Of a DNA stretch of 64,000 bases, positions 1-64,000 are shown piece by piece (position 1 is the stretch's first letter; each line of letters opens with the position of its first letter). Source of the DNA: Hirudinaria manillensis. Lineage: Eukaryota; Annelida; Clitellata; Hirudinida; Hirudinidae. Below the pieces are notes generated by a model, which made no database searches, was not told the origin of the DNA, and was given only the letters and a program-made list of their open reading frames with translations. The position numbers were made by a program, and so were the translations under genes. The stretch is taken from positions 3,304,142-3,368,141 of the forward strand of contig CM067532.1 of NCBI GenBank assembly GCA_034509925.1. The letters run 5' to 3'.

Positions 1-936
1 GGTATTTTATATGATAACATTCAATAACAGATAATGAATTGATAATTTGTACATTTTATATTTGCCTGCAAATATTTGTATATGTAAGATTTTTGTATTT
101 GTATTTGTAAACAAGATTGATTTTTAGACCGCAGTAAAGTTCTTATAGGTTCTGGATGGATAATTTCTGAGTCTAAGTTGTATTATTGCAAAATATTATT
201 GAAAAGTGATTTATAATCTTAAAACCTTGCAGAAGCTTTCAACGCAAGATTCTATCAATCTTGAAGTTCTTGAGATACAATCTCAAGCATATCAGAACTT
301 GTGAGACATGCTGCTGGTAGTACAATTGAATCACACATGACCCCTGTGAACTATTTCTGAACCACGCCACGATAAGATCTTGATCAAATATTTGTTGAAG
401 ATTCGAAACTGCGTGCAAAGAAACGAATATAAAGGCAAAAGTGGATCTCTGATTGATGTGATGGTTGCCACTGATGGTGTATTACAACATTGATATATTG
501 ATGTACACCTAGGAAGTCATGAAATTCAACTTTAGAGATCTTAGGATAATATCATTTCAAATGTAGCTAAACAAAGCTCTTCCTAACAATTGATATTCTT
601 GTCGTCTTGAGATAAGACAGCCTCGTTATCGTTCGAGAGACTGAATTTTATTAGTCAACAATTGTTGATTTATTAAGAAATATTTTTCATATAACAATGA
701 ATTGAATATCAATTCATCCCAGTTTTCCTAAATTGATTATCAAGATAAAATGGACAGGACAATAATGGTAATGATCTTCAGCACAGCTCTTTCGCCATGA
801 TGTCCTTGGTGACTCATCATTGGTGTGAAGAACAAATTAAATCCTCACCAATCACATTCGTACAATTTGCCGACCACAACCTCGATCGATATCACAACAA
901 CGACAACGATAATAGTAATAATAACAACAGTAATAA
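1..936. other. no gene recognised (left edge)
   Basis: AT-rich sequence with stop codons in all frames. I see no exon with family similarity. Short open frames that overlap the trinucleotide repeat at its right end translate to runs of Asn or Ile and are not genes. This stretch is the 5' flank of the (TAA)n tract into which the retrotransposon inserted. Confidence 0.6.
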
Positions 937-944
937 TAATAATG

Positions 945-988
<44 letters not shown>
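937..988. repeat. (TAA)n microsatellite, 5' side of retrotransposon
   Basis: Almost pure AAT/TAA triplets on the + strand that end abruptly where the retrotransposon 5' UTR begins (the GC-rich start TTGCGGCTCGAG). The same triplet in the same orientation resumes on the far side of the element after position 4864, so this is one half of an interrupted tract. Confidence 0.9.
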
Positions 989-1270
989 TGCGGCTCGAGC
1001 GGTTGACCGGTACGGACGAAATTTCGTGTGCTCGTTACAAATTACTGCTTTTGCTTAACGTAACGATTTTTTGCTTCGAAATCTGGTCAATTTGTGTCCC
1101 CTACCAATCTTTTCGTGGTTGGTGAGCATAATTTCTGGAAAAAGGGGAAAATAAAGCTGTGAATTAGAAACAACAGTTTCGTCGATTGTCTAGTCATTTA
1201 GTTGATAGGACTTCACAGTTTGCAAAGGCTTTCAAGTTAGTTCGTTCAATTTGTTGGTTTTGGTTGAAAT

Positions 1271-3793
1271 ATGGAAGACATTCAGTCCAGAGGAAAATTG
1301 TTAATTAGAACGTTACGTTCGAGAAATGTGTACGACGACAGTCTCCATTGTTCGAATACTGAGAGCGTACAACAAGAATGTCCGCCAAGAAAGTGCGAAT
1401 TCTGCGGCTCCGAATTCAAAACAGAGCGAGGGCTAAAAATTCATCAAAACCATGCCCATCCAGTTGAATATCACAGAGATAGGGCCGGAAAAAGCTACTC
1501 CAAGTGTCGCTGGTCGGAAGAAGAATCTCATATGCTTGCAAAAATTGAAGTTGAATTAAAGCAGGAAGGTTACAAGAATGTAAACATTGAAGCTCAAAAA
1601 AGATTTCAACATCGATCCTTGGCAGCCATCAGGAGCCATAGACGCCAATCGTCTTACCGAAAGATTTTGAGGGCTCAGTCTGGTGATACGAACAACAGAG
1701 AGGTTACGGAATCAAGTGAGGAAAATAACGAAGGAGATTGTCCAGCCATTCCTTCCGTAAATGATGATGATGATGAGCGATGGGAAAACATTGCCAGAGC
1801 AGAGTTGAGTTTGAACTCATTAGAAAAGAAGACAATCAATCTGGCCATACACAGAATCGTGCCTCAATTTTCAATTAAATCAATTCGGAAAATCCGAAAT
1901 AAACCCAGTTATCGCCAATTTCTTAATGACATCATGATGCAAGAAATAACTTCAAAAACAAAAGAAATAAAAGCTCCTTGTTCCTTCGATCCAGTGGAAG
2001 ACACGGTAAACAGTGAGATCAAATTACAACAATTCATTCTGAATCGCTATGAATGCATCCATCTTTCTAGCGAAGAACTGTCCTTGCTGCTCCGCAATTC
2101 AACAGGCAAGACCACACAGCAGGAGCTAATTGACAAAGAATATAGCAAGTGGACAGAAAATCTTCTCCCTTCAATAACCGGTAAACAATTCATCCAAAAG
2201 ACTTCGAAACGACCAACACAAAAGAAAAGTACAAAACCAAACAATGCCAAAGGTCGAATGTTCGTGAAAGCAAAGACTAGGCTCAGCAAAAAAGAACTGA
2301 GAACCATTGAAAGACAGAGACAAAGGAAAGTAATTCAAGATTTGTTCAGGAAAAATCCAGCAGCAGGGGCACGGGCAGTGTTGGCAGAGGAATTCAAAGA
2401 AAAGTCAAAGGCAACTCCAGGAAAAGAACTGATCGATTATTGGGAGCAGGTCTTCTCAAAAAAGTCATTTGAAGACGATAGACCAGTGACAGTTGTTGGC
2501 GGAACTCTGTATGATTTAGAATTGCCAGTCACCAGCGATGAGGTGAATTCTGCTATTGGAGGTCTCCGAGATGCTGCGCCAGGACACGACAAATTAAAGA
2601 AAGAGCACATACAAGGGATCAAGAACATTGACTTTGCAGTTCACATGTCACTGTGGCTGTTAACTGGTTTGCCCCCGTCTTCATTCAAAATTGGGATCGT
2701 CACATGCATTCCAAAAATAAGTGGAGCCACCAACCCAAGCGAGTTCAGACCCATCACAGTGAGCCCAATCATTGGTCGACTGTTTCATAGGATCCTGAAC
2801 AGACGGATGATCTCCTTCTTGCCGTTGTCTCCGCGCCAAAAAGCGTTTCGTCAAGGAGATGGTCTGGCCGATAATATATGGTTGGTGAAGTCACTCATCA
2901 AGAAAAAGAAGCAGGAACTGAAAAAGTTAAATTTGACTTTCGTAGACGTATCCAAAGCGTTTGATTCAGTTTCTCATCAATCAATCATGAGAGCTGCTTC
3001 TCGACTCGGGGCGCCTCCATTGTTTATCAATTACTTGACAGAACTGTACAGAAATAGTTGGGTTCAAATCAAGACTGCAGACGGAATTAGTAATCGCATT
3101 CAAGTGGGCAGAGGCGTCAAGCAAGGAGATCCAATGTCTCCTATGCTTTTCAATGCCGTTATTGACATGGTCCTTAGCGAAGTGGACAAGTCAATCGGCG
3201 TAACAGGAGACGCTGAGTCCAAAATAAAATGCAACTACGTTGCCTTTGCTGACGACCTCTTGCTGATGTCTACAACAGACGTTGGAATGCAGATGATGCT
3301 TCAACAACTTGAAGGAGGAATGTCTAAGGTGGGATTAGCGATGAATCCAATCAAGTGCGCATCTCTTCGCACCGAGATAAACATCGCAAAAAGATCGTGG
3401 ATTGTTAATCCGGAACCATATCTTGAAGTTCAACACACGAAAATCACTGCACTAAATATCATTGAAACCTACAAATATCTTGGTATTGAGATTGGGGCAC
3501 GATTAAAATATGCATCAATAGCAGAAAAAATTCAAAAAGACCTACACTCCATTTCGCGCGCCCCTTTGGAACCACATCAGCGACTCTACATTCTCAGAAC
3601 TCATCTCATGCCTGGCCTTGTACACCATCTCAGCTTCGAAAAAATAAGCCTCAAGTCTTTGAACGCCGCCGACGTCACCATTAGACGAACAGTTCGACAT
3701 TGGTTGAAATTACCGAAGGACGTCCCCAATGCATTCCTGTCCGACTGGGAGGTCTCGGAATCCTTCAACTTCGGAAATGGATTCCAAATATAA
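1271..3793 (+). CDS. retrotransposon protein, N-terminal and reverse-transcriptase part
   Basis: Open frame of 840 codons starting at the first ATG after the 5' UTR. Residues 42-63 form a C2H2 finger (C42, C45, H58, H63). Residues of about 75-135 look Myb-like (the segment RWSEEESHML begins at R80). A basic linker follows, then a reverse transcriptase over about residues 400-740. The catalytic box FADDLLL starts at F659 (Asp661 and Asp662, bases 3245-3265), and a GVKQGDPMSPMLF segment lies before it. The zinc finger and Myb region bind target DNA in relatives, and the reverse transcriptase copies the element RNA from a nicked target. The last 15-20 codons before the stop at 3793 do not match the family. 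The true continuation is in another frame (3700-4695), so this copy is broken near 3735. Confidence 0.85.
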   Translation: MEDIQSRGKLLIRTLRSRNVYDDSLHCSNTESVQQECPPRKCEFCGSEFKTERGLKIHQNHAHPVEYHRDRAGKSYSKCRWSEEESHMLAKIEVELKQEGYKNVNIEAQKRFQHRSLAAIRSHRRQSSYRKILRAQSGDTNNREVTESSEENNEGDCPAIPSVNDDDDERWENIARAELSLNSLEKKTINLAIHRIVPQFSIKSIRKIRNKPSYRQFLNDIMMQEITSKTKEIKAPCSFDPVEDTVNSEIKLQQFILNRYECIHLSSEELSLLLRNSTGKTTQQELIDKEYSKWTENLLPSITGKQFIQKTSKRPTQKKSTKPNNAKGRMFVKAKTRLSKKELRTIERQRQRKVIQDLFRKNPAAGARAVLAEEFKEKSKATPGKELIDYWEQVFSKKSFEDDRPVTVVGGTLYDLELPVTSDEVNSAIGGLRDAAPGHDKLKKEHIQGIKNIDFAVHMSLWLLTGLPPSSFKIGIVTCIPKISGATNPSEFRPITVSPIIGRLFHRILNRRMISFLPLSPRQKAFRQGDGLADNIWLVKSLIKKKKQELKKLNLTFVDVSKAFDSVSHQSIMRAASRLGAPPLFINYLTELYRNSWVQIKTADGISNRIQVGRGVKQGDPMSPMLFNAVIDMVLSEVDKSIGVTGDAESKIKCNYVAFADDLLLMSTTDVGMQMMLQQLEGGMSKVGLAMNPIKCASLRTEINIAKRSWIVNPEPYLEVQHTKITALNIIETYKYLGIEIGARLKYASIAEKIQKDLHSISRAPLEPHQRLYILRTHLMPGLVHHLSFEKISLKSLNAADVTIRRTVRHWLKLPKDVPNAFLSDWEVSESFNFGNGFQI

Positions 3794-4695
3794 GAATTCG
3801 TCGCATGTCACAGGTCTTAAAAGAAGCCAAGGCGAATAGAGACCAGTTCATGCTGGACGTCCTTGGAGGCGGAACGACAGTGATGGGAGAAGTCAGGAAG
3901 TTTGGTCTCCCACAGAATTGTACAGACGCCAAAACAATGGGCATCAGAACGGCAAAACAACTGTACAAAACAGTTGACGGATATGGACTGCAATCATTTT
4001 CAAGCGCCATCGGTCCAAGCGAATGGCTAATCGATGGAATTAGCAGAATGACGTCAGATCAATGGATCAACTGCGTGAAGGTTAGAGCCGAAGTCCTACA
4101 CAACAGATTGCGGGAATCGAGGTACAAGATGTATTTGAGCACTCTCTGCACTGCTGGATGCCGGACTGAGGAGTCGCTGGGCCATATCATACAGCGGTGC
4201 CATGTTACCGATGGTCCTAGACATGTTAGACACAACTCCATTTTGGCCATGTTAGGAAGCAAACTTGAGAAGATGGGGTTTACTACCAGCATCGAACCCA
4301 GAATCCCGACGACAGAAGGAACAAAAATTCCTGATTTGTGCGCATGGAAAGGCTCCACATACGTCGTGTGTGACGTGGCAGTGGCATCGGATATTGCCGA
4401 CTTGAATAAAATACATGCCTCAAAAGTCGCAAAGTATGACCTTCCGGGAATCCACCAATGGATGAAGGAAAATAATCCGATGCCAGAACAACGGAGTCAG
4501 AAAGGTACCATCACCGCCCTGGTCTTGAACTGGAGAGGAGCAATAGCAGAAGAGTCTTGGAGGGTTTGGAGAAGATTTGGGGTCTCGAGGAGGTTCCTCA
4601 TGTGGACCTCCATCAAAACGTTGCAGGAGACCCATAAGATTTGGCGAACTTATAAAAATAACGCCTGGAGAAGAAGAAAAAAGAAGTTGAATTGA
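3700..4695 (+). CDS. retrotransposon protein, C-terminal CCHC finger and endonuclease part (out of frame)
   Basis: This frame carries the rest of the element protein. It opens with the family's RLGGLGIL-type segment, then a cysteine/histidine cluster at about 4147-4205 (C-x3-C, His and Cys further on, in CTAGC...HIIQRC). An endonuclease core follows at about 4330-4400, with a Pro-Asp (PDLCAW), an Asp in VCDVAV and a downstream Lys. In R2-type elements this PD-D-K endonuclease nicks the target to prime reverse transcription. The tail is very basic (WRRRKKK). The ATG at 3700 is only the first Met of the open stretch, not a real start. This part joins the upstream frame at about 3730-3745, where one or a few bases were lost or gained. 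The core residues look intact, so the break may be recent or a base-calling error. Confidence 0.82.
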   Translation: MVEITEGRPQCIPVRLGGLGILQLRKWIPNIRIRRMSQVLKEAKANRDQFMLDVLGGGTTVMGEVRKFGLPQNCTDAKTMGIRTAKQLYKTVDGYGLQSFSSAIGPSEWLIDGISRMTSDQWINCVKVRAEVLHNRLRESRYKMYLSTLCTAGCRTEESLGHIIQRCHVTDGPRHVRHNSILAMLGSKLEKMGFTTSIEPRIPTTEGTKIPDLCAWKGSTYVVCDVAVASDIADLNKIHASKVAKYDLPGIHQWMKENNPMPEQRSQKGTITALVLNWRGAIAEESWRVWRRFGVSRRFLMWTSIKTLQETHKIWRTYKNNAWRRRKKKLN

Positions 4696-4864
4696 ATGAC
4701 ATTTGTGAATGTACAATGACTCGTAAGATCGACTTGAAAGTTCCTTTTTTTGAATGGTCTGACGGGATTTCCCAGACCCATTGGCGGACCTAAAATTATT
4801 GAAACGGATTATGAATTGTATGAATTGATTGCTTTTTGTGAGTTTTTGGCTGGGCTAATAAAAG

Positions 4865-5008
4865 GAAAAAAAAAATAATAATAACAATAATAATAATAAT
4901 AATAATAATTAATATTATTATATTATTATAATTATTATTTTTATTTATTAACTATTACTATTAGTATTTATTATTATTTAAAATTAATTATTATTACTAG
5001 TCAATATT

Positions 5009-5039
<31 letters not shown>

Positions 5040-5060
5040 TTGATATGAGGATGATAATAA
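4865..5060. repeat. (TAA)n/(ATT)n tract, 3' side of retrotransposon
   Basis: An A-run followed by AATAATAATAACAATAAT, then mixed TAA and ATT triplets to about 5040. It continues the orientation of the tract at 937-988 and then passes into ATT on the same strand, so single strands from this stretch can fold back. Confidence 0.85.
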
Positions 5061-5825
5061 AGATAAATAGATATTAATAGTAGTAATATAATCAACACAA
5101 AATACATACGGCAAACGTAGAGATTTTGAGTTTAAATCCAAGAAATCGTAGGCAGTATAATTAAAGTAATAATAATAATAATTAAAATGATTTCGTAATA
5201 AATTGAAAAAATTCATCCAATGAAAAGCATTTTCATGAACTGCAAGAACCAAGTGAAACGTTAGGAATAAATAAGAAATATTATATTAAAAACGTAAAAT
5301 GCAAATAATCGCAAATAATATGTATATAATAAATATTAATTATAAATTATATTTATGTAACTATAAAATATTATCTATATTATAAGCAATCAGAAATGAT
5401 ACATAATCACAATTTAAATTTGAAATAACCACAAATAACTCGTTAAATTAGAAATAATTATCTGTTGGAAGTGAAATTCCAAGAAGGCAAAAAGCACTCG
5501 AAACGTTGCAAAGCGGCGCATTTAATGCCGAGAATTGAGTCGAAATAATTGAAAGTCTTTGAAAGCAACTTCTGAATTTCGCTTGCTTCACGTTTCTTGA
5601 AATTATTTTAAATCTTTTTTATTTTTTTAAATAACGGAACAAATATTTATTTATTTGTTTATTTTATTTATTTACTTGTTTGTTTATTTGTTTGTTTATT
5701 TGTTAATTCAAATATTTAGTTTCACAAACGGATTAAAACATTCCATTTTAAAGAGAAGCAAAAGTGTTTGACATTCTCGAACTTTGAGATTACATTGGGA
5801 CTGTCATCGAGTTATTTTATACCAG

Positions 5826-5988
5826 CTGTTGGTTAGTCCTTGATGTGTTGTTGGTTAGTACTTGATGGATTGTTTGTATTGTTGGTTAGTACTTGATGGG
5901 TTGTTTGTGTTGTTGGTTAGTACTTGATGACTTGTTGTGTTACTGGTTAGTATTTGATGTGTTTGTGTTGTTGGTTAGAATTTGATTT
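5826..5988. repeat. degenerate ~30-bp minisatellite (GTTGGTTAGTACTTGATG core)
   Basis: Five to six imperfect copies of a unit built on GTTGGTTAGTACTTGATG plus a GTTTGTGTT spacer, with units of about 25-35 bases. Two more diverged units occur at about 6398-6462, after an intervening AT-rich stretch, so the array was probably once longer. Confidence 0.8.
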
Positions 5989-6329
5989 TATTTATTTATT
6001 TGTTTATTAATTTATTAATATATTTACATTAATTAATTAATTTATTTATTTATATATTTACTCAAACACGAACAGAAGGCTTATGCAAACAGCTGTTTAA
6101 TTTCTCAAATGCACGTCAAGGAGTCTGACAAATCGTGATCTTTAACGAGCGATGCAAAACATGGATGATGTGACGATGGCATTGAGGAGAGAGTTCCACG
6201 TTTTGGAGTGAAAGTATTTAGCAGAGTTCGTTGTAAACAGTTCTGACTTTAATTTGAGGTGATGACTTGTTCAGGAGGATTAGGTAGTTATGTGAATGTT
6301 ATTATTTGTGAAATTTGTGATTGTGATAC

Positions 6330-6331
<2 letters not shown>

Positions 6332-6380
<49 letters not shown>
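6332..6380. repeat. (ATT)n microsatellite
   Basis: Uninterrupted TTA/ATT triplets of about 49 bases. Confidence 0.9.
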
Positions 6381-6381
<1 letters not shown>

Positions 6382-8110
6382 TTATGCAGTTGTTTGCGAT
6401 GTTGGTTGGTAGTGATGAGTTGTTTGTGTTGTTGGTAAGTATTTGATGAGTTGTTTGTGTTGAAATAGTTTTATTGAATCTTTATATTTACGATTTGAGC
6501 GATATTAGGTTGAACCTGTTTTGGAGTTTATACTTTTCACCTTTGAATTGACATTTAAGTTGAAGATTTATATTGAATAGTTTGAACGACCGAAAAAGTT
6601 TTGATAAGCATTTCATCGACTGAACAATTGACGTGGACGACTTAATAAATGATTATTTAAGTTATTTTTATGAATAATTCAGAAAAAACATTTCCCCCGC
6701 TGCCGATTTTATTTCTTAAAATTGGCAAATGAGGTTTTCGTAGCGCAAAATCTGCATCGTGTTTAAAACTGATTTCAAAGTAAATTTTCTCTTCAAACGT
6801 CACTCAAAAATTGTTGTAATTTGATTCTTGAACTTGTCATCTGTTTATCTTTTGCGCTCAGAATTTACATTTAATTAAATTATAAATTATAATAATTATA
6901 AAATGTTAAATTATAAATAATCTGTTTATCTTTTGCGCTCAGCATTTTAGCATTTTAGCATTTGATTATCTGATTTGAAGATCTGCAATATTTAATAAAA
7001 TAATTAATAATTACAAATAATTACAAGAATTCTAAACTCGTAACATTAAATTACATTTATTTCTTTATTTGTAACATTAAATGGATTAAAATGAATCTGC
7101 AAAAAGCATTATAAAACTGCAACCAGACGCTTGATAACAGAATACGTGTGGATGAACGGGCACTTTTTTTGGCAACAATTATCATAATTTCTTATATGTA
7201 AAAATTATGAATATATATAAATTATTATATTATTTCTTTATGAGGACATTATTATGAATATAATTATATATAGAAATTATGGCTTATTAATTGCGTAATC
7301 GAAATTCTTTTTCATCATCTCAGAGCTTTCTGATCCTCTGGTAACGATGCGAGATAATATATTTTATCATAACATTTGTTCGTCATTAATTTCAGGATTA
7401 TTAAATTATAAACTGTTAAATTATAAATAATCTATTTATTATTAAAATATACAATTAAATGATATATCATAATTCTTAATTTTCGCTTAACACACTTTCT
7501 CCTATGTGTTTCATAACAACAAATTGATAAGGTTTGGTGATGTCGATTCGTAACGTTTAATGATATCTGATGGTGAAGACGACGATGAAGATGATAATAT
7601 CTGGCAGACATTCTGGAATTGCTGGGATGCATTGTTGCGTTTTGGGTTTTTTTTTATTATTTCTTTTTCATTTCTTCCGGTTCGGAGTTTACTGATAAAT
7701 CAAAAGATGGACGGACCAATGGATGGATGCTGAATCAACCGGAAGAGTATAAATATGACGATTATGATGATAGATACGTGATATGATATTGGATGAAAAC
7801 GACTTATAATAATTAATATTTCTCTTTCAGATTATAAATTAATTCGCAATCAAATGTTCAAAAATCACTTTTTTTCAGCAAAAAATAAATTATGGATTAC
7901 GCGGCTCCCTCGAGAGAACCAATCATGGTGGGTGGTTGAGTTGTATTTGCTCCTGATGATGATTAATTAAACATTAAATCCTGATAACGATTAGTTGTTT
8001 ATTATTATGAATTATTTAGTCTTTATTATATTAATTAAAAATACATTCTTTAACACATGTATATCCTCGATAGACATGAACTTCGAAAGGTGAATGAAAA
8101 AATTATATTA

Positions 8111-8212
<102 letters not shown>

Positions 8213-8609
8213 AATTGGGTTAATTAATAACGCTGAATAACAAAACAACAAATAAAATATATTTAAGGATAACTTAGTATCCAATAAATGTTTTTTTATG
8301 TTTTATTTCGAATATGTAAACCATAATTTATCTCCATCAACCCCAGTTCTTGAAATATCCACGCTATAAAATATTTTAAATACATTATTTGAACATGCAC
8401 AACATCGCAAATTTTGCAAAAACGTTTTTGTTGGTTATGACCACGCTTAATGTTAAACGTAAACATGAACCTGATGTCAAATAAATAAATAAATAATGAC
8501 ACGAGTGAAATTAAATATCGATTCAATTGGTATTTAAACCAGATTGATGAAGACGAACCACCAAGCAACAAGAAAATGAGTTTCACTCGTGTTGCTGTCG
8601 TTGTTACAT

Positions 8610-9470
8610 CAACGGTGAGAATTTATTATTTTATGATTTTTAATTATTATTATTATTAATATTCAACGGAGAGAATTTATTATTTTATGATTTTTAATTA
8701 TTATTATTATTAATATTCAACGGAGAGAATTTATTATTTTATGATTTTTAATTATTATTATTATTAATATTCAACGCTGAGAATTTATTATTTTATGATT
8801 TTTAATTATTATTATTATTAATATTCAACGGTGAGAATTTATTATTTTATGATTTTTAATTATTATTATTATTAATATTCAACGGTGAGAATTTATTATT
8901 TTATGATTTTTAATTATTATTATTATTAATATTCAACGCTGAGAATTTATTATTTTATGATTTTTAATTATTATTATTAATATTCAACGGTGAGAATTTA
9001 TTATTTTATGATTTTTAATTATTATTATTATTAATATTCAACGGTGAGAATTTATTATTTTATGATTTTTAATTATTATTATTATTAATATTCAACGGTG
9101 AGAATTTATTATTTTATGATTTTGAATTATTATTATTATTAATATTCAACGGTGAGAATTTATTATTTTATGATTTTTAATTATTATTATTATTATTACT
9201 ATTCAACGGTGAGAATTTATTATTTTATGATTTTTAATTATTATTATTATTATTACTATTCAACGGTGAGAATTTATTATTTTATGATTTTTAATTAATA
9301 TTATAATTACTATTCAACGGTGAGAATTTGTTATTTTATGATTTTTAATTATTATTATTATTAATATTCAACGGTGCGCTTATTATTTTATGATTTATTA
9401 TTATTATTATTACTATTCAACGGTGAGAATATTATTTTATGATTTTTAATTAATATTATTATTATTATTA
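8610..9470. repeat. 54-bp minisatellite, 16 copies
   Basis: Sixteen tandem units begin at 8610, 8664, 8718, 8772, 8826, 8880, 8934, 8985, 9039, 9093, 9147, 9204, 9261, 9315, 9369 and 9418, each starting CAACGG. The basic period is 54. Units of 51 and 57 differ by one ATT triplet, and the last units are shortened. Positions 6-7 of the unit vary between GG(T), GG(A) and GC(T) variants that cluster in the left half. Each unit contains an (ATT)n stretch and a TTTTATGATTTTTAA block. There is no spacer diversity, so it is not a CRISPR array. Confidence 0.95.
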
Positions 9471-9559
9471 TTATTTTATATAATGGTAACATGATTATTA
9501 TTGAGTGAATAATTAATTTGTAACAAAACATGGCAAATTATTTTGTGATATTGTAACGT

Positions 9560-9560
<1 letters not shown>

Positions 9561-9647
<87 letters not shown>

Positions 9648-9668
9648 TTAATAATAATAATAATAATA
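9561..9668. repeat. (TAA)n microsatellite
   Basis: About 108 bases of ATA/TAA triplets, nearly perfect. The tract lies about 90 bases right of the minisatellite and is on the opposite triplet strand to the ATT in its units. Confidence 0.92.
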
Positions 9669-10151
9669 TATTATTTCAATGGATTGTTAATCAGGAAATT
9701 TATTTTAATTCTTCAATTACATTTCTTGGTGAATCGCGAATTAAGTTTTAGTTGCTCGTTAAAATTTCACTCGAATTTTAAATGCTTTTTAACGATTGGA
9801 ATTTCTTTTTGAAAAAAAAAACTTATAATAAAAATAAAAATAATAATAATAAAAATAATCATCACCATCATGTCAGTAATAACAATAATAATAATTAGTA
9901 TAGTAATGTCTATTTTATTACTACTTCAATAATATATATATTATATATAAATATATTATTTATAATAATACAATATAAAAGAATAATGAATATTATTATT
10001 ATTATCACCACATAATTAATATATTTAATCGTCATTAAAGTGACGATCTTGAATATTGGTTTGCAGAAGCGATTTTATAATTAATAGAATTTCAACAAAC
10101 CTTCCTCGTAGGATTTGCGATTCAGACTTGATTCACGTGATAATGACAGTG

Positions 10152-10207
<56 letters not shown>
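10152..10207. repeat. (ATT)n microsatellite
   Basis: Perfect ATT triplets of about 55 bases. Confidence 0.9.
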
Positions 10208-11227
10208 ATATTTAATTAAAAGGAATGTTGCCTAATTATGACGATCTCATCAGAGACACATCACCTTCACAAAATACTGTTGAACAACTTCTAATCAATT
10301 ATTTATTCATTTATTTCCAAGGAAATATCTTAGGTATACAATTAACCAAAAAATATTTGATAAATAATTGCACTGGAAAATCTTCCGCCATGAACTGTTT
10401 AATGTTTTTTCCGATTGAATAATAAATTTAATAAAATAAAATTAAAATTAATAAACAAAATTCAACTGAACTCACAGTTATCGCTGAAATTTGATAACAG
10501 CTCATAAAAGGTTTTAACTGTGACAAGCCGGGCTCATTATTATTCTGTATAATTTACTACAAAAGCGTTTAAATATTAATGAGATAATAAAGTATCCATT
10601 AATATTTAATATTTGATCAATTATCTCGACAACACACGTGATCATGCTCGAGTGATCTACCTCTCGATGGAGATTTTCTTAAGAGTAAACTTTGACCTCA
10701 TCGCCCTACTGACGATGTCGCAATGACATCATGACGTCATCACGTCTATCAATGCAATGCTCATTAATTATTCATGAGATTATAATAATGGCCTTGCTTA
10801 TAACTTTATTAATTATAAATAATAAGCCATGACGTTAGTTCCATGTCGAACGTCAAATTAACTCGAAGCTTCAATGTTCAATTGGTAATTAAGAAACGTA
10901 TACTAGGATGTACTGTGATAATAAATTATGTTAAAATATTATTTAATAATTATTATTTGATGATTACTTTTCTGTCAGTTTATGGCGTTTAATTTTGCTG
11001 GCGAATTGGTGTTTTATTGCTTTTTTAATCCATTTTGCTTTTCGTATCGTCAGAACTGTGCAAACCACCCAGGGGATCCTTTCCTAATAACAACAACAAC
11101 AAAATAATAATAATTATTATATTATTATACATTGTTATCAAAAATAATATAATTTTTATATATAATAAACGCAATAAATAAGATATATAAGCACTGAGAT
11201 TGACGACGAAGAGGATGATGACCACTT

Positions 11228-14200
11228 ATGACAATTACGACGACGACGATGATAATGATAATGACAATAACGACGATGATGATGATGATAATGATGCTTC
11301 AGATTCTATTAATCATCGGCCTGGGTGTGGGTCTCGGCCTTGGTTTAAAGAAGGGATGTGGACAGCAACCATCGTCCTGCTTCAAAGAGTTTCAAAATGT
11401 TAAAAATCAAGACCAAGTCAATGAAACGAAGATTGTAAGATGTCCATCACGATCCAAACTCCAATGTCCTGCAGGGTGAACGTCCTATTTATTTATTCAT
11501 TATTCATGACTCTTATTAGTTATTCATGATTAGACACCGAATTTAACATCTATAATTTATATGGTATTTTTTATTTATGGGTATTAATGAAATGAAATAA
11601 TAGGCAGTAGTCTATTTAATTTTGGATAGTTTTTTGTATTTTCTCACAAAATTGATTTGAATTTGTTTTTTCGCCAGCATCTTATTAAAATTCTTGACTT
11701 TAAGTCAAATAAAATAAAATGAGAATAATTTTTAAAATCAAAATTTCCAGGAAATCCCAGCCTCCTTTGATCGTCGTGTCCTTGGACGGCTTCAGAGCAG
11801 AATATTTGCTGAGGAACATGACGCCCAACCTTAGGTTCATTTCAGACTGCGGTGTCCACGCACCCTTCATGAGGGCAACGTTTCCTACCAAAACATTCCC
11901 CAACCACTATACCATGGCTACAGTGAGTAGCTCATCATCATCGTCATCGTCGTCATCATCATCGTCACCGCCATCGTCATCGTCGTCGTCATCTTCTTCG
12001 ACAGGGTCTGTACACCGAGAGCCACGGTATTATCGACAACTTTTTCTACGACTGGCTGAACAATCGAACTTTCAGTCTTTCAACTCCTGAAGTCTTCAAC
12101 AAGCGCTGGTACAGCGGGGAACCTGTTGGTCTCGACTTTTAAGTTTTTATTTTCCATCATCATTATTTTTTAAATTATTTATTTAAATTTATAAACAATT
12201 TGTCAAATTGATGTCTGTTCAGTTGCATTCTAAAACTTGATGATGTTATGTAATATTCAATACAACAATACTCAATTATTATTATTATTATTATTGTTAT
12301 TATTATTATTAATAGTATTATAATTATAATTAGGATGACATTGTCATTATTGTATATCAAAGTCTCAAATTATAATATTTAATATTTAATATTTAAGTCA
12401 CGTTTAACTCACCTTTTGATATTTCAAATTTCAAGATATAATAAACAAAAAAATAAAAATATAAAATAAAAATTAAATATTATATTAATATTAATATTAA
12501 TAAATAATTATAAATATTAATATTAAAATATTGTAATAATTTCAAATTTATTTAAATATGTATTTTTTCAAATAATTTTTTAATCCTTTAAAATCTATTT
12601 TTAAATATTTTAAATTTTAAGATCTGGAACACCGCAAAAAAATCAGGAAAGAAAGTAGTGGGTATGATGTGGCCAGGGTCTTCTGTTGACATTCAAGGTT
12701 TCATGATTTTCTTTTTTAAATTATTAATATTTTTAAAATATTTGTTTAAATTACTAATAATTATTTTAAATTATTTTATAAATTATTAATAATTTAAGTA
12801 TTAAAAAAAACTTCTATGAAGTTTTTTTAAAAATTATTTCGAAAATCAATTTAATCTAATTTAATTTTATTTTTATTGATTTCACTCAATCGATCTCCCA
12901 ACTCGATCGTAACTGTCGCAATTATTTCTAATTGAAACTTAATTAAAAACAAAGATTGATTTCTGAATAATATTTTTCTACGAAATAATTTTAAAAATCG
13001 TACGTATTACGTAATGTTTATAATAACTTAATAATAATAACAAAAGTAATTATAATAATAATAATAATCATCGTAACCCTAACAACAACAACAACGATAA
13101 TAATAATAATAATAATAATAATAATCATCATCATAATAATAGCTTATGAATGGAAGCAATTACTTTCAGATATGAGACCCGATGCCTGCTACGATTACAG
13201 CGGGTTTGAATTTGTTCCACTTCAGCACTTCAGAGTTTCATTTCACAAAAAATCAAAATTTATTTTGTATTCCTTTGTCTCGACAGAAAACTTAAATTAT
13301 TATATTAAATATGTTATAATAAGTATTAATATACATTAAATTGACAATTATTATTATAGAAATTTACCAAATTGCCAATAATTAATATGCAAATATATTA
13401 AATAGACATTAATTGTTATATAAATAAGCTAAATTTATGAAATTAAAGTGTCAAAGATGTTGTCTTAGACATTTATTAAAGAATAATAAAGCCATGTTAT
13501 GTGACGAATGGTGGCAAAGAATAAAAAATTCTCAACTTTCAGTTCACTCGGATACAGAGGCAGAATAGAAGAAGTTCTGACTTATTTTGACTCGAAAGAC
13601 GCTTCTACGCATCCAGATCTCGTACTAATTTACTTGGAACAGCCAGACAAAGCTGGTCACGACGGTGGACCTTACGGGGATTGGGTTGGTTGCCAAACTC
13701 GATCGATCGAACCAAAGGATGGGTGACATTGCAGCAGTACTGCAGCATTAATGGCAGCTGGGCGTCATGAGTTGTGTTCGATACCTGGCCTGACCCACTT
13801 CAGGGAGCGCTATGCAAATGGGGATCGATTATGAATTGCCTTCACATCCCGTCCGAATTGTAACCATATGGCACTTAAGTGATTGCAATTTCGATGTTGA
13901 ACATCAAATTTAAGATCGTATGTGACCTTTCTTTGGCAGATTCAGGGAAATTTGACACTCGTTGACAACTTGATTGGTACTTTGGTCAACGGGGTCATGG
14001 AAAGAGGGTACAAAGATTGCGCCAACTTTATCGTTGTGGCTGATCACGGTTTGTGGAAAATATGATTTTTTCTTTTAGAAATTGTCGTTAAAAAAATCAT
14101 TAAATATGAAATAAAACTTGAAACCAAGAATAAATCGCAAAATCAATTCGGATCAGCGAAGAGCTTAAAGAAATTGCAATGGTATCACAACCGAGTAAAG

Positions 14201-17200
14201 GAAATCAGAAGCAACGAAAATGAATATTGGATTAAATAAAAAAAAATCGCATAAAATCAGAGGTGATTTAAGAAAATCTGAGCGTGATTTCATTTATTTT
14301 CTCCAGGGATGGACAAAATGGACTGTGGAATGGCTATCAACATCTCCCAATATTTGGACCCAGAAAAATATTTTGTTTACGGGGGTTTTCATTCGAGAAT
14401 TTCAAGTAAATATCTCATGGATGTCAATAAGAGAGCATTTTATCCCAATCCAAACCCAGGTAACAAAATGTCAATGCAGGTACATGTGTGCATGACCTAT
14501 TTGTGACCTAAATAAGGGTGATGCTGGACATGAGTTTCATGTGGATGTCGGTCATCAAAGCATTTTTATGAATTAAAATGCTTTGATTTTGTTTGAAACC
14601 AAGCAATTAATTCCATGTATTTCTAAGAATTTCACGTCAAAGTCATCATGAATTAATGAGTTTAATGCTTTAAGTGAATAATAAACCAAACGTTTTTTAT
14701 AACCATTTGTTTATAATTTATCAATATTTTTTAACACTTATTTTTGAAAGACTAATATAATTTACAAATAAATTCTCCTTTAAATCCTAATTGGTCACTT
14801 AAATCCTCATCTGATTACCGAAAGTGCCCCTGACTGAAACACTGTCGAAACTTTCCTGCAAGTCGTACAACGGTACGAAGAACTGGCACCTAAGGACACA
14901 CGCCAAGAAGGACTTGCCAAAGAGATACCATTACTCGAACAATCCAAACATCGATGAAGTCGTCCTTGACATTCAACCCGGCTTCGTTGCTGGGGCGTGA
15001 GTTCAAATTAATCTCAATTAATTTATTATCTTAGAAGTTTAAATCTTTCTTTTCTTTAAATCGCTTGAGAATTATGGTTAGAATCATTAGTAAAACAATT
15101 GGCATCGTCATCATTATTATTCAATTTGATTCATTATGTATTCATTATAATTCTTTAAATGTTTGTAAAAGTGACAATACAGAAATCATTTCCAGTAGAT
15201 TTTCTTAGATTCTTCTTAAATTCTGCTTTTATTAACAGGAATAATATCGTTTTAATGAATTAAAACACGATATGCATTAAAATATTTAATTCCAAACATT
15301 GTTTAATGACAACAAAAGCATGTATTTGTTAATTTATTAAGTCTGTTACGGGCATAACGTTTAATTACTGTTCCATGTTTCAGTTTTCCAGGCAAATGTA
15401 CAATGAAAATGGGTGGTCACGGAGCAGACAACACATACGGAAGCATGCATGTCTGTATTTCATACAAATTATACTATGCACGTTTGTATTGCACTTAAAT
15501 TATAATATGCATGTTTGTAATGCATGCAAATTATGCTAGGCATGTTTACACTGAAGCATTTGTACTACATGGACATATTGTACATCGAATACTATCACAA
15601 AGTAATTTCAAACGATTTCGTTTCAAATTCAAACGTTAAGAAAATAAGGAAAAACAAATATTTCGTAATTATTAAAATTTATGCATTTAAAATTAAAGCA
15701 TTTAAATTCATATTTTCAGGCCATTTTCGTTGGCATGGGTTCATGGTTGAAACAGAAATTAGTCGAACCGTTTGAAAACATCGAACTGTACAACTTGTTT
15801 GCAGGTTATTTGTGAAACAATTGTTTCGTTTTTTAGTTGTACAACGATGTACAACTTTGAACAACTTTGAAGATCACTTCCTGCATTTTAAAATCAATTT
15901 CTTTGTTCCTTCTTTCCGGAAGTCCTTGATGCAAATTTCTTACTTATTAATGTCGTTTATACGTAAATGTTTTTTATTTATAATATAAACTTATTTTAAT
16001 GTTTCACATAAAATTCACGAATTTAATTCCCTAAAGATCTGCTGAAAGTAAAGCCGTCTGCAAACAACGGAACTTACGGCAGACTCCACTTCCTCATAAA
16101 AGACAACGATGGAGAAACATTGATTCCTGATCCAAACAAAGTCAATTATAAAACTTGTTCTATTCCTGAACACGTGACTGAAAGAATGAAACTGAGAAAT
16201 AGTTCGGGACTTCCGCCCATCAACTCTTCATGCGTTAGAAACAATTGTTGAACCGTTTCATTGGTTATAATTGAGTTGTTATTTTTATTATTATTTCTGA
16301 TTATTTACATTTTAGAAATAACTTAACCGTAATAAATACATAAATATTTGTGGAGGTTTGAAACAAATTTATTTATTTTTTAAAGTTTGGAGGTCAGAAA
16401 GAAGAGGAGTTGGACAAGAAGTTGATTCTGACGAAATCTGAAGAAATGGAATCCCTTGCTTTGAATCTTCCGATTGAGTTTCCAGGATCGAATGTTGCAC
16501 GAAATTGTTGTAAATTGATTCAAAAAGATTACATATCTTCCTTCAATCCAGAGTTTCACATGCCCCTGTGGACTTCATTCACGGTCGTCCACAACGGGGT
16601 GATTGAAATTAATAGCTAAAATGGCTAATGACAATTTAAAATTCATTTAAATTTCTTACGCATTTAGTCTTTAATTGATTCAACGCTTTTAATAAAATTA
16701 ATTATTTATTTGAATTTTTCATGAATTAAATTTCAGAGTTCAAACGTCTTAAAGAAGGATTGGTTGTCGGACAAAGACGTGAACAAGTGTTGCACGAGAG
16801 CCGATGTCAGAACAGGTGAAACGTTGAATTACTCGACTTTTGAAAACAAGAAACTCGGATTAAACAGGGCCTTCTTGCATCCACCCGGTTGGTTGTTTAA
16901 CTTTGTTTTCAAGTATTTTCTTTAATTTTTATTATTTCCGCTTCTAAATACATTTTATTTATTTTTCTTTTTAGCCTTATTTCATATTTATCCTCATAAT
17001 TAACACTCATTATCTGCATAAATGAAGATGTAACGTTTGTGTCTTATCATTTTTCTCTGAGAGTTCTTCACCGATTGCTTTGAAATTTTGACATAAAGGT
17101 GCACTAGATTAGACGATTTTATATCAGAAAATGTGTGTCTTTGATTTATTTCTTTTCAATTTAACAAGATTGAGCCACGGATAATATTTGATCAATTCAT

Positions 17201-20200
17201 TCATTTAAATGTGAATTAATCATTAATTTAATATTAAATCAGGTTTCACAAAATGCCCTGATGATGTCTCAAGCAGTCACATTTCATCAAATGTCGTTCC
17301 AATGTACGAGGATTTTGAACGAGGTAAAGATGATGATGATGACGACGATGACGATGGCGATGGTGATGATGAAGGTAAATACTTAATTATTAATGCTGGA
17401 TTTATGTTGATAAGGCGTGTGGAAGGAGATATTGCACTTGTTGGAAGAATATTCGGAGAAGTACAATAGAATCAACGTACTCGTTGGTCCAGTTTTTGAT
17501 CAGAATAGTGACGGATTGGCTGATTCTTGGCAGGACATCGTGGAGTAGGAATTTGAATTTAATCTTTTCATAAAATGTTTTAGCATATTTTAAATGTAAT
17601 ATTTATTTTATATTTACAATTTGTCTGAATTAATTGTAATGTTGCTGTTGCTTATTATGTTCGTAATTTAATAGGAAAAATGTATTTTAAGTCTATGCTC
17701 TTACGGAGACATTTCCCAGTGTAAAACATTGACAATTGTTGATATAACATTAAATAATATATAATATTATATATATATATATATAATAAATAATATAATT
17801 AAAATGATGATAATAATATTAAAAATAAAATTAAAAAGAATACTAATCTGGAATGAATAATAGCATAAAAACATTATTCGAGCATCTAATCTCAGCAACA
17901 GCCAACAATAAATCATTTCCATTCGGCCATTATTTGTCTTTAAGTTTGGAACGCCACGAGTTTCGTCATTTTTAAAAGTTTGTTTCAAAAATATCATCTT
18001 TTAACCTGTCGTCACACGATCAGTTATTTGCTATTATCTCTTGTAATTTATCCTTCCATTGGTTTTTATATCGGCCCTAAAATCTGTGATGGTATTCTTA
18101 TAGCAAATATAGTTAGATATCAAAGTTTTTAGTTATTTTATTTATTAAGATTCTCTTAATTCGTAATAGGACGTCCTCTAGCGGCAGTTTCCCCTTACGA
18201 TGATTTCCTACTCTTTTGAATTTGTAGTCCGTTGTACTTTTTTAAAAAAACGTGTAATAATAATATAAAAAAAATAACAACGACAACATTAACATCAACA
18301 ACATCGTCGTCAATAACGACAACATCAACATCTACAACATTAGCAACAACAACACCAACATCATCATCAACAACATCAACTACCACTCATCAGATTTACA
18401 GATGAAACGAAGCAGGTGGCCATTCCGACGCATTATTTTCTTGTCATCGCGAGATGCGAAAGTGAAAGCATTGATTGGAAATGCCTGAATTCATTCCACG
18501 TTCTTTCCTTCCTCCTTCCGCACGTCAGAGATCCTGGAAATTGCTGGGTTAGACGAATATTTTCCAAAACAATAGTTTGCAATAACTAAAATATTTTTTT
18601 TAAATTTGATATAAAAACAAAATAAAATGTCACAAATAATATATAAAAAAATGTTTTGTATTATGATGATAAAATATAATATAAAATATAATATCGTCAT
18701 ATTACGTAGCATTTTTTTTAAATATAAAAGATAATGTAATAATAAAAGAATGTAACAAAACTCGACGACATGTGAAATGCACAATACTAGTTTGGCTTAT
18801 TACTAATTTAACACTACATTATTATTATACTATAATTAATACTTATAAGCCAAGCCACTGCTTTCAACGATCAGGATAAGAGAGTGGACAATTACTTGAG
18901 AGAGAACGTGGCAAGGGTGAGAGACGTTGAACTACTGACCGGACTTGAACTCTTGGGTGCCATTAGGGACACCGAAACGAAGATGAGGCAGTTGACCTTT
19001 CTGGCAGAAGAACTTTGGCCCCGTTGGTCCTGGTTTGACCTTCGACCCGAATCGTGCCCCGTTTTCGTCGATGATCAAACAAAGTAGGTTTTTCTGCTTT
19101 ATTTATAAGCTTTGATTTGATTTAACAAATAAATGCTTTAAAAATGCATCTTAAAACCTATTCAACCCAATAAGGAAAGCCGTGCGATAACAACAGAAAC
19201 AACATTTAACATTCTCCTATAATTTAAAATGAATAAAGTTTATTATATTGTATTATATTTCAACATTTAACCAACATTAACATCGATGTAAATGTTAAAT
19301 AACAAAGTAATATTTTAATTAAATCAATATTAACTTTAAAAATAAATAAATGATGATATTTATGAATTAATTAAGTTAATATTAATAATATTTCAGATGC
19401 AAGGATAAGAAATTTCCGCTGCTCCTGATTTCATTGGACGGCTTCAAACCTGATTATCTCCTCAGGAACCTGACGCCAACTCTGGCGCGACTCCACGAAT
19501 GCGGTGTCAGCCACTCATCCATGACCTCCGTGTATCCAAGCATGACCTTCCCGAATCACATGTCCATAATCACGGTGCAATTTTTTTAAATTTCAGTTTT
19601 CAATTCACTTTTAAAACAAAAAAGACTCAACCATGTAAATGCTTATGTTGACATGACTTGACGATAAGTCATTGTAATAACTATAATAACAATTTTTATA
19701 ATACGTTATAATATTAAATGATAATTTATTTAAATAGCGTAAGATTTTATATAAATACACATTATGGGACTAATAAATTAGCCTTAATAATAACAGTAGC
19801 ACATTGCACATATATAACCGATGCTATTGCAATATATTATAATATTGATAAATAAATTAACATAACAAATGACCTTTGAACTATCACCATCATAACCAGG
19901 GTTTGTACCCCGAAAGTCACGGCATCGTGGACAACAAAATGTTTGACGTGACACTCAACGAGTCCTTTTTCCTTGACGCTCCGTCGTCACTCAAACCTCA
20001 TTGGTGGAATGGGGAGCCGGTGAGGGCGTGTCTTCTTGTTAAGAGATGAATAATTATAAGTCGATGAATATTCATGAATTAATTCATTCATTCATTCAAT
20101 AGCTCTGGTCGAGAGTAATTGCTAACAATAAGAAAGCAATGGTCCTTTATTGGCCCGGTTCAGATGCTGAAATCAATGGTTTGTCTTTAATTAAAATAAT

Positions 20201-22195
20201 TTAATTTTATTAATAAAATTTAATTTAAAAATATAAACTCGTATGTTGTTTTATAAATATTTATTTATTTATTTATTTAGGCACACGGCCGACGGATTAT
20301 GAGCCTTATGCCGAGTGAGTGAAAATTCTCTTGTTAAACACATTTACGAAATATTACATAATTAAATTAAATTTATTAATTTACTGGTTAAAAAGTTAAC
20401 TGATAAAAATTACTGCTAGGAATGCACCGTCACAATTCAGAGTGGACACCGTACTCGAATGGCTGGACATTGGAAAGGCAGACTTGGCCATTATTTATTT
20501 TAGTCTCGTCGATAATGCAGGACACAACGGAGGACCTAATTCTGTCCAGGTGGAAATTCCCAGTTTCGCCTCCTTCGAGCCTACTTTCATTTCTTCGAAA
20601 TGTTTTTATAAATTATAAATTATAAATAATAATATAATATAATATAAGTATATAATAATAATATAAATATAAATAATAATATATTGTAAATAAGCCATGT
20701 ATACCGGAGGCGATAGTGACAAGTAATTCGTTAGTAATAGTAATAACATTAATTAAACAATTATAAAAAAATTATAAGGCAAGTATTTAATGTATTTTGA
20801 AGGTCAACGAATCCTTGGTTCAAGTGGACAAATCAATGCGTGATTTGATGGATGGAATTTACAGGATGGGAATGCATGAGTGCATTAATGTCGTTGTTGT
20901 CTCTGATCATGGTGAATTCCATTCATTCAATCATCAATGCTTTTGCTTAATTTTATAAATTAGTTTGATTAAATTTGATCATTTATTTTGTCTTTGTATG
21001 TCATTTACTATGTCAATATTGTGCTCTTATTAAGAGTAAATTTTAATGAGTTATTTTATAAACTTAAATAATCCTTAATAATATGATAGCTTGTTTAGAA
21101 TAACATATGAATTAGCCATAAATAATTTAAACCTTTGATTTGATTTATTCATGTATCGCTAGGAATGGCACGCATCAGTTCAGACATGGAGATAAATTTC
21201 AAGGAGTTATTGCACGAAGATGTCCTCAACAGAGTCTACATCTACGAAGGCGCTTCTCCGAGAATTTCCACGAGGTACTCAGGAGACCAAAGAACTATGA
21301 TTCCCGTGGGAGGAAACAGAGGTAATATCAAAATAGCAAAAGGAGAATTCATAAAGCGCTCCAGATTGTCAGTTATCATCCTTACTATTATTGCCAAAAC
21401 AAATTAGTATTCAATAACTTATGCAATACATGCAAACATATATTGTGTGTATTAGGCAAAGATATTCTTATTAAACAAAGATAAACTGCCAATAAAAAAT
21501 GTTAAATAACATTCATGTAATTTATCTTGTTAACAATTGCAAGAATCTTTAAATTAAACAGGTATTTTCCAACTGGGTGTGACTTTTTACAACTTGTCGG
21601 TTTAAACTTGATAAAGCTTTTATAAATTTTTGTTCGAAACCCCAGCAACATAATTTAATGAATTAATAATTTAATGAATTAATAAATAAATAATTTTTAT
21701 TTAAAATCCTGACAACAACAATATAAACAAAATTATTTACGTCCAGTATCTAAAGAGGACCTAGTAAGGAATTTAACTTGCAAAGTAGACGACATGGTGC
21801 CCTACTTGAAAGAAAACTCACCAAAAAGATTTCATTACTCGAACAACGACAGAATTGATGAAGTTCTGATCTTTCAAAACGAACCTTGGATAGGAACCAA
21901 GTTGGTTAATTGGAATTAATAAATGTATATACATTTATATCACATTGTTTTTGTTGTTAATTGAGTTATTATTGGAGTATTTAAATCCGTTTGCCTGTCA
22001 CGAGATAGTAATATGTTTTGTTTATTTTATTAGATTTTTGTTTGGAATAGTTTTTACTTCAACAGGTTGATTTGACATAATTTGTTGATTAATTTCAAAT
22101 TATTACTACTCGCAGAAATACTGACTGGAAAACCACTAAAGGTCATCACGGATGGGATCCACTTTATGAATCCATGAAAGTTCGTTTTAATTAAT

Positions 22196-22254
<59 letters not shown>

Positions 22255-24400
22255 TTATTAAATTAGTAAGAAACAAGTTAATTAATCTGCCACTCAACAG
22301 GCTCTGTTCATCGGTTGCGGTCCAAGTTTTAAAGTGAAAACTCACTACAACGAATCTTTTGACAACATCGAGTTATACAATCTGATGACCCGTAAGACAC
22401 CATCAACAGTCCATTGTTTCTCCGATGACATTAACGTCATCTATCGAATCTATGTTTAGATTTACTCGGAATCAACCCGGCACCGAACAATGGCACGTGG
22501 GGATCTTTGCACCATCTCCTCAGGGATCCACCCAAGAACTTGACACCTCCCTCATCATTGAATCTCCCCGAATATTACGAGATAAACAAAACTTGTCCGT
22601 TTCCTGCGACTGATGAGGAATTAGAAGAAGCAGCCAACCATTCACTTTATGGTTGTCCAAAGCGTACCTACGACGTAAATGCAGTTATTCGTAAAACATT
22701 CCTATTAATTTGAAGAAGTCTTTTATTTTTGCCTAATTCCGTGGCTCTCTTAAATGATGACAAAAAAAAAATATTTATTCTAAAAATTATAAAATTTCAC
22801 TTAAAATTCAGTACAAAAAGCTCAACAAGACGTCGATGGAAAAGTTGGAGCTGGAGAAGAAGCATCTGAGCGACGGGAAACCATTCTCTCATCTTCAGAA
22901 TCCTCCTCATCTCTGCATCTTGCATCACAACGATTTTATTTCAACCTACGATCAGCAACTCAAGCTTCCCCTTTGGTCAGCATTCAGACTGTCGACACCA
23001 GCGGTGAGTTAGTTAATATTTAATAATAATAATACTCAATAAATTGCGATGCCAATCAACATGAAATTGGCACGCATTATGGCAGAGAACGTAAGCTAAT
23101 AATTTAATCAACTTTGAAAACCTTTTTCTCAGACGAAATTGAACTGGTCCTTCTCTGACTTCATCCCAGACGTTCGTGTATCACCTTCGAGTCAATTCAA
23201 CTGCACTGAAATTGAAGAACTGAAAACCAATATTTCATTCTTTCCTCTTTTCCATCCCGGTAAAGAATTTAAATCATAGTTACTGATTGAGTGAATCCAA
23301 TTGATTAATAAAACAATTAGTAACTGATAAATTAAGAAGGAAATTAATTTAAATTCTTATAATTATATTTTTAATTAGCTACAAATTTTTAAATGTTTTT
23401 TCAAAGATCTGTCAATGAATATGGATAATAAAGACAACGATGCTCTCCTCCTGACAAACGTTGTTCCCATGCACAAGTCGTTCTTAAGAGGTTACGTCAT
23501 TCTTTTAATTGGTTTTTTTTTTAAATTAAAAACTATATTTGTTTATTTATTCAATTATATTAGATATTTGGTCGGAAGTTCTGAAGAAATTATTCCATCA
23601 TTTTCCTGCTGGATACTTCATCGCTGGTCCAATCTTCGACCAAAATGGCGAATGCATTGCAGATTCTTTGGCAAAGTAAATTAAATTTGTCCATGACATA
23701 TTATTATCATTGGCTTATTTAATCTGCTGTCAATAATTATTTATTTCTAGATTCACTCTTCCAAGCCATTATTTCATTATCGCCATCTCCAACTCCAGCG
23801 CAAGTCCAAATCTTGAGACGGCTTCCTTTATTCTGCCAAATTCATTTCAAAGTCCCAAGGAAGAATGCCAAGTCAGTTGATTTGATTTATTTATTTCATT
23901 AATAAGAGAAAATGACATAAAATAGAATTAGTTAATAAAAGAATGAGGATGCTGATGATGCCGAAAATGAGTCGAACATAAAGCTGTTCCTGCTAATTGC
24001 AAATCGTCCTGGTAGCCATGGCACGATTTGTTAATAGCGACGGTTAATATAATAAATATGCGAACTATCTATGTTAATATATAAATATATGAGCATTGCA
24101 AGACCGAGATTTGGAGATTTCGTACAATGCCTTTCCCGTTCAATCTTCAACGAGCTTTAAACATCAATTCCACAAATTTTCAATTCTGTACTTTAAACAA
24201 TCAGGTTAATGGAATCTTCTGTTAATTAAAAATTTCTTTTAATTCCACAGAAAACCTTCTCAGTGGAAAGGTTCATGTCTGCGCACAAAGCAAGGGTGAA
24301 GGATGTTGAAATCCTGACGGGACTTCAGTTTTTCACTCAAACTAAAGGCTGGGATTCCACGAGGAGTAGAACGTACATCACGATGAAAACCTTTGAGTAA
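11228..24400 (+). CDS. two-headed ectonucleotide pyrophosphatase/phosphodiesterase (fused tandem ENPP)
   Basis: Reconstructed gene of 35 coding exons, 4629 coding bases, 1542 residues, with GT-AG borders and matching phases throughout. ENPP enzymes hydrolyse phosphodiester or pyrophosphate bonds of extracellular nucleotides or lipids with two zinc ions and a catalytic Thr. Exon 1 (11228-11475) gives a hydrophobic anchor ([15 protein letters not shown]) then a short Cys-containing linker, so a type II membrane or secreted protein is expected. No somatomedin-B repeats are seen, unlike vertebrate ENPP1-3. Two full phosphodiesterase plus nuclease-like units follow (residues about 83-837 and 838-1542). 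Zinc and nucleophile residues are present in both: D95, T131, D252, H256, D299, H300, H421, and D852, T888, D1005, H1009, D1052, H1053, H1169. The start is uncertain. The frame opens after a stop at 11216 with many Met codons, and Met22 or Met23 directly before the anchor is equally likely. ATTAAA lies at 24458. Confidence 0.85.
11932..12000 (+). repeat. (TCN)n repeat filling an 82-base intron
   Basis: TCA/TCG triplets make up most of ENPP intron 2 (11923-12004). Read through in the frame of exon 2 it would add a poly-Ser run. At 82 bases, retention shifts the frame and ends soon after exon 3, so the poly-Ser frame is not a protein. Confidence 0.85.
13022..13140. repeat. mixed TAA/CAA/CAT triplet repeat in ENPP intron 4
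   Basis: AATAATAATAACAA, CAACAACAACAACGATAATAA and similar triplet blocks shortly before the acceptor of the 34-base exon 5. Confidence 0.8.
17329..17378. repeat. (GAT/GAC)n repeat in ENPP intron 15
   Basis: GATGATGATGATGACGACGATGAC-type triplets just after the donor of exon 15, inside a 91-base intron. Confidence 0.8.
18266..18390. repeat. (AAC/ATC)n repeat leading to exon 17 acceptor
   Basis: About 120 bases of CAACATCAACAACATC-type triplets that run to the acceptor at 18391-18393. The usual pyrimidine-rich tract before the acceptor is replaced by this A/C-rich repeat, which lowers certainty for the exon 17 border. Confidence 0.8.
19079..19133 (+). promoter_or_regulatory. possible splice-or-terminate switch between the ENPP units
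   Basis: Exon 18 ends ACA AA, followed by the donor GTAGGT at 19084. If the donor is not used, the next codons read AAG TAG, so translation stops at 19085-19087. An AATAAA polyadenylation signal lies about 40 bases on (19128-19133). Splicing gives the two-headed protein. Reading through and cleaving here would give a one-headed ENPP of about 838 residues. The arrangement is visible in the sequence; that it is used is inference. Confidence 0.45.
19397..24400 (+). other. ENPP unit 2 (exons 19-35)
   Basis: Exons: 19397-19574, 19900-20019, 20103-20178, 20281-20314, 20420-20549, 20803-20911, 21163-21321, 21747-21900, 22116-22179, 22301-22391, 22460-22674, 22812-23003, 23133-23259, 23407-23490, 23564-23675, 23751-23871, 24251-24400 (stop TAA at 24398). 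Landmarks are [19 protein letters not shown] (catalytic Thr kept), [45 protein letters not shown], an EF-hand-like loop ([12 protein letters not shown]), [10 protein letters not shown] and [13 protein letters not shown]. It has no start codon, signal peptide or anchor exon of its own: the frame upstream of 19397 closes at once, and the acceptor there is a good TTTCAG. This unit can therefore only be made as part of the fusion, or from an unseen upstream exon. Confidence 0.85.
22195..22258. repeat. (TTTA)n microsatellite in ENPP intron 27
   Basis: Perfect TTTA tetranucleotides, about 15 copies, between the donor at 22180 and exon 28 at 22301. Confidence 0.92.
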
Positions 24401-27400
24401 CGATTATAACGTCTGTGGATGTCACATGTGTACATGTTATAAATATAATTGAGTACCATTAAAGTATTTGTTGCAAGCAACTATTGTCATTATCCGTCTC
24501 CGTCCATATCGTAAAAATGGTTTTCAGAATCTGCAAATACAATTAATAACGACTTTATAAATCAAACTGCAAGGCGTTCGTTATTCCAGGCCTGCCGGCA
24601 GCTGTAACTATTCATTCGATTTGAGGAACTGTAAAAGGAATTCATTTAAAATAAAATAATAAGGACTTTAATTCACAAATAAATTATTTTGTAAATTTGG
24701 GATGGTGTATCAATCCGTTTATTGCTTAAGAGGCTGCCCTCTGCCGAAGACGAAAGAAATTGTTGGCTTCATTGTTTCTGAATAACTTTGGATTGTAACT
24801 AAAGTGTAGTCTAGCTTTTAGACCCCATTACCATCAGAATTAATTTGACAGGTAAAAGTTTTGAGAACATTGAGCGTCTACGTATCTAGAGCAGCGTATT
24901 TTGAAAAGTTCGTAATTGAAAAATGCTATGCTGTTTAAAAGTTGAGAATTTAGGTACCTAACAAAAGGATCTTGTGAAATTTGAAATTTAATTTTGAAAT
25001 TTAAAATTTAAATTATATTATAAATAAAATAAAATACTATGAATCTACGCCGAGCCAAAAAAATTAATTATTTGAGTACTTTTTGCGGCCCGGCAATGCA
25101 ATTGGCAAAAATAATTATCAATAAGATTTTAATAGCTAAACATTAAAACCAGGCAGTAAACTATAATTTTCAATTATGTTCCATATGTAATTTGTAGTTT
25201 TGTAGTGTTTGGGGGGTTCCAACCCTAAATCACCTTGAGGAGCCATTGTATTAAACATTCTATTAAACATCCCCAAACCGCTACAATATGACTGCAGTGG
25301 GTAACTCATCATCATCACCAACGTCATCAATGTTGCCGCGGTAGTTTGTGATTATCAACTCTTTACCACAATTTCCGCATCCTCTACTGAAGATACTCCA
25401 GATTTCCGTTGAATTGATGAAAACTTAAGATATATATAAGCGATGAACGATAGCTGAAAAGAACTTCTATTATGATGGGTAATAAGTGCTTTAAGTTAAC
25501 TTTCTTGAGTTCATATAAATGTTACGAAAACAATTACGCAATACTTTAGACCAAACGATGTTCAGCTTCGTAACATTATTTGTAACAATTGTTCCAATAC
25601 GAAAAGCTCTTTATTTGATGTCAAAACTTTTGAAGGAGTCAATGTCAACGGTAAAACTGTTGAGAACAAACAAGTTGGCCTTTCATGTGTGTTGATTCTG
25701 CACAGCAATTGCACGTTGTTACGTCACAAATTATGGGCTCCGTTCGGCTAGATTTCTTAATAGATTTATAAGTAGATTTTAAATTGGCAGGGAAGAATAG
25801 AAACTTTCTAACACGAGCGAAAAGTAGGTTCTATATAAAAGTCCCATACGTTTACGTGCATTTTCCCCGTGCCTATCAAAAGCAATTCAGTTCTGCCAGT
25901 GCTTGGCCACACCAATAAATACATTGTATAAAATAATAAGAATTCAATTTATCATAGTGGCGTATGTCCGGTGGACTTCAAGGCAACTGAGGGGAGCGAG
26001 GGCGGCTTTTCCTAAAGAGGAAGGTCTATTCCATGTCCCTTGGCCGACGAAATCGATGGATTTAAAATCGCTATAATCGATATAAAATCGCAAGGGTTCG
26101 AAAATGAACGTTTATTTGCTATTCAATCAATCATTGTTAGTGTCTTGTACTGAGGATTGACAAGTTTTTGTTGATAATTATTGACAGTTTTGACACATGA
26201 TGTCTGCGTCACCAGATTCTAAACAATGCAATTTGAATTGAATTAATAACAAAAAAGCCCTAAAAGTTACAAAAACCAAGCCACACAGATAACATTAGCG
26301 CATTTTTATAAAGAATAATTTTAACATTGATAGTCTGTGAAAAAGATGGAATAAATCGTATTACAATAAGTTTTATTTGAAAATATGTCAAAGCAGGCAG
26401 GCAAAAAGAAGAAATGGTTGTCTTAAATGATGCTCTAAAAGATTTCCACCGTGACAGATGATCAGAAGCCAACCACAGGAATAGTCAAGAGAATGTAAAC
26501 GTCATTCAATAAGTCAGGCGTAATAAATTTATTGCGGGATGTTCCATGACGTAATTAATAATTGGAATTGCCAAATTGGTGCAAGATAGTCAAGTAATTG
26601 AAATGTCCAATTAGTCGGAGACTGTAAAAGTGTACAAGTTAACGAGGAAAGTATTTGTCACATTGTAAAGAACAACTGAAAGATGATCTCTTGAGAACAA
26701 AACATAACATTGACGTAAACGAACAAAGAAGATAACGAGACTGAATATGAGCGCGCCATTCTCATGATTCATAAAGCAAACAAACATCCAATTCGCATCG
26801 TTGATGCTGCTGGTCCTACTAGTTGATTCAAGTAGTTGGAAATATTTGCAGATGAGTAAGTGGGTCTTTATAGACTTTATAATTTTATGTGCACGTGTTT
26901 AATAGAGGTTATCACGGATATGTCGCATATGTTTATGATTTTATCGTGAATATAATTTTGAAAGTAAAATTTCGTACATTTTCTGAAACTGGATAACTTT
27001 AAAGTAGGCTTACAATGCATACATTACATTGAAATCGTTTTTTGGGTGTTCAGGTATATGGATGTGTTGAATAGTAAAAAATTCTTACTTGAGTAAATGT
27101 TATATATGAAACGTCAAAAAGTGTGCTTCACCTAACAACTTTACAGACCGGTTTCAAACTGTATTCGTTTAAAATCAGCAATTTCCTTTTATTTGAGTTT
27201 TTTTAATTACTTGGGCTCATATCTTATTACCCTTTAAAACGAGTATTTTTGAAGTAAACTGTAGATGCAGGAACTTATGTAGTACCAATTATAGTTTGAC
27301 TGTTATAAGTACTTACATCTAAAGTATGTGGAATGAATTAATTGTTTTTTCCTACACTTTTCTTCACAATAAATTAATTCAATTTGCTTATATAAATGCT

Positions 27401-27418
27401 TATTATGCAGAATTACAG
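24401..27418. other. intergenic interval between ENPP and Ig genes
   Basis: The ENPP 3' end lies on the left (ATTAAA at 24458). The only gene-like content is the partial ENPP exon at about 25236-25330. The rest is AT-rich with no exon I can support. The right end should contain the promoter and any 5' UTR exon of the Ig gene. A TATTATGCAG acceptor-like site sits just before its ATG. Confidence 0.6.
25236..25330 (+). pseudogene. degenerate copy of ENPP exon 2 and start of its intron
   Basis: The stretch ACATCCCCAAACCGCTAC, then ACTGCAGTGGGTAACTCATC with more CATC triplets, lines up with the end of ENPP exon 2 (CATTCCCCAACCACTATACC, then GCTACAGTGAGTAGCTCATC). The match includes the first bases of the intron and its TCATC repeat. 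The catalytic-Thr region is altered and the frame is not open. The match extends into intron sequence, so it is a DNA-level duplication of the unit-1 exon, not a retrocopy. No neighbouring ENPP exons are seen around it. Similarity was judged by eye. Confidence 0.5.
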
Positions 27419-29895
27419 ATGAATCAAAAAAAGTATCTCAACAGCATTTTTCTTGGTCAGTATATTTGATGGTACAATAGTGGCTTAAAATGTGACTAAT
27501 CAAAAATTGAAATAATAAGATCTTTTATCTTTTAATATTTTTAAGCTCTTTAAATCTAAATTGTTGTAGCTGTCTTTTGTGCTTTACTGAGCATTGATTG
27601 CTGTCTGTGTAACAAAGTGGAGTCACCTCTTGGATCCAAAGCTGTGCTCAAATGTCGAGTTGATGGCATCCCTTTAGATTCTTCAACTATGGTATACCTT
27701 CGTCTTAACTTCTACAGTTACTTTTTTTTATTTAAAATTATTCATTGATGCAGCCATAACATGTTTTTTTAACAAAAGGTGGTTTGGGAGAATTCGAGAG
27801 GAGAAGTTCTGTCTTACAACACTAATCTAATGACTGGGGATTCAAGGTTTTCAGTTGTGAAACCATACCACACTGAATTCAACCTACACATTAACAATAT
27901 TAAGATGTCAGACAAAGGAAAATATACTTGCAAGGCACTAAAAAATACAGTACAATTCTCCAGCATCCAAGTTGAGCTAAATGTCTTGGGTATGCCTTTA
28001 ATTTTTTAATGATTTTAAGTTTTCATTTTTGTGAAACTTGGCTAATTAATTAACTCATAACTAACAGCTAATTAATTGTTCACCATTTCAGAATTAACTA
28101 AATCTACTTAATGTTCCTCAAAGTAATGACTTTATTCCAGTTCCACCAAAGGCAAGAAGCCCACACAATAAAAATATTTCTGTGGCTGAAGGGAAAGAAG
28201 TGACCCTTGAATGCCATGGCGAAGGCATCCCAGAACCAAAATTGGATTGGAGGTACCACGGGAAAGATTCTTCAGTGGAGGAAGGTTGGTGGTTGTCATT
28301 TGCAATTGCAAATGCAAAAGTATGCTCCATTAACAACCAATTTTTCAGCAATCAAAATGGATGATCCAACAAGATACGTGATCAAAAACATAACTTTGAA
28401 ACAGTCGGGGCATTATGAATGCCAAGCCAATAACAACGTTCCACCCATTTCGAGTGTTCACTATTTCATTGAAGTGCTTTGTAGGTATTAAATTTATGTT
28501 GATCTGTGGCCAATTGCTAATAGTAGTAAACGATGTAGCTGCACCTAGAATCCATGTTCCATACCTGAGGGTCGTGCAAAAAGTGGGCAGCTACATCTTT
28601 TTACAGTGCATCGTTACCTGGAATCCCGAGGGAGAATTCTACTGGGAACACGAAGGTCGGAGAATCGCGGATCCGCATTCCGTGTCAGACAAGTACAAAC
28701 ATTCCATGCAAAAGATTGGCCATTCCTGGAGTGCAGGACTCTTTGTGTTCCAATTCGACACTTCCGACGGAGGTCGCTATAGATGTCACGGAAGAAACGA
28801 CTACGGAACCAAACATGGTTCAATAGAAGTTGCAGGTAGACATTATTGACGTACAATGATAAAATGCAAGCAAAATTTATTTTAAGTTGTGGATGTTTTT
28901 TAAAAGCCTATGAAGCATCTGATGAGGTGGACGGACCAGACATGCCAGAAAGGATTACTGCCAGTCCTGGGAGTGATGTGATCATCTATTGTGAGGCTGG
29001 AAATGTTAAGCCTTCCTGGTCAAAGTGAGCTTGAATTTTAGTCCTTCAAGACAATATGAGGCTCGACCAGGATGCAAAGATAATTGCGAATTAATTGTGC
29101 TCCTTTCGTATGTTGTCTCATCACAAGAGAGTAATTTTAGAGATGTTTTCAGGCACACGATACCCATGGCAGACTATGAAAGCATACCGCTTGCTCCATC
29201 TGGAAAAACAGAAGGGTCCACAAAGTACCAACTCATTAAGGTGACAAATTTAAAAATCCTCTCAGTGAACAGACTTGACCAGGGATATTACATGTGCCAT
29301 GGCAAATACAACAAAACCTTTTATCTGTCCATAGCTGGTTGGTTTTTGGAATTGACAAGCTAAATTGGTTAAACAATTATGATGATTGATGTGAATAATA
29401 TGGATCTCTGTGAATAACTGCTATGAATTATGGGCAACATTTGAAGATTATAGCTAAAATTTTATGAGAGTGGCTCAAGGCTTGAGTATATAAAAGTGTA
29501 ACTGCATCAAGCCAATTATCATAGCAAGTCCTGACTAGCTAGTTATTCAACTGCTACTAGTCTAATTATTATTGACATCTCTTGTAATTATCGTATCTTT
29601 GTTGAAGCAGATTTGGAAGCATCGACATCGTGTGCTCAAGGTGGAGTCAGTTTAACAGTTGCTGTGGTCATTGTGGCCCTTGTGGCCTTTGTGCTCTGTT
29701 TAATATTTGTTATGGTGTTGGTGATCATGAGACGAAGGTACAAAAGAAGATTCAACACAAGCGGAGAGTCGATTTTGTAAGTTTGAAATTCTATGCTAAT
29801 GTCATGTGATTTAAATGTACTCGTGAGAAGTTGTTGATCGTTTTTTGTTATTTGTCAGGACGGGCAAGCATTCCTTAGTTGGTCACAAACTCTGA
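27419..29895 (+). CDS. single-pass membrane protein with four immunoglobulin domains
   Basis: Reconstructed from ten exons: 27419-27455, 27570-27691, 27779-27989, 28141-28284, 28349-28480, 28539-28835, 28907-29024, 29153-29337, 29611-29776, 29859-29895 (1449 bases, 482 residues). Residues 1 to about 26 are a signal peptide (YLNSIFLAVFCALLSID). Four Ig domains follow, with Cys pairs C41-C104, C148-C196, C239-C298 and C343-C402 and core Trp at 56, 160, 251 and 352. Domains 1, 2 and 4 are each split by an intron, and domain 3 is one exon. The transmembrane helix is about 427-455, followed by Arg/Lys and a 27-residue tail ending GHKL. Without the last splice (donor GTAAGT at 29777) the frame stops at once, giving a tail 11 residues shorter. 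It is likely an adhesion or recognition receptor at the cell surface. I cannot assign it to a named family. Confidence 0.85.
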
Positions 29896-30606
29896 CATTC
29901 CTGCCCTCTCTTCATTCATGCCCTCTCCTTTGTTATTGAATATGAGTTCTATTGATAACTGATTGACAACTTAAAGACAGCCTCTTTAATATGTATGTCT
30001 TGTAAAAGGAATGATCCTGGTGTATCAGTATTCAACAACGATTTAGGATTTTGTTTTTGCCCTTAAATATGTGATATTTGCTATTTTATAAACGTTTTGT
30101 TTCTCGGAAATTGTTTCGATTGTTCAAAGGGTTTCGTACTCGTCTTGGATGTGCTTTTGTAATTATTTTAACGAGACGACGGAATGTGAAAGCATCTCAA
30201 TCGATGGTTACCACTTTTCATAGGCGATTTTATCTCGCGATAGTAATCCCGGTGAGATATCGATCGACCAGGACATTCAATTTAGCATGAAAGCTACTTT
30301 TAACTTCTCAATGACAAACTCGAAACATCACAGTTGCAAATAAGATATTAAATACAATCAAATACGAACGTTATGCATCGTCTTCCGTCATTGAATTCTT
30401 TCCGACCTCGGCTATAATCCGATAAGTCGGAGGAAAAGATCGATTCTAAATCATGCGGGATGTACAGGATGGGCGGTGCCTCGCTCGGGAAAATTGATCT
30501 GGCAATTTTGCAACCACTACGATAAATTTTTATTGTTCCGAGTTTCACTAACCGTGACTAATAACAATGAAAAGATCTATCTCTAGCACTTTCCGTGTTC
30601 TAACGT
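29896..30606. other. convergent 3' interval
   Basis: Lies between the stop of the Ig gene on + and the stop of the alpha-type receptor gene on -. It must hold both 3' UTRs. No coding signal is seen. Confidence 0.6.
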
Positions 30607-33054
30607 TTACGGCGCGTCATCTCTCTTGAGTGGTATTTCGGTGTGTTCGGTACTTTCATAGTACATGAAGCACATAATGTAGACGGTCACAGTTGAGACA
30701 ATGACAGTGATGATGTACAAAATGAAGAAAACTCGATCAATTACGAGAGCAACAAGACGCCACTCCATGGCGTTTTTCTCCTTCGTATCTCTCACTTGGA
30801 GTCTGTTCATGAAGTTTCGCAAGACTTTCTTCACCTCTTTCACCTCAGACTCGATGCTGCTTTGGTAGCTGGTCACAATGGGAGGTGGGTGGATGGGTAT
30901 CATGGGTGGCTGGTTTTGTTCGTCGGTGTTCGAGCTGGACATGATGCAAAGCGAGGGAAGAGGGTGGTTCACTATGGGACTGTCTGGTCGCCCAATGACT
31001 AGGATGGAGGTTTCAATTATTAAAATGCCTAGCAAATCATCACTCACTTTATCAACATCGCTGCACTAACGCTAATGAATAATACAAAATAATTTGGAAA
31101 TATTGAAATTCATCGAGATACGAAGAAAAATGAGTAACCTTGCTGGGTGCTGCAGTTCACGGGTGAGGGTGGTTCCCATTTGTTATAGGGAAGTACTGGA
31201 GACTTTATGGTCTTTTCGTGATGACTTTTTCTTCCATCGGTTGTTCCGTCGATGACGTGGGTCACGTGATGCGTAACATGGTTTCTCCTCGGCTTCTTGA
31301 CGATATTCTTGCGCTGCTCCATGCAAAGGATGCGAGACAATCCTTCGATGGCCACCTGCCGAAGGAAATTATCTTTTGCAGGACCGCTCCTATACCAGTC
31401 GTAAATTTTACTTAATCTCAGACGTTACCTAGCAACGCGATCGTAAACGCTCGTAAAGATGCAAGGAACATCGGAGGCAAGTATCAATCGACGAAAGAAA
31501 TTTAAATTCCTCCGACCTTTTTTAGCCACTTGGGAACTTTGTTTCTCTTGTCATCCCTCTTGTGAAGGTTGATAACAGCCACGGAGATGAATGACGAGAG
31601 CGTGATCAGAACCATGTTCAGACAAAAGTAGGCTCCTTTAATGTTCGACGGAGAATAAATTTTATTTAAAATTTTACGGTCAGGTTTTGGGGATTAATTT
31701 TTTTAAGGAGAGGACTAAATGGATGAGCTACCTATGAGAGGTATGGACTTGGAGGCTGGCGTGGATACAGACAGAATTTTCAGGAGAAGGAAGAATGCCA
31801 GGAAGAGGTTTAATCCTAAAATGTGAAGTTTTATTTGAAAAAATAGAACTGTCATTTGAGGGTCACAAATCATTTAAGCGTGGGGCAATCGGTTCAAACT
31901 GAGATAAATTGATCGTATTCAGGGATTTAGGGGCTTGCCAACACTAAGCTTTTGAGGCTTCTGAATGAATCACTTCTCTTTTGTTTTTACTGAAAATTGC
32001 ACTAAAGTTTTTATTTATCTGAGATTTCTAAAAAAACATTTCAAAAGATTTTACATTAAGTCATGAACATATTCACAATACCGAGCAGCATTTTGGCGGG
32101 TGTTTCCGGTGGGAGCCAGAAGGAAACGAGAGTGAGTACAGAGAGAAGAACGCAGGGTATGATGAGGTTGAAAATGTGGGAGAAAGGGATCCTCTTCATG
32201 ATAATCGAGAATGTCAGATCGTAATAGGGCTGGATGCAACACGTGTAAACCTTCTTGTTTTTCCGACCAGGGTGACTCAATATTTTCCATTCGTTGCTTT
32301 CCAAATAATCCGTCAAATCGATCTGCAATGTTTACGGTTGGCACTAAAAACGGCAAAATCAGAGTTAACAGTTGCGTAACGATGCCAATAAAGGCGCTGT
32401 CAAACAAAATAAAGATGAATCACCAGTCCGTTGGAGCCCTCTGGCAAGTTCAAATCGAGCTCAAAACCATCGTAAGTCCAAGATCCGAACTTGAGGTGAC
32501 ATTTCTGGATGTCGAATGGAAAGTAGACGATGTCGATGGAACACGTGGACTTGAAAATGGCAGCCGGAAGCCACAAGACCTCCCCGTTGTGCTGGACAAC
32601 CGCCATTGCTTCTCTATGCTCCTTGAGTCTTTCGTCTGCGCTGTTTGTGCAAAACTTTGCATGTATTTGCATCTTAATCCATGTGTACAGGATGTTATTT
32701 AAAATAAGGAATAAAAGTAATTATCAGTAATATATTTATAATCGAATATAAACTTTTAGAATAAATATTAGAATATAGATAAAAATAGAATAAACTGTAT
32801 GCACTATAAATTTATCTCAACATGGCTCTCGACTGAAAACAATTTCTAAACGACATGATATAATGAACATAATGAATATAACGAATGAAGAAATAGAGAA
32901 TGAATGAATGAATGAAAGAAAGAATGAATGAATGGAATCCTCACAAGTTGTACAAAACAATGTCAGGTTTCCAGATCTTGGTGACAGGAACTCGTACTTT
33001 GGTGAGTTCTCCATAATCCTCGGGTTTCCATTTGAGCATGACGTCATTCCAGCT
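30607..33054 (-). CDS. nicotinic-type Cys-loop receptor, alpha-type, predicted anion-selective (5' exons missing)
   Basis: Seven exons in frame: 33054-32945, 32640-32424, 32322-32082, 31815-31732, 31635-31517, 31355-31139, 30998-30607 (1380 bases, 460 codons with stop). Shown: loop [10 protein letters not shown], Cys-loop [15 protein letters not shown] (two Cys 13 apart), loop [11 protein letters not shown], loop [14 protein letters not shown] with vicinal Cys (alpha mark), TM1 to TM4, and a final [13 protein letters not shown] helix. The TM2 entry reads [11 protein letters not shown] where cation receptors read PSDSGEKxxLG, so -2' is Pro and -1' Ala, as in anion channels. Position 9' is Leu. 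The exon coding the N-terminal strand and loop D Trp, present in the neighbour, is not found upstream. A possible signal-peptide exon sits at 33454-33409. Either the gene is broken, or it borrows 5' exons from the upstream gene (see findings). It would act in the membrane as one subunit of a pentameric ligand-gated channel. Confidence 0.82.
32886..32936. repeat. (GAAT)n microsatellite in receptor intron
   Basis: GAATGAATGAATGAAAGAAA-type tetranucleotides directly beyond the donor of the [14 protein letters not shown] exon (minus strand). Confidence 0.85.
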
Positions 33055-33408
33055 CTAAAATAAAACAAATAAATTATCAATTTAATAATTCACGTTTACC
33101 CAGAACGTGTATAAGTTATGTTGCTTAAGGGTAGTCTCTAGCATTTATATTTATACAGCTCTTTCATTTCAAAAAACATTTAAAAATACAAATATTTCTG
33201 TTGAAAGAAGAGCTTAAAATATTTCAGGCAAGTTATTTAAAATTTAAAGCAAAGTATTAAACACTTAAACACTGTAGAGTGACAATCGGCCAAATTTGCG
33301 CAAATTGCCGAAAATGTTTATCGAACGTTATATATTTTTTTATTATTATTAAACTTATTCCACAATTTCAGCAGCGGCGCTAAATATCGAGAGACATTCA
33401 GAGTTTAC

Positions 33409-33454
33409 CTTTCGCTAAAAACAGAAACACGAACGAGAAAATGAATGAACGCAT
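33409..33454 (-). other. candidate signal-peptide exon of the alpha-type receptor
   Basis: ATG at 33454, then a strongly hydrophobic 15-codon stretch (MRSFIFSFVFLFLAK) ending at a GTAAAC donor in phase 1. That is the phase expected before the missing loop D exon, which starts in phase 1 in the neighbour. It cannot splice in frame straight to 33054, which starts in phase 0. The intervening 350 bases hold no exon. It may be a relic of the intact gene or a chance hydrophobic frame. Confidence 0.35.
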
Positions 33455-34593
33455 CTGGAAAAGTCGGGTTTAATAGACTGACAACACAAATGAACAATTT
33501 CAAAAATTAGTAAATTTATTAACGATGACGTCATCACGGAATACTTGATCTTCTCGACGTGACGTCAGTTTAACTTCATGATTTGTTCATCCATTTCACG
33601 GATGATCGGATCGGGATCTTGGGAGCTGATCGGACAGGGTATCATTCTTCGGTATCGCCTTTAGGTATCACCATCGTTGGATATCATCATTCGTGTCCTT
33701 CATGTGCTAAATGTTTCCGGACACATTTCATGCGGATTCGCGGAGGTTTTTTTGACTGAAAATGATTTCTAGGTTCTAAGGATAGGGAGCACAGAGTTTT
33801 ATGCTCGTTGCATCATCGTCGTCGTCATCATCATCATAACTTGGTGACGTTCAGTCAGATGCAGAGGAGTGATGCCTCTTTCAACACAAGGTCACATCCA
33901 AAAGTAAATTGTTAGAAAATAAAATCTCAACCAAGTGATTGAAGATTGACACCATTGATTGAACGCCCAACCTGGGTGGTTTCCAGAACACTGGATTCCT
34001 AGCGTAATAATAATAATGATAATAATAATATAAATAATAATAATAATAATAATAGTAATAATTAATAATAATAATAGTAATAATTAATAATAATAATAAT
34101 AGTATTAATTAATAATAATAATAATAATAAATAATGAATAATAATAATAATTAATAATTATTATAAATAATAATAATAATAATAATTATTATTATTATAA
34201 ATAATAATAATAATAATAATTATTATTATTATAAATAATAATAATAATAATAATAATTATTATTATTATTATTATTATTGTTGTTGGATATCAGATGGAG
34301 GATGTCAGTATAAAAAGTTGATCAGGCTCGTGGTGTGCAAAGATGGCAGGATAAACATCGGCTCTGACTCGAGAAATCTCATTAAATTCACTTGTGACGT
34401 CACCGAACGAGGGGTAATTGCATCAACAAACACTTGACGCGTGTCATCTCGAGCGTGTCATTCGGGACTTGGAACGTCGAGAAGACATCGACTTGTCGCT
34501 TGAAAGGGCACCAAGATTATTAACAGGTCTACATACTCACTGAAAATGACTACAAATATATCTCGTATTTATCTAGAACAGGACTCCGTTCGG
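33455..34593. other. spacer between the two receptor genes
   Basis: Contains the self-complementary repeat (34009-34280), and its right end should hold the 3' UTR of the non-alpha gene. I searched it on the minus strand for an exon like the loop D exon of the neighbour (an NVW near a donor) and found none. Confidence 0.6.
34009..34280. repeat. self-complementary AAT/ATT compound repeat
   Basis: Alternating (AAT)n and (ATT)n blocks. The last part has three rounds of (AAT)6-7 directly followed by (ATT)4-8, so each round can fold into a perfect AT hairpin. It lies between the two receptor genes, close behind the 3' end of the non-alpha gene. Confidence 0.9.
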
Positions 34594-37500
34594 TCATAGG
34601 TGGCTCGTGACAGGAGATTCGGTCGTCGGACCGACCGTGGCATTGGAAATTCTCGGGAAATCGGCCACTTCCCTGGGGAAGATGGTGCAGAGAGAGACGA
34701 TGATCGTTCCGATGTAAGCGTAAAAAAAGATTCGGTCCAAAACCCTGGCCACGAGACGCCACTCCTTGGCATGTTTGGCGCTAGCGTCTTTGTTCTCGAG
34801 CCGTGTGATGTAAGCCTTCAGCATCTTGCGAATCTCTTTGACGTCGTTCTCTAAGGCAGGACTGCAGCCCACCATGTAGACCGGGTTCTGAGTCTCGACG
34901 GTTGGCTGGTGTTGTTGCTGGTAGTAAGTCTGTTGCTGCGGTTGCTGCTGTTGTTGTTGCTGGTAGTGTTGCGGGTGCAAAAATGGCGCCTGGTCGCCTG
35001 ACGTCTGCTGAGGAAACATGGAAACCTGACAGGTGCCCCGAATTATTCCGACGGAACCTTCGTCTGCCGATGAGGGTTTGAACATGCTTCTCCTGCCCTC
35101 TGTCGGTCTCAGAGTGGAAGCCGACTGCGGCTGGTGGAGGTACGCCGTTCTACCCTGAGACTGTTCGTCTTTGCCCTTGCTGTTGCTTCTCTGTTGATTC
35201 GTTTTCTGCGCTTCTTTATCCAAGAACTCGGACATGCAAAGTACTCTCGCCATGCCGTCGATGGCGATCTAAAATAAATACCCGGTATTAGTGTCAAGTC
35301 ACGATACAACGGCACCTCGAATGACAGAACGTCCTTTTAAGAAAAAAAAAGTTGAAAATGAAAAAAAAAATCTTTACTAGGAATAAAAGGCTTCTTAATG
35401 AATGGCTGTTATTATGAGTGAAATGCCCACCCTTTTGAGCCAATTAGGAACTTTATTCTTTCTATCTCCTCTCACGTGATTTTGAATGATGATGACAGCT
35501 AGGAAGGTGGAGAGCGTGATGAGGATCATGTTCGCGCAGAAGTAAGCGCCTGAAAATGAAGGTAACTCTTTGGATGGACATGGTAATGTTATAGTCTTGC
35601 AGTCAATTATTGTGTATAGAAGCTTAAAATAAAATCCTCATAAAAATAACAAGTTGTTTAGCATCACGAATAAATATCTAAAGCATTATTAAAACACATT
35701 AATGAAAAATCGTTTAACCAATCAAAGGGATGGAGGATGCGGCCGGTGGGGTGCTGTCTGCCAGAAGAAGGAGCAACACGAAGAAAGCCACGAAGACACT
35801 CATCCCTGGTTTAATAATTCACGATTGCCATCAATTTACATCTCTAGGTAATTTTAGTTTTAGTAATTTAATAATGCCAACAGAATTCTAAAACATGTAA
35901 ATGAATTAACAATTGTTTGAAAAGTAAAACCGATGTGTGTTCGTGTGCATCGTCATATCGCACAGGTCGGTGCTTCAATAATCGTGAGCCGCGAAAGTTA
36001 AGTTGAAGGTTTTGATTGCTGTAAACGAAGTCTAGAACCGCTTTAATGGGGCACAAATCAAGCAGCTTTGGAACAGCAATTGGGTATTACGACCCGGACG
36101 TGATGACTGCCAATGATGTGGAAGATAATGGGCATTGAAAAGGCCCGATCCAAAAATAACCAACCTATCATCACTTTGGCAGGTGATTCTGGAGGCAGCC
36201 AGAATATGACGAGGGTGAGGAAGGAGAGGAGGACGCAGGGCAGGACCAGGATGTAATTATAGGTGACGGCCACTCTCTTGATGACCACGTAGAAAGTCAG
36301 ATCGGGGTACGGCTCGTCGAGACCGTAGTAATAAATCGTGTGCTTCACAGCTGGATATTCGAGAAGCTCCCACTCGTTGCTCCGGACATAGTCGGAGATG
36401 TCGAACTGATCTCTATGATCGAGGAAGTTCACGTCCAGCTTGAAACCGTCATAAGTCCAGGAACCGAACTTCATCGAACATTTCTGAATGTCGAACGGGA
36501 AGTTGGTGATGTCGATGTTGCAAGTGCTCTTGAAGATGGCTTGAGGAAGCCAGCGAACTTCGCCGGTACTCTCGACCAGTACCAAAGCATCTCTGTGCTC
36601 TTTCAGCCTCGTGTCGGCGCTACAGAGATGGACGTTTACACATTGAAATGTCACTTTTAAACGCAAACGCTTATTCGGCGTCGTTCGGACAAAACGTTCC
36701 GGCATTTGAGGCGCCATAAAAGTTTCATAAAATGACGATGTGCATGGGCGGAGAAACAACATTTATGGCTGGTAATAGGATAACTTTATTCTGGACATTA
36801 ATAAATGTTTCAGGGGCCAAAGCTGCCGGCAAGAAATTGCACTTGACGGAAGACGATAAAATTGACACTCACTAGTTGTACAGCACAATGTCCGGAGTCC
36901 AGATTTTCGAGGAGGGTACCCTGACGAGATTAATGCTTCCGTAATCTTCTGGTTTCCAACGGAGCAGCAAATCCACCCAAGCCTGTGGTAAAAAGATTAA
37001 AAATTGACTTTTACTGCCTCCTAAAGAAGCGATTTAATCGCAGTTGCAAGACCTCCGATTTTTTAATTTGTACAATTCATTTTGAGAATTAGCTCAACTC
37101 TATTCTCTAAAAACAAGTTTAAAATTATTTCCACGATTTAATCGCAAATTCTTTATGCAACTATTATGAACGATTTTAAAATTTTATCCTGACAAAGCAT
37201 TAATCTTACAAAAAAAATATTTAATGATTTCCTTAGAAGAATTTGATTAAAAAATTTAAAAGCAGAAATAAAAACCAGTCCATTTGGGACCGCTTATTTT
37301 TGCTTGGATGTTGCGACTTTGTTGGGATTTTCAGTCGAACTTAGATTTGGGGATTAATTGCTGAAATCATTTCGTTTTCAGTACACGAAGGCATTAATAT
37401 TTACAGCTAAAGCTTTTTATTAGAACGAATTTGGTCTTTAATTGGAAACTCGTGCTCGAGTTTAATTAAGGCCGAGTTCAATATGGTGGACTTTGTTTTG

Positions 37501-38626
37501 CAAAAGTAAATGGATTTCGAGGAGAAGACTCTTTGAAATTACTAATTCTATTTACTCCAAGTACGGGAGGAAAGAGGAAGGAAAAATCTTCAAAAGCTGA
37601 TCCAAAAATCCTGGAGAGTAGAAAGCTTTTAAAGTAATTTGTCAGTGTCCAACGCTGACCATCCAAGATGATGCACGATTCGGCTTTCCAATGCCTCATG
37701 CAACTGGTTTCTCGTTCCAAATCAACTTCCAGAAACCGTTCGCAGGTTGTCACTTTGCATTATGATTTATAGACGATCCGAGTTGAAATTTTGGTGATCA
37801 AATTAGAATTTATAGAAGGGAAAGTTTGATTGAGAATTTTATTTGTTTCCAAAAGTTATTTAAAAAAAAAACTAAATCTCAAGAGTGCATCGTTTTCGGT
37901 AGAGGCATCATCTTCACTTGGTCCACATGTAAGCCTGCAAGCAAAATAGGGTGTCCGTTACATGGGCAATGCAAGAAAATATGCACAAGAAATTCATATT
38001 TTGCTTGCTCTGAACACCCTTTTTTGCTTGGCATCACAGTGAACCAAGCATTTATCAAAATATGAATTTCTTGCAACTGATTGTAAGCTAAACAAAATGA
38101 AAAAAAAAATAACGACAACGTCTCACCTTCTCTTGAAGTCCTTGCGAAAGAAACACTATCTTCCGTAGTTCGACACATCGCTTTGAACTTTCTACGAATT
38201 CGATCAATCTCGGACGATTGAACAACTGACAAATTCCTCTCGTTTGAACGCAATTTTGAGTTGGACGCGGGGGATATTAACGCCGAACGATGGACATTTG
38301 ACATTATTGTCATCGACTTTATATACCGACCGAATCCACCTTAACATCTCAATTTTGTTTTTTTTTTGTTTGGGTTTGCAAAGAGGTGGATAATGCAAAA
38401 ATAATTGAGAGAATTCTTGCTAAACTCACATATTTGCTCCACACGTTGGTCGTGAGTACTTGATTCTTTTCATCGAGATCCAGGATTTGAATCAGTGACA
38501 GACCGTAGCTGACGCTGATGGTCTGGGAGGTGTTGTACACGGGTCTGCCCACCACTCCGACAGTTTCATAGTCGTCCAATAATTTCTTTATCAGTCTCTT
38601 CTCATCCGACATGGTTATCACGTTCT
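34594..38626 (-). CDS. nicotinic-type Cys-loop receptor, non-alpha, predicted anion-selective (signal exon not found)
   Basis: Six exons in frame: 38626-38430, 36982-36873, 36619-36165, 35805-35719, 35549-35431, 35268-34594 (1643 bases, about 548 codons with one shared 5' base). In order: KRLIKKLLDDYE, loop D NVWSKY, loop A WTPDIVLYN, Cys-loop [25 protein letters not shown], and a loop C (YYYGLDEPYPDLTF) without vicinal Cys, hence non-alpha. TM1 and TM2 follow with PPESPAKVMIG at the pore mouth (Pro -2', Ala -1', 9' Val), then TM3, a long intracellular loop with a Gln-rich run, the amphipathic helix and TM4. The exon starting at 38626 is in phase 1, so a signal-peptide exon must lie upstream. 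I could not identify it. Exons of 110 and 119 bases match the alpha-type neighbour exactly in length and phase, showing tandem duplication. Probably pairs with an alpha subunit. Confidence 0.85.
34901..34985 (-). repeat. CAG/CAA-type repeat encoding a Gln-rich run in the receptor loop
   Basis: On the minus strand CAGCAACAACAACAGCAGCA-like codons encode HYQQQQQQQPQQQTYYQQQ in the TM3-TM4 cytoplasmic loop of the non-alpha subunit. It is coding and in frame. Such loops vary freely between receptors, so length variation would be tolerated. Confidence 0.85.
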
Positions 38627-41600
38627 CTGCTGATACAAACGTTTGTTTAGTATTTAATTTTATTATTACATTTTTACTTTAATTCGACAGCATTGAAAGT
38701 CTGCAAAACGTTCATTCTTAACTGCTTCACGAGGTTGGAGTTGAGATGGTTGGTGTCAATTCGGTTGATTTCTTTATTTTAATTCTTGCATAAAACATTT
38801 CTCTAATCAACCCGAACACAAAAGCCACGACAATGGGGAAGTTTTTGAATAGAGGAATTTATTTCTTCTCCAAGAATACAGACTAAATGGACTTTCTCCT
38901 TCAGTTAGTTTAATTTGAAAAGGTCTCTTCCGCCTGTTTCTCAATGGGAATGAATAATTTTTGTTTGAGCAAAATTATTTGGAATTTAAAAATGCCAGTT
39001 CACCGGCTTTTGTGAGACGATGTGCTTACATGGACAATAAAAACAAAATTTGCCGAGGCATAAATTATTGCAGAACCACATTTGAATCTTGTTTGGCTTC
39101 CACGGTCCTGTCTCAGTCGGTTAATCTTCGAGAGAATTGAAGGGATTAAGTGGCTTATCTAAGGCAGTCCTGAGGATTGTCTACGACGGGCAGTTGTCAC
39201 CGATCTTCTTCCACCTGGAGCTGAAATTCTTTCCAATTCTCCACGTTTCCAATTTTTGCTTGGGTCCTGATCGATGTAATACGCTTTTTTAATCTCCTTT
39301 TGCGAGCACGATTTCGCCATCGAAAAAAAACCGAATCCCACATTTTTTTTTGCGCGCGAATGTTGAAAACTTCTAAAGTCAACAGACCAAGCATTCGATC
39401 AAATTGCGTTTGTGTTCGAGCGCTTTTCAAAAGTATATCTACAAAAATGTAAAATTATCCGCGCATTTCGGCGTTCATTTCATTGTCAACCCTGCTAAAA
39501 GCTGCCCGGAAATGTCCTGGAAGCGGTGATACGCATGGTCGAACAACCGGCATTAATAATCGTAATCTGGTGTGACCAAGGAGAAAATTTGAAGTGGTTT
39601 ACGCTTCTGATGTGGAGAGAGAAAAGTGTTTTTGAGGGGTTTTTCCGAAGCGCAAACATCCAACATTTCTGCCTCCAATTTCACTCGCGTGGATGCTCTT
39701 TTGCATCTGAAAAGAAATCTGAGCTTTTGTCACGTGGTTTTTAAAAATGAAGTTTCCATGGAACGGCATGACGATCATGCGAAGTAGAAAATGCCCTCAG
39801 AAGAATGACCCGGCCATTTCGTCCTATGAAAAGGAGTTTAAAATGATTTGGACTTTGCACGCGTGTTCTCTTCGCTTATTTTTTAAAAGCCTTTTCACCG
39901 TTAATTTTTGAAGGGATATGCGTTCAACAATGAGAGAATGAGGTAAGAATAAATCAGATATTATTGAAATTGTCCGATTGTTATGATTCCTCTCTGAGCT
40001 TCATGCCATTCTCAGAATCGGAGATGAAATCGATCCTTGTTATGAAAAAAGAAATCGAGAACAAGTCGTATTAACAACGACGAATATTAATTGGATCCAC
40101 CCTTCCTAATTAATTTACGACTTAATTGGTTTTCTTGCCTGCATCAAGATATTGGAACCACAGGATTCATCAATTATCGTTGCGGGCGGCGTTCATTTAT
40201 TTCTATGGAACAACTTCCTTGCCATTTCTTCTTCGTATTTCTCCTCCAACTTCTGCTCGAAGGTTCCAAGTTTGACTTCAAGAATTAATTTCATTTTCCA
40301 TAAAACGTGGATATTCAAATTTCTGCCACAACCTGCCAGATGGAGGCAATCTATATGCATATTGGTCTCATCAGCATGCCCGATCTTGTCCTTACACAAA
40401 TTTCTGGATCAATCATTGAGATGTCTGCAGAGAAAGCATCTGCATAATGTTCGTTAACATGACAATGAGCTGCTCTCATGTCTGGATGAATGATGGACAC
40501 GAGCGGAGGGTCAATGCATGGAAAGAATACCCTTCGGTATCCTCGTACCTCAGTATCATCAATACTCTAATGCTTTCTGCAGGTCTTGTTGTCGTGATCA
40601 GTTCGGAAGAGATTTTAATTAGAGTTCACGGTTCAGAGAGCAAATCTTCCGGGCTTCATAGCAAACTGATGCATGACCGATTACTTTGTCGCCTCAAATT
40701 ACATCCAGCCTTCCAAGAGAATTTCTCATGCAGAAAATTTTTTGTAAGCGCCGCAAAAATCGTTCTCGCATCGCAGGGGGCACATCGCCCTTCGAGGGAC
40801 GAATTTCGTCCCAGAAAAGAATTGATGGCAACTCGTGGGACTTGTAATTAAACGGTACGAAACTGGAAAACATTTGACAGGCTCCACGTACCAATGCATG
40901 CTAAGAATTAGAGACCTAAGCTGTTGTACGTTGTCCAAACAGTTCATTAAACTTACGTTTAGAAATACTCGGAAGACTCTTCTAGATGAAACATCAACAT
41001 TTTAGACCCCGCCATGTTTCCAATTATTCTCAATAAAAATTGCTTCAGTCATTTATTCAATGAACTAAATTTAATTATCCGCCTACAAAATGTCATTGCT
41101 TAGTGCTCGTGTCGACTTTATTTTATAATGCAATCTATAAAAATGCTCCCAGAAGCACCACTATTGGTATCCATTTGGAATTTCGAAACTGCCTGTCGAA
41201 ATCACTGAAAATGTCCTAATTTTCTTATCTTAATAGCAACACCAGATCCACCAAGAATCGTGAGGAAATTTTGAAAATTGACAATGACAGGAACAACGAA
41301 TCAAAAAAAAAAAAAAGAAAGGAAAAGAATGTTATGCTTCTTTAATTTACTTAAATTAAACAAAACCTTTTGTCGAAGTATGTTTTTTGGTAGAGCTAAA
41401 GGAGGAGAGAAAGGATAAAATTTGAAGATGGAGCAGTTCATGGTAGAAATTGCAAAATGTCGAAACTAAGTTGCTCAAATTGTTATCATTAAACGTTTAA
41501 GAAATAAGGTTCAATATTCGCAGATTGCACTAAAATCAAATCCAATATTTAGGTTCAATATTCGTAGATTGCATTAATATTGAGTCCAATATTTCAGCGT

Positions 41601-44600
41601 TCAGTGAATTTTGTGAAAAATATGATTCAGAGTTTAGTTTCAGACAGGAATTAATGTATGTCTGATGGTGCTTTATAGGTTGATAACTCGAACGTTCATT
41701 AAAGAGGCCCAGTTGCGGCTCTGGAATTCTTTGGCACACGTTGCAACGTGTGATCTAGTGATCTAATATTCTTAGGATGGAATAGCCGAGGAGATAAATG
41801 CACATTAAATATTAAATTCAAAGATGTGACGGGATCTTAATCAACCTGCTTCATTTATTGTGCTTTGAAAAGTTTTAATCTGAAATTTAGAATAACAATA
41901 CGGATGTCTACAAAATATTATTTAGTTGCTGGAATTAAAAGAGAGTTAATTCATTATTTATTTTGCATTTATTCATTTATCTCTTGTAGTTGTCGTATTA
42001 GCTACAAAAAACACGGTGGTGAATCAATGGTGTTGTTTTTAAATGATGGTGGAATTCTCAGGACGAACATATGACAAAGATTTAAAAGTTACTTCAGTCG
42101 TTCCATTTACTCCCGCACTACGATATTGCAATAAAGTTTATATCCTGGTTTTGTGGTCGTTTAGAATTTCATAGTTCTCCCGACATTCGTTCACATGAGA
42201 GAACGGAATGGACACTAACTCCACACTTATTAAACGGTTGAGTTCAAATCGTTTCTTTGAATAAAAGATTTTAGCGTTGTCTACGGAGTGTTTGTACGTG
42301 TTGAATTGACTTTGCCTAGAGAAAGCCTTTTCTGAAGAGGGAATACAGTCGATATAAGTCTGTTTCAGGACAAAACGAAGGCAATCGTTATAATTTACAT
42401 TTTAAATGAGAATATTCTATGAAAAGGAATCGTAAAGTGTGGTCCGATACGTTAGAAAAAGCTGATTACATCCGAGAACTTAAGCCTGGCACAATAATTA
42501 TCGCGCATTGAAATCCACTCCTTGCCAAATTTACTCGTACATCATCTTAGCTTGCTTATTAGGCTTGTTTTTCTCTTCTACATTTTTTTTGTGCGAACCG
42601 AGGAAAATTATCGCTTGATATCGCGGTCTGTTTAGAATTCTCCGCTGCAACCCTGTGTGTTTCGCGGATGTAAATGAAGCTTCTAATAATCACCACGATT
42701 ACGTTTGACATTCCTTCGTGCGGAATGACGAGCCGCGAAATATGTTTTTCCAGCTATTAACGGCTTCTCGAGATTACATGGCACCGAAAAAAGTGCACTG
42801 GAGAGGCAATGTTTACAACGCAATCAGAGCCCCGTGCCTCCATGCAATATGCAACACGCCTTTCATTTCCTAGCTCAGAAAGAAGCTTCTTCGGTCGCTT
42901 GTGTATCCCGTCTAATCTCTCTTCCATCGCACTGTGGAACATCTGTTCACCTTCCAGCTGCGAATGCTTCTTCATTTGGTCACTCGAGACAGAAGATACT
43001 AATCTTCTTATCCTGCTTGAATTCGAGATGAATGGTGAAGACAATGTACTGAGGCGGATAAATTAGACGATATAGAGCGCCATCTGTTCGTCCTGTGAGG
43101 AAATTAAAAAAAAAACCGGGAGGCCATCTTGTTTGTCCAAACATTCCGGCGTGGAGAGTGAAAAGCACATGATGATCCGCGTTCGATCAGAAATTCCTCG
43201 AGAATGTTCGAATGACTTCGCATAAATTCGTGTCTCCGGCCCTAAAGTTCAACCGACGAGTGAGTTTCTTCAGAAGATGGAATTAATTATATTTCATGAC
43301 TTGCCCTCGACCAAATGAGAAGATGACAGCGAGTTTAATTTTTGTTTCTTTGTCGTTTTTTACCGTCGTCACGCGATCCGTCAAGCGGCATTAACCAATG
43401 AGTTGGAAATTCTTCAGGAGTGCTTGTTCTTGAAGACTTCGCGACGAGTCTTATTTCCTTTGTGTTTCCATTTTCATGATTTCATACGAAACAATTCCAG
43501 TCACTTACGTCAACAAACCTAGACATTCTTTGGAAATCACGTAACAGCGTGTAGTTGATGTCGCAGTTGGTTCTTAAGTTTTCGGTGTCGCTCGATCGAT
43601 GAAGGGAACTAATTGAGATGGAATGTTTAGGGAAAATTTGTATGAAAAGAGAAATCCGTTTCACTTCTGCTCCATCCCGCGGTTTGACCCCATAACTTTC
43701 TGCCAGCCTTGCAGCTGCATGCAATCATCCTCCAAATGAGCTTTATATTATATTATCGTCCAACCGAAGTGTACGCTCGGAGACGCGGATGTTTGATTTG
43801 TGCGCGCGTGTGTGCGTGAGATATCTCGAGATAGCCCGACACAAAGATACAATACATCGTCGCGAAATAAAAAAAAAGGAGATAAATAATCTCCAATTGA
43901 ATTACAATTATAAAGATTGCGGTTAGTGGCGCCAAAGTTGAATTTCTATACGTAGTGATAAATGCTTTCTATATGAAAAAACATGGCCAGAATCCTGCAG
44001 AGACATTTTGCATAATGCAATATGCATTTGGAAATATGAGAAAAACATTAACTGAAATTTGCTTAAATTTAGATAAGATGTTTTATATGTCGTGGCAGTT
44101 GTTCACGGTTATGTCAGAGATTGAAGCGGGGTCCTTTCGAACCCGAGGCAAAGTTCCTATTGACGTGACAACAGTCAACGTCATCACGGACTTTTATGAA
44201 CATTTTCAATTCCCTTTATCTTCCTGCGCATAAAAATCCCTTATAAATATATAAAAATATGGAAAATGAGAATTTCGTATTCTGTGATTCTCAAATTGAT
44301 TCTCTTTTGAAGTTTCGCTTTTGAAATAAGTCCCGAGATAATGTTATTTAATGTTTCGGGAACGCCATCATCAAACATTTACGGCAAAACGACGCGTGTT
44401 TTGCGAAAGCGAAATAATAAAATTTACTGCTTCGGAGAATAAATATTTTAGAATTACTTTTTATATTTCAATATTTTCTCTAATACAACATGACCGATTA
44501 CAACGAGAAATAAATGCATTTCCATGTTTTATAATCAGCTTTCGTAAGCCAAAATTGAGCGACGATTAATGAATGGTCGGCAAAATGCAAAACACGCAAA

Positions 44601-47600
44601 AGTCGTGAATATGGAAAAAAAAATAGACGGTTAGAAATCTTATTGGAATGCCAGACAGAGAATCGCAGACAAAGTGGATACACCACCAAACAATTCTTCA
44701 GCATTAAGTTAGAATTGAGAGTTTGCTGGAAAATAGAAAATTCCGCTTTGTTGAGACGGAAGCAAATAATGACTGAGAATTCGTCTAAACCTCACTCGAG
44801 TTGTACGCAAACAAACTCCGTTTCATCGGCTCACACTTCATCCAACCTCAAGTCACGTGATACCCTGGGGAATCCGGAGCGACCCCTGATTCTACTGGCC
44901 GAGTACAATTGAGTTCATCTCAAGTTTCCAATGAATTGGCCTCATTGACATCGTCTTGAATTTCGGACCTTTGGACCCACAATTTCAATAAAATTCACAT
45001 TAATTTCGCCGAGCAATTCCGGACTTTATCGAATCGAAAGTACGGTGCAGGTTCCGTCCAAAAGTGGAAGAAACATCTTTTAATTCGTCCACCTCTTTAT
45101 GCCTTATCAGCAGAGAGGCCGATAAATCACAGGAGAGGACCATCAGTATCAATCTTGTCGTATTAAAACACGTCTTCCCATCCTATCCTAGCCTCCATTC
45201 GTATGCATTATTTCCTTTCCTTGGGATGGCTTCGTGCGACATCCAAAGGATTGGATTTCAGGTGCTGCGTTGGATTATCACTTTAGCGTGGCGATTTCGA
45301 TCGATCAAAATCAATTCATTTCCAATTGGTTCGAAGCCGATTGCAGGCCGAGATAATAGCACGAGTGCCATCAGATGAAGAATCGCTGCCTGGAAAATAG
45401 GGATGCAAAGAAGGAGGGCTTTTCCAGAATTGTTTGAGCGAATCGGAGAATTTAAAATTTCAAGAATATCCTTCTCGACTAGAAATTTCAACCGGGGATT
45501 ATAATTCTATAGTGACGGAGTAATTTTAGTCGCAATTCGGTAAGGACGACGTATGGAATGACATTGCTAATGCCGGCGACGGCCGAGTGTGCAGCGAGAC
45601 ATGCGCACACAAGAGATGTATCGTACATCAGCAGTTCATTTGAAAGAAACCAATTTTCTGCTCCTGCGTCTGAGAGCGTAGAACGTGGCCAGCTGCCCAG
45701 TAACTGCATCTTCTTCCATCTTTCCATTTCCCCCCGGCCACTCCCGACTTGATTTATGACAATTATCAAACCTCGCTGTCTTTCATTCTCTTGCAAATAG
45801 ACTACTGCCTGCTTTGCATTGTTAAACACATCGTCGTACCCGCCCCGTCTCGTCGTGTACCTTACATCACCGCATGTCAAATGGTTTGCATTTATGACTG
45901 TCATAATTTTAACCTGGTGTCTGCACGTTGTTTAAAACTCACGTGCCATTAAATGCACGGTTCGCCCATAAAATATTTACACCTAATATGTTCTTTGTTG
46001 ACACAACCGATTGTAACGCTTTCCCAATCACTAGTAGAAACTCCTTGGAAAATCCGTACCGTTGATAAGAGGCTGCGACTAAGAGTGATAATGCTTAACA
46101 TCGCAATGATAATGAGCAGTGATAAGGGAAACAAATGATACCCGTGATAATGACAGCTACGGATCATAAGCTTGAGAGACATTTGAGGTACATTGGCTCC
46201 AAGTACCGTGCAATCACGCCACTCTTATCTCGACCAATTTATTCTCACATTTCGTGTTTTCTACTTTTGTTTTATCGTTCACAAAGTGTGTTTAGAAGGT
46301 TCTCCTAAAAAGAATGATTTTCCTTCTTTTACTCCATACAAAAAGCACAAGGGCAGCTTCTTTGAAGAAAATCTATCGCTCGATGGAGATGGCCACCGTT
46401 CGGGGAGGTTTAGTCACCAGGAGTGGATTGCACATTTTCTTTTCTCGGCAATGGCACACAAACACGAAACCCTTAATGGTCAGAAAGTTGGAGGCTTCGA
46501 AAGAAATAAAGGAGGAAAAATAAATGCTGACTCGGCTCTAAAGAACGTTACGTTCTGCTTTTACAGTTAGACATTTGGAAAGCACATGGTTGGAATTGAT
46601 TCCGGAAAATTTCTACTTAGTTTTTTATTGAAATAAATTCAAATTAAGCAATTTTTCTGTTAAAAATGTTATAAAATAAAAAACGAAAGGAAAAAGCAAG
46701 AATACCAACTTTCGTCACCTGAAAGGTCAGGTCCCCTGCCCCTGGAAAGGTCGAGCGAAGTAAGGAGAATCAGGAATTGGAAGCAGATCATCTGAGGAGC
46801 CATCATAGGACTTGATTTGGATTTACTCCAAGCGAGGAGATTTTATAAACTGCTTCATCTGTAATTACGAAAGCAACACTTGTTGTTGTGTCGGAAACAA
46901 CGACCACGATACGAGATCAAGCAGCACTGCACGGTGCTCGTTACTGCTTTGAGCCTCCAGCGCTCGATGCCGCCATATCCGTGCATCTAAACTTCTTCCA
47001 TCTGCATCTCCCTGCTTTCCACATAGAATTTGGCTTTCTCGTCTTGGCGATGGAGAAATTATTTCTCGAACCGTGGGAGAAACGCCTTATCAGATTAACA
47101 ATTATTACTTAAATTGTTAATTAATGATCGAAAGCCAATACCATCTGCAAATGCGATTTGTTTTTGGTTTGACATTCATTTCTTGTTTCTATGAAGTGTT
47201 ACAAAAACCAGAAGCCTCTCGAGACGTCTAAAATGATGACCTCCATTCATGTTTTGCTTGTCTCGCGTTACATTAATCTCAACTTCTTCGTAATCACTTG
47301 ATTGATTTTAGAGCAGGTGACCTGGAAATATGGCATCGATAAACATAAATAAACACAAATAAATACAAACAAACATAAGTAAATAAATGGACATTTTAAT
47401 GGCTTCCTCATTCAACCGTGAAAAGTGCAATCTTGCTCCGTCTTGGTCCTTTTAAAAAAATATTCAGAACATTTTAATGTCATCTTCTCATGTTAATGTC
47501 ATATCCTTTATTATAAAATCTCTTTCATATCTATTAATCACATCAATTTGCAAATTTTACATCTCCGATTTATTTGCAATTTCGAGTGGAAATGAATTAT

Positions 47601-48863
47601 TTATAAAAAAATATTTAATAATTATTTGTTCCATTGTTGTTTGCTGTTTATTGCTGACGTCATTAATGTTGTTTATGATATAATAAATAAATAAATAAAT
47701 ACATTCGTTATTTTCTGATGTCCGATTCATTTGTGGCCTTAAAAATAGATTCATTAAGTTCAAAGAGGGTCAAAAATAAGTTCTAAATTTTATTCGAGTT
47801 TCATAATTTAACGAATTTCTTCAAAACTTTGAAGCAAATGTTGATGAAAAATATTTCATTCATTAAAATAATTGACGTTCTTTCGTTGATATTTCACGGA
47901 TGACAATAATACGTTGTCATACACGACGAGGAGAACAACGACTTATAGGAAGAAATAATAACAAATAATTAATTACAAATAATAATTATAAAAAACAATT
48001 AGTGATAATAATAAATAATTAATTATAAACAATAATTATAAAAAACAATCAGTGATAGAAACGACAACAACGTCACAAAACCTTGGCTTAAACTAACGTT
48101 TACCAATGACACTATTTGTTGGCCATTTGTTGCTTGAATACATTTTATTTGCCACAATTGTGATAATTTTTTTTTATAAATTCAGAAAAATGTTGCTACA
48201 AATGCTTTCCATGAAATACAGCAGCAGAGTTTTTAAAAAAAAGTCATTTGTGTATTTTTAATAAACTCAAAACGATGGAGAAGCGATTCATTCGGAGACC
48301 TGGCCGTGCCTTCTTGGTCACATGATCTGTTGTGAATTTGGTGCGGAATAAAAATTTATATTTTCTTAATGTTTGGCGCATAAAACATCGGGTATCAATC
48401 GTTTCATGGATTTTGAATTTTGATCTTCTATTACTCACAAATTCTAAATTATGCACAGCTGATCGCTAAATTTATAGCAGGCTACTGCCGAGTTTGTAGA
48501 TGGGTGCGAATTGATTCCAATTTTAGCTAATTTTTAATTCAAATTTAACTCATCTTATTGAGATAAAAAACAAACAAACAAATTTCGCAAAGTTTTAAAG
48601 TTCCATTTCAAGAGAAGAAATGTGTCTTTTTAACGAATAAAATGCTTAATCTGAAATAAATTGAAGGCAAAAGATATCATCAAATAATTTGAAGACTTTA
48701 TAAAAGAGAAAAAAAATGTCCTGCTCAGTGACAAAGACGGATTGATGAAATGAAGCGTAAAATAAATTTTACGTAGAAAAAGACGAGGACGTGGTTGAAC
48801 GATCAATTAGGGTTGTCAAAGGGGGGAGTATTCCTCGTCCAAAACTCAATATTTCAGCGGAAT

Positions 48864-49345
48864 AATAATTCATTAGTGGACAAAATGAATTGTTGCTTCA
48901 ATGGAATAATAATTCACCCGTGGCCAAATGAATTGAACGAAACGTCGGATATCCTCTAATATCGTCTGCATGTCTAATGAATTATTCATTCAATTCTAAT
49001 TAGACATGCAGTGATGAATCATAATTCATAATAATTAAGAATTCATAATAAATTTTTCAGGTATATCATTTTTTTTTCAATAAGATTCATAGTAGTTGAC
49101 CTAATAACCTGGCATGCCAAAAATTGTAAAACTGTGATGGTAGAGATGATGATGACGATTATGGCCACTACTACTAACAGTTGTTAAAACATCATGTTTA
49201 TTGACATCTAAAGGAAATTAGACTCAGACTAAGACTAAGCAACTTTCACTCACCCCAATTATTTCAAAATTTAAGATAAATTAAGAATTCATTAATGGAC
49301 AAATGGATTGTTCATTTGCGTCAGATATCCTTTAATATTCCCCTC
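48864..49345. repeat. three diverged copies of a short dispersed unit
   Basis: The unit AATTCATTAGTGGACAAA, then GAATTG, occurs near 48867, 48909 (CACCCGTGGCCAAATGAATTG) and 49288 (CATTAATGGACAAATGGATTG). The second and third copies continue with CGGATATCCTCTAATATCG and CAGATATCCTTTAATATTC, then CTGCAT. The copies are about 70-80 percent alike by eye. The nature of the unit is unknown. Confidence 0.55.
48966..49011. repeat. perfect 13-bp inverted repeat with 20-base loop
   Basis: The arms are CTGCATGTCTAAT (48966-48978) and ATTAGACATGCAG (48999-49011), exact reverse complements. The loop is AT-rich. Could be a foldback of a small mobile-element relic or a transcribed hairpin. Confidence 0.8.
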
Positions 49346-49885
49346 TGCATCTCCCTCGAAGGAATGAACGACATCCGTTATAAACAACTTGTTACGTCCA
49401 TTAAACCCACGAAAAATAATTCCGAGGATTGTTTTTAAAAGCACCTGTCAGAAATCATAACAAATCAATTTTTTTTGAAATATCTCCATTGTTTTTTAGT
49501 CTCTGGAATCCCCCAAAAAATCCTCACTTAGAAATAACATTATAGGTTCGTGAATGGGATTCGTGATTGCTATCTCCGTTTCAGAAATAGACTTGGTTCT
49601 GACTCAAAATATTTTCTAAGAAATGACTAGGACATAGTATCTGTTCCTCTTCAAATTAGATCTTAAATTTCCTTGTCAAAGTTCATCATATAATTATTTT
49701 CCACGTAGCGATTAATAGGTAGAAACGACCTATTGGTAATAGGTAGTTCTCTTGGGAACTAACCAATGGAATAACAACTCTAATGAACATATTACATTTG
49801 TCTTATGTTCCTGTAGGTAATGTCTATTTGGGCGTGTGACCGCTATGTTACTTTAGTAATAAATTTAAAAAAAGTATAAATACAT

Positions 49886-49887
<2 letters not shown>

Positions 49888-49925
<38 letters not shown>

Positions 49926-49975
49926 TAATAACAATAATAATAATAACAATAATAATAATAGTAATAGTAATAATT
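49888..49975. repeat. (TAA)n/(AAC)n microsatellite
   Basis: TAA triplets interspersed with AAC and AGT triplets, about 90 bases. Confidence 0.9.
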
Positions 49976-50214
49976 GTATTAAATCGTTGTTATTACATCA
50001 CAAAGATAGAAACAATAAGACACACCTTTCTACGACAGTTTTTGATAATTGAATCGGAACCAATCGTTCAATCACATCGTTTGAATTCAATCACATTTGA
50101 CAATCCTTCGTAAACTGGAAATGTCAGCCACACGTTTTTGATGTTAATTTCGTTTCGTCAGCAATATATTTGTCGTTTTACATTCTTAAAAAAGACTGCA
50201 TTAGATTAGTGATA

Positions 50215-50293
50215 ACAATAATAATACTTAATAATAATATTAATAATTATTAATAGTAATATTAATAGTAATTATTATTAATTAATATTAATG

Positions 50294-50326
<33 letters not shown>

Positions 50327-50485
50327 TACTGTTACTATCGGTAATACGTTAACACTTAACAATAGTTACTATTATTATTAATAATACAATAACACTTAAT
50401 AATAATTACTATTACTATTATTATTAGACTATTACATTAACACTTAACAATAATTACTATTATTATTAATAATACATTTGTTATT
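50215..50485. repeat. TAA/ATT tract and diverged tandem units with AACACTTAA core
   Basis: TAA and ATT triplets, then three to four units of about 55-65 bases, each with a TTAACACTTAACAATA or TAACACTTAATAATAA core followed by TTACTATTATTATTA. Units begin near 50350, 50390 and 50435. Confidence 0.75.
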
Positions 50486-53400
50486 TATGTTGCATTAGTA
50501 ATCGTAGAATACACCAACACCCAATTCCCATTTCGGATTCCCATCTTGAACCTCTTCAAGAAACAGATATTTGAAAACATATCCACTGATATGAGACCAA
50601 TTCTGTAGTCAATCCTTAACTCAATTCACCATCCTGAAACTGAATACTCGTCACAAATCCTTAATCAATGAACTTGCAAAAAGTACAAAAGCGATTGAGA
50701 AATTCAAAGCCTCAATCAAATTGCAACACGTCCTTGTAAGAGAGGACCACAGCTGCTCAATCTTCGCACCTTCGAAAACGCCACCTCAAAGGCCGATTTA
50801 ACACTTCGCTTGAAAATACCAAATGGTTTTCCAAACATTTTCACGAAATATTCCTTCCTTATCTGGGACCAGCAAGTGACGGGAAGGCACAACTTCTTCA
50901 AAAAATTCAAAAGCAATTCACACTCAGAAGAGTGAAGAGAGAAGACTATCAAATATTATTTTTGAAAGATCATTATCAGACCACGGAGCGACCGGAGTGC
51001 TTGCGAATGTTCTGGCTGCCATTAAGCTTTTCACTTTTGTGAACAAATTCATCACTAAAGCAATCGTTTGACCTTCGGACTAAAATATCAACTTATTTTT
51101 GTCATTCAGGAGAAGTTGTTTTGTCATCCATTCGTTTGAAATCTTTTTTGGCGTTCAAAATGTTATTCATTTTGTGAATTGAAATGTAAATCATCGGTTA
51201 TTCATTTTTAATACAATACATTTTGATTTTTAATACAATACATTTTGATTCGACGTTTGCATTTAATTTTGTTTTGAATAAAATTTCTTTAATCAAAATA
51301 AATGGAATCCAGTTTTTGATTGAAATCAGATTTTTGATTGAAAACCGCTGCAGTCAATCTCGCCAGAATTGATAAGAATCCAAATTGAATGCGAAAAATT
51401 TGCATATTTTTGAAATCGTTATTAGACAAATATTTGGAAATTTCTTTAAATATTTTAATAAAAGATTTACATCTTCGAGCAAATTGATGAAAGAGATTAA
51501 AGACACAAAAACGTTTTTGTCATGAAATTGTTTCGTTGAACGTTTCGAACGAATAAATATATTTATATTTAACTTGGCTAAATTTATAAGATTATTTTTT
51601 AAATTTCTAAATTATTTTATTTTAAACTTGTAAATAAAATAACACATTTTTCGGCTATAAAAATCATAGCAAATAATCTAGATCCGTATTCAATATTAAA
51701 GCCAGATACTAATTCTGATTCTCCTCCAGCAAAATCAAATGGAGCACGATTTCTAAGATACAAATTTTACGATATTCTCTAAATTCAGTAAATATTTACA
51801 TAATTAATGTTTATTTAAATTGAATTTAACACGCAAACTACAGAACGGCAATAACTGAAGGAGACGCGACTCATCAGAGTGCTCGTATAATTGCTCGGAA
51901 AAGTGTAACTTAGTAATTAGTCGATTCGAAAAGCAATCAAAACTGCGGACAGAGAACGTGAAAGTGAAGCATTTGTATCGTCAAAAGGTGTCATCGAACA
52001 GTGCCATGAGAAGTGAAGGCATTAATCTCAATGTAAGAAGACGTGTTGAGGCTAATTAAAATGGACTGCCACTCTTGATTCAATTGTTGGTCACACGTCA
52101 ATCAATCAGGGAGCCGGTTGCTCGACCTGCTCCAATGAATAATCAATACTTCCAGATCGGAAGGATTTCCTCGACGAACGAGTACTCGTACTTTGTACTT
52201 TTACTGGAAGAAAAAGTAACGAATAAAGTAGAATGAGGTGGCAGAATATGTTTGATCGGTCGTGACGTTTTGTTCAACAACGTTTTCCGCCTTGTTGCGA
52301 TATCTGGCAACATGTTGGACAACATTCCGTGATTTCGTAACGTCTGAATTGTTAGACAATGGTTCCATGTCTAAATACAATTTTAAAGTGTTCTTAAAAT
52401 GATTCTTCATTGCAAGCGATCGATTAAATTGTTGAATTTCACATATTGTGTCAATAATTGTGCGTTAAAATATATTAACAAGGCTGATTTGCCTTTTCGA
52501 AAAAATATTAAATAATAATCTTATTTTTAAAATTATTCCATAGTTAATGTACGATCTCTGAGAACATTTCGTGACCCAGAAACTCAATTATGGTGTTGTG
52601 TTTCAATAATAACAATAATAATAATAATAATAATTCCAAATTTATTTTGGAAACTAATTCCAAATAATCCAGGTTGTTAAAATTATGCCAACATGAAATC
52701 CAATCGCGGTTGGTGAAGGATATAATTTAATTTCCATGAAATCACTTTCTACCTTCCAAGCCTAAGATGGACACGGAAGACATTATTTCATTATTACTGC
52801 AATTCCTTCCATTCCATGTTATTCAAGTCCATCAGACTATTAAATAAAAGCAGTTTAAAAAAAAAACAATTAAATGTATAAATGTGATAAATAAAAAATA
52901 TTAGTATTAACTTATGCATAATAATAATTATATAATATATAATAATTATTACGTATAAATTAATAATTAAAATAATTAAAATAAAAATATATAATCAAAT
53001 CAATTATATAATACAATATAAATTATAAATTACATAATAATTATTATGTATAAATTAATAATAATCATAAATTAATTTGGAATTATTAAATAATTATTAT
53101 AAAATAATAAAAATTCTCCCTACAATTCGGCAGAATACAAACACATGAAGAGACATCTTCAAACTTAGATACAAAACGTTTACCTCAGTTATCATTAAAT
53201 ATTCATTTTACAATGAAAAATAGTTAAACCTTGGGATTCCCCACCCTTGGGAATTTTAGAATCAGACACCGTCTCACGTTTTACTGCTCTGATAACCGAA
53301 TTATGTCATTTTTTAACTTACGCTTTGGTTTTGTTTTTTTTGTTTGTACAAGTTTGTAAAGACTTGTGTTAGTTACCCAAGTGGCCCTTCCCTTTTGTCT

Positions 53401-56400
53401 TAAGAAGTAAATAGGTAAATAAATAATAATAGTAATAATTAATAATAATATTTATTATTATAAATAATAAATTGGAATTATTGGTCACGAGGAAGACAAA
53501 TTGAATATTAGTTTTGAATTATCACAAGTCCTTAAAATCCTCTTCTGTCTTTGCCTCGACTTTCTTCCTTTTCTTTCCTTCCTTCTGTCTTCACTGACGG
53601 CATCCGTCCGTCTTAAATAAAATCAAACTTGTATTAGAAACATTTCACCGACAATAATCGCCAATAATTTTGTAATTTAAGTAATAAATTTGATAAAATG
53701 ATAAATAATTCAAACTTATTTCATTAAATCGTTAATTACTTAATTAAGGTCACGCGTTTTGCGCTCGAAAATTCAATTATCTTCAATTTCTGTTTTCGCT
53801 TTAAAAAAAAAATGTTTTTTTTTCTTTTTCTGATTTTAAAAGAATAATTTGAAAATGAAATGATATAACTGAAGTGAAAAACGTTGGAAAACACAGATTT
53901 TTACAGAACATGGACTTAATGCGTCGCGAAGGATAGCATCCCACATTTCTATGTTTTTATGTCCATTTAAACATTTATTTTTGCTTCGACCAGCTGGGTT
54001 TATAATAATAATTTAATAAGTAATACAAATAGTTAAGTTTATTGGACTGAACGTATCGGCATTATAGGAGTTTAAAATATTTATTAATTCACCTATTTTT
54101 CTATTAAATTTGTTTTTGAGAAAAAGAGGCATTTTGATTAAAATTCCCGGAAATATTAAAGTTTAAATATTTTGTTTCTCGGTGCTGCCGTGAAATGAAT
54201 CCAACATTTGCCATGAAATTGCGCCAAAAATACGAAACTCCAAAACTTTTCTTGTGAATTGGGTCGATACTTCAGCCGAGCATTTAGCATGAATATCTCA
54301 ACTATTATATCTGTTCGATCATTATCAATACCAGGGAAGTCCCACCCGACTTTGAGTTGGAAAATTTACATTTTGGAAAAAATTAAGGTAAATGTAAATA
54401 AATAGATATAAAATAATACAATATACGATTTCTCATCCAATATCAATTTGCACCAAAGTGATTAGAAAATGATTAAACTAATGAACTTCCCTCGAGGTTC
54501 CATGAACTTTGCGAAACACTCAAACCTTTGATGAAAATCGTTTTCAGAATTGTTCTTTTCATCCCTGTTAACAAAAGGCTGGAAATGAAATAATTAGGTT
54601 TCCTTATTATTCCTTAGATATCATTATCGCGATTCGAATGATGAGGCAGGCAAATTGAAAGTCAAGGTTGCGTGTTTCTCTGCCAATTCGAAACTGTTTC
54701 GTTTCTCCACAAGAAATAATAATAATAATAAGAAGAAGAATAAATGTGAACATCATTTGAAATGGTAAATGCAATCTCGATGTCTTGTGACCCAGAATAA
54801 CTCAGCATCAACATCGGAATATAAATAAAATCAAAATAAATAAAATAGATCAAATTCCATTCTATAGGAGGTCTTGTTTGTAAATGGATCTTTTTGTAAA
54901 CCCAAGAACTTAAAAAAGAATTCAAAATTTAAATTGATAATGTCACTATAAAAAGAGTTAATTTTATAATCTTCTGCGTGGATAATATTTCTGTGCACTA
55001 ACAATACCAAAGGGAGTTAATTTTATAATACTCTGCGTGGAATTATGCGCTGCAAGTATTTTATTTGAAGCAACACGGAGGACGCATCTGGTGGAAAATA
55101 ATGAAAAGTTCAAAGGTCAGTCGGCTGCACCGATCGTAAATAAAAGCTATTAAGATGGAGAAGAAAGAGGAATTCAAAAGATTACAAACATTACTCAGCG
55201 CTGGATTTGGCGCTTCATTGAACCCGTCTGACATACCCCACCTCCAGAATTAAAGGGTTGAATTTGATTATGATTCATCGCTACGCACGACCCCTCGATA
55301 CATTCGACGTCATGTCTTCCCCTTCCTTGACAAATTATCATCTGCACCATCGGTCCATCCATCAGACTGCCAAGACTACTGGGGTCTTTAATGGCGATAT
55401 GAGGTCTCACATTTTTTATTGTCTCCAAAACTCAAATGATGCTGATCGGGTATTGATTATTTATTCCTAAGTTATTCCTCTTTTTTACCTGAGAATTGGA
55501 ATTAAAACTTGGCAGGTGTTATTATATCAACTGGGCGACCTAATTGCAAAGGAGAGGGAATCAGTTACGTTTTGAAATTATGGCAAGACCCCCAAGTGTG
55601 CAATCCTTCAATATGTCAGGACATACCTAGTCTGGACATGCTAGACATGTCTCTAGGACGTGGCATACCAACTTTGCAGATGTCCGATCCCTTTTTGATA
55701 AACCCCATGCTTTGGTCAACAAAATTGAAATTTGTCTTATAATTAAGTAACAATTACCTAAAACATGTTCATTGATGGTTTGTATTTGAAGTTGTACTTT
55801 ATATTTTTCATTCAAAAGGCTGTGAAAAACCCTGAATAAGATTGCAAAAAGATAAAGATATTTGATCTTATATATTGGCACAGGTCGCATGCATAGTAAA
55901 TAAATTGTTATAATTTAATTAATAAATGTTTTGTTTATGATGAAGTGATGTGATACTAAGATCTGAATAAATTTCAGTATTTAGTTTTCGAGAAATTTAC
56001 AAACATGTGAAACATTGTATATTTAACAGCAGTGGAATCAGTAGAAGTTTTGATATTGGCTACGTTTTAATACATAACGTATTCCCTGTGGAGGTATAAT
56101 ATTAATTTTTATCTTTACAGATCCAGAGTAAAGCTGTTCAACGAAGGCCATATGCTATTAAAATTTCTTAAGAACTTATTTCTGAACTGTTGAACTGTTA
56201 CTCCAGTAATTACTGAAACTGTTGGTGCTTATTTTTGGTCAATTTTGGTTAGTCTTTCATTTGAAATTTGTTGGAATTTTTAAAGAACATTTTTATTTAA
56301 AATGGTAGAAGGAGTCTGCAATAAAACGAGATTTGTAATAAATTGTTTCCTTTCTTTGAAATTTACTTTCGATCCCGAGATGGAAATATTCTGTTAGTGA

Positions 56401-56802
56401 GGGCGCCAGTGCACCGTTTTTCTCACTTCTCTCCTTATTTTGCGTTAACACAAAAGGTAGTTTTTAAGAAAACAATACTTTAAGTTTTATAGAATTATTT
56501 TTCCTCAAAATCCCTAGTAAACACATCGGTGGACCTGGAAGCGAAAGGGTACTGGACTGAATCTTCCCCATTGAATTTAGAGCAAGGGGCGTAGTTCCTG
56601 CCTCACAGATTGGTTTGTCTAAACGGTCAGACTCTAACCGGAAAAGAACGAAGGCTGTGACAATGATGTTTGAGACCGCTTCCGTTCTGTTTCGAAGATT
56701 TTTACTTAACATACTGCCACCTAAAGACAAACACTAACAAGGTAATTTAACTAATTTTATTTTCGTTTTTCGTTAAGCCAAGTTCAACTCATTAAAGCTT
56801 TT

Positions 56803-59800
56803 TTAATTATCGAGAACATTTGTTGCTTCGATCATTGAAGAGGCCACTTCCACTATAACATTCCAAGCATATTGAATTTCTTCTTTGGTTTTCGTTGCAC
56901 AAATTGCAAGCCTCAAGAAATAAGTTCCTTTGACTTCCGCAGGAACTAAATATATTCTGCCATCTTTCACCAACTTTTCCAACAAAATCTTATTTTTTTC
57001 ATTTTCACCCTGTATCAGTGACACTCAACATTAGATTCCAACTGGCAACTGACAATTAAAAATGTTGAATATGATTTGTGGTACGCATCACCTTCAATCT
57101 GAAGCAAACAAGACCCAAAATGACTTCATTGACGACCTCAAAACGTTCATCCTCTAAAACCAATTTTTCAAATTCTTTTGCCAACGACACATCCTGATGT
57201 GGAAATGTTATTAATGACAAGTAAGGTTCATTTATATAGGCATTTATACATTGCAGGATAAATCATTAGGTATGAAATAAGTGCTCACCCTTCTAACTCT
57301 TTCCTGTAAACCCTTGACTCCAAATGACCTGAATGCGAACCACATTTTCAATGAACGAAATCTTCGCCCGAGGGGTATTTGCCAATGCTGAAACAATGTA
57401 AAACGTGTCACAAACTATTCGATTGCTGAGGCAAGCTGAATTTTCATAGAGTTATGAAAGCTGAAATAGTTTTTAAAAATAAAGATAAATTTGAGATGAA
57501 AGAACGGCAAGATATTAAACATATATTCAACTCACACGATAATCGAGAGCCTGACTACCGTGATTGTGTTGCAAATACAAAGGATCAACATTGAAAGTCT
57601 CGACCATGTAACGGCTATTCTTTAGCCTGCGGCACACAGAATCATTAATTTTAAGACACGTTTGTATCATAATTGTTCGACTTAATCTAGTATATTTCTT
57701 CTCTTTTAACTGCAACTGTTGTCAAACATCGAATAAACTGACCAGAGAGCAGAACAATCAAAGTGCACGAGCAGCCATTTGTGGGGATTGAAGTTAAATG
57801 AATCGGCATACTGTTAAAATAAACATTGGAACGGTAAGTAAAAAGAAGAAAGTAACATGAAACATTTGCCACACTGAACTAGTAAAATGTATTTTTAAGA
57901 TACCAAATTGTAAAGTACAAACAAATGTAAGTATTGTTAATAACGTCAAAGCACTGAATATACTACAATTATAAGAAAATGTATGAAAAATGTAGATCTC
58001 ATAATTGAAATTATAAAACAGTTTCTTATCGCTGTCACTATATTATTACTATTATTGTTTCGTATCGTTATTCTAATTTTAAGTAACATTATTATTTATA
58101 TTCTTGCCTATTTATTGAATATAGTACAAGGCATTAAAACCGATTTTGAAGAGACGTTAAATAAAACAAAATTACTGATTACATTTGTGAAAGATATGGC
58201 AATTGTGTGGCATTGAGTTTCGCTGCAATGAATATAATTTTGTTTTAATTAGTAATTGTAAAAAAAAAAATTTACCTCAACTCCGTCCAACAGATGTCTA
58301 AACTCAGGACAAATGAATGACGACCCTGCATAAGCGGCATCAATATGGAGCCATATGTTTTCTTTGTTACCTAAAGATTTGGTTATAATTTATTAACAAT
58401 AACTTTATTGATATAACAAATGTATTTTAATCAATAATGACAAAATATGTTCAACTCACATATCGGTCCGATATCCAAAAGCACATCGAATGAACATACT
58501 GACGTTGTACCGAGTGTAGCAACACACTGCAATGACAAGATCATTGTCTTAGTATCTAAAAAAAAGAATCATTAAATTTATGACATTCACAGCTGTACTC
58601 AGACCTGTCTCAGATAAATACGTTAACTTATGGGTTACTTTTCAGTTTATAAATATTTCAGTTACTCGTTTAAATTGGATTGGCAAACAATCGCCTACTA
58701 ACTCCATTCCGCCACAACATACGCTCCAAACTATGCCAAACATAAAAATATGCATCGCCGACTAACTAGGAATGGAATAAGTCCGTTGTTTCTGTCCTCA
58801 ATGATTGCTTCTTGAAGGAGCTTTGTATTCATCTGGTTCTTGTCATCTGACGTTATCTTTCTGCACCTCACCATAGCAATCAGGGCAGCCCTTTCAACAG
58901 AGGAATGTGCCTAAATATAACAACACCGCTTATAATTTACGATTATAAGTTATTTTGAGAAAAACGTCAAACTTAACACTATAATATATTAGTTATAAGA
59001 CCTTTCATAAGTCTTATAATTATTTTTATTAAAGACGATGACAAGGTTTTTATTCACGATGATGTGGTAAAAGTGATTTGCCGCTTTTCCATGAAAACAT
59101 ACTTTGAAAAAAAGTAAAGAAATCAATTGAAAAATATTCAAAATAATTATCAAATGAAGTTTATTTTCTTGTAATAATGTCGTGATAATTAGTTTAGTTT
59201 TATTAATAAAATATTAATTCGTTTGATTACGAAATAAATTTAAATAACTTCATTAGGTTAATATCCGACATTCCCTTAAAGATTATATAATCTTCTCGTG
59301 GTCCTTTCTAACAAGTTCTTTCTAACAATACAATCGTTTGACTCCTTTCAAGTAAAGTTTGTTATAATTTGTAGTAAATTGTATAATTAAAATATGCGCT
59401 TAATTCCAGCATTAAATTATTGCTCCAAATGCAGCTGATGCCACCTGCTGACACCTCAATCGATACGTCCTTAACTTTTTGATACGGTTGGTAATGACGT
59501 CTTGCAGCAATGGTATTAAAAATGATTAAAAGGTAATTTAAAATATTCAAGCGATTCAAATGATATAAATTTATAATAACATTAGAATTATAATTAAGAT
59601 TAGAATCAACGAATATTTAAAACTGTGATTATTTATTATAACAATTTTAAATTCATTCGTAATGTTACTATTGTTCAACGCTTAGTTTTGTCGGGGCAGT
59701 AAGAGCAAGTCGATGAATAAGCTGATATCGATCCAATATAGATCTTGTTTTTCTTTTCTTCTGACTAGGATGTTTCAGTGTAGTTTATGTTTTTGTCCAA

Positions 59801-62205
59801 CACTTCAACATGCTGCAAGGATCCTATCGCCATTTTGTTAAATGTTCGTTTGGATTGTTGATCGTTTATGTTGCTCAGATACTTTGCTTTTTTATGTAAG
59901 GACGCACCGCTTTCTCACAACATGCCTATTAAAAACTTCCGTTGCAATAAATAAAGACATGAAAACACAAAAGCTCAACTGTGGCCTGGCAATTACTTGA
60001 CATTTCCATAGCAACAGACGGCGAATTAATATTATGTTTCAAAAGGGAATCATTAACAAGTTATTTGCTAATTTTTGCACGACGAAAGTTTCTATGTATT
60101 TTAAGGTTGAAATCAAATTATACTGAGTTATCTTTAACAATGCAAAATAATTTATTTTTGAATAAAATATTATTTTTATTAATATTTATATTACTAATAC
60201 CTCATCTGAGCAGTAGATAACCATACGAGTGATGTCAACGTCTCCGGACAGTTCTTTCATTTTCTTGCTTCTTGCTGCCAGAAGCGAGATATAAGTAGCT
60301 TCACTGGCAGTTCCCTAAAAGATTTCAGAAACATTTCAAATAAAAGAAGCTGTCACATCAAAAATCACGAGTGATGAGTTTCCAAAGTTAATGCGCCCGT
60401 TAATGTGTCGGTACTCAAAAAAATATTTTCCATAATCAAATATTTACCTGTATAACTCCTCCTCCCTGTACTCCATCGTAAAATTCCTTCGGAAGTTTCA
60501 GCATTTTACCAAGCCACTTCATCATCAACATTTCCAGTTCCGTGCAAGAAGGACTGGCAATCTAGAATGTTATAATTGAACTATAATTGTTACGTAATAA
60601 ACAAGTATAAGATATTTATTCCTCTCGCTATGCATTATGCATGTCATACCGCCCAAATTACATTTCGTAAGCCATTTTCATTTGGAGATTTTAACATTGT
60701 GAAGCGAGACTGCGATACCGTTCAAAGATCAAGTTTTTTTAAAGCTTTAAAACGAAACAGGTGCAAAGCATTTCTCCTTTCAGGGTTTAGTCTGTTAAGT
60801 TGCTTAAATTAACCCATGTTTATTTATATTATGCCACATGATATGCAAACTCAAATGCATTCTCTTTTTTTTTTTATAGAAATTCAAGTATTATCTTGTA
60901 TTCATTCCTAAACTGACCCGTCAAATTCGTTTCAATAAATGATGACAACGATGAAATATTGTATTAAGAAGCCTAATTAATTTTTTGTATACCTTCCCGC
61001 TGCTGTATTATGAAGTTTTGAAAGATTTTTCTGAAATTTTCTTCACTTTCACTTGAAAATGCCAAATCGCTATCAATAAATAGATTGATAACTTCTCAAG
61101 TTGGTTGCTTTCTTCTTTGAATGAAATTGTTTATCAACTTTTAACGTTGTTTTATCAATTGTTCTTATTATGTGTGTGTGAGCACGTCATGTGCCTCGCC
61201 ATTCTCTATTAAGCTTCCTAGATTTTCCCTTTAATTTCCATATATAATGTCTATTATAATAACGAAAATTCTTCAACATTAATATGAAAAACTAGCTTGC
61301 ACAAGTCAATGCCTCATAAAGTCGCATTGGCATTGCCATTGAAAAAGCACTTTTGAGAATTTCTACATGGCTCGAGGCCACGTAATGTTTCGATCACGGA
61401 ACTACGTAAGAAAGCATTCCAAGATGAAAGAACTCTATTTCTGTTCGCAATGAATGCGGTGGAAATAATTAAAGCCAAATAATTATTCGAGACCAATTAA
61501 TATGCGACATTCTGCTAAACTATATTTTCCTATATTTAGTGGAAAATCAACGATTTGTGACAAATATTTTCGATATCTTATCTCCAAATGCTGATTGCTG
61601 GTCGGACGAAATAACTCAGCATTAAAAGGGATGAGAGAAGCATTAGGACCCTCACCCATGAAAATCCAATGCAGCTAATGGCACCGGACAGGATGTCAGC
61701 ACAAATTGATGGGTAGGAACATGAAGTCGGATAGAAGGCATGGAAATGTGGACTCTGCCAATGGGTGACCTTTAAATAATAATAATAATAATAGTGTTAT
61801 TATTAACTAAAAACTTTAAAGGAATTTAGAATGCATTTTCTTTTCAAATAAATAGATTTAAATATAAATTAAAGATACAAGCGCGATTTGGTTGTTTGAT
61901 GCGGATATAAATTTAAAATAAAGATTTACACTTGTCACCGATTAAATTTATATTTAATAAAACTAAATAAACACAAAATCTGATCATATTTGATATCAAC
62001 TCACTCCAGGCATGATGACCCTCTCGACGTCTCCGATGATGTCATCCCATTTTTCTCCTTCTTCCGGAGCCTCACCAGGTAAGAGTTCCTCCAAGAAACC
62101 CGGTTTGACTTGAGACAAGGGCTTCCTACTTCCTATGTTTTCCAGATAATCGGCAGCATAATCTATCATCTCTTTTCCTCTCCTACGAAACTCTTCAGCA
62201 TCCAT
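56803..62205 (-). CDS. aromatic L-amino acid decarboxylase family enzyme (PLP-dependent), complete
   Basis: Twelve exons: 62205-62005, 61769-61656, 60561-60448, 60314-60201, 58910-58767, 58526-58460, 58370-58276, 57810-57743, 57626-57536, 57387-57289, 57193-57092, 57009-56803 (1416 bases, 471 residues, a little short of the family's roughly 480). It begins [16 protein letters not shown], the classic family start, so the ATG is secure. Key residues: H183 (AHSSVERA) stacks on PLP, D262 (HIDAAYAG) pairs with the PLP ring nitrogen, K294 (FNPHKWLL) forms the Schiff base, and Y323 (DPLYLQHNH) sits in the mobile catalytic loop. With His183 and Tyr323 both kept, decarboxylation is expected rather than aldehyde synthesis. 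It would make dopamine, serotonin, tyramine or histamine in the cytosol. Substrate cannot be told from sequence alone: HFHAFYPT in exon 2 resembles tyrosine/histidine enzymes, [12 protein letters not shown] resembles DOPA decarboxylase. A tandem paralogue follows at the right edge. Confidence 0.93.
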
Positions 62206-63783
62206 ACTGGCTTCAAAAAAAGTGGATGTGATGTCGTTTGTGGTTCATTTTATAGGCGCAGTGAACGTGCAGGAGGTTTTGTTATCAGCTGCGATCACCA
62301 TTAGGCCAAGATAATTGTGCACAAACATTTTAACATTTGGACGCATGCGATCGCTTTGAAATGAAATGAATTTTTAGTGAGTTTTTAAATTGTTTGTTGT
62401 CATTGACATTTATAATGACTAGCCAAAGATGTTTCACAATGTTAAAGCTGAAATTTATATTATATTCATTTTAAATTCGTTGAATTGTGACAATAATTTG
62501 TCATATCGCGAAAGATTTGCAAATTTTGCTGTAATTCTCGCATAACGCGCATATAGAACGCTTGTAAAATCGTGGCTTAGATGGAATAATTGTTGAGATA
62601 ATAGATAATAGGTTAATAAATCGAATCAAATTCGTTGCTGCTATAATTTGCAACGTAATTGTAAGATTAAATATAGGATATTTTAAATACCTAAGAAAAA
62701 TTTTAAAAAAGTTGCTTTTTCGCTATCACATTCTTCATGTCTTACCATTGATGTGAGAATCCATAACCAACGATGTTTCAAACGTAAGTGTTGACTCGAT
62801 CGATTGTCTTGACTGTACTCAGTGATTTATTTCGTTGCTCTACAACACCTTTTTTTCTTAAAGTCAATTTTGAAAATGTTTGAGAATTCAAAATTATTTC
62901 AGATTAATAATAATAATAATAATACGATTTAAGTCCATTACCTCGATGCAAAATCTAATTTTTTGAGGTTTTTAGTAGGAATTTTGAAGAACCTGCGCTC
63001 CTAATTAGGAAAGACATGATGTTATGTTTTTCGTCGATATATCGACCAATCAAACGGAATCAAGACCCTTTTTTAACCTTAAAGTTTCCTAGACACTGCT
63101 ACTGATTGCCTGTTTTCTCCAAGGAATATAAGTATGTCTAAATGAGGTATGTCTGATATGAAGTTGCATTTAAACAACGATTGGTTAGTATTCGTTCATG
63201 TATTCAGTTATTACAGTTTCAGTTGCTCTTATCTTATTTAACTAAACGCTTTATGAGACAGTTATGAGAGAAATGTATTGTGACTGAATGATATTCAAAG
63301 CATTTTTTAAAACTAATTTGAAGCCACGTTTTTTAACCTCAGCTGATTTTTGGCACACAGTTGTTCATGCGTGCTATAATTGACAAAGCAATAATTGTAT
63401 GAAAAAGATAGATATTTACAAATAGGAAAAGTTGGGGCTTATGGCTCCCTAAACATGGCAATATGGTATGTAAGGCAGCCGAGTGATTGATACCGTCGCT
63501 TTCGTGCGTTTCCATTAGGAATTCAAATCCCAGCCGCTTGCTGACTTTCTGTATAAATTTCAATATTTAAACATTCAAAAGTTCACTAAGCAGAAAAATT
63601 GATAACAAGAGCATGGGAAAGCAATTTTTATTTGACCTTTTCGAACGAATTTGTTTAATACAAAGGTTTATCACGCTTTAAATAATATTAGTTAATAACA
63701 TAATGCATTCGAATATCAAAAAGAGTTTAACTGATATGGTTATGCACGAAAATCATCAGTTTATAGCGGCCTCGACGTTGGAC
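62206..63783. other. spacer between tandem decarboxylase genes
   Basis: Should hold the promoter of the complete decarboxylase gene and the 3' UTR of the second copy, both read on minus. Apart from a tRNA-like relic (about 63470-63545) and a short (TAA)n at about 62906-62922, I see nothing recognisable. Confidence 0.6.
63470..63545 (+). repeat. tRNA-like relic, possible tRNA-derived SINE fragment
   Basis: GGCAGCCGAGTGATTGATAC resembles a polymerase III A box, and GAATTCAAATCCCAGCC about 30 bases on resembles a B box, at tRNA-like spacing. The acceptor and T-stem do not pair properly, so it is not a working tRNA gene. It could be a decayed tRNA or the head of a SINE. Confidence 0.35.
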
Positions 63784-63981
63784 TCATGATCGTGAATGAA
63801 TTATTGAAGTGGCAACTTCCACTATGACATTCCAAGAGTATTCAATGTCCTCCTTGGTAGTTGAAGCTGCGCAGATGGCAAATCTCAGGTAATAAATTCC
63901 TTTCACCATCCCTGGCACCAAGTAAATCCTTCCATCTTCCAGCAACTTGTTCCAGAGTAACATATTATCTTCGTTGGAACT
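63784..63981 (-). CDS. second aromatic amino acid decarboxylase, last exon only (gene runs off window)
   Basis: The exon starts after a TAG acceptor (phase 0) and ends at TGA (63786-63784), 66 codons with stop. It reads [25 protein letters not shown] and [13 protein letters not shown], matching the last exon of the complete gene ([37 protein letters not shown]) at the same acceptor phase. The tail is shorter and ends HSRS. Same strand and about 1.6 kb from the start of the complete gene, so the two are a head-to-tail tandem pair. Active-site exons lie outside the window. Confidence 0.9.
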   Translation of the reverse strand, partial: SSNEDNMLLWNKLLEDGRIYLVPGMVKGIYYLRFAICAASTTKEDIEYSWNVIVEVATSIIHSRS

Positions 63982-64000
63982 CTACCATAAACCATTCCAC

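Follow-up and report, generated by a model that had tools for sequence, protein, structure and literature searches.

A leech locus predicted to encode a double-headed ENPP, with a hybrid exon at the join of its two units

Introduction

The zinc site of NPP3 is built from D168, T206, D326, H330, D373, H374 and H483, and the membrane form of this enzyme dimerises, most likely through its transmembrane helices, according to its structural description (PMC6052110). One catalytic unit per chain is a criterion for the NPP1-3 group, and the known ENPP relatives compared here are single-headed. The salivary ENPP5 proteins of a vampire snail are reported to be 441 residues long (PMC4460706). A double-headed ENPP has not been found among the matches listed in the open-licence PMC literature (titles and abstract openings), and two papers on leech genomes do not use the words ENPP and pyrophosphatase in their main text (PMC7191736, PMC10087013).

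In the leech Hirudinaria manillensis (Annelida, Hirudinidae) we have analysed a stretch of 64,000 nucleotides (assembly GCA_034509925.1, contig CM067532.1, positions 3,304,142 to 3,368,141), which is called the window throughout and from whose first letter all positions are counted. One gene on its forward strand is predicted to encode a double-headed ENPP, a reading to which we assign a probability of about 0.73; the figure is not higher because of better-scoring splice sites near the join and a candidate exon upstream. The gene is probably intact and fused. If this is true, the gene provides a clear example of a hybrid exon, in which the last part of one enzyme and the first part of the following one are encoded together.

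Gene Structure

The hand-built gene model (11228-24400, forward strand) consists of 35 exons that form a single frame of 1542 codons with a terminal stop only (CDS 4629 nt, 1542 amino acids), and all 34 introns follow the GT-AG rule. Splice sites have been picked by eye with homology in mind, and the start at 11228 is a provisional one, as regards both the 5' UTR and the actual start ATG. The GC content amounts to 44.6% in the exons and 24.2% in the introns. Rfam and tRNA scans of the window have returned nothing.

Exon 1 (11228-11475) comprises the start region, a hydrophobic segment and the linker with the unit-1 Cys, and ends in phase 2. Its hydrophobic segment, with a hydropathy of 2.57-2.59 over 15 residues depending on the choice of start, could serve as an anchor or as a cleaved signal alike. 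The first coding bases (11228-11296, forward strand) form a GAY-type simple repeat translated into Met, Thr and Ile, and ten in-frame ATGs of exon 1 are possible starts.

Unit 1 extends from exon 2 to the end of family homology in exon 18 (11751-19012, forward strand) and has been delimited by the gene model, the PF01663 and PF01223 domains and the zinc site. Its exons 2-7 lie at 11751-11922, 12005-12124, 12622-12697, 13170-13203, 13543-13684 and 13940-14048, exons 8-13 at 14307-14459, 14825-14996, 15384-15450, 15720-15804, 16037-16233 and 16386-16598, and exons 14-18 at 16737-16887, 17243-17323, 17415-17544, 18394-18547 and, for the first part of exon 18, 18875-19012. Unit 2, delimited by the same features, spans exons 19-35 (19397-24400, forward strand), of which exons 19-24 are placed at 19397-19574, 19900-20019, 20103-20178, 20281-20314, 20420-20549 and 20803-20911, exons 25-30 at 21163-21321, 21747-21900, 22116-22179, 22301-22391, 22460-22674 and 22812-23003, and exons 31-35 at 23133-23259, 23407-23490, 23564-23675, 23751-23871 and 24251-24400.

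Each of exons 2-18 has a single counterpart among exons 19-35, and vice versa. Introns 1-17 agree in phase with introns 18-34 at all 17 positions, for which the probability by chance is 1.7e-8, and four of the 17 exon pairs are equal in length (120, 76, 34 and 109 bases). Introns 1 and 18 are each of phase 2. An initial sequence-only reading of this DNA had claimed two ENPP units in one frame, 17 exons per half with common intron phases, several pairs of equal length, and phase 2 at both the exon 1/2 and the exon 18/19 junction; all of this is borne out by the model. The one anchor of that reading would be the hydrophobic segment of exon 1, which may equally be a cleaved signal. The shared phases show common descent of the two units and are not in themselves proof of one gene.

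Domains and Relatedness of the Two Units

The type I phosphodiesterase domain (PF01663) scores 275 bits in unit 1 and 271.2 bits in unit 2 (cut-off 23), followed in each by the nuclease-like domain PF01223 (42.3 and 33 bits, respectively; cut-off 23). A somatomedin B domain (PF01033) has given no match at E 0.001 in either unit, and the double ENPP has therefore not been classed as a strict member of the NPP1-3 group; moreover, its gene model places two catalytic units in one frame, as against the one of the NPP1-3 criterion. By sequence, the closest solved relatives of unit 1 are a venom phosphodiesterase and then ENPP3, and that of unit 2 is ENPP3.

The two units are identical at 243 of 734 positions by BLASTP and at 33.5% over 681 columns by MAFFT. 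This divergence rules out an assembly doubling, so that the earlier statement that the halves differ and the duplication is no assembly artefact has stood. With identities to rat ENPP3 of 38.0% (unit 1) and 37.1% (unit 2) in the MAFFT alignment, each half resembles ENPP3 more closely than it resembles its partner, in keeping with an old event or with fast change. In a tree of the phosphodiesterase part with eight rows, ENPP4 and ENPP5 among them, the two units group as sisters with 92/89, a value that is not starred, and both sit on long end branches (1.28 for unit 1 and 1.55, the longest, for unit 2). A duplication within the lineage is likely from this tree.

The Join Between the Units

The last 71 bases of exon 18 (19013-19083, forward strand) reach beyond the family C-terminus with a GC content of 53.5%, which falls to 25.0% in the next 84 bases. 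Exon-like GC up to the donor is by itself not deciding between a fusion and a separate gene, because coding sequence would reach this point in a gene that ended at the TAG as well. On the basis of its GC content, the phmmer match to ENPP1 and the MAFFT column C145, this tail has been read as a bridge followed by the linker of unit 2, which makes exon 18 a hybrid of the unit-1 C-terminus, about a dozen bridging residues and a unit-2 linker with its Cys. The tail encodes ESC, with the Cys codon TGC at 19055-19057 (position counted by hand).

When exon 18 is joined to exon 19, the linker Cys stands 23 residues before the catalytic Asp of unit 2, and the same spacing has been counted in unit 1, ENPP1, ENPP2 and rat ENPP3 on a MAFFT alignment whose rows had been cut at the linkers beforehand and which thus leans towards this result. 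In phmmer, the exon 18 Cys is aligned ungapped to the linker Cys of ENPP1 (6wet). Two of the four ENPP3 alignments listed (9nir and 6c01, human-type) pair the Cys of TKC instead, at the cost of a two-residue gap, and the other two start after both the exon 18 Cys and the TKC Cys. The Cys content of the predicted protein is 2.1%, and the agreement of one such residue at one position counts as modest evidence for a fusion.

Intron 18, the fusion junction, measures 313 bases (19084-19396, forward strand). Its donor reads AAA followed by GTAGGT, with an in-frame TAG across the donor, and its acceptor reads TATTTCAG followed by A. Among the 34 sites of each kind, leave-one-out scoring puts this donor in 22nd and this acceptor in 15th place, and the splice sites at the exon 18/19 join are in the normal range. 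Three of the 21 GTs in 18875-19396 outscore the used donor (6.1), namely those at 18916 (9.8), 19022 (8.8) and 19181. The first two lie inside exon 18, and their use would give this exon an end of phase 0 or phase 1 that does not match the frame of exon 19; the third lies beyond the stop in intron 18. The AG at 19466, inside exon 19, scores 7.6 as an acceptor against 6.9 for the used site, and its use would remove the region of the catalytic Asp.

These features also bear on a tentative alternative, which we consider possible, namely that the locus yields several products: head 1 alone by reading into intron 18, head 2 alone, with the signal or anchor of exon 1, by a splice from this exon to exon 19, and the double form perhaps as a minor isoform. 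Reading through the exon 18 donor does lead to a stop at the next codon, and exon 1 joins exon 19 in frame. However, at six of the eight phase-2 donors of this gene the very next codon on reading through is a stop, so that the stop is no sign of an isoform, and we have dropped it as proof of a gene end for the same reason. Splicing of exon 1 to exon 19 would place the Cys 25 residues from the Asp, against 23 in the five other cases, and would add a third Cys, and is disfavoured as the main splice. Unless the double form is never made, such a set of products would be compatible with a gene for a double-headed enzyme.

Search for a Separate Start of Unit 2

In a further reading, which we hold to be unlikely, two neighbouring single-headed genes would be present, the first ending at the TAG of intron 18 and the second having its own promoter with either a start exon or an SL leader. 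Tandem copies would have common introns equally, and a stop directly follows exon 18. Against this, a scan of 16601-19349 for phase-2 start exons with a hydrophobic segment has given none among 23 candidates; 18 of these fall short of 15 residues, and among the five that are long enough to be scored the highest mean hydropathy is 0.39. A start exon of its own for unit 2 in the 19084-19396 interval, which the sequence-only reading had named as evidence that would speak against a fusion, has thus not been found in scans of the genomic sequence to 19349.

A wider scan (5001-19349) has yielded 43 hydrophobic candidates above 1.6, of which 17 have a donor score of 3 or more. Ten of the 17 are exon 1 with alternative starts and seven lie upstream at 5896-8218, so that no hydrophobic phase-2 start candidate with a donor score of at least 3 occurs between exon 1 and 19349. 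Both scans cover single-exon starts. Room for two genes is left by multi-exon or weak-donor starts, as the remaining 26 of the 43 candidates score below 3, and by the stretch at 7570-7679 (forward strand), upstream of exon 1, where an ATG, a hydrophobic segment and a phase-2 donor of 8.5 make up a fair candidate exon that could in principle serve either unit and could also have arisen by chance.

Exon 19 taken alone begins with an out-of-frame ATG that meets a stop after three codons, and it lacks an in-frame ATG upstream of the catalytic Asp, which disfavours SL trans-splicing onto this exon. As the start of a separate gene, unit 2 would also lose the linker Cys supplied by exon 18.

Active Sites of the Two Heads

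The claim, made earlier from the letters alone, that both centres keep all zinc ligands and the nucleophile Thr has been confirmed by alignment to rat NPP3: all seven zinc-site residues, as listed in the corresponding section of the NPP3 paper (PMC6052110), are present in unit 1 and likewise in unit 2. N227, F207 and Y290 are also found in both units, and T379 and T482 are changed in both. At K205 unit 1 keeps Lys and unit 2 has Met, and at D276 unit 1 has Ser and unit 2 keeps Asp. As the Lys at K205 may bind the outer phosphate and D276 is the adenine-contacting residue, the two heads may differ in preference, with K205 and Ser at D276 in head 1 and with D276 and Met at K205 in head 2.

Among the cysteines, C429 is kept in both units. 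Its partner C818 is Cys in unit 2; the alignment has a gap there in unit 1, which carries a Cys close by. At C381, unit 1 has Cys and unit 2 has Ser. The column of C478 holds no Cys in either unit, although unit 1 has one four residues earlier. The EF-hand-like residues 752, 754, 756 and 760 are D, N, D and D in unit 1 and D, N, E and D in unit 2.

For NPP3, the kinetic data quoted from the same paper give a drop of only about six-fold in kcat/KM for ATP upon the K205A exchange (PMC6052110), and therefore Met at this position need not mean a dead head 2. That the fusion is expressed with a catalytically weak or dead head 2, kept as a structural or regulatory partner, would accord with Met at K205, Ser at C381 and the longest end branch in the tree, yet is quite improbable given the complete zinc site, the retained N227, F207, Y290 and D276, the clean frame over 17 exons, the mild effect of K205A, and the long branch of unit 1 as well.

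Origin and Genomic Context

An exact internal duplication of exons 2-18, as originally suggested, has not withstood the analysis, since exon 18 is a hybrid and the halves have diverged to the identity given above. Furthermore, no fusion would result from copying exactly these exons, because the last exon of a one-unit gene has a stop and no donor. The hybrid exon 18 therefore points to breakpoints probably located within exon 1 and within the last exon, as left by a crossover or a deletion with one end in each of them; alternatively, two tandem genes may have been fused by deletion.

Profile searches have covered the whole assembly (148,429,096 bases in 23 contigs). One of these contigs, C23 (15,581 bases), reads by eye as mitochondrial, with COX1, COX2, COX3, ND6 and CYTB in an annelid order. 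PF01663 has given ten matches (all 12 candidates scored), seven in the double ENPP gene and three on contig C9. The latter include an ENPP4/5-like gene (best PDB match ENPP5), in which a long catalytic exon has been noted, unlike the many exons of the double gene, and a weak match that we take, by eye, to be a PIG-O-like gene. PF01223 has been found three times at one locus on contig C8 and not at the double ENPP gene; as this search missed the gene, it is weak for counting relatives. The single PF01033 match also lies on C8, a contig other than that of the double gene.

Elsewhere in the window, a retrotransposon-like stretch at 1268-4695 (forward strand) contains a frame of 841 codons, in which a reverse transcriptase domain (PF00078) is encoded, and a second, overlapping frame of 336 codons without a Pfam match, and the copy therefore looks frame-disrupted; it resembles R2-type elements. 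Exons of the ligand-gated ion channel type occur at 30607-36762 (reverse strand), where PF02931 is above its cut-off at 36061-36762 and PF02932 is just above at 30610-31065 and just below at 34597-35268 and 36061-36762, and these are possibly two neighbouring acetylcholine-receptor-like genes. An open frame at 28400-28846 (forward strand) carries an immunoglobulin I-set domain (PF07679) behind a hydrophobic stretch.

Proposed Function

That the locus encodes a double-headed enzyme is favoured by the uninterrupted frame with its regular introns, by an exon 18 that is exon-like in GC to its donor and brings a tail Cys at the family spacing, by normal-range splice sites at the join, and by an exon 19 without an early in-frame ATG together with a preceding region (16601-19349) in which the scan has found no hydrophobic single-exon start. 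It is weakened by the pairing of the TKC Cys in 9nir and 6c01, the better-scoring GTs and AG, the TAG at the donor, and the candidate at 7570-7679.

In the main transcript, exon 18 would be spliced to exon 19, and the protein would consist, in this order, of a hydrophobic signal or anchor, head 1 with its phosphodiesterase and nuclease-like domains, the short bridge, and head 2 with the same two domains. It would face the outside, and both heads would cleave nucleotides, dinucleotides or UDP-sugars by the two-zinc threonine mechanism. From the chemistry of the family, the product is most likely an outward-facing enzyme that frees nucleoside monophosphates at two sites, and the tandem may amount to a covalently linked counterpart of the dimer that membrane NPP3 is reported to form. 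A role in feeding is speculation. It is doubtful, if conceivable, that in this blood-feeding leech the covalently linked heads split the work, one acting on dinucleotides or UDP-sugars and the other on the released nucleotides, so that a single tethered molecule would remove purines that activate platelets, be it at the cell surface or in the saliva.

Comparison with Known Enzymes

From a tandem that occurs in nature one could learn what is gained by linking two heads firmly, and it would be possible to switch off either head and leave the other active. Each unit resembles ENPP3 and ENPP1 of the NPP1-3 group in the succession of phosphodiesterase and nuclease-like domain, the full set of zinc residues and the spacing of the linker Cys, and both units share with them the insertion loop holding the D276 and Y290 positions, which is absent from ENPP2. 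Unlike ENPP3 and ENPP1 with their one unit, the leech gene has two in a single frame; a somatomedin B domain has not been found in either of them, and the pocket is altered by Met at K205 in unit 2, by Ser at D276 in unit 1 and by the changes at T379 and T482 in both. ENPP2 (autotaxin) agrees with the leech units in the phosphodiesterase and nuclease-like layout, the zinc site and the linker Cys; the leech units, however, keep the nucleotide-pocket loop that autotaxin is without, and a lysophospholipase D role is therefore less likely. The ENPP4/5 type gene on C9 of the same genome has a phosphodiesterase domain of the same family, but a single one, with the catalytic part largely in one open exon and no nuclease-like match. 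Two homologous catalytic heads in one ectoenzyme have also arisen by duplication in the two-domain angiotensin-converting enzyme, which belongs to an unrelated family with unrelated chemistry and to which the predicted leech protein would be similar in layout only.
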